From assembly GCF_000264995.1 (NCBI RefSeq), contig NW_006767438.1, positions 2,023,675 through 2,087,674 of the forward strand: a stretch of 64,000 bases of DNA, read 5' to 3'. Position numbers and translations under genes: made by a program. This document shows, piece by piece, positions 1 to 64,000 of the stretch. Each line of letters starts with the position of its first letter. Within the stretch, counting starts at the first letter, position 1. Below the pieces are notes generated by a model. That model saw only the letters and a program-made list of their open reading frames with translations. It had not been told where the DNA came from and made no database searches. This DNA is from Punctularia strigosozonata HHB-11173 SS5 (Eukaryota > Basidiomycota > Agaricomycetes > Corticiales > Punctulariaceae).

Positions 1-28
1 CTTAAACAGCTTGTCGACCGCGGTCGCC

Positions 29-721
29 ATGTCTTCGACAGCGACCCCCGATGATACTCCTCTGGGACCATTTCCTTATACGCTGACAGTGCGGCTCCCC
101 AAGCGCACTTCCCCCTCTCCCGAACCTGATCCTCTCAATTCCCCGTGGTACCGGTACTTCATCTCACCGAACCAAGATGACTATAGCAAAAGGGTACGCC
201 AATTGTGACATCTCAACCAACGTGGTCGACTTATCTCTGGAACATGCCAGGAAACCTTCAAAGCACTTTCGACCTTCGTGCCATTCCGTCATTTGCCCCC
301 AGAGCTCGACACGCTCTCGACAGTCCAAAAGCCCCAACCACCCGGACTTTTACTCGCCATACCTCTCGAACACGATACGATCCTCTCATACGCGACCAAG
401 CGTGGTTTGGAGGTCTATATCAGCAAGAAAACCTTCGATCTTGCCACCGCAGCCGAGAAGGACAACCCGGACGTCATCAAGAGCACGGTTTCGACACTTC
501 ATTGCGTGTTGGGATACTTACGCGACTGTCTGTGGTCGGAGCTCCGATTCCGGTGTGGCTACGGCAGGCCCGACCCCACGAATCCATTCCTGCCGCTGTG
601 GGTTCTCTGCTCCAACTACGATCCGGTCGACGATCGACCGACCGAGGAAGAGTTAAGTTTGATACGGGAAGAGCTCGGACTCGACGACGACATTAAATGG
701 TATCTGGCCGTGACCGCTTGA
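29..721 (+). CDS. Family A protein, subtype A1, copy 1 (uncharacterised, 211 aa)
   Basis: Two exons, 29-193 and 251-721, joined in phase 0 across a 57-nt GT-AG intron; the start is the ATG at 29. I do not recognise the family. Within the window it matches the genes at 48755-49442, 55988-56678, 6421-7092 and 54336-55007. Shared landmarks are a PWYRY motif near residue 40, an LSTF-x-PF-x2-LPPELD motif just after the intron, a block around LGIPL, a G-Y-G-x-PDP motif, the block CSN-x-DP-x4-RP, and a C-terminal EELG...WYL. There is no signal peptide or membrane segment. This copy is the most divergent of the A1 subtype (for example FISPNQ where others have LILPEQ), but the frame is open throughout. 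The left edge lies 28 nt before the ATG, so the promoter is outside the window. Confidence 0.72.
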
Positions 722-1746
722 AGGAACGACGTTTTGAGTATCCGTCTTTACGTTCACAGAGTTATTGATGATGCATGGGGCAAGCGAGCGTCATTTTCGA
801 CCTGGCCGCACTAGATATATGTAGTCCCTTCCTCTGTGTAATGTGTACTCGGCGTCCTTTGCTCCGAGCCGGTCGCACTCGTGCGGCACGCGACTTTGTT
901 GTCTTCTCGTAGCCTCGCACAATATGCATACCGATACCATTGTTCGCTGCAGTAATTGTACAGAGCGTATGCCGCACCTATACTCAACATCGGACCAGTT
1001 CAATATGGTGACGTTGGGAGCGCGTCGCAATTCGAGCGTGGGGCGTCCCGCCGTTGGCATGCCTCTTGGGCATGACCAGCCCGTTGTGTGATGGTGCAAC
1101 GGATGTCTTCCTTCGAGTGCATGTCGGCGAGTTCGATGGAGGATCAGGACGTTGCAGTAGATCAATGTTGGTCAGAGTGGGCGCAAATTGCAACGTCACA
1201 CCTGAATTCATGCTGAGCACATTGGTCTTACAAAGGTGAGAGGAGAACTGTGAACGTGCCGTAGCCTGCAGTTTAGCAGACAAATCAAAAGCCCGCACAG
1301 CGCTGTGGGGACACATATATAGGGGAGTTGGCATGCCAGGTCGTCCGGGGGTTCATCTTGCAGCGGTGGGCACACCCGCTATAGACGCACACTCCATTTC
1401 TCGACCCATACTCTCTGGCATGTTCAGGGAGTGGCATGACTCTACCAAGGCCCGTGCCCTGGGCCATGGCGAGAGTGAGGAGCCCATCGTCCACTGCTGG
1501 CGCTGTCGGCGGGAGTTTACCTGCCTTGACGCGACTCTCCTCTAAACGCGGTCACGTGAGAGGAAGGAAGGCGCGACTCGCGTGCACGGCTGCACGCTAA
1601 ATCAGTAAATTACGCAGGACACGAAAACGACGAGCTCCGTCTCTTAAACACTCTGAACTCTCTCTCTCTCGTTGTCGACTCCCGCCGTTTTGGTTCTTAC
1701 CTCAAGACCTGACCAGTGACCCTCGGAAGGACCAAGCCCCCGCGAG
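722..1746. other. Intergenic, no gene seen
   Basis: About 1 kb between the first family A gene and the viroplasmin-domain gene. The open frames here are short, overlap on both strands, show no familiar motif and have no paralog in the window. The last 100 bases before the ATG at 1747 are pyrimidine-rich, with a CT run near 1660-1672, as is common in fungal core promoters. Confidence 0.5.
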
Positions 1747-3210
1747 ATGCCCAAAGCGCCCAAGGAGGCATTCTATGCCGTACGTAGAGGCGTCAAGCAA
1801 GGAGTGTATGCCTCTTGGGACGAGGCGAAGAAGTATGTTCTCGGGTGTCCAGATGCTAGATACAAGAAGTTCAAGACTCGCGAGGAGGCACATGCGTTCG
1901 CGTTCCCGACGCAGAGCACCCCGACAACCCGCGTTGCCATCAAGCGCGAGGCCTCGACGCAAGCGTTGACAAGCACTCCGTCGGCGTCTCAGGTAATCAG
2001 ATTTCATACTTTTCCAGAATCTGCAGACGCAAACACAGTTGATGGCTCTCATCAGGTGCCGAAGGTTGTGTTCTACGGAGTGCAGAAAGGTCGACAGCAA
2101 GGCGTCTTCGAGTCGTGGGACGAGGTCCAAAAGCAAGTCAGAAGCTACCCGGACGCGAAGCATAGATGCTTTTGCACGCGGCAAGAGGCGGAGGAATACG
2201 TGGCGGGGACGTGGCAATCCCAGCCCACGGATCGCTGGAGCGATACGCCCACCCAGTGCGTCAAGACCGAGGTGCGTCTTTGGCATATGAACGGTCAGGT
2301 TGCAACACATCTGAGCCCACACTAATTCAATCAGGCATCCGGTACAAATCCCCTGGCCTCGGAAGAGGAGGATTCCGATTTCGACTTTAACGTAGGATTC
2401 GGAGACGACACCAATTCTGACTCTGACGTTGCGACCCCACCGACATCGCCATCCTCCAGGACGCACCACTCCACCACCAACTCAAATGCCGATTCTGATT
2501 CTGACTCTGATATCGAGATCCTCCCTGACGTCAAGCCTCACATCGTTAAGCCTCATCGGACTGCGGCCGTGACTACAGCAGCTAAGGTGAGGAATCTCAC
2601 GCGTAGAGCCGGCCTTGTTCTTGATTGAACCGTTCATAGAACGCGCGTTTTCTCGCCATCAAACAGGAGCTCGACGGACCCCCGCTCAGCCAAGTGCAGC
2701 AGTATTTCAAAGACCTTCCCGAGAGCCAAAGCGTGCCCAAGCACAGCTACATCGAGGCGTTTTATGACCTGTCGCGACAGCAACGCTGGGACAAAGTCAG
2801 ATTCAAAGCCGAACGGTGGAAGTTCCAGTCCGCGTACGGTCGAGACTTCGACCAGAGGTACGGCACGGACCCTAACAGTCTCCATTCCTGGCAACAGCTC
2901 TGTCGTGCCATCGGCATCCACCAGGATGAGATGCCGACGGACTTGTGGTCTTGTCGAGAGGTGAGCCTACCGCAGCCGGTCTACATCTCTCGCAGTCGCT
3001 GATCTGATGTGATCTTAACCATAGCTCGTTCACAACACGCATGTTAACATCTACGACCTGGTGGATCAAGAAGACCTGGACACGCCAGTCCAGCAGTTCG
3101 CCACCGTCAGCGACCTTTCGGACTACTGTTACAACGAAAACAAGTTCTTTCCGTTGGATGTTGCGAAGAGGGACACGTTATTACAGCATCTCCTCCGCGA
3201 AGTGGCGTAG
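1747..3210 (+). CDS. Protein with two tandem viroplasmin / RNase H1 N-terminal-like domains (418 aa)
   Basis: Exons 1747-2271, 2335-2586, 2667-2960 and 3025-3210, all joined in phase 0. Exon 1 carries two copies of the small Cauli_VI / RNase H1 hybrid-binding fold. Each shows the order FYAV/FYGV...G-V-x-SWDE...Y-P/C-DA-x2-K/R-F-x-T-R-x-EA (residues about 7-55 and 103-150). In RNase H1 this fold binds RNA/DNA hybrids. Here no RNase H catalytic domain follows, so it may be a nucleic-acid-binding adaptor (inference). A very acidic Ser/Asp-rich linker (about residues 176-259) leads to a folded C-terminal part with many aromatic residues (YFKDLP, YDLSRQQRW, WQQLCRAIG) that I do not recognise. A possible intron at 1993 was not used because removing it breaks the frame. 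The domain also occurs in a plant virus protein, but nothing else here is viral. Confidence 0.8.
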
Positions 3211-3834
3211 CTCCCCTGTTAAGTCGTCGTGCCGGCATCCAGGTTTCACGCTCTCGATTGTTTCTGCTCGTTATGTTGCTTTATATGTTACCGCGATACC
3301 TGATCATCTATGTCATACATTCACTCATTGTATAATAACCGCACGCGTACATGCTCACTCTCATCCGCGAGCCGGATCATTTGGTTTTTGATCGCGAGAA
3401 ATGTCAACGGCGATGAGTACATCGCGATTCAGGATGTTGTCGCCGACGGCAACTCCCGGCGCACGTCGCGCAGCACGTCTTATTCGTCTTCCTCTCCTCC
3501 CAGCTGAAACTTGATTAACACATCTTCGAATTCGATCGACCTGAGGTCAAACCTATCCGGCGTCTATCAAAACGATGCAGTTTGCGGGCGTGGGGTCATC
3601 TTATCTATGCTCGGTTCCGAATCGGACACCTGCCTTGTATTATCTCTTTATCTACGCCCACCGGTAGACGATGCGTCTCAAAGGTTTAAAGCCCGAGGGC
3701 CTTGCGGTCAGCGTCGACTCGGCGGCGCACTTCGTGTTCGAAGTCGCGTCTTCGCTTCGACATTGGCTATGGAATACCATGGCCCGGGAGGCCGTTCCTG
3801 TCTCTTTGGGTCCTGTGCTCTCTCTGATCTTGGT
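3211..3834. other. Intergenic, no gene seen
   Basis: Short open frames only, none with a recognisable motif or a paralog in the window. Confidence 0.45.
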
Positions 3835-4310
3835 CCACGCAAGGAGTATTCTCGAATCTCTATGGAACCGATACATCGTCCTGCTGCAACATAACGGGAG
3901 GGCAACGTGTGCTACTTCTGACGTTCATCCATGCCTGACGCTAGTTGATTGTACTCAGAGGATGGGGAGATTTTGTCGAAGTTTAAGCCGTTCACGCAGC
4001 TGCCGACGCAGCTCGACCCCTCATTTTGGCATCCAGCTGAAGCCCACGTAGCTGTTCCTCGGAATTTTTCGCGCCGAGGATATGATCATCAAATATGAAT
4101 TGTTGATGTCCTCTGTGTTCAAGGGACATAGAGGCGTGCCTGTGGCGCCATCCTCGCTTCGAAATAGGCTGGGGTAACTCAGATCCCAGAGATCCATATG
4201 CCCTTATGAGTGCTCTGCTCCAACTTCGACTTGCTTGACATGCGCCCGTCATCGGAGCAGCTCGCTGAAACATGAGAGGAGCTTGGGCTGGACGAAATTA
4301 CTTATGTGGC
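3835..4310 (+). pseudogene. Decayed family A (subtype A1) copy
   Basis: A broken relative of the A1 genes. Recognisable pieces in order: a remnant of the PWYRY block (LWNRYIVL), then a degenerate intron that still matches the introns of the two right-hand A1 genes base for base over much of its length, then ILSKFKPFTQLPTQLDP, and near the end CSNFDLLDMRPSSEQLAE and EELGLDE. Several stops and frame changes separate these pieces, so no intact product is possible. It lies convergent to the family B gene at 4484-5561. Because the intron is recognisable, the copy arose by DNA duplication and not through a spliced RNA. Confidence 0.75.
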
Positions 4311-4483
4311 TTTCTTTCGAGACAGGCAGACAGATAGTTCGATGACACCTGATACGGTCACAGAAACCTGTTTAATGGAAATGTACGACAGTTGTAATCA
4401 TACAAAGCGCAGTAACATATTGTTCCATCCACCTATACTGTTCAGATCCAAGTAAGATTACTTTCGTCCTCGGCGAGCCCCCA

Positions 4484-5561
4484 TCACCGGTACCGCCATT
4501 GCTGCCAGATTTCTGGCGCAGCCGGTTCAGGCGTAAACCAGTCGCCCTGTAGCGTCAACGACTTGACTCGGTGCTGAATGATGTACTGTATAATCTGCTT
4601 GAACTCTACGGAAAACTCGTCGTGATTGCTAAAGGCGAAGAGATCGTGTATGCCTGAAGCGGTTGTCTGGGTTTCCTTCGGCTTCTTTCGTGGACTCCGC
4701 TGCGTAGCCTTGTTCGAGCGAGTGGCCGGCTTCTCCTTAGCTCCAGGCGACATGTGATTCCTGTTGAAGTGCTGTAGGGAGAAACTGGAGCCAACACAGC
4801 AAAAGAAGTGTAGATCTTGGACCTCGGGGTAGTAAGCGAATGCGACGGGCGCCTGATCTTTCACCTGATCCCACATGTCCTTCACGGTTTGACGAGCTGC
4901 GGCTTGCTTGTGAGTCACCGAGTCTGTTCTCGAGAAACTGGCGCGTTTGAGCTCGAGTAGTAGCAAGGCCTCGGTGTCGACTCTTCCATCGGAAGCACGT
5001 CGCCGGATTTCTACTCCGAAGTCCGGAATTCGACGACGACTCTGCAGATGATAGCTCTCCGAGTCGACCGTGCCTTTGAGGATCTCGATGACCCTTTGGG
5101 GACATACCATTACGTCGTACGTGTTCAGGCATAGAGCGAGGCCGTTGAGTGTGTGAACCCAAAGCTCATACCAAGGATTTTCGAGGCGATGACCTCTGGC
5201 GTGCATCAGAGCAGAACCGAGACTGGAAAAATATCGGTCCTTGTTGACGGTGATAAAATTTGCGCTAAGTACGCCCAACGAGTGTATTCTCCTATTATGG
5301 TGCTGAGTCAGCCTGACACTCGTCGCGAACGTCGGAAAAGGGCTAATGAACCTTAACTGTCCATCGCTCGACGGAATAAGTCTTCCTTGTTGCTGAGCTG
5401 GTATTGATGACCACCTGAATGCCAGCGGTGGCGTCGTCCGCAATTGTCTTCACCGACTTGGATATCTCCTGCTGTGCATGAGCAACGGAACTGTTGATAA
5501 CGAACTGAACGCTCACCACATCACTGTCAAGGATTTGCACGACAATGGTGTACGGCGGCAT
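4484..5561 (-). CDS. Family B protein, copy 1: PD-(D/E)XK nuclease-like (325 aa)
   Basis: Exons on the minus strand 5561-5517, 5471-5358 and 5302-4484, phase 0 throughout. The start is the ATG at 5561 (MPPYT), supported by the same start in the paralog at 50510. The protein has a PD-(D/E)XK-like arrangement: PDFGVEIRR (Asp147) followed about 23 residues later by LLELK (Glu170, Lys172). After it comes a Q-x2-x-QA-x3-F-x-YYP...CCVGSSFSL block, as in fungal proteins with restriction-endonuclease-like folds. A basic Lys/Arg/Ser/Thr-rich stretch (about residues 226-252) could be a nuclear signal. The C-terminus (FKQIIQYIIQ...LQGDWFTP) is shared with copy 2. Nuclease activity is inferred from motif spacing only. 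It lies divergent from the A2 gene at 6421. Without the upstream exons the reading frame can be followed to 5443, but no ATG start fits there. Confidence 0.7.
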
Positions 5562-5639
5562 ACTGTGATGAACGGCTAGGACGAGAGCTGAAAATGCGAG
5601 TTGGAGATGCACGAGGGTTCGAGCGAGGCGAAAGTCGTA

Positions 5640-5646
5640 TTTTATA
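5640..5646 (-). promoter_or_regulatory. TATA box of family B copy 1
   Basis: TATAAAA on the minus strand, about 79 bp upstream of the ATG at 5561. The other family B gene also has TATAAAA upstream of its ATG. Confidence 0.5.
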
Positions 5647-6420
5647 CGGAGATCGTGCTGCAATCTATAAACAGATTAAGCATCACCGCCTAACAGCGAA
5701 TGGTCTGGCCCGATTATCAACATCAAGTACGCGGCCTACGAGTGTGTCCCGCGTCGTTGGGTTCGCATACGGGATTCCCATTGTCCTTGCCAGCGATCGA
5801 GAGCTGCACTAATTCGGTGCAAGAAACGATTATTTTCTTCTATGACCAGTCAATCTACAATATTGGACACTTGTTTGTGACCGTTCTGGAATGATCGTTG
5901 TTAGACAATGGTTTCAGGAATCATGGCACTGCTCACACCCTCACAGTATGTGGCGTCCCTACCGCATCTCGCAATCATCCGAGTGAGAGACTCCAAGGCT
6001 TCTAGTAATACTGATAGAAGGAGATAAGAGTTCATCATTGTTCCGAGAAAGACCTGTCGTCCCAGGCGAATCGACATGGGTTGCGTGGCGGCTGATACTT
6101 TCGACTTCGGACAGTGGATGACAGCGCCCGTGGAATATAAAATCCTGTTCTGATCTCAAATGGGTAGTTATATTCGTGTTCATGTTCTTCCGCATCCGGA
6201 ACAAGCCCAAGGTTTTCTGGCGGAAATCAAGCTCCCGACCATGATAGGCTCTGACGAGTGAGGAGGACCGTGAGCACAATCCCGGAGTTGGCCGCGTAAT
6301 CGGCTTCTCTCCAACCAACGTCACGCGGAACTGGGACGTACTTATACCTACCGTTCTCCACCACGTAGCTATCCCGAGATCCTTCTACCGCGTCCTGGCC
6401 CTATACACCGGACCGCTAAC
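5647..6420. other. Divergent intergenic region between family B copy 1 and family A2 copy 1
   Basis: About 0.8 kb with no supported gene. It contains the promoters of two divergent genes. I see no obvious shared motif on the two sides beyond the TATA box of the B gene. Confidence 0.5.
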
Positions 6421-7092
6421 ATGACTTCTCAAGACTGCGCGACGGAACTCTCCCCCACAACTCACACCAAAGCTGCTCCTGCTACCGACAGCCAGTCTCC
6501 AATTATCAATCTATCCTGGTATCGGTTTCTTATGCTTCCGGAATCTGAGCAAAAGGACCTGGTACGTGGCCCCGTGCTTATATTATGGACTCTTCTACCA
6601 AGTGTTCTTGATGTCCAGGATGCAATGGCAATTCTTTCAACATTCGAGCCCCTCGACCATCTACCACAGGAGCTCGACGGGAGCACCGGCACCGAAACGC
6701 CGCCGCCGGAGCTATTCCTTGGCATACCTCTCGACACCGACATGATTTTTGACTACGCGTACAAATACGAGCTTTATGCCTACGTAGACAAGAGGACGAT
6801 GGGTCCGCTGGGGTGGGTTCCACCGGAAGAAGTCACGGAGAACACAGTCATCAACGTCGACTCTACGACGTACCAGGTGTACGACGACATCCAGGAATAC
6901 CTGTGGCCGCACGTTTCCTTCAAGACGGGGTATGGAAATCCCGATCCCGAGACGCCATTTGTTCCCATCTTTTCCCTTTGCTCCAACCGGGATCCACTCG
7001 ACAAGCGACCGAGTGCGGAGACAATAGCGGAAATACGAGCGGAGTTCGGTCTCAAGGAAGATCCTAAATGGTACTTGACCATGTTTGCATGA
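6421..7092 (+). CDS. Family A protein, subtype A2, copy 1 (uncharacterised, 204 aa)
   Basis: Exons 6421-6561 and 6619-7092, phase 0, with a 57-nt intron (GTACGT...CCAG) at the same place as in the A1 genes. The intron length is a multiple of three and it contains no stop, so retention would give a 223-aa protein. Residues share the A1 landmarks (LSTFEPLDHLP-x-ELD, LFLGIPLD, DKRTMGPLGW, GYGNPDP, CSNRDPLDKRPSAE, KWYL). The N-terminus differs from A1 and is Ser/Thr/Ala-rich. Its closest relative in the window is the gene at 54336-55007, and similarity continues about 50-60 nt past the stop codon. The gene is divergent from family B copy 1. Function unknown. Confidence 0.75.
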   Translation: MTSQDCATELSPTTHTKAAPATDSQSPIINLSWYRFLMLPESEQKDLVRGPVLILWTLLPSVLDVQDAMAILSTFEPLDHLPQELDGSTGTETPPPELFLGIPLDTDMIFDYAYKYELYAYVDKRTMGPLGWVPPEEVTENTVINVDSTTYQVYDDIQEYLWPHVSFKTGYGNPDPETPFVPIFSLCSNRDPLDKRPSAETIAEIRAEFGLKEDPKWYLTMFA

Positions 7093-7189
7093 CGTATGCC
7101 CGCGAAATGCGGACTTGCGGGCGTTCGTCGACATCGCTTGGAGGATGGACTGAAGGCATGCAATGCCCTAATCGTTCAAGCGCGTGGTG

Positions 7190-7510
7190 TTGTTCAATGA
7201 ACCATGGACGTTTGTAAGCGCGATGGTCGTGCTATGTCCTTGTATCATATGTGCAACGTATACCCTGCGATTCATCGTCCATCCATTGTTCTATGCACTG
7301 TGGGGTAGGCGAGCGGCGAGCAGACAGGAGGAATACCCGGTTTTGCCTTCCTCGACACCAACCGCTCATCTGGCCGAACCTTCGAGGCTACGACATGCCG
7401 GATTCCACGAAATTGTTCCTACCCAAGTCGCTCCAACTACGATCCACTCAAACAACGGCCTTCGAGGAGTTTGCTCGCACACGAGACGAGCTCGGATGGC
7501 AATTTGACCG
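7190..7510 (+). pseudogene. Fragment of a family A gene
   Basis: Pieces of the second half of a family A gene. FNEP-WTFV resembles the FNERTMDFV of the 48755 gene. Further on come YDMPDST-x-LFLP, then CSNYDPLKQRPS and EEFARTRDELG in shifted frames. At least two frame changes and the loss of the first exon make it non-functional. It lies just downstream of the intact A2 gene in the same orientation, so it may be the remnant of a tandem duplicate. Confidence 0.6.
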
Positions 7511-8198
7511 TGTGAACATTGCGTCACGCCTGCGACACTGACGGCTCTTGTTAACGTTCCCTCCCAACTGAACTTGTCACCTCGGGGGTGGGACGCTCGG
7601 CTCATCCATCTTTTCAGACTACCGGCGAACTCAAGCACTCTCGAGTCACCTCTCACTAGACGGATGGGAGATCGATGGTCATGTTCGCGACTTCGATGGA
7701 GATGTGACCTTCATGACACACGGCGTGAACCACACCATCAGATTATGAAGATGTACGGCTCACGGTATTCTGAAAATGCCTTCTTTCTACATATCGCATA
7801 GGCCCAGGCTCAATCAGTATTCAGGCGTCAAACTATCGAGGATAATCGGTTCTTCCACAAGGAGGTGTGCATCGTGCAACACAGCATTGGAGATTGCATG
7901 ATTCCTTTACTGGAAACTCGCGCTCATCCTCGGCGTGCCCTAGTGCCGGTACATGCGAATAGAATGCTGTTTTTATCGACGGGTTTAGTGGACATCCGTC
8001 GAGTCTCCTCGTTCAAGCCCTTACGGGCGCCTACTGCACGGCAACGCTGATCCACGTTGTCGCCAGCGCCGCACAATTGACATACCTTCCGCAGGGATCG
8101 GAGGTCAAGTTGCTTAAAGTGAGGATTCCGTTGGACCTATGAAACGACATATACTGAACTCGTTCTCCCCCCAAAAGCTGCTGTAACTAGCTATCATC
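7511..8198. other. Intergenic, no gene seen
   Basis: No supported coding sequence. It forms the boundary between the left accessory block and the calpain gene. Confidence 0.4.
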
Positions 8199-11100
8199 AT
8201 GTTGCGCCTCTTTCAAGGAAGATGGTCTCGAGAGTATGAACAGAAGGCCGATAAGGCGGTGAGAATGACGTTCATGATGTGAAGGTATGAGAACCTCATA
8301 CCGAATTATCGTAGGGTCTTTTTGTGAAAGAGGAACTCGACAAAGCGATCGAAAGATGCAAGGAGAAGGTACAGAATATAGCGGAAGAATGTCGGTAAGT
8401 GAAACGGCGTGACCTCCTGTTCTTCGTCTCACGACCCTCGTTCATCTCAGGTCGCAAAATCAGAGGTTCAGGTGAGCACGATGGGGTCCATGCTCCAATA
8501 TACGTCGCTAACGGCGTACCAGGGACATCGAATTTGACCTCGAAGAAGATCGAGACAGATGTCTCAACGGTTTAGCGCCTTCCGATGGCGACGATCTTTC
8601 GCCCGGAGACGTGATGCGCCTCTACCAGATATTCGACAAACCCGAGTTCTTCATCGATGGCGCCTCTTCGGGAGATATAAGCCAAGGCGCGCTAGGAGAC
8701 TGCTGGTTCCTGTCGGCCGTCGCCACGGTCGCGACGGTTCCGAAATTGATCGACAGAATATGCGTCGCAGTATGGTTGCGTTCTGCGTTGCTACGTTTGA
8801 ACGACGATCTGACGCATGCTCAGCGCGATGAACAGGTCGGCGTCTACGGTTTTGTCTTCCACAACGAATCGGGCTGGACAGATGTGATCATCGACGAGTG
8901 CGCGCAAAGGTCATCGTGAACTGGCTTTCCTCCATCTGATCGCCGATTCTCAGTCTTCTCTTCACGAACTACACGAGACTGGAAGATCTGGAGACGGCTG
9001 TGAGTACACCAGCTGATCTTTCGCTATGTCGATGGGCAACATTGAACCGTTCTTCTCGCCCAGGAACTGGATAAGCGGCCGGACAAGCGTGGGCGTAGAG
9101 CTCTGTACTTTGCCTCTTCTCTTACGGAAAACGAGACATGGGTGTAAGCTGGTCAGTGCTCATTGGAACTGCATCTGAAGAGATCTCCATAGCCCCCTCT
9201 TCGAAAAGGCATACGCCAAGCTGTTCGGAGATTACAAAGCACTTGCAGGCGGATACTGCTCTTGTGCTATCGAGGACATGACGGGGTGGGTTTGCATTGG
9301 GGTGAGCTCTCCACGTTGTGATTGACGCAACGATTCCCAGGGGTGTTTCCACAACGATGCAAATGGCGGATATCCTCGATCCGGACAGGCTGTGGAACGA
9401 CCAGCTGACGCGAGCTAACCGCGATATGTTGTTCTCGTGCTACATAATGCAAAACAAAGCAGGTTCGCGTGACTTCGTGAAAGGTAGGCAGCAAGTGTCA
9501 ATTGAAGATTATTTCTGACTGAGCACCGTTTTACCGATTTATCCAGGCATTCGAACGAGTGAGTTGCTCAGAAGTAATCATCCCGCGTTCTCTGTGACGA
9601 GCTTGCCGCCTTCTTGTTCAGATCATGCGTACTCTGTTCTATCTGTAGTTGAACATAACGGTGACTGAAACAAGTTCGCTTGGGGCTGAAGGGATGCTGA
9701 CGCCAGCCGCCATCGCTCAGGTAAACGATTCGTTAAAGTCCGGAATCCCTGGGGCGAGCGCGAGTGGTCCGGCAAGTGGAGTGACGGATCGAAGGAATGG
9801 ACCAAAGAGTGGTTGATGGCGCTAGATGATCTGAACCACAAGTTTGGCGATGACGGAGAATTCCTAATGGAATGTACGTGACTAGCTGCTGGCCACTTGC
9901 ACCATGTAGCTGATACCCTTGCTCTATCGTAGACCCCGAGTTCCTGACCACCTTCACGAGGCTCGACAAGACGAGGCTCTTTGATTCCTCGTGGGTCTTG
10001 AGCTCGCAATGGCTCGAAGTCTACGCACGTCCGTTCCCAGGCAGGCATCCTTTCCGTGCTCGCTTTGCGCCGACTTGATCTCACAGCTCGCACTAGCGGC
10101 ATGGAAGTTCGGCGATGTATCATGTACGGCCTTACTCCGCTCGCTATCATTGTTTTTGGCTAATCTGTAGACAGTCACTGTGAAGGTCGATGGCAAAACC
10201 CCTTCGATTTTTGTTCTCTCGCAACTGGAGACGAGGTATTATCAAGGTCTCGAGGGTCCTTATGGTTGGACTTTCGACTTTGTCGTTTATCCCAAATCCG
10301 CCATGAAACCTATCGCTCGATCTCGTCACAACATGCTCTGGGATCGCAGCGTCGTTGCAGAAATCGATCTGGAAGCCGGGGATTACGTTGTACACGTACG
10401 CGCGCCATCAGCGAGTGCTCGTAGTCTACTCATGCCTGTTCCTCCAGGTTCGGTTGGACCGCTCACGTCTCAGGGCCGACAACTGGTTCTTCGAGAACAT
10501 ATCGAAATGGGATGAGCGCAAGCGGGTCAGAAAGCTCACACAGCAGGCCATCAGCCAAAGCATCGCGTCCAGTGAGTCAGCACGGCTTACGTATCCCATC
10601 TCCCACTGAACCCTTCATCCGATAGATTTCGATCCTTCGTAAGACTCAGAGCGTTACGTCGACACGAGAGGCTTACTCATATTCACCTGCATGCAGGCCG
10701 TGGACGGACTACCTCCCTCCTCCCAACGAGTCGTTCGGGGGAGAGGACCTGACCGAGCTCGAGATGAATGCATTCGCCGCCGCCGTACAGGGCCGTCAGC
10801 TCACAAAGGCTGTCTCGACGAGCGTCATCGAGCGAAGTAGTCTCGTAGATCAGGTCCTACATGCGGAAATTAAGGCCGCCACGTCCCAGCCTGAGAGCGA
10901 GGAGCATGCTTCGTCGAAGAAGGCGGACAACGCCGACTCGAGCGACACGGACTCGACCGAATCGAATGACGGGAGCGACGAGGAAAGGAAGCCGGACACG
11001 ATGGACGACAAGAAGGAGGCAAAGACGGAAGCGAAGGAAGATAGGAAGACCGAGACCTTAATCGTTGACGGTATCAGCGATGTCCTCACACAGCCCCCAC

Positions 11101-11598
11101 CCCTCATAGTCGACCCTGGCGCGATTTGCGACATATGCAAGGTGCGTTTCCTCCTTGACGACCGTCTGTTGGTATTTCGCTAATCCACGGAGATCTCCTC
11201 AGATGTCGCCCATCGTTGGGCCCTTATACAAGTGCCTCGAGTACGTTCCAACTGCTTGCTACAACCCAAGAGCGAAGTATCACTCACCCCTTCCTCTAAC
11301 CTCTAAAAGTGCCGAATGCACCAACTTCGATATGTGCCAGCAGTGCTACGGCTCGGGCAAGCACGACCCATCGCACCGCGTCCTCCGACTAGACACGTCC
11401 GAAGACGCCCAAAAAGCGGCCCTGACGTACGACGATCAGATCGATCCCAACGACAAGATCGTCCTCGGCCTCAAGGTTTATACCAAGCGCGACTTCCCCG
11501 CCAATATCAAGGGACAGCTGCGGCACGGCACGGTGCTCAAGTGGACGAAGAACGGGAAAGCGGTCAAGCCTACTGCCGGATCGACGACGCAAGCCTGA
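8199..11598 (+). CDS. Calpain-family cysteine protease with C-terminal ZZ zinc finger (762 aa)
   Basis: Twenty exons: 8199-8258, 8315-8394, 8451-8471, 8523-8769, 8824-8897, 8954-8999, 9064-9143, 9193-9285, 9341-9462, 9547-9558, 9622-9660, 9721-9873, 9933-10040, 10097-10116, 10171-10395, 10448-10571, 10626-10638, 10697-11141, 11203-11240, 11310-11598. They sum to 2289 nt in frame. The protease core has all three catalytic residues: Cys114 in LGDCWFLSA, His280 in HAYSVL, Asn300 in RNPWG. Landmarks such as VIIDDLLFT and GYCSCAIEDMTGG fit the calpain fold. A beta-sandwich-like region (SSWVLSSQWLEV...TVTV...SQLETRYY) follows, then a charged Glu/Lys/Asp linker, then a ZZ finger (CDIC...C-x4-C-x6-C-x2-C...HDPSH, about residues 649-693). 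The exon at 9547-9558 is only 12 nt. The intron at 10041-10096 uses a GC donor, which is the least certain splice. Calpains are intracellular, calcium-linked regulatory proteases. Confidence 0.88.
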
Positions 11599-12757
11599 AG
11601 CTGTTGTTGACGACATTCTATGCGCGACGTGCGTGCCTGGTGCTCGACGATACATTTCCTTTATGTTATCGAGACATGCGGGCGAGTCGGGTACCTTCGT
11701 CACGGTTCATGGTGCACCAAGGAAGTGGCGTACTGAACATCTGTGAATAAGCTCCATGGCCGGGGTATCAGCCTGTCTCACACATCTTAGAGCTACAACG
11801 GACGACCCAGCACCGCCATACCCAACTCAATGTATCGTACACAATTTATAACATCCCCTCCATCGCCATTCGCATATACTCATGTGTGCCTTCCGTTCAT
11901 CTTCTCTCACACGGAGACGACCGTCTATACCTGTGATCTTACGACAGATACACCGACTAGGCGTTGTGTGCAGACTCACGCCACATGAACGATTCTCACC
12001 CCAGCGGTGGGCCAGAGCCAAAGGGGAACCGAAGCTAATGCGTAGATGATTTCGCCCGTTTCGCGGTCTGCGTCGCTGACCCGTGGGTGTAAACGGCACG
12101 CGAGTGATCGACCCGGGAACCCCTTCCGTCATGTGACATATGCAACTCGGAGGTATTTCACTCATTGGCTGCAACGTTCTTAACGTAGCGCGATCCGTCG
12201 GCGTCCTCTCATGTCGGCGAGAGCGTCACCGAGCACCGGGCCCCGATGCTGAGATGTCCGTAGCCATATATGCCCGAGAAGCGCGAACGTCGTTCTCATC
12301 AGGCGTCTCCGAGACGCTGCGGGGAAATTTAACCTTTGTCGTGTGAAGACGATTGTTGTTGTAGTGGGTCGCCCTCGGTCCAAGTCGGACGGCGAGGTGA
12401 GCGGCGCTTTCTGGTAGAAGTCGTATCGGAGCGTATTGAAGAAGGGGGGAGGGTGGAGTAGATATTGCCTGACGAATCCGAAGCGCGCTCGTCCGGAGCG
12501 GGACAACGTCGGGAGCAAAGCAGAGTATTCCGACATTATTCCCACGGATGGAAGCTAGATTCGGCACCGAGCCCAGCAGGAAAGACGCCGAAGGTCGAGT
12601 GAGCCTCGTTTCCGGACGCATCTGGTCATCGCGCTCGCATGGCCGGACAATATCAAGCCGCAAATCCCCCGGTCATATCCTGCATGCGCCGTAGCTACTC
12701 TCACTTCTTCTTCCCTCCCCACAAAAACCCGTCTACTCGCTGTCGCTCAGGAGCACT
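11599..12757. other. Intergenic, no gene seen
   Basis: Open frames here overlap antisense and carry no recognisable motif. The last 60 bases before the ATG at 12758 are pyrimidine-rich, as expected of a promoter. Confidence 0.45.
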
Positions 12758-14720
12758 ATGGTCGACTGGCACTCGGAAGCAGAGCTGATCCATGACGGAT
12801 GTGAGTACCACCACCACCGTATCCTGTACCAATCGCAATATCTGCATGCACTGACGACCCCGCAGTCATCTCCCTCTACCTGTCGCACGCGCTCATCGGG
12901 CTCTACTTCTGGGAGGTCGTCAACACGATGGGGTTCGAATGGGAGCTGCTGTCGCGCAGAACAAAGTTCCGGTGGCCCATGGTGCGCGTCGCCCCAACCC
13001 GCTCAGCGCAGACCGGTTCGTTCATCCCGAGCTGACTCTGTTCTGGACACCAGATCTTCTACTTTGCGGCGCGGTACTCCATGGTGGCGGCGATGATCGG
13101 ACTGTGAGCGCCCCGGCCTTACCGCTACGCGAGCACGGAGATTCACTCAACGCGACTTCCCCTCGCCAGTCTTATCGGGCTGGACGTGAACAGCCGAAAG
13201 CTAAACTGCAAAGCGTTATGGGAGGCTACGGATGCTTTCAGCCAGGCCTCCGTCGGCTTCTCGTCCATCAACCTCGCCTTGCGAGTGTGCGTCTTCCCCG
13301 ACTCTCTCCTCTCCTGACCAAAAGAAAAACTTTCGGTCGGCCTATCCAGTATCGCGATATGGAACCAGACCCGATACATCGCCGGTCTCTTCGGCGTGCT
13401 CATCCTCGGCCAGTGGTTCCTCATCTTCCGAAGTAATGTCCCATTCCACTCCAGCCCCTCGTTTGGGTGTTACGCAATGGCGACGGCTCATGCATAACTA
13501 TTACCCTCGCGTGCGCAGGTTTACCGTTGACCGCGGTGTACGTCCCCGACTTTGGCTGCGCGGCGACGTCGGTGAGCAAGACGTTTATTGCGGCGAGCTA
13601 CGTGTACACGATGGTCGTCGATACCACCATCCTCGTTCTCAGGTTCTCGCACTCTCGCCCCTCTCTTCCTCTCTGTGCAATGTGTGTTGACGAAACGTCG
13701 GTGTTGTAGCGTGTACAAGCTCGGCGTCTCGCTCCGCGAGCGTAACCCGCCGCTCGTGAAGCTGCTCGTCAGAGACGGTGTCGTCTACTTCCTGATCGTG
13801 TACGTTTTCTCTCCTCATCTTCCTCCTCATCCCCCTTCTCCTACGTCGAACGAGCGCCTGATACCGCCCCTTGAACTTGCTTCCCGATAGAGTCGTGTTC
13901 AACGTCGTGTCCGTGACGTTCATTCTACTAGACCTGAACCCCGTGCTGCGATCCGTGCGTGCCCTCGTTCCGCTCCCCCGCTCTTCACGTGGGATAACCA
14001 TGGGCTGCTGACCTTGGGGCGACCTAGATGTTCGGACTGCCCGCGGGCGTCGTGAGCGTGGTGCGTGCCCTTACCCCCCCCCCCTAATCGGCGTCGCCTT
14101 CCGAGTCGAGTCTCCCACCTCTGATTTTCTTTTCTCCCTCCTCGCCCTTAGATCGCCTCGTGCCGCTCGGTGCGAAGGCTGCACTACTACCTCTCCCCGC
14201 CCCTCGACAGCACGTGCGTCCACGCCCCTCTCTGCCCCCCCCCCTCCTCTCCCTCTCACTCTTTGCTGTTACAACTGCAACAGAAAAAGATACTTCCGAC
14301 GCTCACGTTGTTGGGGTTTTTGGCAGGGACTCGTTCCGCACGTCGAACCCGTACGTGCCCGGCGCGCGCTGGTGCCGCGCGCTCCCGCGCATCGTCACCG
14401 AGCCGGGCGCGGCGACGACGACGACGGACCACCGGATCCGGTTCGGCAGCGACGCGGTGCGTGAAGCGTCGTCCCCCCCCCCTTCTTTTGTTTTGCCCGT
14501 GAGGGTGTGTGTGTGGAAAGGCTGATTCGAAAGGGGAATGGCGTGTTTTCGTCTGTTTTGGTTATTTCTTTAGCACCGGACGCCGTCGACGACGGAGGAT
14601 GACCACGGGGAAGCGAAGGAGGACGAGGGGGTGGTGTATGCGGCGGCCTCGTTGGGATTTGCGGACGCCGGTGGGTTGGAGATGGGGAGGCTTGGGAGGG
14701 CCGCCGCCGCTGCTGTATAG
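12758..14720 (+). CDS. Basidiomycete seven-helix membrane protein, tandem copy 1
   Basis: Twelve exons: 12758-12800, 12866-12981, 13054-13103, 13170-13286, 13350-13432, 13519-13642, 13710-13799, 13891-13954, 14028-14060, 14152-14213, 14327-14456, 14574-14720. The start MVDWHS and the motifs LSHALIGLYFWE, GFEWELL, FRWPM, SSINLALR, IAIWNQTRYI, YKLG...LLVRDGVVYF and ASCRSVRRL match a large basidiomycete family of unknown function with about seven predicted transmembrane helices. The hydrophobic exons alternate with short loops as expected. The C-terminal tail is hydrophilic and acidic. Exons 1-6 and 8-10 have exactly the same lengths as in the neighbouring paralog at 16013, so the two arose by tandem duplication. 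A receptor-like role has been guessed for such proteins elsewhere; nothing here proves it. Confidence 0.82.
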
Positions 14721-16012
14721 GGGGGGAACACGCGATCGGCAAAGTGGAATATGTCGATGAACGATATATCCTGACCGAGCGAGGCTGGCCAAGAACTTGG
14801 GCGTACCCTGGGCCCGCGGAGAAATTCCGACCCCGGCGGCTGAGGTCAGAGTTGCGGTGACCGGTCGCGAGGGCGGAGGGCGGGGGAGATAGGGGCACGA
14901 TCCTTCGGTGTAGTTAGTGCGGGCGTCGTAAGCGCTCCGGTCCGCGAAAGTTTAAGGCGAGAGGGCTGTCCCGCTGGCTACGCGGCGCTCATTCCGTGCG
15001 CGCGATGGTGAAACACTTGCATGCTTGTAGAGTATGTCGAACGCATCATCGTTGTAGAATACGATAACACGGGACGGGTATGTATACATATCTAGAGGCG
15101 CCCCCCCCCCCTTCCCCCGATGCGATCTTGACTGCGGCGGGCGGTCACAAGCGATTGCCTTTGCTGGAAGAAACTTCGCTCCAAGACAGATGCTGTCGTC
15201 GCGGACTTCTTTCGCGTATGAATTTGGTATGAATGATGAGTAACTGATATCTCGGATGGGGGAAGGGGGAAAAAAAGAACAAGGCGATACTTTCAGACGG
15301 ATTTGACAGCGCGCAAGTCAAAGCAGGCATCGTATCGAGTACATATAAGGTTGGGTCAGCCTATCGGAGGCCGCTTTAGGCATCGCCACTTCGGCCACCT
15401 CCATCATCCGAACAGAACGCGTAAATACGATCGAGCATATATACTCCCTTGGTCTCTTCTGTACATAAGCAACTTGAGACGTATCAGTGTCCACGTATCG
15501 TGCTGCGAGTTGATGCAGGTTTTCAAAATGAACGCGCAGGCGGCGTGTTATTAAACCCTAAATCGCCGCCACCTTCTTGAAGTTTCCGCGCAGCTCGAGC
15601 AGTATTTCTATCTCTCGAGTCGCTCAGTAGCGCCTCTTGTAGACGTCTAGCAGCTTGAGACAAGTCAGATAGCGTCGTATTCAACCAGACGAACGATTTT
15701 ATAGATCTGAAGCGAATTTGAGCCCTCCTCGGCTTTCCTCGCACGGCGCCCGGGCTTGGCGGGACCGGGATGTCCCGATTTGGCAAGTCGTTTTGCGGTG
15801 CGTACGTTATTCTCCGCTTTCACGCTCCTTCGGAGGAATTACGGGGGGAGGCGCGATGGTGGTTCTCCGTGGGCAGCCATCTCGAGCTTGCACGGCCAAT
15901 TACCTCCCTATGTCGACAGGGGTTTTTTCCCCCTTCTCTCTCGCTTGCAACTTGGACGACCTGCACGCCCTCCCCTCTCTCCCCCTTTCGCCTCGTTTGG
16001 GGCTTTCGGACG
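14721..16012. other. Intergenic between the two seven-helix genes
   Basis: About 1.3 kb with short homopolymer runs (C run near 15101-15110) and no supported gene. Confidence 0.45.
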
Positions 16013-18019
16013 ATGGTGGATTGGCACTCCGTGGACGAGCAGGTCAAGGACGCATGTGAGGACCCAAACTCGCTTTTGCTGGGTCGCGGCCCCGATTGAC
16101 GCCGCGCCCGTCGTTCCCGTTCGCCCCCGCAGCGATCAGCGCCTACCTCGCGCACGCGCTGTTCGGGCTGTACCTCTGGGAGTTTGCGACCTCGCTGGGG
16201 TTCGAGTGGGAGGTGCTCACGCGGCGGCGGCGGTTCCGGTGGTGGATGGTGCGCCTCTTCTTTCCTAACTTTGGCGCCGTCCCTTTCGCTGATACTACCT
16301 TGACGGGCAGATCTTCTACTTTGCCGGCCGATACTGCCTCCTCGGCTCCCTCATCGCCTAGTGCGTGGTGTGCTCTCCCTCCCGCCATCCTCCCATGTCT
16401 TCTCGTCCGCCGATAGCTGACCCGGCGCGTTTCCGTTATCCTCCAGCATCGTCTCTCTCAACGTCGAGAGCGGCGCGTTGAACTGCGAGGCGGTCTGGAT
16501 ATGCGTGCAGTTCCTCGGCGCGGCCGCCTCTGGGTTCTCGAGCATCAACCTCTCCCTGCGCACGTACGTCCCGGTCTCCCCCCCCCATCTCTCCCCACTC
16601 TCTCCCTTCCCAACTTCTCTCTCTCCCTCTCATCTCATCTGATCTCGAACTTTCCCTCCTCTCCTCTCCCAAAAAAAGGGGGATACTGACGTTCGTCGTC
16701 GTCTCGGACAGGATCGCGATCTGGGACCAGAACCGCTACGTCGTCTCGCTCATCGTGCTCATCATCCTCGGCCACTGGGCTCTCATCGCGCAGAGTGCGT
16801 CTTTTCCCCTCCCTCTACTCGCTTCCTTTCCTTTCCGGCTTACGGCGAAACGGGACTTCCACCGGGGGGTTTTTTTTTCTCTCTTTTTTTTTCAGCGGCG
16901 ATACTGACGACGACGGTCATCCCCGAATTCGGCTGCGTCGTGGCCACGCTCAACCTCCGCCTCCTCGTCGCCACCTTCTTCTACTCCATCTTCTTCGACC
17001 TCGTCGTGCTGCTCCTCAGGTTAACCGCCGGTCGTGCCATCTGGACCTCGCGTCACGCGTGTCTCATGCGTTTCTCTATTGACAGCGCGTGGAAGCTGCG
17101 GTACTCGTTCGGCGGCGGGAGCGGCAAGCGCAACGCGCCGATCGTCACGCTGCTGTTCAAAGACGGCCTGATCTATTTCCTCGTCGCGTACGTTTGCCCC
17201 TTTCGCCGCGCCCATTTTTGTTGCCCTCGGGGAGACTCATCTCGTGCGGGTTTTGGTTTCGGTCGGGCGCGCGGCAGCATCGTCGTCAACCTCCTCGCCG
17301 GCGTATTCATGATCCTCAACCTGAACGGCGTCATGAGCACCGTTGAGTCGTTCCCCCCCACCCCCTCCTCGTCGCGTCGCGTCTTAACCGTCACACCATG
17401 CCTGCCCCGCCAGATATTCGAAACCCCGGCGTTAGTGTTCAGCACCGTCCGTAAAACCCCTTCCGTTTTTTCCCTCTCTCTCGTCGGGAGGAATGAAAAC
17501 CGGAATCGCTGACGCGCTCCGTTTTTTTTTATTTTTAATTTTCCACCCGCGTGTTGATCTTGAAAACCACAGATCGCGGCCTCGCGCGTCGTCCGTCGGT
17601 TGCACCGGTATCAAACGCCGCTCATGGATCTCTCGTACGTATCATCGCCGACGATCCTGCACCCTTCGTGTTCTTCGTTCTTCGTTTTCTGTACTGACGC
17701 CCTCTTTTTTTTTCTTGAAAAAAATTTTTAAAAAAATAGCACGATACGACCGTCCACGCGCTCGCTGCCGCTGCCGTATCACCGGTACAGCCGAGGCGGG
17801 CCGCAACTACGGGACCACCCCCACCCCCACCGCCAGAGCCACAAGCTCGAGGTTCCGTTCCACTCGATCGAGTTCAGCGACCCCTTGGACGACCGCTCGC
17901 GCTCGCACTCGCGTTCGCCGGGGCCGGAGCCGTCGTCGTCGTCGTCGTCGAATTACCAGAAGTATCCGGACGTGAGCGCGGACATCGAGATGGGCGATAC
18001 GCGTCACGATCGGACTTGA
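16013..18019 (+). CDS. Basidiomycete seven-helix membrane protein, tandem copy 2
   Basis: Eleven exons: 16013-16055, 16133-16248, 16311-16360, 16447-16563, 16712-16794, 16896-17019, 17086-17187, 17278-17341, 17414-17446, 17573-17634, 17741-18019. Same start (MVDWHS) and the same core as the upstream gene (AHALFGLYLWEF, FEWEVLTRR, SSINLSLR, IAIWDQNRYV, FFDLVVLLL, LLFKDGLIYFLV, ASRVVRRLHRY). Exon 7 is 12 nt longer than in copy 1, in the loop region holding GGGSG. The hydrophilic tail differs from copy 1: it is His/Ser/Arg/Pro-rich with a serine run encoded by a GTC/TCG repeat around 17930-17950. Function unknown; likely integral to a cell membrane. Confidence 0.83.
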
Positions 18020-18936
18020 CCCCCCCGGCTTGCCTTGCCGTTCCGCATGTGTGTTAAACAAAAACAAAAATCGCATTTGGGCTGTGTTCACCAGTCTCAT
18101 TGGTCTCTCTCTCTCTCCTCCTCTTTACTCCCGCATCTGCATCGGCTCCTCTTACTTTTACCGTAACATGTAGCAATGACTAATTTCATTTTTTCCCCTG
18201 GGGAGGGTGTCTTTGCAGTGAAGAAACGAGGGGGGACGTGTTCGGTTTTTTTTTGTCGTGCGGGATAGATATCGCGGGGTAGAGCGGGCCGGGCGGGGGG
18301 GGGGGGTTTCGATCGGTCTGTGGGCGACGTTTCGGTTCTTGTTGGTTCGTATCCAGGGCTGCCACGGTTTTGACTCCGCCAGGGGGGGTTCTAGATCGAC
18401 GAGAAAAAGAAAATATCTTCGTGTTGGACCCACCCCTTCGAGGTGCGTTTTTTTTACGTGTCTATCCTGTGCGTAACGGCCCTGGTTTTTCTGCAGCTCT
18501 GTCGGACATGGGCGCCTGCTCTGCGAGCGAAAGGCGAGGCTAAGAAAACCCAAGTCGCGTTCTCGATCAAGGCGCGCGTCGAACGGTAGAAGGGAGGGTT
18601 TGATTCCGTATCTCGATCGCTTCGTGCCCGTTCTGATTGACGTCGACGTGTGCAGGATATGCCAGGACGGCGACGTGACGGCGACGGTCCGTTTCGAACT
18701 TTTCCGTGAACGTTTTCCGCGCCTCTGTCCCTGGCTAACTTGTGCGCGCCGGTTTCTCACATTTGTAGCCATGGCGTCGCCACTGCCGGACGCCGCGTTA
18801 CCGCGTCCCCCTTTCCCATTATCTCCAGCTTCCTTTCCCGTCGTGTCAATCGAACGAGAATTTCGATGCCTCTCGCACAGGAATTAGAAAAAAAAATCGA
18901 TCGGGTTGGGGGCGTTGTCTTCGGCAAACATACGCC
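18020..18936. other. Convergent intergenic region
   Basis: Lies between the 3' ends of the seven-helix gene and the oxidoreductase. The minus-strand open frame at 18158-18772 is Arg/Ser/Thr-rich with no motif and is not supported. Confidence 0.45.
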
Positions 18937-20651
18937 TTACAACGGCAACCGCAAACTCTCGATATCGACGAACTGGCCCGTCCTAAAGCTCTCGTTCGCC
19001 ATCAACCCGACGGCGAGCGCCATCGCCCCGTCCCTCTCGTTGGCCCCCTGCTTCGCCGCGTCGCCCTGGTCGACCTCCTCCCCCGGCAGAGCGCCGAACA
19101 GCACGCTCAGCATCCGCCGGTCGCCGCCGCCGTGCTCGCCGTGCTCGTACTCCACGGGGAGAACTTCGGGCGCGCGCCACAGGGGGTGCAGGCGCACCGT
19201 GGCGGGCCCCGGGTTGGGCAGCGAGGCGGTGCCGTGGATCTGCCCGCCCGCGATCTGGGGGTCGGCGGGGAGGCGGAACTGGGACTCGACGACTTCGAGC
19301 TCGAGCCGGCCGAGCGAGCCGTTGAACATCACGCGGTAGCCCTGCGGAGAGGGGGATGTTGTTAGAGAGAGAGAAAGTGAGTGAGTGAGAGGGAGGGTGG
19401 GGATGCAAGTTGTTTACCTCCCAGGGCGAGTAGGCGGTGAGATGGTACGTCATCGTCGCGCCGGTATCGTACCGCACCAGCAGGCTCATGTCGTCCTCGA
19501 TCCCGATCCCAGGCGCGAACACCTGGTGTCGGCAGTATACGGTCCGATCAGTCAGCCCGAACGAAAGGTGAAAAACGCAAGGGACGGAGGACGAACGTTC
19601 TGGTCGCGGTGATACCCGTCCTCGCCCTCCGCGTCGGCGTATATCCTGCGCAACGTCTCGTCGCCCTCCAGATCGATCGCGAACGGGTCTCCCCTGGCTT
19701 CGTCCGCCCCCCGCGCGCGCACGTAGTCCTTCGCCCACCCGGCGCGCTGCCCGGCGTTCCCGGACCCGTAGAACGCGAGCCGGCCCATGCCGGCGACGCG
19801 CACGGGGGAGGCGCCGAGCCACCAGTTGACGAGGTCGAAGTGGTGCCCGGATTTGTGGACCATGAGCCCGCCCGAGTTGGACTTTTGCCGGTGCCAGCGC
19901 CGGAAGTAGTCTGCACCGTGCACGGTGTCGAGCAGCCACTCGAAGTGGACGGAGAGGACTGTTGGGTGATGTTCGGTCAGGGTTTTAGGTTAGGATTGCG
20001 AGGGTGAGTGGGGGGCGAGAGGGAGGGGAAGAGGGAGGTTTCACCTTCGCCGATCTTGCCGGATGCGAGGGTGCGCTTGACGAGCTCGTGCACGGGGTTA
20101 TATCTGACCACGGGGGGTTGGTGAGTGCGCGATGGACCGAGAAATGGGTGTGCTGCTGACCGGTAGTTGAAGGTCACCGTCAGGTGGTTCCCGGTCTCGT
20201 TCACCGTCTGCAAGATCCGCCGGCACTTGTCGACATCCGTCGTCATCGGCTTCTCGGTCAACACCCGCACTAGGCACATCCTTATCGTCAGCCCCCTCCT
20301 TATCCTTTGCCTCTATCGAGGATATACCGGATACGCACGGCCTTTCTGTAACGCCGGCACGATGTACGCGTCGTGCAGCGCGTCAACGCACGTCACGACC
20401 ACCGCCTCCACCGCCTCCTTCTCCAACATCTCGACGTAGCTCTCTGGCTTGTATATCGGCACCGACGGGGCGCCGAGCGACGCGAGTAGCTCGTTGTAGT
20501 ACGCCGCGCGGACCGGGTTGGGTTCGCAGATCGCGACGACGGAGGAGGTGGAGGGCCGGGCGACGATGCCGCGGACGAACATGGACGCGCGCGAGCCGGT
20601 GCCGACGATTGCGACGCGCCCGCCAAATGGTTTCTGGGGTGACGAGGACAT
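18937..20651 (-). CDS. Gfo/Idh/MocA-family NAD(P)-dependent oxidoreductase (450 aa)
   Basis: Six exons on the minus strand: 20651-20339, 20269-20161, 20103-20045, 19958-19597, 19522-19418, 19341-18937. They sum to 1353 nt. The N-terminal Rossmann fold begins near residue 12 with RVAIVGTGSRASMF. The family's EKP signature appears as LTEKPMTTD (about residues 105-113), followed by the FNYRYNP block. The second domain shows GADYFRRWHRQK, SGGLMVHKSGHHFDLVNWW (a putative catalytic and metal region rich in His) and IGIEDDMSLLVRY. Family members oxidise or reduce sugars, cyclitols or related alcohols with NAD(P); the substrate cannot be told here. The protein has no signal peptide, so it is probably cytosolic. 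It is divergent from the MFS transporter gene at 21489 across 837 bp, so a shared catabolic role is possible but unproven. Confidence 0.88.
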
Positions 20652-21488
20652 GCTGAGGTTGCAGGGAGGATGGGAGTTGGTCGATGGGCGCAGCCCTCAT
20701 ATGCCCTCATATAGATGAAGGGATAGCGGGACACCGATAGTGGACAAGCATAGCGCCGGGCCAATTCCCCGAATCCCCTCGAGGATTGGGACATGACTTC
20801 TGCTGCTGAAACTTCTCGGGTGAAGCGGGCCGCTTTCCCGGCAAGACGAATGCCAAGTCTTGATCACCCCTGGTGGACCATGTTCGAGCTACGACGGCCT
20901 CCTGCGACATCGCGGATAGGGGTGCGCACAACGAGTCTCTCTTGGCAATGTCGCGACTAGGAGCGCGATCTACGGGCCGATGCTGTCAACACGCCGGTCA
21001 TGACCACGCTCACGAGTACAGACCGGGTATGTTTGCGCCACATCGCGACGGTTTTCCACGACTGTAACGAATCTAACGATCCCTTCAGGTGACCCGTCGT
21101 TCGGACCGCGAGATGATTTGTCGTGCGCAGCCCTCGTCGTCGAACCGCGCAGAGCAAAAATGCAGGATCTTATCGCGGTTTCGCTGCAAACATAACCGAG
21201 ACCAGTGATAACCGTGGTCAGCTGGTGACACCGCTACGCTATATCTCGACCCGCCGGAACGTCGAAGCCGGCTAGCTCAAATTGGTGGCTGTGTCTCGAC
21301 CAAACCCTAATTTCGACTTCGGTGCTGTTCCTGAGTCTGGAGATGCGGGGTGGAATGCGGGGTCTGCAGACGCGTTTCTGGGGAAAGCGCATAAATACTC
21401 GCAAGGAAAATGGCCTGCCCGGTTCTCGGTCTTCCGCCTCGCCTCCGTCTCTATCTTCGTCTTCGAGACTCCCCGCAATCGCGAAACT
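20652..21488. other. Divergent promoter region, oxidoreductase / MFS transporter
   Basis: Contains no gene. A TATA-like CATAAATA lies at 21390-21397, 92-99 bp upstream of the transporter ATG. Confidence 0.45.
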
Positions 21489-23779
21489 ATGGCCGACTCC
21501 GAGTCGACTATCCCTCGAACGCCTGCCAGCGAGGTTGACGACAAGGCGAGCTTTAGCCATGACGAGCACGCGAGCCACACCGGTCTCGCTCCTGGGGGAC
21601 GGCGCCAGCTCGCGGCAAAGGGCAAGGACGCCGCGCTCGAGGTGATCGGCGAGGAGGCGGCGCCGGTTTTGGTCACGCCCGAGCAGAACGCGGCCGTGCT
21701 GAGAAAGATCGACATGTGGCTCATGCCTGTCATCGCAACGATATACTTCTTGCAGCAGCTCGACAAGTTAGTTGTTTATTCTCCGTGTGTTGGGATGGTC
21801 TATTGACGCGGACTGTATCGGTCAGGTCGTCGTTGTCGTACACGTCCGTCTTTGGCATACAAGAAGACGCGCGTGAGCTTGATGACTTGTTTCCGCTCGT
21901 CGTCGTGTTCACTCACTTCGACGATTCTTAGATCTTCATGGGCAACAGTACAGCTGGTTAGGCAGCATTGTCTACGTCGCGCAGCTCGTCTGGCAGCCCG
22001 TCTCGTCCTATCTGCTCGTCCGCCTCCCTGTCGCCAAGTACCGTGAGTGCCCCTTCCATTGCCCCTATCGTTGAACCATTTCAAATGCGAGCACACCCAG
22101 TGTTCGTCCACGTCGTCTTCTGGGGCATCTGCGTCGCATCGTGCGCCGCGGCGAAGAACTTCACAGGCCTGCTCGTCGCGCGCTTCTTCTTGGGCATCTT
22201 CGAAGCGACCGTCGGTGCGTGTCTGTTATCTCTAAGAACAGCGAGTTCATGTGTTCATCGATTTGTTCAACCTTTTGCAGCGCCTTGCTTTATCACCATT
22301 ACCCAGATGTGGTGGCGTCGTCGCGAACAGACGTTCCGCCTCGCGATATGGATGGCGGCCAACGGGGGGACTGGGATGGTCGGGTCGTTGCTTGCCTGGG
22401 GTCTGGGACATATCAATGGGAGCTTGCGCCCGTATCAGGTACGTTGACTTCTCACTCCTCCTCACACGATGAGCGTGAGCTCACGAGCTATCACTTCTAC
22501 AGGTTATTTTCTTGTTCATCGGACTCCTCACCATCGCCATCTCGCCCATCGTTTTGTTCGTTCTGCCCGATTGTGAGTGACGCTGCTATCCCGAGCGCAC
22601 GCTGGTCGACGACCGTTCCTCCAGCCCCGACGAAGGCGCGCTTCTTGTACAAGGAAGAGAAGATCATCGCGATCGAGCGTTTGCGCGCCAACAACATGGG
22701 CGTGGAGACCAAGGTCTGGAAATGGGAACAGGTCTGGGAGCTGTTGCTCGACCCGAAGACCTACCTCTGGTTTTCCATGCTCTTCCTTTGCGCGTGAGTA
22801 CTCTTCAACACCTCAATACCTAATCTGGACCCTAACCGTATGTTCGATTGCAGAGCACCTTCGGGAGGCATCGGTACCTTCGGTCCGCTCATCATCAAGG
22901 TACCCCGTTCTTCCTTGAGCCTCTTAGCCCATCCTTTCGCTAACCGTCATGCGCTCTTCAGGGATTCGGCTTCAACCAATTCCATACCTTGCTATTCAAC
23001 ATCCCTTTCTCCGCTATGCAGGTCGTCCTCACCCTCCTATCCGCCGACATCTCGCAGCGGATCAAGCTCAAATGGCCCGTTCTCTTCTTCCTGACGTTGC
23101 CGACCATCGGGGGCGCGAGCGCGTTGCTCGCGCTAGGACGCGGGACGGAGCTGAAGAACAAGTTGCTGGGGTGCTATTACGTGGTACGCTTCGATCTTCA
23201 TGACAGCAGCGACCGATCAGGCACTGAAGCAGAACGTGCTCTTAAGCTGTCGTTCTTCACGGCGATCCAGCCTATGCTGTACACCTGGTCCAGTCAGAAC
23301 ACGGCGGGCCACACGAAAAAGCTCTGCACTACTGGCATGATCTTCGTCGCCCAGTGCGCCGGCAACATCCTCGGACCTCAACTGTACCAATCTAAAGACG
23401 CGCCCGTCTACCGAAGAGGTCTCATCGCAAAGTGCGTCATGCCCCCCCCTTCCCTCCCTCTGTCTTTCGTTTCTTTTGAGAACGGTATGGCCTGATGACA
23501 AACTTTCGACGCAGCCTGGCTTGTTGGGTCACCTTGGCGGTCCTGGTCCTGATCACGGCAGCGTATCTCGAGTTCCTCAATAGAAGACACGCCAGGAGGA
23601 GGGAGCTCGCCGGCAAGGTCGGAAAGGTCATCGACGTCTCGCTCGAGGACGACGTGCGCGCGCACGAGATACAACAGGAGCTGCATAACCGGGATGGTGG
23701 AGAACCGAGCGGGTTGAACGCGCGCGCGTTCGACGATCTGACCGATACACAGAACGAGGATTTTATTTACGCTCTATGA
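21489..23779 (+). CDS. MFS transporter, anion:cation symporter (allantoate permease / Dal5-like) family (554 aa)
   Basis: Eleven exons: 21489-21766, 21826-21872, 21932-22042, 22101-22214, 22281-22438, 22503-22572, 22625-22793, 22854-22899, 22962-23183, 23247-23431, 23515-23779 (1665 nt). A hydrophilic N-terminus of about 75 residues precedes RKIDMWLMPVIATIYFLQQLDK. The family's hallmark stretches follow: HLHGQQYSWLGSIVYVAQLVWQP, ARFFLGIFEA, TQMWWRRREQTFRLAIW, a central cytosolic loop (RFLYKEEKIIAIERLR...WKWEQVWE), and the second six-helix half with GGIGTFGPLIIKGFGFN. The C-terminus FDDLTDTQNEDFIYAL resembles the tail of fungal Dal5-type permeases. Likely a plasma-membrane importer of an organic anion such as allantoate, nicotinate or another carboxylate; the substrate is not determinable. 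The ATG at 21489 is chosen because the in-frame sequence upstream has no ATG and overlaps the TATA region. Confidence 0.88.
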
Positions 23780-23920
23780 GTCATGACGGATCAGGGGTGG
23801 ATATTTACAGTTTGCTGTGATGTGCTCGAATCATATTTGTACGATGTACGTCTTATTAAAGGGCGGATTCAAGGGTGATGGTCTGCTGTTGTACAAGAGA
23901 AGTCATAGGATAAAACCGGC

Positions 23921-26900
23921 TCAAAGCCCGATGTGGACATACGTCGCCCATCGGCGGGCTTGAAGACCTTGCGCGCGCATTTTCCGAACAGCACTGTCAA
24001 GCCCGAAGGCAACTGAGCTGCAGTCGATGGGATTGGATACGGCCGTTTCCTTGAACATGGTTCGGTAAACATCGGCTGCCACTCGCGGCCCGTCCGCGTC
24101 GTTCATGGTCCTTAAAGCTGAAGTCAGCGAGATAGCCTATAGTGGACGACATGGGCTGGTCTCACCATGCGGTCGCGACGACGCTCTTGAAGCCGACGTA
24201 AAGCATGGTTCCTGCGAGATGAATAGCCTCGTCTGGCAGCTTTGGATCTCCTGCCGCCGATTGGCAGGAACTCAAGAAAGCGAAAAATGTGTCGTCCCGC
24301 ATCTTCACCTTCATGAGATCCGATACGCTGAGCCTTCCATCCGCCAGGCAGAAGGCACTGGAGAGTGGATTGCGATAATTCTGTTGGGCGTGGCAAGCTA
24401 GATGGATCATGGATACCTTCGGTAATGACGCCAGTACGGACTCTACATCGGAGGATTTCCCCGACGACTTCGTCCCGAATACGTTGACAGTTGTCGTGGC
24501 CGGCAAAGCCTCGACTACTCCATTAATCTCGTCATCCACACTCGTGAATGGCGGGAGGTCTGCCGCCGACGCTTGAGCAACAAGCAGTGCGGTAAAGTCC
24601 CGGGGTATGCTGATGGGCTTTTGCTTTCGCAGCGCAAGCAAGGTGCCTAAAGTGGGGGTATAGGATGATACGAAGTAATCTGATGCGTATTCGCCTCGGG
24701 AGCCTGCGGCATGTAAGGGAAGGGAGGTAAACAGTCCAGTTGGGCACCACCAGACGCGTGGACGGCCTTCAAGCTCCGAATCGCTCTGGCATTTCTGTAG
24801 TCTTGTATTAGTATCATAACCCTCTACAGAAGCAGAAAACACGTACAACAAGACCGACATAATCAATGATGGGTTGGACGATATGAGACCACAGCTCCGC
24901 AAGGAAAGCCGCTAGGTCGTCAGTGTTTGCACTAGATACCCTCGTCTTCTTCATCTTGAGGCGATCTACGCTCGGCTGTAGCCGAGTCGTATCGTCCTCG
25001 TATGTTGAGTCATTGCCTGTCAAAGCGCCGATAGCCTTAACCAGTTCTTTCAGGTGATCATACGTGAGAGAGCGTAAGGACAACCTCTCGGCTGGGGAGG
25101 AGGAGTTGCGAATAATAATCACTTCGCAGGATGCCTTGCTGGCGACAAGAACAACGACCATTCCACCTTCTGCGCATTCGCGGAGATCGGAGAACAGGGG
25201 AGTGCGGAGGAATCGCTCTTGACCTGGCAAATACCGCACCTTTTCCACAAGCGCTTCATACTCGTCCGCGACACTGCGCCTCTCAGCAATGGCCATATCA
25301 TCCATTGCCCCCGAAGGTGACTGCTCAAGCGCCTGTGAGAGATTGTGGAGCTTTTCAAGCATATCATTCGGGAGACCGGCGAGAGGTGTTCGAAGATGGA
25401 GCGCTTGCCCCCAGAAGATCGATCGACCTTGTTCAAGCATTTCGATGGCTCGTTCAGGTTCACCCAGTCCGAGGGCGTGAGTGGCTGCGTCGGAAGATAA
25501 CAACGGTATGGTTCTCAGAAGGCGCAGGCGTGATGCGTTGTCAAGTCCGAGGTAAGCGATGCGAGATAGAAGATCCAGGCCGCGCTCATGCGCTGTCGAC
25601 AAGCCTTCGTGATCATCGCTATCTGCAGCGGCCCTGATCCACTCTCTGCTGTACTTGAAGCGATATACGGGGGGAGCAAGTGTATCTGTGGTTGCCTTTT
25701 CATAAAGAGCCCTGGAAGCAACGATATCGTCGCTACATCCACACAGTTTAAAACGCGCCGCGAGGCAGCCGGCTTTCTGGCTGATCAATGCACCGCGCAC
25801 GAAGGGACTATCCGATCTTTCTGATTCGGTCAACGTCTCCTCGAGCAGCGATATAGATTCCGAGAGTAGTGCGGGGTCCATTCGCTCGACCGCGAGAGTT
25901 CGCTTGGCCTCCACTAACGTCTCCGCAGCCTCAGCCCTGAAGGGATGTCCACGCGGTCGGAGGCCTAGCGATATCGTCCCATAGTGCACGGATTCGATAA
26001 GATCCTCCATATGTTTCTTGAGACGGTATCGGAAGATGAGCAGACCGGACAATGCATTGGCCGGCATGGATGGGTCGGGATGCCTTGAACCTGGGGGATG
26101 CAATTCGTAACTGTCCCTGCTATATCGAATGGCTCTCTCCAAATCTGCCTCGTCTTTTGTCTCCTCGTATCGCATCCCGTAGATGAGTCCAAGTTCCCTA
26201 AGAAGTTCGGCACGACCGGCGCTATCTCTGTGCATGACGTTCAACCTGTCGACATACAAGTCTAGTGCATCGTCGAGATCCGACAGCCTGCCAGTATGCA
26301 TGAAGCGACACCTCAATGCGATGCCGAGATTCATGAGAATGCTCAAAGACACTTTCTTTGGATCAGGAGCTGCGCTGCAAGCTTCGCGTAGAATGATAAT
26401 GCATTCGTCCAAGTGTTCGATTTGACTGGCGAAGTCATATCGGATTCCTAGGCATCCAGCCAGAGTCGTCACAGATTGCATGTAATTGACATGGGTAGCG
26501 GGCGTGCCTGCCACAAGTCTGCGAGCAAGCGCGATCGCATCATCCAGGTCCTGCACGTTACCCTGTTCCTCGAACAGAAATCGCAACCCTCCAGCAAGAT
26601 GACGAATGGCAGTGGCGTGGATGGGAATATGAGAGTATGGCAGTGATTTGACCGTATCACGTATGCAAGCGACGGCATGCTCGAGATCCCGTACATCACC
26701 ATGTTGTCGGTAACGAACGTGGAGGACAGCTGACCGTGCGTTGCAGATCATGGCGGCGGAGAATTCGTTGACGGTAGGGATGGCTTCTGCTCGCCGTGAA
26801 GCTGCATCGGCTTCTTCGAGGTCATCCTCTGTTGGGGATAGGTCGAGGCGTCTCACCAGAGTCCGAGACAACGTCGTCAAGGTAACGATGAGACCGCGAT

Positions 26901-27372
26901 CGTCGATACCACTTGATGAGACCGCCTCCCGAAGTATGCGGAGGGGCTCGTCGAAGGCTTCATGGGCAATGGGAGACCCAAGATTGGCGGAGCATTGAGC
27001 CACCAGACCGGACGCGACCCCCGTCAAAGACGGTGACAGATCCAGCCCAAGACGCTGCCTAACCTCTAGAGCCTGACGATGAAGATCGATAGATTCGATC
27101 AAATGATCGGACGTGGAGCTGTATTCAAACATGAAGAGAAGCGTCACCGCCAAACGGTCCATGATGTAGACGCAAAGTTGAGGGTAGGCTGAGGTAGCTA
27201 CCGTTCCAGAGCGATACGATTGAGCGATTCGGCGAAGATGGCTGATGGGGTCGCTGATATCTTCGCGAGCGAGTTGGAGGAAGAGAGCGTCCGCCTCAAG
27301 ATATGACGACGTCTCGAACCGAGTCCCGTCGTCCGACTGTGTGGACGGCAGCGGGCCAACGAAATGATCCAT
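23921..27372 (-). CDS. TPR-CHAT protein (1114 aa): tetratricopeptide repeats plus CHAT protease-like domain
   Basis: Three exons on the minus strand: 27372-24847, 24794-24166, 24110-23921 (3345 nt). Residues about 80-780 form helical repeats of TPR type, seen as recurring patterns such as SDLDDALDLYVDRL and ADLERAIRYSRDSYELH. The C-terminal CHAT domain (about residues 790-1060) begins with the PRVWWCPTGLFTSLPLHAAG block. It carries the caspase/separase-like dyad His977 (HLACHA) and Cys1019 (LSSCQSAAGD), followed by the WTMNDADGPRVAADVY block. Both catalytic residues are present, so a cysteine protease activity is plausible. In bacteria TPR-CHAT proteins act in defence, and in fungi CHAT domains are found in heterokaryon-incompatibility and NLR-like proteins; a role here is inference. 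The gene ends 141 bp from the end of the convergent MFS gene. Confidence 0.87.
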
Positions 27373-29095
27373 GGGGAAACACGAGCGGTGCGAGCGGAGG
27401 GCTTCGCGTGATTATAAGTTTAGAGAGCATCGAAGCAGAAATGCCCCCGAGTGGCCGGGTCAAGTTCGATTTCTAGAAAGGTAGCCGGCTCTTGTGAAAC
27501 TGAATTCTTGGTATGGGAAGAATCTGACCGAAAGATCCGACGACACCTATCGAGAGCTTCGAATAGTCATGATGGTGGAAGCCTAAATCATCACCCTGCT
27601 TTGGAGAAGTTCGTCAGAATGCGTGAAGCGATGTCTGTCTGTATCAAAGCGGTAAAGCTGAAGTCGAGAGCTTTCCAGTGGGGTCGGTGGAGATCGTCGT
27701 GAGAGATAAGACGCTCATTAGTCGCTAGTCGTCGATCCGGCGTGATGAGATGATTGACACACCGAAAGCAGCTTGCTAGCAAATGCCAAGCCGAAGATTG
27801 TCCAATTACCACCATCCTGCAAGACCATTTACTGCATGCGCAAAACATCGGATATTGTCAAGATCCCTAATCAAAAGTTTGACGACAGTGAGTTCACTGT
27901 TCCCAACACCGAGGTGCAGCCACTGTACTGCTTACTTCAAGCCCGATACTCGTTGACCTTGATTAGGACTTGTACGTCTACACTGCTCCGGACCTGATAC
28001 CACCGAAGCACTGGCCACGGGGCTTCAGTACGGGTCGATGACAAGTCCGAATGCGCCAGAAGTGCACCTTGTTCCGACTTACCCGGAGGCAGTGTGACAT
28101 GACGTCACACGCCATCGTTGTAACACTGGGCGTGGCCACCCCGGCTAGCTGATCCTCTAGCTATCGCCCCCGTCCTGCATAGAGTGTCTAGATTATATTG
28201 CCATCGAGGAGAAATATAATAATGATCCGTCAGCGGAGAAGTTGACGCTGATGCACCATTGTTGAATGCTCCCACTCAATAACGAGCAGAAGATCTGGAT
28301 CCCCGTCCCGAAGCGATTTTTGCTTTTTGAAGATGTCGTTTCATGAGGAGAATCGATAGCGAGCACGCAGGTGCCTATGGATCCACGGAGAGGGTCGGAT
28401 CCCTTGTACATGGCGTATGGTAAGATCCTATATCAAGTCTGAGTTCGTGTCACGTCTTCGAATGACATGCTGCAATGAGTTCCAAGCTCCTCGATACGCT
28501 CTGCGCGTTTAGCAATGTCGGCCTTCATGCGTTGCATGCTGTCGCGGCTTAGGTTTCATGCTTGGTCGTGGTCCGAAAATCTCGCGCTATAATCCGTATC
28601 GCCGCTGCAACATGATGGAGAATTCCATGACATGGCGGTCACCGTCTTCTTTGTTTTTGCGAGCCTCCATCACCTGGAAATGTGTAGGTATGTCTCAGAA
28701 ATATGACGGATGTCAAGAGACCGTTCGTAACGAGCCTAGTTGGTGCGATGAACAGTTCGCACACCACCCTAGCTAAGAGAGGGCGAGTTGTCAGGAGCGG
28801 GGGGCTGAAGCTCGACTTTGGTTGGCTTGGGAACTGGATTCCGGGAAGCCTTAACTACTACAGAACAGATGTCCTCAGCCTCATGACGATGGTCGTTGGC
28901 GAGCCGCGCTGCGTCAAATCGCGTAAGTAGCTTTTGGTGGACGTCCAAGTTCAAGGAGGGCTACGGGCGTCTGATGGGCGAAACAGATTAAGCGCCCGAT
29001 GTCGCGTCTTCATATCGACCTCGACGCCACCACCGCGTTCACTGCGAGGGCTCGACTTGCTGTGATCTCAGGCGATCTCCTCAGCCAGGACTGCT
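27373..29095. other. Intergenic, no gene seen
   Basis: About 1.7 kb divergent region between TPR-CHAT and CSN3. The open frames are short with no motif. If a gene is present it is not recognisable to me. Confidence 0.4.
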
Positions 29096-30031
29096 ATGCA
29101 GGACGAAACGACGACTGGCGCTGGCCCGTCGCAACCCATTGCTGCCCATCAGCAGGTGTCGCTCGCCTCGGCCGTCGAGCAGATCACCTCCACCTCCAAC
29201 CCGCAATCGCTCGCACGATGGCTCACCAAGTTCGCGCCGAAGGAAGTCAGGGAGACCCTCCTCGCGTCTCTATTACCAGGAGATCAAGATCCGCTGGATA
29301 TACTCGATGTAGAAACCAACACGCTCGGCGTCGTCTGGATACTGTGAGTGGTGTGGCGTGCGTCTCTCTTGCGGTCGCTTTACCGTTCTGTCTCTCTATC
29401 TTGGAGGCACTGATGCTATTCAGAATATGAATGCTGACTTGACTTGCTGGCCGTTAGGTCCGCACGGCTTACGGCGTCCACCGCTGCACCGGTTTCGTTT
29501 GACCACATCTCCCGCTTTTGCGCCACGTTCGACCCGGAGCAGGCGAGGGTTGCTCCCGAGCGCGGTAAGCGTCTCGCAGCTCTCCCTTTGCTCACGTCTC
29601 GATCCTCATGCTCCGTCAGTAACGATGCTTGCAAGGGGGATCTTCAGATACGCCTCAGGCGTGAACGACAACGGCGCCAAGCTCGCCATCAAACCGCTAT
29701 ACGACCTCCTCACGCGCTACGCGCCCGACCTATCCTACCTAACCACCGTCCACCCCATCTTCCTTCACGTACGTCTGCCTTCACGCGCCCCCTCCTTTCT
29801 CTCTAACGCCCTAAGTTTTGTTTGGGTTATCAGGCATGCACGCTCGCGAACCACTTCCCGCCCGCGCTCCTCCTCCCCGTGCTCTCCGTGCCGATCAGCA
29901 ACGTCTCGCTCGAGCTTTCCGACCTGTCATACACCGACAGCCTTGTGTACCACTACCTCGGTGGCTGCGCATGGGCGAGGATGAAGCGCTGGAAGGACGC
30001 GTGAGTTGCCCTCCCCGCCCCTTCCTCTCAC

Positions 30032-30069
<38 letters not shown>

Positions 30070-31256
30070 GACCCTTCGCTGACACGATCCGTCACCCAGA
30101 CGAGACTTTTTCGAGCTCTGCATCGGCGCCCCGGGCACGGCCGCGAGCGCGATCCAATGGGAAGCCGTGAAGAAGCTCGTGCTCGTGCAATGCATCTCCA
30201 CCGGGAAGGTCAGCCACCGTCTCCCCGTCCCCGTCCCCGTACCTATCCCTGCGCTCTCCCTTTGGTTCCTTCGATCTGTTGCTGAAAACAAAGGCGACAG
30301 TCCACGCCGCTCCCGAAGTACGCGCACCCGGCGCTGACCCGGCTGCTCAAGAACTCGCCTTACGGCGCGTTCGCGAAGCACTACCCGGCGCAGCGCGACG
30401 CGCTCGCGAGCCTAGTGGAGAAGGAGCGCGCCGTCTTCGTCGACGTAAGTCCTCCCTCTATTTCCTTCCATCTTCCCTTCCTTGTTCTCTTCCCCTGCCC
30501 CCCTCTCTCACGCGCCTTGTTCTCGACGGGATTAGATAGAGCTGGACGTTTATAACGACACTTTTTTTTAGGATAATAACCTCGGGCTCGTTAACCAGGC
30601 GCTCGACCGCGTCCCGCGCTGGCTCATCCGCGGTCTCACGCACACCTACCTCTCGCTCTCGCTCGCGGACATCGCCAAGGCCGTCCGGCTCGACGTCGAG
30701 CGCGCGCGCGACACCGTCGTCTCCATGGTACGCTCGGACCTCTTCCACTCTTTCCCCCCCTCCCCCCCAAAAAAAAAAAAAAAAAACCAGAATTCTCCTC
30801 TCTCGGACACGGAACAGAAAGGACTGATCTATCCGATTGTCCAGATCGACGAGGACGTGATCACGGCGACGCTGTCGGCCGAGGGCACGGTGACGTTCGC
30901 GGACGCGCCGGTGCGGGTGTCGAAGGCGGAGATCGATCGGATCTTGCTCGGGGCGCAGCAGCAGGGCTTGTTGCTCACCAAGCTCGACCGCGCGTTGGCG
31001 GGGAGCAGGGAGTACCTCACCAAGGTGACGTGCCTTCTGACTCTTTGTCTGTCGTCCCCTCCTCCCCCCCTCTCTTTCTATTCATCGTCTCTTGCTCGAT
31101 CTCTCTCCGTCTCTATTTTGCTCCGTTAATGCTGATGCTGAGACACCGTTTATCGGATGTTAGGCTGTGAAGGTGAAGGACGACGATCGGTTCGGGGGGA
31201 TGATCGGGCCCGAGGAGGACCTGATGGAGGACATACCGATGCATGGGATGGACTAG
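29096..31256 (+). CDS. COP9 signalosome complex subunit 3-like protein (450 aa)
   Basis: Nine exons: 29096-29343, 29458-29564, 29620-29768, 29834-30000, 30100-30208, 30301-30444, 30572-30727, 30845-31024, 31164-31256 (1353 nt). Helical repeats occupy the first 300 residues (for example LKPLYDLLTRYAPD-like, YHYLGGCAWARMKRWKDARDFFELCIGAP, AVKKLVLVQCISTGK). A PCI-type winged-helix region follows (SLSLADIAKAVRLDVERARDTVVSMIDEDVITA...). The order and blocks fit CSN3, the scaffold subunit of the COP9 signalosome, which removes Nedd8 from cullins. The C-terminus is short and acidic (DLMEDIPMHGMD). Introns contain a CT microsatellite (about 30034-30067) and adjoining C and A runs (about 30760-30786). 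Confidence 0.83.
30034..30067. repeat. CT dinucleotide microsatellite in a CSN3 intron
   Basis: An uninterrupted run of CT repeats inside the intron at 30001-30099, next to the acceptor side. It strengthens the polypyrimidine tract and may vary in length between strains. Confidence 0.85.
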
Positions 31257-31920
31257 CTAGGATTATAGAGCTAGGTCTGGGCAGAGGCGAGTGTGGTGGT
31301 ATGCAGGAGCTCCCTTCCTTCGAGCTCGAATGTATTGCTACTCTTTTACTGTTGCATGGGAACGACAGACACTTCGGAGGAGGTTAACGGTCACGTGGAC
31401 TGAATTTAACCTTTGCTCCCCTCCTCGCCTTTCCCTGGACTGGTGCTGTTAGATTGCTCCCTGTGAGCACCGAACGCATTCAGCGAGACGACGCCCAAGA
31501 CGCTCCTCATGTATGTTCTTTTCGGCGGGGAATAACGACAGAAAACCACCACATAACGCTTCCCCGTGTTGGTGCGCCTGAACGCTACGTAATGCGATTG
31601 AGTTCGCGCAGCAAAGGTGCAGAGTCACCTGCTAAGCAACCCCACCCCGCTGAGTCTGCCAGTGCCCCGCCAGCTCTCGCCGAGGCGACGGTTCTGGTCA
31701 CCTGGACGCGGCACGTCCGGATCTCGTCTCTTCCTGGCCCCAAAGGGTAACGACCCCAATACACTACGTCGACTGCCTTCTTCGCAAGGTTCGCACTCAG
31801 CCGGTATATATACCCGCCCGCTCTGGGGCTCCCACTGTGATCCCCAACCCTTTATGCATACGACCTGATAACCCGCCCTCGCCCCCAACCTCACCTAACC
31901 TCCCCCGCCGTTTAGCCACC
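31257..31920. other. Intergenic with TATA box
   Basis: No gene supported in about 0.66 kb. It ends in the promoter of the 99-aa protein gene. Confidence 0.45.
31805..31812 (+). promoter_or_regulatory. TATA box of the 99-aa zinc-ligand protein gene
   Basis: TATATATA, 109 bp upstream of the ATG at 31921. A C-rich pyrimidine stretch lies between it and the start. Confidence 0.55.
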
Positions 31921-32478
31921 ATGTCCACCGAGGTCGAGCCCGGTCCAACCGTCGAGCTCAACGACGCCCTCTTCTGCAGCGCGCATTTCAAGGAAGTCGT
32001 GAGTTTTCGTCGTCGTCCCCCGAACCGTCGTACCGTCGTCAGGCGAACCCACCATATTCACAGTGCACGGAATGCTCGTGCGACCTTCGCGAGGAGAACG
32101 ACTCGTTCTTCGGGGTACGTTTCACACATCGCGTTGCATATCTCTGTATACCTTCTGTGTGTAGCCTTACGTGTTTTTTGTCTTGATCTTATCAGTTCGA
32201 GCCGATAAATCGCGAAGGCCTCGAGGCGCCCCAGGCGACGCAGACCAAGGACGGCGACTGGCAGTGCAAGAAGCACGGCTCTAAGGGTACGCGTCTCGTT
32301 CCGCCCGTGCCCCCCCCCCCTCCTCCATGTACGAGAATCAAGTCCGAACGTCGGTCCGCTGACGATCGGGTCGCGTTGTTGTCTGTTCCGTTGGACAGCT
32401 TGCAATCAGTGCTACGGGTGGAAGAAGCAGATCACCCGCGCGCGGACGGCGGCCAAGAAGGCCGGCAAGGGCAAATAA
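31921..32478 (+). CDS. Small cysteine/histidine-rich protein, probable zinc binder (99 aa)
   Basis: Four exons: 31921-31998, 32064-32114, 32196-32286, 32399-32478 (300 nt). Ligand-like residues are spaced in four pairs: C-x2-H (FCSAHF), C-x2-C (CTECSC), C-x3-H (CKKHG) and C-x2-C (CNQCYG). This is enough for two zinc ions. The C-terminus is short and strongly basic (KKQITRARTAAKKAGKGK), which could contact nucleic acid. I do not recognise the family. All four exons are in frame and carry the cysteines, which supports the model. It is convergent with the GH16 gene, 432 bp away. Confidence 0.72.
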
Positions 32479-32910
32479 ATGAGAACGCCCTCCTCCCCCC
32501 CCCTTTTGTTTTTGCTTGTCTTGCAACGACGACGCACGAAGGACGAAATGTGTGTAATGTATAGTTTGTGTAACCAGTACGTTGTGAAATCAACCACCCT
32601 CTGAGGCATATCATTGGGACCGTTCTATTGAGTCGCCTTTGAGAGAGAGCCCCGTACATCGGCCTCGGTCGCTGTGAAGGGCCTTTGGTCGGCCGACTCT
32701 TATGAACATGTTACTGCGGAGCCGATGCTACATCAGCGCTTACAAACGGGTTGGCACTCCACGATACAGTAGCAATACTACAGCGCTGCAGGGGGGTTAT
32801 CGATAGGGATACAAATACACGAACACGGAGAAGCAGTGGGGCGATTTGTCGCGGGTAAGTAAGCGGGTGGTGATGAGAAGATGAAGACGGAAGGCGGGAG
32901 GGGAGAGAGG
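32479..32910. other. Convergent 3' region
   Basis: Untranslated and intergenic DNA between the zinc-ligand gene and GH16. No gene seen. Confidence 0.45.
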
Positions 32911-34386
32911 TCACTGGTAGATGTTCATCCACGCGAGGTCGAAGTAGGCGTTCTGGAACGCGGACGGGTTGTTGTTCACGTAGTCTTTTTTTTTTTTCGT
33001 TCGAATGGGTGAGCGGGAGATCGTTGTGGGTGGAAGGAAAAGGAACTTTACCGACGCAGGTGCCGGGGCATCCTGATGAGCCGTATGCGGACCCGGCCCA
33101 GTCGCCGCCTGCACGATGAATATATAAGCCATCAGTCGAATTTCCTGGGATGTGGGGACTTGAATGAGTGTTTTTGAGACGCACAGAAGGTGAGGTTGAT
33201 GATGATCTGGTTCGGGCCGAACTTGGAGTCGATGTCGCAGTCTGCGCCGGAGAAGTACGCGAACGGGGTGCCCTGCGAGAGAGCCCGCGGGCAGTCTGAG
33301 CCTCGCTTCGTTTTCCTGTAGAAATAAAAAATAGGCATTCCATACCCAGCTGCTCGTGTCGATGGACGTCGCGCCGTTCTTCACCTCGGCCGGGACGGAG
33401 GTGTCTAAGCGGGACCAGAACCAGACTTTGATGGAGCTCGACGTGCGCTCCATTGCGTACCAGCCCCCGCCGGCGCCGTTGAACGCCGGGCCGTAGCTTC
33501 GGTCCGAGCGCTCCTGCACGCCGCAGCCGGTGCTGCCTTCGCAGTCGGTGCCGACTTGGATTCTGGGTGATATACGTAAGGTCGGGATCGATGCGTGTGG
33601 CTTCCAGGGAGGGATTGGAGGAGACACTCGCCCGTTCTGAGCGCTCTGGCTTGAGGGCATGGTGTAGCCTTGGGGGAAGGAGCGCGTGCTTTAGAGGACC
33701 GAAAAAAAGTAGGAGCGGAGGTGGGCGCGCCCACCTGCGCCGGTGTGAAGCGTGGCTTGGTTGGGTCCGACGTCGTTCACGCCTTCGAGGATGTCGACCT
33801 CTCCCTGCGGCGCGTATCCCTGTTATCAGGCTGATTTATGAGATGAGCGGAGGAGAACGAGCGCACCTCGTTTGGCCAGTTTGGACCGACTTCCCAGATC
33901 GCGGGCCAGGTGCCGCAGCCTTGGGGCATGTGACGTATGTTGAAGCTGCGAACCCACAGTGGGTTATAACGATGACCGTTCAGGACGATGTCAGAAGAAG
34001 GAATCTTACATCGCGACGTGGGTCGAGTAGGCGTTGTTGGACTGGATCCGGGCAGAGTTGCGCCCGGGCCCGCTCGCGCTCAACGTGTTCTTGTAGTCTG
34101 CGCGGAGGATGAAGGTGTCGGACGAGGCGTAGGTGAGGTTCTGCGATTGCGCGGTCGCTTTGTTCACGTAGTTGCTGGTGAACGATAGAGGGAATATGTC
34201 AGTCGTGGAAGAACGACTGTGGATCATGCCCTCTCACACGCGACCGTTGGTGGGATCGGAGACGGCCTGGAAGGAGAAAAAGTCGTAGAAGCCGTTGCCG
34301 ACGACATTGCTTTTTCGCGAATAACTGGCAGCCAAGGTGTTGCAGGTTGCGGCGAGGGCAGCTGAGATGTAGATGGAGAGCTTCAT
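32911..34386 (-). CDS. Secreted GH16 endo-beta-glucanase (laminarinase type, 311 aa)
   Basis: Nine exons on the minus strand: 34386-34238, 34174-34010, 33945-33867, 33804-33735, 33668-33632, 33562-33346, 33272-33185, 33108-33052, 32984-32911 (936 nt). An N-terminal signal peptide (MKLSIYISAALAATCNTLAA) is followed by the GH16 fold: YDFFSF, RHMPQGCGTWPAIWEVG and the active-site signature GEVDILEGVN. Glu133 is the nucleophile, with Asp135 and Glu138 as the acid/base. Later come TDCEGSTGCG, GGGWYAMER, WFW and the end NNNPSAF-x-NAY. The family cuts beta-1,3 and mixed-linked beta-1,3(4)-glucans, for example in fungal or plant cell walls, outside the cell. The intron at 33631-33563 uses a GC donor; its removal is supported by the total frame. 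Confidence 0.9.
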
Positions 34387-35901
34387 ATTAAGAGGTGAGA
34401 GCGCCGCAAGATGTGCATTGGATGGTGATGTTTAGGCACCGACGCTTATATACTGCCGGCTACGCTCGCTCAAAGGAGGACGAAACATTCATCAAAGCAG
34501 GTGTTACATTGGGCGTCCGATGCATCCAGTGAAGGTCCCGGATCCTTCGCTCAGCTGATCCCCATCGCCTTGTGCAACGCCGACGGGATCCACACGCTGA
34601 TGGTACTATCTTGGGCCCGGGGCTCTTCGATATGGCGCTGGACAACCAAGAACGAACGGAAAGCTGCAGAAAGTCGGACCTTCCGCCGGTCGGCGACGAG
34701 AGATGCGGGACCCGTGAACGTCCAACGAGTATAAAGATGAGCCGCAGAGCTCGGAAGAATCGATCGCGTGGTGTCGTTAGGAACGTCGTCGTGGCCTCCC
34801 CGCGTATGTCCGCAAGTTCGTTGTGGAAGGGGGAGAGCCTGCTTCGGACCAGATGGGACGGATAAAGGTGAAGGAGAGAGAAGAAGGGCACGCAGAGTTT
34901 GCCACTACTTGATCCGCGAGAGTAAATGTAAGCTTGCTCGAGCGACCGGATCCACATGACGTCCCCCCGTGTAACGGAGTAAGTAATCCGTTTAGACTAC
35001 AATTAATTGTACCGGGCCGCGACTCGGCCGCGGCAAGCAATAAAAGATCTGCAGCGCCCTATATATTGGGCGCGCCTAGGCTAATCACGCGTGCACATCC
35101 ACCCAGACGTGAGCAAGAAGTCATGCTTGATTTGCAGTTGTAGCACAGCTAGATGACCGGGGCACCATCTCCCTGAGATATCGCAGGAGATAACAAACCG
35201 AGCCGCCATCTGGTGGCCTTGACCGGAAGAGACAAGAGGGCTGACAAGAGGCGTCGCCGTTCCGCGTGTCATGTGATGACCTATGATGACGGCAATCCAG
35301 TTGCATGGCGTTTTATGCGATGACACTTGAAGCGATAGGAGCACGACCGGGGACATGTCGGGCATGCACTGTCGCTGTTGAGAACTCGATAGCACAGCAG
35401 ATATACCCATATCTCATCATCTCCGATTTGTACTCTCGCCGCCTGATGAAGGCACTCGCTTGCTGTGGTGAGTAAGTTCAGTGTTGTGTATAGTCGAAGG
35501 CTCATATCTGATTTGGGAAGGTTCCAAGTTAATTATGCGCCTATATTAAGGTCCTCTAAGTTATTCGACATTACCATTGAACCTTGGGCTCCCGATTTGT
35601 CGTCAAAACCATCAGAGAGCTCCAGTGCCGTACATGTGTGACAGCGAAGAAAGCTCGCTGTGAACTTCTACGTGGCGGCTCGTGGGCACCATGTCTTCTG
35701 ATACAACCTTAATATAGCATTAAAAACCCTATTCTTTGCTTCAATTGCCTCCCGCTCTGATCGATGCCGTGTACTGATACGCTAAACATAGCCCAATCCC
35801 GTCCGACATCATCGAGGCGCCCGTTGCGCTTGCTTAGCTGTCTATATCCGATAGGATTGCCCTTGATTTCCGTTCTAACCTCTTTCGGAGTCCAGTGAAG
35901 T
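34387..35901. other. Intergenic, no gene seen
   Basis: About 1.5 kb. Only the GH16 TATA box and a short AT-centred palindrome (35054-35073) stand out. No coding sequence is supported. Confidence 0.45.
34445..34452 (-). promoter_or_regulatory. TATA box of the GH16 gene
   Basis: TATATAAG on the minus strand, about 60 bp upstream of the ATG at 34386. Confidence 0.6.
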
Positions 35902-38900
35902 ATGGCCACCCGCCCCTCCAACGATGTCGGGACCAACCTTTCTAGTACCGGCGAAGAAATCCGCAGAGCAGAAGATCTCTTTCGCGCTCAGAGCAAGGTT
36001 TCTTCGAAGGTCGATACCGCTGGTATGTTCACCAGCTACAATGTGTGCATCCCAATCGCCAATCTCTGATGAACCAGTGGAAAAAATCAACCAAGCGGAC
36101 AACGGAGATAACGAACTGATTTCATCGACTTTCACGTTAATGAAGGATCAATTTGGAGACTTCGTCGAGAACAGCAAGGTCATCATGCAACTTCTTAGCG
36201 GGCTAGCCGTAATTCATCCTTTTTTGGGAGGTAAGTCCTTCGTTTGCAGCCAACTTCTGAAGTACAGCTGACCAACGGTACACAGTTGCCGTCGGATTAT
36301 TCAACGCAGCGATTCGGATGGAGATCGATAGGATCGACAACGATGGAAAGACGCTGGTGCTGTGCATTGAGATGAAGGATATGATGAGCACTCTGCTTTC
36401 GTGAGTATCTTCCAAGTTCCGTGCACCGCGCCTCAGTTTGCCGCTTCGACCAGGATCAAGAATCTATCCGATGATCAGATACCGGAGGTCGAGAAGTCCC
36501 TAAAAGAGTGCCTCAGTGATGCCGCGAAGTCGATCGAGACCTGCGCGCGTCTTTGTGCGGAATATCACAAGAGGGGGATGATCAGTGAGTCTGTGACTTG
36601 GCGTACAAAGCGGGAGTTAGACCTCTCCTCAGAACGAGTTTTGACCAGCGCGAAGTGGAAGGACAAGTTCACCCAGATCAGCGAGGAATTTCTTCGTCAC
36701 AAGACAGCCATTCATGACTGCCTCATTCGATTCGGGGCACTGATCGCCGAAGCCACGCATCAGGCTGTCGGTCTCCTGTCGCTCAAAGTTGACCAACTTC
36801 GCGGCCTCATGGGAAAGGTGTTCACCTTGCTGCAGTCATCTGTCGAACGCGAGCTCGGGGCGTTCGTAGAAAAACACGGTGCCAAAGAGGTCGTCTCGGA
36901 CGATGTGCTGCTCTCTGAACTGTTACACAAGCAACAGAAGCTCGCGCCGGAGCCGATGACCTCGAAGCTGGCGAAGGGAAGCGATAAAGGATCGCGAGAA
37001 GAAAATCTCGCGGTCGAGATTTCTTCCCTGAGAACCGAGTTCCGTGAGAGCCTCGATACATTCCTACAGAAGGAAGACGCCGCGTTCAACCGCAAGCTCG
37101 GCGCGTATAAGCAGCTCGAGGACACAGTGCGCCAAAACTCAGACCGGGTCATATCAGAAACTGCGGATATGCTAGCGAGCTTCGGTACTTCTACGGAGAA
37201 GCGCATCAGAGATCCGGTATGTGGCTCTCACTCACGCAAGAATATGAAACTGAACAATCGGTGACAGGATGTACGGCATGTCTGGCATGACGAGGTCCGC
37301 TCGAATCGTTTCTGTTTTTCTGATAGCTTACTGATGCATTGAACCAGGGCTGGAAAGGCAGCGCTAAGGCAAAGCATCTGGTGATGGCCTTACGCAACCA
37401 CTTCAACGATAGATACCACACGATGATATCCACTGAGCAGCGAGCGCTGGAGAAAATCCGTGATATCGTAGATTCCTCTAGCCCCAGCACGGCTGCGCAG
37501 AAGCTTTCCAAGGTATCCGATATTGCGTACAAGATCGAGCCTCTAAACCGGGACGATCTTTGGGCTCTGAGATACATGACAATTACGCGAGTCCAACCAC
37601 TGCTTGAGACGCTAGACGATGATGCCTCTTCTTTTGTGACCATCTCAGAAGCTAATGCCTTCACGGACGGGAAGCCACCGGAATGGAGGTATCTACCGTT
37701 CAGAACATTCATATACATATGACTGTCGCTAACGTGCTCATAGCCTTCCTCATTGGATAGCGTATTGGACCACGGGTATGTTATGATGAAGAATCCTCAA
37801 CTAATCGGCCTTATATTCTTCGAAATAGGTTTCCGTATCACAATGCAGTGGTACGAGGGCCGTATTCGCAAGATTATTTCAGAGATAAGCGAGGTGTCAA
37901 GAGACGTGCTTCCCGCCAACCGGAGAATTGTGGACGCTTACGTCGGGTCGTGGCAAACCTTGCGTCTTCCAGAACGTTTCCTAGCTGGCATGCATGACAG
38001 CAGCGATGGACCAGATTTAGACGTGTGGCTTCTTAGTCGATTCAAGCTCTACGTCGACGCCGAATATAACCGCTTAAAACGTATCTTGACGAGCATTCTG
38101 TACTATATCGACGACAACGGCACCTTGGCTCTTCTAACCCAATCCCAACGTTTGGAGAAGGTATGCATTTATATGCGATGTGAACATTGAGAATGTTAAC
38201 GCTTTTATCAGACCCTGCTCCCAATATCCTTTCTTCTTCTTCAGCGCTCCTTGGAGGTCATCAAAGTAGGAACGCAGAGCTTGCTCCACGAGAATGAATT
38301 GAATATGTTGCTGGCCTCATTTCAAATATTGCAACAGGAGGCAAACTCCAGGGTGAATACCTTGAAAGGTCTGTACAGCTTCGATAATCTGGCTCATGAG
38401 ATGAGAGTGTTGAAAGAACCTCCGTCTGGCAGCGATTTGCAAACTTCAAAATATACACGCCGAGGAGCATTTCGCGAGATTCTGTTTTGGTTTGGTGAGT
38501 TATATTCCATCATGGCACTTCATTGCTTTGCAATCGTATTGACTTATAATTGCAGTATCGGTACATTGCCGATTACGACGCCATAGAGACATCTTCATAC
38601 TACAGAGACACGATTGACGCCGACAATTCGTTCTATGACATTATGGACGATGTCGAATATGTAGAATATGGCGCAAGCTTCGAGAGCGGGAGGGGCGAGT
38701 CTCCTGATCCGCAAAATGCGGATGGCGCTTCGGACCCAGGAACAAGTTCGACACTAGGTTCCTCAAGCTCGGAACGACACGAGGAAATTATAGCACCACA
38801 GAGCACTTTCTTTGGAATCCAATCTCTGGAGACCTGGGGCTCACTCGTTGCGGACTTGCAGTGCTACGATAATACCGAGAAGACAAATGAGGGTGCAAAT

Positions 38901-40446
38901 CTGCATTCCCAAGGTCTTGTTGGTCATTGGGCGGGCTACTATACCTATCAAACCGGAATCAAGGATGGACTCACCAGCTTCAATATCGACCTGGTGAATG
39001 ATGACGGTTCATTTAGCGGCTCTGGAATAGACGCTATCGGGCAGTTCACGGTCAGCGGATGTCGCTATGGCGCCACGCAACTCGCTTGGATTAAGAGATA
39101 CCTGAACCAGAATCTATCATGGCTCTATGTGGCCTCATTCGACTCGATCCACGGTATCACAGGGAGGTGGGGCCCTGACATCGGCTCTCTCGATCTAGAA
39201 ACTCCACCCGGGTGGGGACTTCCGTATGGAGGCGAGTGCCAATTCCAACGCCGCCCGGACACATGGTTTCTCGCTGGGGCATCGAAGATGCAGTCGGACG
39301 ATGGCAGTAAAAGAGCGAAGAACCTGTGGCGCTATGCGTTATCCGCCATCAAGGCAGGAGCAGCTTCGCGTACTCTACATTGGTCGACCCTGGAGAGCCG
39401 GCGTGAAGCACGCGACTCTTATCTGCAGCTTTTCGTGCAGAACCTGTCGAGGGTGCTCACGGGGGAGGAACGCGAAAGGTTTGATGCGTTGGCTATGACA
39501 ATCTACCCTCGCGACTTGAGATTCTACGTGTCATTGCTCGTGCTACGCAACCGCAGGGAGCTGGTCCACGTAAGGTAACATGCGCTTCTGATAACCCGGA
39601 GAATCAGTGCTCACCATTGTTTTTTCCCGCCAGCATCACATGCGATTCATGTGGCGATCGACTGCGCGGCTCTCGCTTCATCTGCATTCAATGTTCCGAG
39701 AACGAGAACTTCAATACGGTGGACCTTTGTAAGACTTGTTGGCGCTCACCGTGCCACAGAGAAGCAGACAACAAGAACCACATCCTTTCCCATAACCTGC
39801 TGGAACTGCGCTGGGCCTACAGCACCGATCAATATTTCAAGATCTACCGCCAAGCACGGATCGCAATATCTCAGGGCAACAACCTGATCCAGACTCAATT
39901 TCTGACTGGGGCCCACGCGGAAAGCTCCGTGACAGCATCTGTAGATGACTCTACCAAAACCAGCAACTCCGTCCCCACATCGACATGTTGCGAGGTCTGT
40001 AGGAAGCGAGCGGAACGGCCGTGCTGGATGTGCGTAGATTGCCTGCAGTACGGTGAGCATATCTCCAGCCGGGGCTGGTTCCCTCCGCTCAATGATACCT
40101 AGATAAACACGTCTTTATCTGCGTGTCATGCAACGATAAGGAGCGCGCCGGTCACCGGTCAGAAGATATGTGGAATAACAGACTCCGCGACGAGGCGAAG
40201 GAGAAACAGGAACACCACTGGAGGCATGCCGCGGTGTTCTTTCCGTCGGATTTAACGGAGCCGGTTTGGACGATGATCGACAGAATCGACGCACTCGAGC
40301 GCACGGTGAGCGATCTCAGAGACGATCGCGCAAAGCAGGCGAAGGAGATTTCGCACCGCGTTGACAAGCTGGAGCAAAACATTTCGGAGCGATTCGACAA
40401 GCTGGAAAGGACGATACTCGCGCTCCACGCAGTCGAACATTCGTAA
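35902..40446 (+). CDS. Large protein with two ZZ-type zinc fingers and C-terminal coiled coil (1278 aa, function unknown)
   Basis: Thirteen exons: 35902-36022, 36078-36230, 36286-36400, 36454-36584, 36633-37216, 37268-37294, 37348-37688, 37744-37775, 37829-38160, 38245-38494, 38587-39574, 39634-40052, 40103-40446 (3837 nt). The N-terminal 200 residues are helical (FVENSKVIMQLLSGLAVIHPFLG...IDNDGKTLVLCIEMKDMMSTL) and resemble N-terminal regions of agaricomycete STAND proteins; this is a weak similarity. The middle has no recognised domain but contains an EWSLPHWIAYW block and an acidic Ser-rich linker. A beta-rich part follows (VGHWAGYYTYQTG...GRWGPD). The first ZZ finger is CDSCGDRLRGSRFICIQC...DLCKTC (about residues 1028-1080). 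A second Cys/His cluster spans about 1140-1185. The last 60 residues form a heptad-like coiled coil (IDALERTVSDL...VDKLEQNISERFDKLERTI). The intron 38495-38586 is the least certain; a nearer acceptor breaks the frame. Confidence 0.75.
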
Positions 40447-42160
40447 TGTCAGGGTAAGGTATCCTATCTTCCCTCCGATACGTACGAAACTCATGCTCCA
40501 CCAAGCCATCGTTCCCGTAGGTTTGAGGTTATCGTAGTGTCGCCGTTCTTGATGTACAGTATCGACGAGAACTGATTTCAAAGGTAGAAATAAAAACATC
40601 GAGTTGTCGCAGATATTCCGTCTCGGTGTTGAGTCAACCATTGTCAAAGACGGGCATACCCCGCAAGTCGATAAACTCTATCGACGGATTCTATGGGTAA
40701 CGGAAATTTGTAGTAGAGCGAAGGCAAGCTTCATTTCACGCGGACGTCGATGGAGTTCCGCATGCGGTGATTACGCGTTGCGTTATATGCCATCTCTTCA
40801 TCGCAAGCGAAAAGGAACGTCAGTCGCGACTTCATGGGCGAAAGGGCGAGGTACACGCACCGAGTCGCTCGTCCATCCTCGTTTTCTGTGAATTCGTGCG
40901 CTTCAGTACCGGGACCAGTTGCGGCGCTTTACTGGCCTCGCTTCTGTACCATTGCTATGGTTTCCTGTGCGTACTGGCACGCACCCGACTCGGGAATCGG
41001 GATCGCGGTGAGTACGTATCACGGAGCACGGGCCAGATCAGTCGGTCCTGCGAGTGAACATCTGATGAGCACGTTACATGGACATGCATCAAATTCATGC
41101 CTTCAATGCGAAACGCTCCACCGTCTTTCAACTCAAGTTACCGGACCCCACTGTTGTTGTACCTAGACCATATTTAGCAAGCCGTGAGACTTCTGTGTCG
41201 TCGGATGAGTCCGGGCTGACATGGTGTGAGCCCAAGTCGCATTTCAACAGCTCGATGGCGAGAGAGAGGACAGGACGGATGGAACTGATCGCGGCCTGTG
41301 ATTGTTGCGATGGGGCCGTTTGTCATACGGTCGACGATAAGGTACAACGTGTATGGAACGCACATATAAATTCAAAGTCTGGACGAATCGTTCTGGCGTC
41401 TCGAACCCCCTCGGCGGTCCGTTGGGCGCTCCTAAAAGGTGGGTCCGGGCCTCTGACATTCCTCGCAGAGTATTATTTGTTCTGTTGGCGGTATTGGGGC
41501 TGCGCGTGGCGCTATCAAACGCCTTCCTTTTAGAAGGTAAAGGGTCTGACACTGAGAATCCCTGATCCCATACCCACAACGCACCGTTTGGACTGATGCA
41601 GGTGTTCATCAGTTCAAAGGCCTGGCAACGGAACACATAGTCGACGGTCTGTGGTTGATTCGAGGGTGCAGATAACGCGGTATGCATCGTGCAGGGATCA
41701 GCGAGAAGCTGGTGTAAGGTGATGCAGGCAGGGTGGCGTATAGTCGGCGAGGTCGGGGGTTTGATGAAGATGAGCGGCACCTCCGGATGGCGTCTCACGC
41801 AGGACCCAGTGCTGATGCCGTTTCGTATCTGATAAGCCGTGTTTGTATAATCTGTTCCAGGCGAAATCTATCATCAGCTTCGGAAGCATACCTCGATCTT
41901 CTTTTTATGGCTAGATTTCGCACTAAACACGGTAATCGACGGTTAGTCGGTGACCTGACGTCAGCAACGCCGTCCATTTCTTTTCTCCTCCAACGCGAAC
42001 CCCGCGCCGCGATCTGCGGATTCTTTCACAGCAAAAGCAAATAACACACACACACCTCCCAGCGCGACAAGGACAAAATGACCGGGGGTTACCATCAACC
42101 CGGCTCGAGCATCCTCTCCTCTCCCCCCCTTCTTGCCTCTTCTGACTTGACGTAGCGACG
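40447..42160. other. Intergenic, no gene seen
   Basis: About 1.7 kb. Long open frames exist antisense to one another around 41078-41798, but none shows a motif, a plausible start or a paralog. Confidence 0.4.
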
Positions 42161-44684
42161 ATGCCCGTGCCCGACCTCGTTCGCGAGTCGTTCGTCGGCC
42201 AATGCATCTACTCCTTCTCCGGCCACCGCCTTTTCCAGTACCAGGAAGAAAAACCCGGGTTCGTCCTCCCCGCCAAGTACGTCAAGGCTGGTCAGCTCGA
42301 GGCCAGCAAGGACGACGAGAAGCCGTCGCAGGAGGGCGGGCATGAGGTGACACGCACGCAGTCGCACGTCTCACAGGCGAGTACGGCGGCGAAGAGTGCG
42401 CGCGCGCCGACGCTCGTGGGTGACGGCGAACGTCCGTTAGTGGCCGACCAGGAGGCGCCGCCGGTGCCCGGCAGCGACGCAGAGAAGCGGGCGGTGATGT
42501 CCCAGGCGGAGCTGAAGGACGAGGAGAAGGAGAAGTGGGAGGATCCGAAGTGGCTGAGGACCGTCGATTGGTATGGACCGGACGACCCGGAGTGTCCGAG
42601 GAACGTACGTCGCCCCGTCTGCTGCCTTCGGTTCGCGCTCGGTTTGACCGGTTCCGCGTGTAGTGGTCGTTCGCGAAGAAGTGCTTCGTGACGTTCGATA
42701 TTTGCCTCATCACATTTGCCATTTACATTGGATCGTGAGTCCCAGGTCTCTTCTCATGGCATTACCCTGCTCAAAGACCTCGACCCTCCAGAGCCATATA
42801 CTCGCCCGGTATCCTCTTCGTCGCCGAAGAGTTCAATGTATCGCCCGTAGCCGCTACCCTCGGGTACGTAGTTCACGCTTTCCATCATGTCGCGCGTTGC
42901 TGACAACACCCTCTTAGCATCACGATGTTCGTCCTCGGCTACGGCATCGGACCCATGTTCCTCTCTCCCTTCTCGGAGGTTCCCCAACTCGGCAGGACGA
43001 GCACGTACATCATCACCCTCTTCCTCTTCGTCGTGCTCCAGATCCCGACCGCGCTCGCCAAGAACCTCGGCACGCTCCTCGCGATCCGGTACGTGCCTTC
43101 CATCACCCCTCTCATCCTTTCTGACGATCCCGTGGCACACTTGCGGCGTAACAGGTTCTTGGCAGGGTTCATCGGCTCCCCGCCGCTCGCGACGGGCGGC
43201 GCGAGTCTGGCGGATATGTGGGGCCCGGCGGATATGGCCATCGTCATGGGCCTCTGGGGCTGCTCGGCCGTGTGCGGGCCCGTGCTCGGTCCTTTACTCG
43301 GTGCGTGCTTCCGCATGTGATGTCGACCCAGATGGCCGCTGACTAGGCGATCGCGGTGCTCGACAGGCGGGTTCGCCGCGACGGCGAAGGGGTGGACGTG
43401 GACGATCTGGATTTTGATGTGGCTCGCGGGCGCGGCGCTCGTGTTCCTCGCCGTGTTCTTGCCCGAGACGAGCTCGTCCGCGTAAGTCCCCCCATCCCCC
43501 CTCCCCCGCGTTTTCAGTCATCGGAACGGCCCTGTGCGACGACGCTCATCCCGCGGTGCTGCCTCTCGATCAGGATATTGTATCGCCGCGCGGTGCGCCT
43601 GCGCAAGCTGACGGGGAACGAGTCGCTCCGGTCCCAGGGCGAGCTCGACGCCGAGTTTTACACGGCGAACGAGGTCGTGCAGATGACGATGATCCGGCCG
43701 TTCGTGCTCGGTTTCACGGAGCCGATCGTCGCGGCGTGGAACGTGTACGTCGCGCTGTTGTACGGTGCGTTTTGCCCTTTTCTCGTGGAATGAAAGCGGG
43801 TGATAGCACGTTGTGCTGACATGGCGGATTTCTGGGTTATATTCTAAGGCATCTTGTATATCTGGATCTCGAGCTTTGATCTCATCTTTATCGAGATTTA
43901 TGGGTTCAACCTGGGCGAGAACGGGTTGGCGTTTATGGTGAGCCTCTCCCTTTTTTTCTCCCTTGTCTTTCTGCTGTGTACCGGTTTGGCTGACGGGAGG
44001 GCGTTGCGGCTTAACAGGGTGTGGCGATCGGCGCGATCATCGGCCTGTTCCTCATGATCCCGTACGTGAACCGGTACATCCGGCCCAAGTTTGCGAACGG
44101 GGACGAGGGTGAGTCCTCCGCGTCGGTGTCGTCGGTTTTTTGGATCGCCGGTTGACGTATCTTGGCTCGTCGTAGACTTCCCGCCCGAGGCACGTCTGCC
44201 GCCCGCGATGGTGGGCGCGATCTTGCTCCCCGCCTCGTTGTTCTGGTTCGGATGGACGGCGCGCGCGTCGATCCACTGGATTGGTACGTCCTTCCTCTCG
44301 CTCTCTCTCCCGCTCTCCTCTTCCCCTAAAAGAAATACTGACGCGACTCGCACGCCAGTCCCGATCATCGCGACGGTGTTCTACTCCATCGGCACCTTCT
44401 TCGTGTTCCAAGCCGGGCTCAACTACCTGCACGACTGCTACCCGCGCTACCTCGCGAGCGTGTTCGCCGGGAACGACCTCTTCCGGTCCGTGCTCGGCGC
44501 CGCGTTCCCCGTCTTCGCCAACGCGTTCTTCAAGAACCTGGGGATCGGCAAGGCGTGCAGCGTGCTGGGGGGTATATCGGTCGCGATGATCCCGATCCCG
44601 TGGGTGTTGTGGACGTATGGGCCGAGGATCAGGGCGATGAGCAAGTGGTCGGGGTACGGCGCGGGCGCGCCGGCGATGCACTAG
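42161..44684 (+). CDS. DHA1-type MFS transporter, tandem copy 1 (607 aa)
   Basis: Eleven exons: 42161-42604, 42664-42734, 42792-42863, 42918-43088, 43155-43300, 43367-43481, 43574-43764, 43849-43937, 44018-44108, 44176-44283, 44359-44684 (1824 nt). A cytosolic N-terminus of about 140 residues ends in [20 protein letters not shown], typical of fungal 12-helix drug:proton antiporters (DHA1). Then come [34 protein letters not shown]-x-[23 protein letters not shown] and [13 protein letters not shown] (the motif C region of antiporters). Also present are [31 protein letters not shown], the [11 protein letters not shown] loop and [30 protein letters not shown]. Probably exports small organic compounds across the plasma membrane. 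The last exon is uninterrupted, whereas copy 2 has an extra intron there. Confidence 0.88.
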
Positions 44685-45431
44685 AGAGAGAGGGACCGAT
44701 TGTGACGTTTGGTGGGTGGCAGGCTCGAGAGAGAGGAGCTGACGCTGACGGCCTCGCGATAGGTTCCAGCTGTCGAAGTGCGTCGACCATCGCGTAGAAA
44801 CACCGGCTTAGATGGGATCGACCAAGGCTATTATTTTTCCGCCTCTTCTTTTTCCGATGCTATGAAATATATTAGGGCTCGGTATGTCTTGTTCCTCGAT
44901 ATTGGCGATGAATTTCGCGATTGCTTTCCTTTCTGTCCGTTGCATCCGGTTTGTATATACGCAGTGGATCTGCTTGTAGGAATAGGGAGCGCGATCACCC
45001 ATGCTTAGTTTGGATTGATTATATTGGAACGCAAGCTTGTATTGCCTCCAATGATTTTCTTTTGCCTTGGTATGTAGCTATGTTGCCCATCGATGAGGCC
45101 TTGGACGACGCGACCTATGGTGCGCAAGGAAGCTGTTCCGAAAAAGGCACGAAATGACCCAAACGCGGGAATAGGCGCATCAACCCGCCGCGCGTGACGT
45201 CACGTCCAGCGCGCGCTCAACCCTCTTCCGGGATCCGCATAGGTTGCAACCCGCCCATCGCTCCGCTGACACAGGACCGACGACATCCGGGCAGACATGA
45301 CCAACCATGTCAAATATCCGCGTTAACACCTCAGGCCGAATGACTTGGTTACTTCCAAGCTGTATATTCCCCACCGACACACCCCCCCCCCCGGTACGCG
45401 AGCGACAGGGTCCTGAAGAGACAAGTTTAAT
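44685..45431. other. Intergenic between the tandem MFS genes
   Basis: About 0.75 kb, no gene seen. Confidence 0.45.
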
Positions 45432-48017
45432 ATGCCCGTGTTCGATCTCGTACGCGAGTCCTTCCTCGGACAGGCGGTCTACTACGCTTCCAGACGGCGA
45501 TGGCTGCAGTACGCCGAGGAGAAGCCTGGCTTCGAGCTGCCGGCGCGCTACCGGCGTGCGCAGGACCAGCAGCAAGATCAACAGCAGCAGCAGCAGCAGC
45601 AACAGCAACAACATCAGTCAACGCTCGACGTTGACCGTGCATCGTCGGAGGGGCGGAGCACTCGGGCGCCTACGCTCGTGGATAACACCGAAACTGCTCG
45701 ATCGAAGTCGCGCCCGGTTTCCGGCGTGGATGCGGAGAAGCAGCAGGTCGCCTACAGGGAGAGCACGAAGCCCGAGGAGGTCGAGATGTGGGACGATCCG
45801 CAATGGTTGAGGACCGTCGATTGGTACGGCCCCGATGACCCAGAGTGTCCGATGAACGTGAGCTCGCTCCTTTCTCCACCGCCTGGACGCAAATTGACAA
45901 ATGGTGCGACGTGAAGTGGTCGTTCTCGAAGAAGTGTTTCGTCACGTTCGACATCTGCTTCATCACCTTTTCAATCTACATCGGCTCGTGCGTGACGTTT
46001 TTCTCCTTGATCTTGTACAGAACTCACGTATCGATCATCCTGCCAACAGTGCGATCTACTCCCCTGGTATTCCCTACGTCGCCCAAGACTTCGGCGTGTC
46101 GGATGTGGCCGCGACTCTTGGGTACTTACATAGGTCCCTCTCACGTATATACGTCCGTGCCTCATGCAGTCTTTCACAGGATCACGATGTTCGTCATTGG
46201 CTACGGCATCGGTCCCATGTTTCTCTCTCCTCTGTCCGAAATCCCGCAATTTGGTCGGACGAGCACGTACATCATCACCCTCGCCCTCTTCGTCATCCTC
46301 CAGGTGCCTACCGCGCTCAGCAAGAACCTCGGCGCGCTCCTTCCCCTCCGGTACGCCGGAAATCCGCCCCTCCCATCACCCCTTTCCTCCCATCATCGCA
46401 CCCCCCAATCTGATCACAACCGGTTCTCAGGTTCCTGGCCGGGTTCGTAGGCTCGCCCCCGCTCGCGACCGGCGGCGCGAGTCTGGCGGATATGTGGGGC
46501 CCCGCCGACCGCGCGATCGCGATCGGCCTCTGGGGCTGCGCCGCCGTGAGCGGGCCCGTGCTCGGACCGCTGCTCGGTACGTGTGTCCCTCGCCCGGACT
46601 TCGTTAGATGCGGGCTGACACCGAAACGCTGGGATGGGCTGAATTCATAGGCGGGTTCGCGGCGCAGGCCGAGGGCTGGACGTGGACGATCTGGATCTTG
46701 CTCTGGCTCTCGGGCTTCTCGCTCGCGTTTCTGACCGTGTTGTTGCCGGAGACGAGCGCGTCGGCGTGCGTCGCTATCCCTTCTGCTCTGAATGTACCCT
46801 TCGAGTCGAAATTCCGTTTTATCTGATCTCTCTATTCGGGACCCTCTACAGGATACTGTACCGACGAGCGGTGCGCCTGCGTCGGCTGACGGGGAATGAG
46901 GCGCTGCGCTCGCACGGCGAGCTCGAGGCGGAGCATTTCACGGCGAGGGAGGTGGCGATGATGACGCTCGTCCGGCCGTTCGTCCTCGGGTTCACGGAGC
47001 CGATCGTCGCGGCGTGGAACGTGTACATCGCCCTGCTTTACGGTGCGTGTTGGAAAACGTTTCCCCGGGTGAGCGGGAGTTGCTGATCGGTGGTATGAAT
47101 ATACCCACAGGGATACTGTATATCTGGATCTCGAGCTACGAGATCATCTTTGTGGAGATATATGGGTTCAACCTAGGCGAGAACGGGCTCGCGTTTATGG
47201 TGGGCTTTTTTTCTCCTCCGTCTCCGTAGAAGTGTTTTTTTTTTGGGGTGGATCAAAGGACGTTGGGGCTGATGTTTGATGGTAGGGTTTGTTCCTCGGC
47301 GCGATCATTGCGTTTGCGCTCCTCGTGCCGTACGTGAATCGTTACGTGCGGCCCAAGTTTGCGAATGGGGAAGAAAGTGCGTAGAGGGGCCCGCTGCCGT
47401 GCAATGTGAATGCGCCGCTCACGCGTGCCCCCCCCCCCCCTTTAGATTTTCCGCCCGAAGCGCGGCTACCCCCGGCCCTCGTCGGCGCCATCCTCCTGCC
47501 CCTCTCGCTGTTTTGGTTCGGCTGGACCTCGCGCGCGTCGATACACTGGATCGGTGAGTTGACCTCATTTCTTCCGTTCCACATGCTCAACATGTGTCTT
47601 GCTCCTCGCCCAGTCCCGATCATCGCGACGCTGTTCTACTCCATCGGGACCTTCTTCGTCTTCCAGGCCGGGCTCAACTATCTCCAGGACTGTTACCCGC
47701 GCCACGTCGCGAGCGTGTTCGCCGGGAACGACCTCTTCCGATCCTGCCTCGGCGCCGCTTTCCCGATCTTTGCGAGCGCGTTTTTCAGGAACTTGGGAGT
47801 CGGCAAGGCGTGCAGCGTGCTGGGGGGTATATCGGTGGCGATGATCCCGATTCCGGTGGTGCTGTGAGTTTCGTTTTTTTTCTTTCTTGATCGTTGTGAT
47901 GAGTGGGTGGTGAGAGGGCGTGGGGCTGATTGGTTGGACCGATGTCGTAGGTGGAAATATGGGCCGAAGATACGCGCGATGAGCAAGTATTCGGGGTTCA
48001 AGGGCCCGATGCACTAG
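45432..48017 (+). CDS. DHA1-type MFS transporter, tandem copy 2 (598 aa)
   Basis: Twelve exons: 45432-45857, 45917-45987, 46050-46121, 46180-46350, 46431-46576, 46651-46765, 46852-47042, 47111-47199, 47286-47376, 47446-47553, 47614-47863, 47951-48017 (1797 nt). Exons 2-10 have exactly the same lengths as in copy 1. The N-terminus shares the start ([14 protein letters not shown] against [14 protein letters not shown]), then has a glutamine run encoded by CAG/CAA repeats at about 45568-45620 that copy 1 lacks. All transporter blocks are intact ([56 protein letters not shown]). The last intron (47864-47950) is absent from copy 1 and present in the truncated third copy near 53.5 kb, so that fragment came from this gene. 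Confidence 0.88.
45568..45620 (+). repeat. CAG/CAA trinucleotide run encoding polyglutamine
   Basis: Within exon 1 of the second MFS gene; encodes a glutamine-rich stretch of about 18 residues in the cytosolic N-terminus. Length variation between strains would be expected. Confidence 0.85.
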
Positions 48018-48420
48018 AACATATACGTATGTTGCGAAGTTTCCAGGGGTAGATGCTCAGGTGTCGACATATTCCATGTTGTAACGCAGAACGCCATTAA
48101 CGAACCAACATATCCCATTCAACGGTCGACGAACGACGAGCAGATATCGTATTGCCACACCCCCGTCCACGCCCATACTTGATTCTTAACAAAGTACCCT
48201 TGTATTATTCACGATGCACTTGCATCACCGCGACACATAAACGAACATGTAGAAATCCCCATTGTACAGTATTGCAAAGCATCAGTGGCGCGTCTGCGCC
48301 TTGATCGCCGTACCTTGCTTCCATCGCACACAAATAACCATTAAAACGTATCAGGAACGGCGTCCTTGGATGTTTCGAGTCGACGGTGCTCGCCCGAGCC
48401 GTAACACAAGTCAACTGAAC
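48018..48420 (+). repeat. Segmental repeat, copy 1 (downstream of the second MFS gene)
   Basis: Directly repeated at about 53643-54015 with mismatches and small indels. Shared blocks include GATGCTCAGGTGTCGACAT, ACATGTAGAAATCCCCATTG and GCGCGTCTGCGCCTTGATC. In both places it follows the 3' end of a DHA1 MFS gene. Confidence 0.8.
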
Positions 48421-48459
48421 CAATCGCGGATTAGGAAGAACATGCGCTCCAATCATAGT

Positions 48460-48754
48460 CATATATATCAGTAGCCGTACTGCCTTTGAGTCGAGACCCT
48501 TTCGCCATCGCTTGGACAATACACGTCCGGCTTACGGACTACTCTTGGTATAACGTGTAGCAGTCATAGTCGTTAACTACTACACCGATGTAGAAGTACA
48601 CGTGTCAGATAGAGCGAGAAAGCGGAGAGTTGTGAAGGCCGTGTTGAACCTCGTCGATAGCAACGACAGCAACTGCGAGTGTAAGAAATATCAGTTCAGT
48701 GTGCAGAAAGAGAAAGCGGAGAAGCGCTCAACTGCAATAACATTTGGTCTTTGA
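48460..48754 (+). repeat. Segmental repeat, copy 1 (flank of family A1)
   Basis: Direct repeat of about 55545-55987. Shared blocks include TCGAGACCCTTTCG, GTACACGTGTCAGATAG and AGAGAAAGCGGAGAAGCGCT. In both places it leads into the 3' end of a family A1 gene. Confidence 0.75.
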
Positions 48755-49442
48755 TCAGGCGTCCATAGATAAATACCACATAATATCGTCCACCCCGAGC
48801 TCCTTTCGCAGTTCAGCGAGCTGCTCCGCTGTCGGACGCTGGTCGAGCGGGTCGAAGTTGGAGCAAAATACCCATAAGGGCATACACGAGGTCCGGGGAT
48901 CAGGATTGCCATAGCCAAGATCGAAGCGAAGATAATGCCACATGCACGTCTTTATGTCCTTGAACACGAAGTCGGCCGTCGAGTCGACGTTTATTACGAG
49001 ATCGGGGGTGAGCTCGTGGCGAGGCTTCCAGCCCACAAAATCCATCGTCCGCTCGTTGAAGTAGGAAAATAGGTCGTACTTGGCAGCGTAGTCGACGATG
49101 AAGTCCTCGTCGAGCGGTACGCCAAGGAACAGCTCCGGGGGTTTCGACTTCGGGGTGTCTGAGTGAGGATCGAGCTCCAGTGGTAGTTGAGTGAACGGCT
49201 CAAATGTCGACAAGATTTCCGACTTCTGTAAGAATAACAAAATCAGCGTCAGGCATAATTTCACGTCAGAAGTTGCGTACATCGCCCCTCCGCTCTTGTT
49301 CTGGTAGGGTGAGGTACTGGTACCAAGGAGAATCCAGAACAGCAGGCTCGTGCCTTGGGCCAGTGCGTTTCGGTAGCTGCACTGATAGCCCACCGAGGGG
49401 CTCTTGCGAAGCGCCGTCGTTGTCGTAATCTGCTAGCGACAT
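48755..49442 (-). CDS. Family A protein, subtype A1, copy 2 (uncharacterised, 210 aa)
   Basis: Exons on the minus strand 49442-49281 and 49225-48755, phase 0, with a 55-nt intron. The ATG at 49442 (MSLADYDND) matches the start of the copy at 56678 (MSLSDHNDY). All family landmarks are intact: LDSPWYQYL, LSTFEPFTQLPLELDP, ELFLGVPLDEDFIVDYAAKYDL, FNERTMDFVGWKPRHE, GYGNPDPRTS, CSNFDPLDQRPTAEQL and ELGVDDIMWYL. It is divergent from family B copy 2 (start 50510). Family unknown; no membrane segment or signal peptide. Confidence 0.77.
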
Positions 49443-50509
49443 AGCGATTGTGGTTATGGTTCTCGGCAGAGATGGGGGTTCATAAGTAGGTTGGCGACCA
49501 GCTCGCGCGTGACCCATGGTTGGTGAAGCGTGTCACATGACTGTGAGGTACAATTCTCACGCTCACACCTTCTCGATCGGTTGTGTGGCGCATCCATTGT
49601 CTGGTACTTATTGCCCTATATCACCTGAATTTCCCCGACCGGCTCCGCACACTCCGTGTTCTATATGGAGCCATGATAAGCAACTGATCCTTTTTGGAAC
49701 AATGGCGGGCCTCTGCGGGAAGCCGACGCGATTGCCGGTCTCGCTTAACGCAGAGCGAAGTTCATGGGCAAAAAAGAACCTGCAAGCATCCGTCCTTATG
49801 CAGAACAAAGGGACTGACAATTATGGATTGGCTCTATAGGGAAGTCTTGATACCGGTGTGAGTATTGCGTACGTGATGAGATGTGCCTCATTCGCATTCG
49901 CGAATCGAAGATAATTTATCTCCGTGTTGACTTCGGATAATAGGGCCTCTTTCGCTTGCTTCGTCAATCTGACCAGTGACAAGATCTTGCAGGCATACTT
50001 CTGGCACGATGTTGTACCCGCGTAACACTGCACTTTCTGCTGATATTCGTCGAAATTTCATAGAAAGGCCTTGCACCCAATGACTGAGCTACAATTGTAC
50101 GGCATATGCATCAGAGCGGCTGCGATATTGTGAGAATGGGCTGCGTTTATTTGGAAATATAATATGCGGTCTTTTGCACTAACTTGAGTCCCGCGAGAAT
50201 TGATGCAGCCATAGGCGATGTTCTGCATCGTGAACATCGCTAGTTTTCGTCACAAAGGGATCTCCTAATCGGAAATGGAGCATGAGAGATGTAATCTGTG
50301 ACTATACGTGATCCGAAGATGTGCACTGCCGGTGATCGGCATAGATGCACGGTGGACTCTTTGCGATCGGCCTATCTGCGGAACGAAATGTAATTGTCTT
50401 TCTCCACACTCCTTTTCACTTATGGAAGCATATCTACAGCAGCGCAGTATAAAACACGGTGCTCAGCATGCGTAGTGGTCAGCACTACTCGTGCATACCG
50501 TTTCATTCA
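49443..50509. other. Divergent intergenic region, family A1 copy 2 / family B copy 2
   Basis: About 1.07 kb. Similarity to the flank of the other A1 gene (beyond 56678) fades after roughly 30-60 nt. That is consistent with an insertion carrying the B gene between here and about 52.05 kb. No other gene seen. Confidence 0.5.
50448..50454 (+). promoter_or_regulatory. TATA box of family B copy 2
   Basis: TATAAAA, 56 bp upstream of the ATG at 50510, mirroring the TATA box of copy 1. Confidence 0.5.
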
Positions 50510-51591
50510 ATGCCTCCGTACACGGTTCTTGTCAGGATACTGGACGGAAACCAGGCGAGTTTTTGCTCTCGCAGGTCAACGATAGTATGTATTAATGCTC
50601 TGCGCAGGTGAAGACCGAGACTAGAAGATCGATCGATGCTGATAGCAAGACCCTCCTCCAATTTCTGTACGAGTCAGCGTCCGACACTGCCAAGTACGTA
50701 GCTCTTCATACGTGGAGAATACTGGTGTGTGCCTCTTCGTGACCGTATCAATGCTTGAGCTAAGCCCATTGTCGTCCATAGGGCAGTAAATTCTACGAGC
50801 GCACCGAGAGCTCGAGCTTCATGATGCTCACGAGGGGCCGATTTTTCGCGGGCTTAAACATGGCCAATGATTATGCCTCATCTCGCAACTTGGAGTGCTA
50901 CTGGTACGAGATTTGGGACCGCACGCTCAACGTTCTTGCGATGTCTATGAACGACTACAACGTGCTTGTTTGCCCGCAGTGCACCGTTGAGAGGCTTGAG
51001 GGGACTCTAGACAAGAATGGAGCGCCCCTTCCAGCTCAGCGCCGCTCGCCCGACTTCGGGGTGGAGGTCCGCCGTTTTTCGCACTCGAGACAAGCTCTAG
51101 TGTCCGAGCCTGTACTCCTCGCGGAGGTCAAACGCCCGTCCAAACCTCCTGGACCCAACAGATCCCACGATATTGCGGAGGACATGAAGAGGATGCACAA
51201 ACAGGTCAAGCAGCAGGCCCACCTTTCATTCGACTACTATCCGGCGGCTAACGACATCCATGTCCTTTGCTGCGTCGGCTCCGCATTCTCATTGTTGCAT
51301 TTCAAGAGGTCAGACATGTCGCCGCAAGTGGTGGTCCGTCGATACACGCGTCTGCATCCAGCCCCGGAGCCTAACCCTGTGGAGGAAAAGCCGCAGCTCA
51401 CCACTTCTCTTTATTCGAAAGTATACGAGCTACTTGGTCCCCAAGGCGACCAATTCTCGACGGAGTTCATGCAGATAATTCAGTATATCCTGCTACAGCG
51501 TGGGAAAACACTACAGCTTCAGGGAGACTGGTTCACGCCAGACCCTCTGCTATCGCAGCGGTGGATTGCGTCAAACCAGAGAGTGATCTAG
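50510..51591 (+). CDS. Family B protein, copy 2: PD-(D/E)XK nuclease-like (323 aa)
   Basis: Three exons: 50510-50554, 50608-50724, 50782-51591 (972 nt), phase 0. The start MPPYTVLVRILD matches copy 1 (MPPYTIVVQILD). The first intron appears to use a GC donor (GCGAGT); the alternatives run into stops. Motif residues are intact: Asp145 in SPDFGVEVRR, Glu169 and Lys171 in LLAEVKRP. A Q-rich helix-like block follows (MHKQVKQQAHLSFDYYP), then CCVGSAFSLLHF and the shared C-terminus (FMQIIQYILLQRGKTLQLQGDWFTP). The basic region of copy 1 is replaced by a Pro/Glu-rich stretch. Nuclease function is inferred from the motif alone. It could equally be an inactive binding fold. Confidence 0.72.
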
Positions 51592-52049
51592 CAGGACTTG
51601 TACCTTCATCGCGATGAATGCTCTAATTAGAGGGTAGGGCATTAATTGCTCCAATCATCTTAACACATTATCTTTCAAATTGTGTCTTCCGACTTCATGC
51701 ATTTCTCTCCGGCCAAGGGGTACGGTGCTGCTGGACGCAGCGTCTGCACGCATTATTTTCTCCTCGATTTGTACACATACATCAAGTAGTAGTGCGTAAA
51801 GGGGCAGATGTCTGTTCGCGGAAATTGATCCAGACTCCCTAAAAGCGACCAATGAGCTAGTCATTTAGGGCAGGAAAACGGCCATATCGGATGGAGGATC
51901 CCACGTAGCCTTTCCTGAAAGAGCCGTTTGGGAGTTTTCTGGATACGATTGCATCGCAGCACAATGTAGATCTAAAAAGGGCAGGAACAAGAATACCAGG
52001 GAAGAGCACCGATCAGCCCAGTAAATTGGCGTAGACGGCGTCTTGAACG
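51592..52049. other. Intergenic, no gene seen
   Basis: Downstream of family B copy 2, at the right end of the inferred insertion. Confidence 0.4.
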
Positions 52050-53080
52050 CCGTATGAGGCGCGAGCGTGGGAAAAGGGTCGTGCTAGTGCGCCGGTTCAC
52101 GCAGGTTCACGCTGTCCTTGGCGACCTCCCCGCCCATATTTCTCGCTCGCTCTCGATTAACTCGGTCATGCGGCGCTCGACTAAGGAGTACTTAGCGCAC
52201 GGAGCTCAGCGCCGCGCTCTCTATGCCATGGCCCTCGGTGCGTTACCCGCGTCTGCTCAGAACATATTTTGGGACTATCAGTGACTATAGTTCCGTCATA
52301 CAGCCCGCAAGCGCAAGTTGCCAGCAGCAGCTGAAGGGCTTAACGATGATACATTTGGCTCCGCCGCTGAAGTCGATCGGTTTCCCTTCGCGTTGGTTGC
52401 GTCGGGCGCACCTCCAGCGACCACAGCATCAGCCACGTCGTCTACGTCCACCTCCCAACCTTCGACTGTCCGGCGCGCTGCGTTGAGTACGTTGAGTAAC
52501 CAAGTCCTGCAATTTCAGCATAAAGCACCAGGATAGTGTCCATTGGCAAATCGAATGCGAGATCGGGATTAGAAAGGGGCGTACCGGGCGCAAGCTCACA
52601 TTTAGGATGACGAACGCTGTGCGCAACACGGTGGTCGCCAATCTATATCGACGTGGCGCAAGCCCGTGCGGGGCTCGATACGGTCACCGAGTTCTTTGCA
52701 CCGTTCAGAACAGGAAAGCATGAGCTGCTCGCGCAAGAGGGCTAGAACTACGTCCGCGAGTATTCACCGGTGCACTTCCTTCGTCTTCCTCTCCTAGACC
52801 ATGCACCTTATCCCCTAATGCGCTGAGCTCTAATGAATGTTTCTCTCCTCACATAGGTCTCCTCTGCACATTCGTCTGGTCACTCGCTCGCCATCCGCAT
52901 CTTCGGCGACTGCCCATGATGGGGCGTTTCCCCCGTCTGTTGCGCACCCTCTCGCTCCATATGCCCGTTACTGCCACGGATTCTGTGAATATGGCCGCCC
53001 TTTAACACGTCTTCTCCCTGCCGGCCATCGCCTCCAATATGCACGAGAGATTACCGAAACATATCTCAGTAGTGGTCCTC
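52050..53080 (+). pseudogene. Decayed gene X, copy 1
   Basis: Collinear with 56740-57790. Shared pieces include an Arg-rich start (CGGCGCTCGACTAAGGA region), the stretch encoding RKRK-x-P-x-AA and then SGAPPATTASAT, and a later block reading V-x-EFFAPF-x-TGKHELL. After these comes TTTCTCTCCTCACATAGG, which looks like an intron end. Stops and frameshifts occur in every frame, so no product is possible. I cannot name the ancestral gene. Confidence 0.6.
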
Positions 53081-53289
53081 ATCATTGACTTCGTCGTGGT
53101 CGCGATGATATGGTAATCCTTGTTGTATCTCTGCCCGCAACGCCTGCGTAAGTCATTGCAATCGCAATATCTATATCCATGACAGTGGTCGTACTCATCC
53201 TCCTGATTGTCGTCGTCGCCATAGCCATGGTCGTGGTCGTCATCGGTCCTGGTTGCAAGATTCCTCTTCCTCCTCATCCTCGCCCTCTT

Positions 53290-53642
53290 GTGGTTCCAGG
53301 TGACGAAGCTCAACTACACCAAGACTGTTACCCGCTCCACGTCGCGAGCGTGTTTGCCTGGAACGACCTCTTCCGCCCCTGCCTCGGCGCCGCTTTCCCG
53401 ATTTCTGCGAGCACGTTTTCCAGGAACTTGGGAGTCGGCAAGGCGTGCAGCGTGTTGGGAGGGATCTCGATCGCAATGATCCCGTTCTGGTGGTGCTGTG
53501 AGTGCCTTTTTTTTCGTCGTTGCGACGAGTGGGGTGTGAGAGGGCGTGGAGTTGATTGGTTGGACTGATGTCGTAAGTGGAAATATGGGCCGAAGATACG
53601 CGCGATGAGCAAGTATTCGGGGTTCAAGGGCCCGATGCACTA
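53290..53642 (+). pseudogene. Truncated third copy of the DHA1 MFS gene (3' end only)
   Basis: Corresponds to the last two exons of the gene at 45432-48017: KTVTRSTSRACLPG-type frame-shifted start, then [40 protein letters not shown], then the last intron, then [21 protein letters not shown] and stop. The intron acceptor has changed (GTAG to GTAA). The first ten exons are absent. Because the last intron is present, the source was copy 2, not copy 1. Confidence 0.85.
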
Positions 53643-54015
53643 GAACATGTACGTGCGTGTCGAGTTGAACGTCGCGAAGTCTCCGGGAGTGGATGCTCAG
53701 GTGTCGACATAACAGCACCATCAAATTCCAACGGACAGCAGACGAACAAAGAGCACGACACCCCATCCACGCGCATAGTTCTATCATCAGTTATCGTATT
53801 ACTCACGATGCACTCGCATCATCGCGACACCTGAACATGTAGAAATCCCCATTGTACCATAGTGCAAAGCATTGCTGGCGCGTCTGCGCCTTGATCTCTG
53901 TACCCTTCTTCCATCGCACTAAGTATTCGCAAGTTAAGCTTGAGATTGTATCAGGGGTGGCGTCTTCTGACGTTTCGAATCGGCGCTCGCCAGAGCCGGT
54001 GTCCAAGTCTCGCCG
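53643..54015 (+). repeat. Segmental repeat, copy 2 (downstream of the MFS fragment)
   Basis: Matches 48018-48420. Similarity stops abruptly near 54015, where DNA carrying the A2 gene begins. Confidence 0.8.
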
Positions 54016-55544
54016 TTAATCGTCTGTGAGATTGGAGGAGGAAGGCGATGAATCGCAGGGTATACGTTGCACATATAACTGAGTAAGGTATGAGCACACG
54101 ACAAAAGCATCAAGATTTGCATACATCAACAACATCAGGAAAACCCGGAATTGATAAAAACCTCCTAAAACGTACTAAAACGTGCTCATTTAGTAGCTTT
54201 AGAGGGTTTCGGTACCCAATAAGCGACTCTTTCGATAGTCCGATTTTTCCTGATGAATCAGAACCTCGCATGCCATGAGGACAACTCTGAACAGCGTCGA
54301 CGAACGCCCGCAACTCCGCATTTCGCTGGCGTGCGTCATGCGAACATGGACAAGTACCATTTAGGGTCTTCCTTGAGACCGAACTCCGCTCGTATTTCTG
54401 CTATCTTCTCCGCACTCGGTCGCTTGTCGAGCGGATCCCGGTTGGAGCAAAGGGAGAAGATGGAAACAAACGGCATATTGGGATCGGGATTGCCATACCC
54501 CGTCTTAAAGGTAACGTGCGGCCACAGGTACTCCTGGATATCGTCATACACCTGATACCTTGTAGAGTCGACATTGATGACTGTGTTCGACGTGACCTCT
54601 TCCGGGGGAACCCACCCCAGCGGACCCATCGTCCTCTTGTCTACGTATGCATAGAGCTCGTATTTATACGCATAGTCGAAAATCATGTCGGTGTCGAGAG
54701 GTATGCCAAGGAATAGCTCCGGCAGCGGCGTTTCGGTGCCGGTGCTCCCGTCGAGCTCCTGGGGTAGATGGTCGAGGGGCTCAAATGTTGAAAGAATTGC
54801 CATTTCATCCTGGACGTCAAGAACACTTGGTACAGAAGTCCAAATTCTAAATACGGGGCCACGTACCAGGTCCTTTTGCTCAGACTCCGGAAGCAGGAGA
54901 AATCGATACCAGGGTAGATGGATAATTTGAGACTGGCTGTCGGTGGTAGCACCAGATTCGGTCTGAGGGGTAGAGGAGACTTTCATAGTAGCTTCATGAG
55001 AAGCCATGTCAACGGTTCAGTGTATATGGCAAGGAGACAGTAGCAGGACCTCCAGACCGTAACGTTGGCAGGAGAGAAACCGGGAAACTCCGGGTTTGTG
55101 CTCACGGTCTCCCTCGCTGGCTGCATCGACACTCGCGAGCACTCACGCTGGCAGAGCATATTATGCTCGGGAGTTTGGTTTTCTCTGTCCTCCCAGGGCA
55201 CGGAAACTCGTTAAGCGTGTTGACCTTCCCGCCTATGGTGATTTATATTGGAATACCAGGGAAAAAACCTCCCTTTCCTGAACGTATTGGTCATATGAGT
55301 ATCATTCATATGACACAGTATGCTAGCTATGCTAGCTAAGATGTACGGAAACTCCTCGTGAATGAGGTGAAGGCATGTGCGCATGCTTGAGGGAGGATAC
55401 CGGGGATTAGGTATCGATATGGTTTGCCGCGACCCACCAGTATATAGTCGCTCGATGTGAGCAATCTTGTATCATACCGCTCGCGCTGTGGCGTCATGAT
55501 CGAGCTAGAGCCGCTACTGCAGCAATCGGCACCTCCGGCTTAAA
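54016..55544. other. Inferred insertion of about 1.5 kb carrying a family A2 gene
   Basis: The repeat shared with the 48-kb locus stops near 54015 and resumes near 55545. The intervening DNA has no counterpart at the 48-kb locus and holds one intact gene (54336-55007). I see no transposon ends or long terminal inverted repeats, so the mechanism is unknown. Confidence 0.55.
54336..55007 (-). CDS. Family A protein, subtype A2, copy 2 (uncharacterised, 204 aa)
   Basis: Exons on the minus strand 55007-54867 and 54809-54336, phase 0. Exon lengths (141 and 474 nt) and the 57-nt intron are identical in size to the gene at 6421. The intron is again stop-free and in frame. Residues are very close to copy 1 across the whole protein (for example IPLDTDMIFDYAYKYELYAYVDKRTMGPLGW), and similarity extends past the stop codon. 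The N-terminus is the most variable part (MASHEATMKVSS against MTSQDCATELSP). Function unknown. Confidence 0.77.
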   Translation of the reverse strand: MASHEATMKVSSTPQTESGATTDSQSQIIHLPWYRFLLLPESEQKDLVRGPVFRIWTSVPSVLDVQDEMAILSTFEPLDHLPQELDGSTGTETPLPELFLGIPLDTDMIFDYAYKYELYAYVDKRTMGPLGWVPPEEVTSNTVINVDSTRYQVYDDIQEYLWPHVTFKTGYGNPDPNMPFVSIFSLCSNRDPLDKRPSAEKIAEIRAEFGLKEDPKWYLSMFA

Positions 55545-55987
55545 GCCTCGAGACCCTTTCGACATTAGAGCAGCGTTTTGCATTATGCACATCTGGCTTA
55601 CAGACCACACTTGCTATCATCCTTGGTAGCGTCAACATGGCTTGTCACCGAGCCTGGCCGGTGCTACCATGGACGCGGTGTCACCTTGGAACGGACTAAG
55701 CAAATTGGGGTATGTTAGGTAGAATGACATAGGGGAGGAGTTACACTTAATATAGTGTTGGCCAGGGGGTGACTGAGGTGCTTGCTATAACGTTTCAAGG
55801 TCACCGCCGCTAACGATCACATTGATGTAGATGTACACGTGTCAGATAGCGAGAAAGTAGGAAATTGTGGAGGCCGTGCTCAACCTCTTCGATGGCAGCG
55901 ACAGCAACTGCGAGTCAAAATATTAGTTCCGTGTGCAAAAAGAGAAAGCGGAGAAGCGCTCAACTGCAATGAAACTTGGTCTCAGGA
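55545..55987 (+). repeat. Segmental repeat, copy 2 (flank of family A1)
   Basis: Matches 48460-48754; includes extra sequence around 55640-55800 not present in copy 1. Confidence 0.72.
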
Positions 55988-56678
55988 TCAGGCGGAAGTC
56001 GATAAGTACCACATGATATCGCTCAGCCCGAGCTCTTTTCGTAGTTCAGCGATGTGCTCCGCTGTCGGACGCTCGTCGAGCGGATCGAAGTTGGAGCAAA
56101 ACGCCCATAAAGGCATACATGAGTTCCGGGGATCAGGGTTGCCATAGCTGGTCTCGAAGCGAACATGCTGCCACAGGCACGCCTTTATGTCCTTGAACAC
56201 ATAATCGGCTGTTGCATCAAGGCTGATTAGGAGATCGGGGGTGACTTCGTGGCGAGGCTTCCAGCCCACAAAATCCAGCGTGCGCTGATCGATATAAACA
56301 AGTAAGTCGTACTTGGCAGCGTAGTTGACGATGAAGTCCTCGTCGAGCGGTATGCCAAGGAACAGCTCTGGGGGTTTCGACTTCGGGGTGTCTGAATGAG
56401 GGTCGAGCTGCGGTGGTAGTTGGCTGAACGGCTCGAATGTCGACAAGATCTCCTTCTTCTGTAAGCACAACAACATCAGCGTCGAACATGGTTCCATGTC
56501 AGGAGTGGCGTACATTTCCCCTCCGCTCTTGTTCTGGTAGTATGAGATACCGATACCACGGAGAATCCAAAACAGCAGGCTCGTGGGCCGGGACGATGCA
56601 TTTTGGTAGCTGCACGAATAGCCTTCCGAGTGGCTCTTTCAAAGCGTCGTCGTAGTCGTTGTGATCTGACAGCGACAT
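55988..56678 (-). CDS. Family A protein, subtype A1, copy 3 (uncharacterised, 211 aa)
   Basis: Exons on the minus strand 56678-56514 and 56458-55988, phase 0, 55-nt intron. Closest to the copy at 48755-49442: same start region, EPLGRLFVQLPK, AVLDSPWYRYLILPEQERRG, LSTFEPFSQLPPQLDPHSDTPK, FLGIPLDEDFIVNYAAKYDL, GWKPRHEVTPDLLI, CS-NFDPLDERPTAEHIAEL and IMWYL. The second exon is 471 nt in all three A1 genes. The intron sequences of the two right-hand copies are alignable, which shows recent DNA-level duplication. Function unknown. Confidence 0.77.
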
Positions 56679-56739
56679 AGCGATTGCGATCGTAATCCTG
56701 GCCAAGGATGGGGTTCTGTCCAGAGAACGAGACACGGGC

Positions 56740-57790
56740 GTGGGAAAAAAGATCGTACGAGCGAATTCGCAGATCGATGCGGCAGGCGCGAGTTCAGGCT
56801 GACCTCGGCGACTTCTACGATGGCCTCGTATATTTCTCGTTCGCTCGGCCATGCGGCGCTTGACTGAGGATGAATCTCGTCAAACGCGTTCAGCGCCGCG
56901 TTCTCTACACCACGGCTACTTATCGGTGCGTCGCACGCATCTGCTCAAAATTTCAGTGGCGACCATCATTGACGGCGGTGTCGGTATATAGCCCGCAAGC
57001 GCAAGTCGCCTACAGCAGCTCAAGGGTTTGGCTACGATCTATGTGGCGCCGACGCTGAATACGAGCAGTCCCCTTTTGGGTTGGCCGGGTCGGGTGCACC
57101 TCCAGCGACTACAGCATCAGCCACGTTCCAAGCTTCGACTGGCCAGAACGCGAGCTTTGGTTTCTATAGGCTGTACGAGCACGTCGCACAGCGTATCGGA
57201 CCCGAGCCTCCTATTCAGGATGCGACGAGCGCCGTGCGCAGTACGGTGTTCACCGACCTATTCGACTTGGCGTAGACCCCGGCGGAGCTCGAGAATGTCA
57301 CCCAGCTCTTCGCATCCTTCTGGACAGGAAAGCACGTGCTGCACGCGTACCAGGGCGAGAACGTCGTTCGTGAGTACTCACCTCCTTCATCCTCCTCCCC
57401 GCATGTATGTGTCTATTGCACCGAGTGCTAATGAGCGTTTCTCTCCTCACATAGGCCGCTGCTGCAAACTTGGCTCACTCACCATCTGCATCTTCGGCGA
57501 CCGCCCATCCCACGGTGTTTCACATCTTCTCGCTCCGGACACCCGTTCCCGCTACGGACATCGTAAACATGAACCGCCCTCTAACGCGTCTCCGCCCTGC
57601 CGGCTATCGCCTCCAACTTCCCCTCCTCGTGGTCTCCGCGTGCTACGAAGCCGCAAGCATGCACGCGTGTGCGATTGCCGCCCCTCTATTTTCACGTTTG
57701 TGGGAGCTGGTGGCGGAGACAGAACCAAAGTTGGTACGCGTGCCGCGCCATCCGGAGTAGAACCAGAGGCTGATGCAGAGGAAGCCTGAT
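56740..57790 (+). pseudogene. Decayed gene X, copy 2
   Basis: Collinear with 52050-53080 and better preserved. Open pieces read ARKRKSPTAAQGFGYDLCG, then GSGAPPATTASATFQAS, then RLYEHVAQRIG, then TPAELENVTQLFASFWTGKH. After an intron-like boundary near 57455 come CCKLGSLTICIFGDRPSHGV and a final VRVPRHPE. Stops separate the pieces. The ancestral function is not recognised. Confidence 0.6.
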
Positions 57791-58116
57791 GCGGCGAGTG
57801 TGGATTTATGGATAGTCGAGGCGAGCTATGTGGAGCCGATACAAACGGGATTACAACTCGTTGCGAAACCGGACGCGACCCTATTTCTGTCCCTATAAGC
57901 TGCGCTACGTCCGAATATATTATGTCTCCAACTACGCTAACTCTTCTATGGAAAACCAATCTTCGCAAACAAGTTCTGATTGTGCCTGATTGCCAACCTC
58001 CATTGCTGTACATGCTGGTTGCTGCGCCATAATTCTCTGCCGCGAGTTCGGTGAGAGATTCTGTACACTTTCAGGTTAACTTCTCCATGTCTTGACACCC
58101 AAAAGACTCACAGGTA
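57791..58116. other. Intergenic, no gene seen
   Basis: Short 3' region between the gene X remnant and the NLR gene. Confidence 0.4.
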
Positions 58117-61100
58117 TCAGCGCGTATGAAGTCCGTCTACGCGATGAGCGTGCTGATCAACCGAAGGTTCGTCCGGCATAATACATTCCATCCAATCCAT
58201 CCCATGCACGAAGCGTCTTAGATCAACGGTCGTCGCGTGGTTCGTTGGTATGAGGAGCTTGCACCGCGGGAGAAGAAGACCGGCTCGGTGTCGAGGAGGA
58301 ATCCATATCAGACGCTGTTGCCCGGGACCGACCATCCATCCATCGCCAAGAAGCCGAAATGAATCCATGAACTCTTGACGAGTCAGAACTGACCCTTCTG
58401 GTATCAGGAGACGGGCGTTCTGAGCGAACGCCATCGACAAGTGACCGAGGTCATGATCCACTTGCAGATACACCCCATGTCAGTGCAAACGACGGTACCA
58501 TATGCTCGGCCCACTCACTATCAAGTGATGCACGGGTAAGGACCGATCCATCGGGGACGACGGATGGTGCATCCCAGACTCGAATCGTGTGGTCCATCGA
58601 TCCGGATGCGATACGGGCGCCGTCTGAAGAAAAGGCGAGGGAAAGGACGGTCCCCGTGTGACCGCAAAGAGACTGACCCACAAGCTCGCCTGTGTGTGCA
58701 TTCCAAACTCGTATTGTCTGGTCCTCCGAGCCCGAGGCGACGATGCTCCTGTCTGGAGAGAATGCGACTGAACAGACTGCCTGCGTGTGTCCGCGAAGGG
58801 GCTCGCCGACAGATGCGCCACTGTGCGTGTTCCAAATTCGAACGCTCATGTCACTCGAGCCGGAAACGATATGCGTTCCATCTGCGGAGAACGCTACACA
58901 GTCAACGGCGTCGGTATGGCCATTCAGAGCATTGTCAACGATGGGTTCTCCGGTCAGCACGCTCCAGACGCGAATCGTCCTATCCCATGAGCCAGAGGCT
59001 ATGAGACGGCCATCTGCAGAAAATGTTATAGTAGTGATAATTCGAGTATGGCCTTGGAGGGCTTGACAGACAGCCTTGCCGGTGCGTGCGTCCCATACCA
59101 GAATTGTTGTCCTTGATGTACCGCAGGCAAGGCAACTACCATCGGGTAGAAACGTTAGAGACTGAACTTCGCGAGAGGGGCCGTTGTTGCCGGGATCGAC
59201 CAGACTTTCTCCGGTTTTCGCATCCCAGAGGCAGACGCTGTCAGCGCCAGTAGCTATAAGGTTACCATCCGGAGAATACACAACGGCCAGAACGGATCCG
59301 TTATGCCTTTCCCGTAGCGCTCCTACAGGAGCCCCGGTGCGGACATCCCAGATGCTGACTGAATCGTCTGATCCCGATGCAACACGAGTGTTATCCGGTG
59401 AGAACGTAATGGAATGGCAATTACCACAGCCGTCAAATGACGGTTCTCCTGCAGTCGTCGCTACATATGCATCCCAGACGCGGATGGTCTTGTCTGGGGC
59501 GCCAGAAATGATACGACTCCCGTCGGGAGAGAACCCAACGGACCAGACAGCATTCGTGTGGCCGCGGAGTGGCTCGCTGACAGTGTTGCCCGTGCCTGAG
59601 GTATTCCAGACTCGAATCGTCTCGTCCCAGGATCCGGAAGCAAAATGACGGCCGTCAAACGAAAACGAGAGGGACCAAACGTTTGCAGTGTGACTTCGAT
59701 GCAGTTTGATGATCTCCGCGCCTGTGACGGCATCCCAAAGACCTACGGATCCGTCCCGAAAGCCGGCAGCGACGCAGTCTCCTCCCGGTGAGATTGCGAT
59801 TGAGGATGCTGGCATTGCGATGCCGTGGAAGGGCACGCTTATGATGTCCCCGGATTTTATGTCTCGTATACGGACTGCCACTTGCTCAGATACGGTAGTC
59901 ACTTGCCTACCTCCATGTGAGAACGCCACAGCATAAATCGGATCTGTATCTTCCAGTGCCGCACCAATTGGATCGCCGGAGTATGCATCCCAAACTCGCA
60001 CAGTCCTGTCTCGGGACCCTGATGCGAGGCGACCCCCGTCCGACGAAAAAGAGAGACAGGTAACATCATCACTGTGGGATAGAAGCGGGTCCGTGGCAGC
60101 GCGTCCTGTACGAGTATCCCAGATCCTGACGGTGTTGTCCCACGATCCAGAACCGATACGGCTACCATCGGGGGAAAACAGAACACAGTAGACGACATCG
60201 GTGTGGCCGTGCAGAGGTCTACTCATTGCCTCTCCGGTCTCTGCATCCCATATCTGAACAATTCCCTGGCGAGATCCCGACGCGATACGAGTTCCTTCCG
60301 GAGAAAATGCCACGGCAGAGATGGGGACAGGCGTTTGGAGTACTGACTGTAATGCCGGCCAGTCACCGTTGTCAGCGGCGCCTATGATGGCTATTCTGGG
60401 AAAATAAGCCCTCAGGCGAGTAGCGATTAAAGACTCGTTGGGAGCGAATGAAAGCGCCGACAGGTAGATTTGTGGTACAGAGATTGACATGGCAGGCGCG
60501 TATACGCGTACAAATTGCTGTACATTGCGTACGAACGGTACGATGCTGCTTCTAGGAGTGTTCGTCTGCGTGATAAGTAGTCAGATCTTTCCGCGTGCTA
60601 TGGTACAGACGACATGACTCACGTTCGCAACCCATTTGAGCAGTGTACCGAGCGCGGGAGCTGCCGTACCCAGCGAGCCGAGGATGCTCAGTACTTCAAT
60701 CCAGAACAATATCTTCGCGGTCGAGAAAAGGCTCTCGATGTCATGTAGTTGTCCATCATCAAGTGGTGTTCCTTCCAGGTGCGCCGACCAAAAGCGACAC
60801 GAGTAGCTGAGACCCGGGGAAATATACAACGCGACACGGTCCGGCATGTCTTGAATTTCCGAGTTAAGCAGGTACGAAGTCTCAAGGCGACATATGTTGA
60901 ATTTGAGCGAGGTCCTGAGAATGCGAAGAGAGGAGGATGAAATCATGCTCTCCACTGATTCTCGTGAGGGTGCAACACAGTAAGTCCCGCTACGATCTGG
61001 CTCCAGAAGCAATTCACGGAAAGAACTATGCAATGGACGGATGGGGATATCAGGCCTGGAGACGCCGGAGATCAGAGACCCAAGAAAAGAGAGAATATGC

Positions 61101-63451
61101 TCCGTATATTGGAAGTCGCCATAATCAGAGTAAAACTCCTGCAAGCCTTGTCTAGTAAGCGGCTCTCGCGTCGCAACAACCAGTGCCAGTGCCTTCGTCA
61201 ACCGTCCTAGTCCGTCAGCGTCTTCCTGGGGAAACAAGATTTCCAACACAGTCTGATATAGAGCATCAAGGTGGGAGAACTTGACTCCCTGTCGCGTCTT
61301 TTCCAGACGAAACGCAATGACGGATCGAAAGCGCTCGTACCAGCTATATGCCTTGGATTGCCCCTCTCCTGATATAAACTTGCAAGCTGTAGAGGCCCAT
61401 TGGAAGGAAAGATCCGCATGCTCGACCAACGTGTCTACAATGGATCCTTGCTCCTCGATCCATCGTTTACTCGTCGCAATGGATGGCGAACGGGACAACA
61501 TCCAACCGACATATCGCCGTATATCCCTCTTCGTGGTAAAGCCATCCACAGCAGCTATGTCGAGCGAGAGCACATCCGTCGAATTCCCCAGGACAGCGGC
61601 GATGTCGCTTTCGGTGCGGGAGGTGATCAGAAATCGGAAGGAAGGACCGATTTCCCCGAGTCGAGCGATATACCGCAATAAGTCCGAGCGCTCCGACTCT
61701 GCACCGCTTTCGTCCAAGGCATCTATAACAACCAGTATCGGTCCGAGTGTCCTGTCACTGATGCCTTCGGCGACATCCACCATGAATTTCTCGAACTGCA
61801 ATCCAAGCGAAGGAGTTGATCGTAGGGCCGTGTTGCCGCGTATAACTGACCATAGCGACTTTTTCCATTCAGGAATGCAATCTGCCAGATCACGTGTGAT
61901 AGTAGCAAGGAGGTTGTGCGGCCTACGCTCCCTTACAGATGTGCTGAACGCAAAGAAAGACCCAAAGAGTCCCATTTGCTCCGCCGTCATCGCCACCGTG
62001 TTTGCGATAGATGACTTCCCGGCACCCGCCGGCCCGTGGAGCCAAAACTTTGACTTGGACGAAAATTTGTGAGGACCGCGCGCCCACAGTATGATGTCTT
62101 CAATCACTTCTCCTCGAGTATCCGGCAAACAACCTTTTTCTTGGGAGTATCCAGCGCCGTTAGAAACGGCCATCTGGCTCAAGGTAAAGTTAGTATCTAC
62201 GTGATCACAATTAGTGGAACCGAGCTGTAAGTGCAGACTACGAGACGAACCGAGATCATCCGATGTCTCAAGAACCTTAAGAGCTACGACATTTGCATCC
62301 ACTACACTGTGACTCTGAAATCTTGCAACTAGACGTTTGAGTGACTCAATATAACCTGTGATAATTCCTATAGGACTACGGAGCACATGTTTGAATGTTC
62401 GAAGGGCTGTGGGATTTCGCCTCGTCATAAAGTTGAATCACGCAGCGCAATAATGTCACTTGCCAAATCCATCCGTCTCCGCGTACTTCAAAATGAAGAG
62501 TCCGCACTCGATGATTTGCAGAGAGATAAGTCTCGCGATGTCCTGACGAGGCCCTGATCTGCGAAGACTCTCGGCGTTTATCATCAAGTCCATAGTGTCG
62601 TTCATGGTCTCGACGAGACCGCGAAGAGCTTTGTCGGTCTTGATTTGGTCGTTGATAACCTGACCAAGTATTGTCCTGCGAGTCACACGATGGAGATACG
62701 AGGAACATGCACACCTTTGGGACAGCCGACAGAATTCCGACCACCATCTTTGCCCATGGACTCAGTTTCTGAATTGCGATCGATGGGGGCACTACGAAAA
62801 CCGAGAGAAGAGCTCACAGCAGCCACCGACTCCGCGAGTTTGAAGAAGTTATCGGCTTTCTCCAAGAGGGGAGACCAAATATCGAAGAACTGATCCAATT
62901 TCACCGATTGTAACTCTGCTGCCTTCTCTGTTGCAGCTGTCGCAATCAAGACAGTTTCGCTTCATGCAGTGAGCTTGGTGAGCTCAGCTCTACAAGGGGG
63001 CTGAATGTACCTAGTGCCTTGAAAAAACGAATTCACCCGCGGATGCAAACGTGCAATCGAGAGTTTGATGGTGGATTGGGAGAATATCGAGCGATTATCA
63101 GCGTCGAGCCGAGCATCGATATCTATGAAGTATCAGCAAACGTTTGTTAGTTTGTCGAAGACTATGTGTCGTATTGGTCTCACCCGCGATATCCTCTTTC
63201 GGAATTTCTGCTCGTATCGATCCAACCAATTCACAGCGACCGTTTTTGAGCCTTGGAAAGAGATGTCGAATCCATAATTGTACGCTCAAATCATGCGAAT
63301 CTCCACAAACTCTGTGAAATGCATCAGACTTCCTCGATCAGGAACTCAGTTGTCGGTTCGCGCACATGCTGATTGGCACATTCCATGAGGGGTCCTTCGT
63401 TTTTTTGGAGAGCGGGGTTGAGATGGATGAATCGCCTACAACAATCTTCAT
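58117..63451 (-). CDS. C2-NACHT-WD40 protein, fungal NLR-like (about 1609 aa)
   Basis: Nine exons on the minus strand: 63451-63366, 63311-63184, 63122-63011, 62959-62818, 62768-62715, 62659-62464, 62406-60623, 60565-58519, 58397-58117 (4830 nt). The N-terminus looks like a C2 domain (SKKTKDPSWN, LSVQLWIRHLF, LVGSIRAEIP). A helical linker follows (KLSPWAKMVVGILSAVPK...). The NACHT ATPase has Walker A GPAGAGKS (364-371) and Walker B LVVIDALDES (about 464-473). After a winged-helix-like part come 14 WD repeats (about residues 890-1510), enough for two seven-blade propellers, and a short globular tail (DGWMVGPGQQRLIWIP). Such proteins sense ligands and trigger incompatibility or cell death in fungi. 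The intron 62463-62407 has a GC donor (GCAAGT). The ATG at 63451 is the first in frame, but the true start may lie further upstream. Confidence 0.87.
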
Positions 63452-63681
63452 GAAGTAAACCTGCTTTTGAGGCAAGTCGAGACATCGAAGGCCTCTCGCC
63501 TCCGATCAGGCGAGCACCGAGCGAAGCTCGGTGCGCCGTCTTGGGGAGAGGGAGCAGATATCGTAGCGCCGCGTCTATGTAGTTTTTCTCACGCCTCTTC
63601 CTTCCGGAGCCTCACCGCGAGAGCGGGAGGCGTATCTGCATCCTAGTACATATCGCCAAAAACCTACACTCGCTTGACAAA
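63452..63681. other. Divergent promoter region with hairpin
   Basis: Lies between the NLR gene and the right-edge gene. It contains a perfect 9-bp inverted repeat GCACCGAGC/GCTCGGTGC with a 3-nt loop at 63514-63534. Confidence 0.5.
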
Positions 63682-64000
63682 ATGCCCCCCTGGGTCCCCA
63701 ACGAAGAAGTCTTTGAGCGGCCTCACTACCGCCTCAACCGGAGGGAACTGGTGGAACTCGCACGCGCCCTGGGTTTGGACGAGCAAGGGAACGTCACCGA
63801 ACTGAAGGCTCGCACGAAACAAGCTCTTCGGACTCGCATCGACCAGCTCATCGACCACCCGGCCTTCACCAACTTATACACCGCCAGGGAGAAGAGCGAC
63901 TACGAACAGGAGCGAGACCGCGGCGAGGAGGAGGACGACTCGTGGCAGGGCATAGACGGAGCATCCACAGACGCGGAGTCGCAACCAGGATCAGACTCTT
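63682..64000 (+). CDS. Partial gene, SAP-domain-like N-terminus
   Basis: Open from the ATG at 63682 to the window edge (106 codons so far). Residues 17-50 (RLNRRELVELARALGLDEQGNVTELKARTKQ) fit the helix-turn-helix pattern of a SAP-like motif. A strongly acidic Glu/Asp/Ser-rich stretch follows (RDRGEEEDDSWQG). SAP motifs bind DNA, but the rest of the protein is outside the window. No splice donor is needed in the visible part. Confidence 0.6.
   Translation, partial: MPPWVPNEEVFERPHYRLNRRELVELARALGLDEQGNVTELKARTKQALRTRIDQLIDHPAFTNLYTAREKSDYEQERDRGEEEDDSWQGIDGASTDAESQPGSDS

Follow-up and report, generated by a model that had tools for sequence, protein, structure and literature searches.

A divergently transcribed pair of gene families in Punctularia strigosozonata, a PD-(D/E)XK-like protein and a small partner, as a candidate toxin-antidote unit

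The window analysed here, a stretch of 64,000 nucleotides at C6:2023675-2087674 in a genome of 33.6 Mb and 32 contigs, contains two pairs of genes that are transcribed divergently. Each pair joins a gene for a small protein (family A) to a gene for a nuclease-like protein (family B). These two divergent pairs had been described in an earlier note on the same DNA, and all of the starts given there, 5561 (-)/6421 (+) and 49442 (-)/50510 (+), proved correct. The genes, relics, and intergenic regions concerned are the following, in window positions.

29-721, forward strand: A0, an A-family gene, B partner not found
3632-3821, forward strand: A relic, nearest to A copy L014
3967-4305, forward strand: A relic, nearest to A4, with stops and frame changes
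4484-5561, reverse strand: B1, nuclease-like gene with its ATG at 5561 and a main exon of about 5272-4484, divergent neighbour A2
Upstream of the B1 main exon, reverse strand: short 5' exon(s) of B1, splice sites uncertain
5562-6420, unstranded: B1-A2 intergenic region, 859 bp between starts
6421-7092, forward strand: A2, gene for a small acidic protein; exon 1, then an intron and the main exon (6616-7092)
48755-49442, reverse strand: A1, single-intron gene of the A family, start at 49442, divergent neighbour B2
49443-50509, unstranded: A1-B2 intergenic region, 1067 bp between starts
50510-51591, forward strand: B2, nuclease-like gene, ATG at 50510, main exon about 50791-51591
52136-53044, forward strand: relic of a further gene (gene X), downstream of B2
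54336-55007, reverse strand: A3, A-family gene and duplicate of A2, B partner not found
55988-56678, reverse strand: A4, A-family gene with a gene X relic head to head, B partner not found
56806-57853, forward strand: gene X relic, head to head with A4

In A-family genes a short exon 1 precedes a main exon that is about 155 codons long; in B-family genes the main exon has about 260 codons and follows one or more short 5' exons whose splice sites are uncertain. The probable intron of A2 is 66 bp long and in-frame, and its main exon encodes a protein segment with a net charge of -18.4. The main exon of B1 is open and retains a D...E-x-K motif and a Gln. The main exons of A1 and A2 are 54% identical and B1 and B2 share 43% identity across 256 aa; A2 and A3 are 94% identical. 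Likeness between the two A-B intergenic regions is limited to a block on the A-proximal side that spans about 45 columns (8/100 shuffles score as high), and an upstream block of the B1-A2 region is also present at A3 (0/100 shuffles). Elsewhere in the window are a gene for a protein with two ribonuclease H1 N-terminal domains (1747-2325; PF01693, E 7.2e-34), two tandem genes (42161-47867) that are transporter-like by resemblance and about 73% identical, the second of which has left a relic at 53308-53654, and same-strand genes for NACHT-type and WD40-repeat proteins (58451-62428), possibly a single split NLR gene.

Family A is present in many copies. A query of the genome with the main exon of A2 returned at least 21 matches of at least 110 aa, plus fragments, with at least 8 of the long matches at the C6 end, at least 12 on C16, and at least 1 on C22; a second A query gave a similar distribution plus one fragment on C8. 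Since the genome search scored the best candidates, the copy counts of A and B are lower bounds. Among 29 A-A pairs examined, the 28 that were scored have dN/dS values of 0.09 to 0.41, and by this sequence measure purifying selection acts on A and the copies look like real genes.

Queries with B1 and B2 matched only each other among the best candidates scored. Local tblastn and profile searches located parts of a third copy, B3, on C16 (408,243-408,365 and 408,412-408,624). The two pieces are in different frames and collinear with B, and their open stretches match at E 3.7e-5 and 0.0061. B3 is taken to be a remnant because its N-terminal part was not recognised; the A copy at C16:407,032-407,499 faces it head to head. 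No further B was found when 159.8 kb, comprising the window and the fetched flanks, were scanned locally with profiles. A segment of at least about 1 kb, over 90% identical, is repeated on C16 beside A copies and the B3 remnant (L036 4506-5599 and 8804-10000).

A query with the core of B1 also gave a weak match at C6:836,234 (28% identity, E 0.003), where a gene for a protein with a PD...E-C-K motif is head to head with one for a small protein resembling A. This locus is part of a second cluster at C6:741-903 kb, whose families we designate A' and B'. Genes for B' are present at 741, 836, 851, 856, and 871 kb, and two C-terminal-only B' remnants at 777 and 838 kb. One of the remnants, facing A' at C6:779,021, is in head-to-head orientation and the other (C6:837747-838073) is not. 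At least 21 A' matches of at least 110 aa were obtained, 3 of them on C8, and 5/21 contain a stop; a weak match of 112 aa (E 0.037) was excluded. The C8 locus (C8:1618517-1621373, L051) has three A' genes in tandem, all in one orientation, and no B was found in the vicinity. The end of contig C6 (2121797-2122796, L045) is formed by a GC-rich repeat and not by a telomere array.

Profile-profile comparison (hhalign) matched A to A' with a probability of 93.1 (E 3.3e-7, 109 columns) and B to B' with a probability of 95.9 (E 6.1e-9, 152 columns), while the cross controls gave 0.1 for A versus B' and 0.5 for A' versus B. A profile built from B' alone recovered B1 (E 3.4e-9), B2 (6.6e-4), and a piece of B3 (0.0012); single A' proteins compared with the A profile were suggestive only. 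Homology of A with A' and of B with B' is thus supported at the level of sequence profiles. The head-to-head order has been kept even though A and A' share 15-18% identity and B and B' share 15-21%, suggesting that A-B units are old. The one testable B pair, the B' genes of p856 and p871, has a dN/dS of 0.27, which likewise shows purifying selection. Some proteins of A, A', and B have in common, at the N-terminus, a short strand-like stretch (PYTLTVRL, PPYTIVVQIL, IYTVTLSL; window 29-60, 5520-5561, and 50510-50550, and also L047 and L050), perhaps an interaction or header element common to these families.

This distribution changes part of the earlier description. The families were thought to be restricted to two accessory blocks, which does not hold, as A is also present on C16, on C22, and as a fragment on C8, A' and B' form the cluster at C6:741-903 kb, and A' extends to C8. 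Decayed copies of both families had been reported in the blocks; the relics recognised in the window, at 3632-3821 and 3967-4305, are of A only, and no decayed B was found there. Of B, the window contains two open copies.

At every core-bearing B locus found (8/8) the 5' neighbour, among genes of these families, is a divergent A-family gene, with gaps of 744 to 1572 bp between the aligned A and B parts. When A and B labels were shuffled within the three clusters, none of 100,000 shuffles reached 8 and 34 reached 7. This test omitted the two C-terminal-only B' remnants; with both included the count would be 9/10. Scattered, unlinked homologues had been set beforehand as the result that would speak against a pair, and within this genome the outcome is linkage. 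The association is one-sided. No core B was found for 34 of the 42 A-family matches of at least 110 aa that were listed (21 A and 21 A'); 8/42 have a head-to-head core B, and one more (C6:779,021) is opposite a C-terminal-only remnant. Conversely, 0/8 core B copies in this genome are without an A, and one C-terminal-only B' remnant has no head-to-head A. Four of the 42 (C6:747895, 749241, 759609, and 867602) were judged by genome-wide searches alone, and the flank of the C22 copy is partly masked.

Distances among the A partners and among the B partners agree closely (Mantel r 0.96, 4/5040 permutations) in the seven pairs with open main exons, from which the decayed C16 pair with B3 was excluded. 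The five A'-B' pairs alone give a Mantel r of 0.94 (2/120 permutations). Together with the linkage, these agreeing distances strengthen the earlier proposal of a genuine A-B pair, although linked duplication alone also yields parallel trees, which is a point against functional pairing. In p1 and p2, A (-18 and -15) and B (+7 and +3) carry complementary charges, a pattern that is not general; in p851, for example, A and B are both negative.

The identification of B as a PD-(D/E)XK-like protein has gained strength. The motif was confirmed by a sequence check of both B1 and B2, as had been claimed, and the D, the E-x-K, and a helix Gln are present at 8/8 B loci (split between two separate pieces in B3), where the catalytic-type motif reads PD plus ELK, EVK, or ECK. 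The structural model of B is poor (mean pLDDT 37.5), with a predicted order of helices and strands that is compatible with this superfamily. In Foldseek, 17 of the 20 best rows for the model were nucleases or nuclease-containing proteins, representing a handful of distinct proteins and none of them significant; the best VIA row was an unrelated secretion protein. The model of the A main exon is confident (pLDDT 88.5, pTM 0.78), and a structure search with the predicted fold gave no PDB match.

Sequence libraries gave little for either family. A and B had no match in Pfam or NCBIfam, and A' and B' had none in Pfam (the five B' at E up to 1). For spliced B1 and B2, Pfam returned nothing at E up to 10, PD-(D/E)XK models included, and these profiles may not cover this branch. 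PADLOC returned no match for the pair, PHROGs weak rows at chance level only (E 0.059 or worse), and IMG/VR scans with A and B no confirmed relative. A search for PF20516 found no match, with the controls unmatched as well. By sequence against the PDB, A2 reached E 0.095 at best, B1 had no match, and the B' profile reached 0.22. Three candidates were rejected: GPR128_GAIN for the N-terminal piece of B1 (E 0.015, below the cut-off) was taken as chance, and the matches of the A profile to chain N30 (0.0079, about 76 positions) and of the A' profile to an epimerase (0.021) were discarded, the profile of the sister family hitting an unrelated chain in each case. No account of such an A-B pair was found in the open-access papers searched.

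Taken together, these sequence data are best explained by A and B being a real two-gene unit. Our preferred, though tentative, reading is that it joins a nuclease of the PD-(D/E)XK type to a small cognate partner, and that these are most likely a toxin and its antidote. B would be the nuclease, with presumed activity and toxicity, and A a small immunity protein that presumably binds and restrains it. The divergently transcribed pair would multiply through local duplication, with B tolerated only next to an A, whereas A could persist and multiply alone as an orphan antidote while B copies that are no longer needed decay. This reading rests on the observation that B was never found without A while A is often alone; physical linkage at all core B loci and a partner that occurs by itself are traits of toxin-antidote systems. 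The pair as a whole may have a selfish or self/non-self role.

It is rather unlikely, in our estimate, that A and B instead make up a single two-subunit nuclease complex, which might act in DNA processing or genome defence, with A a co-factor or targeting subunit and not an inhibitor, and with solo A copies serving other nucleases or new roles. Pairing, co-divergence, and conserved catalytic residues fit such a complex equally well. It does not, however, of itself predict the asymmetry between the many A copies without B and the lack of any core B without A.

Adjacency inherited through block duplication of two ancestral neighbours, with no functional coupling, is also unlikely, although it draws on the history of the C6 end, where the A copies clearly derive from segmental duplication and moved together with flanking DNA. 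Relics of the unrelated gene X travelled with several A copies in the same head-to-head arrangement. Gene X was seen in the window, at L037, and at L040 (401-1459), among other places; one copy, at C6:2105901-2106959, is open and head to head with A copy L014, and the other copies seen are decayed. At A4 and L013 the X relic is directly next to A, and at A1 about 2.5 kb including B2 separate A from the X relic. On its X side A1 retains a stretch that is present at L014 and absent from A4 and L013, so B would be as likely to have been lost in the A4 and L013 duplicates as gained at A1. Parallel distances are likewise expected from linked duplication alone. Against mere hitch-hiking, the A-B arrangement is retained at 8/8 loci down to 15-21% protein identity, whereas X has decayed except for one copy, and silent-site divergence is greater between B1 and B2 than between A1 and A2. 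Lower silent-site divergence in A than in B was obtained in three of three sister pairs (A1/A2 versus B1/B2, p856/p871, and p836/p851; pS for A/B in the three sister pairs 0.59/0.80, 0.36/0.53, and 0.67/0.79), and two other comparisons had A not less diverged than B. The lower values in A do not fit simple joint duplication, a point that also weighs against the preferred reading, unless gene conversion or unequal bias intervened; the numerous A copies may, for instance, have exchanged sequence by gene conversion.

Improbable, to our mind, is a mobile element of which A and B are two genes, the nuclease serving insertion and A being accessory. The multi-copy clusters with decayed copies recall such an element, as does the B2-bearing stretch of about 2.5 kb (about 49482-51996, including the A1-B2 intergenic region) between A1 and the X relic, which is missing in the duplicates A4 and L013, and an origin from mobile elements has been proposed for CR-type restriction endonucleases (REases) (PMC5289972). 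The copies are, however, concentrated in few clusters and not dispersed, the two B-bearing intergenic regions are unlike each other, and flank alignment revealed no shared ends. An allorecognition or NLR-linked effector module, the idea of the earlier note, is more improbable still: the NACHT and WD40 proteins at 58451-62428 are in the same window and multi-copy, diverging families suit self/non-self loci, but the link to the NLR neighbour is weak and looks incidental, since of 23 NACHT matches genome-wide one is on C6 and none is on C16, which has 12 A copies, and a match on C22, below the cut-off, and the A copy there are separated by about 121 kb.

If the toxin-antidote reading is extended, the families may represent a new multi-copy eukaryotic toxin-antidote family in which a PD-(D/E)XK nuclease killer forms co-diversifying divergent pairs with a small antidote that has a new fold, and orphan antidotes record past killers, a broader proposal that we consider doubtful. 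Were it true, a two-gene nuclease/antidote system would join the few known eukaryotic killers, and each B should be best blocked by its neighbouring A; the seven co-diverged pairs in one genome allow cognate combinations to be set directly against non-cognate ones. Should the toxin reading prove wrong, what is left is a conserved, divergently arranged pair of unannotated protein families, one of which (A) combines a confident model with no PDB match, and this becomes a directly testable problem.

Several known systems resemble the A-B pair in part. The MAT-A locus of agaricomycetes contains several divergently transcribed HD1/HD2 pairs of two unrelated proteins, an arrangement like that of A and B, but no homeodomain was matched in A or B by Pfam. 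With the PD-(D/E)XK superfamily, B shares the D...E-x-K motif, the helix Gln, and a compatible predicted helix/strand order, while matching no Pfam model of that superfamily. Crinkler-type (CR) REase effectors are similar in combining a restriction-endonuclease-type nuclease with a short N-terminal region in eukaryotic genomes, and the start of B might amount to a ubiquitin-like header. With an E limit of 10, however, spliced B1 and B2 matched no Crinkler model in Pfam; neither an NTPase nor a kinase domain was found, and B has a linked partner gene.

Spok spore killers of Podospora and Fusarium are multi-copy and are described as proteins in which a killing domain of nuclease-like character is joined to a resistance domain, with antidote-only copies known for both Spok and wtf (PMC12693581). 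Unlike the two separate, divergent A and B genes, Spok is a single protein with a kinase resistance domain; no Pfam kinase match was obtained in A, B, A', or B', and A matches no other Pfam family. In Wolbachia, the partner of CifA is CifB, a protein with PD-(D/E)XK-like domains (PMC7458348), so that CifA/CifB and CinA/CinB, like A and B, comprise two linked genes of which one has PD-(D/E)XK-type domains and the other is its partner; CinB was among the non-significant Foldseek rows for B. Those proteins are bacterial and much larger, and the predicted fold of A has no PDB match. As two divergent genes with no kinase and no match in the libraries searched, the A-B pair is neither Spok nor CifA/CifB.
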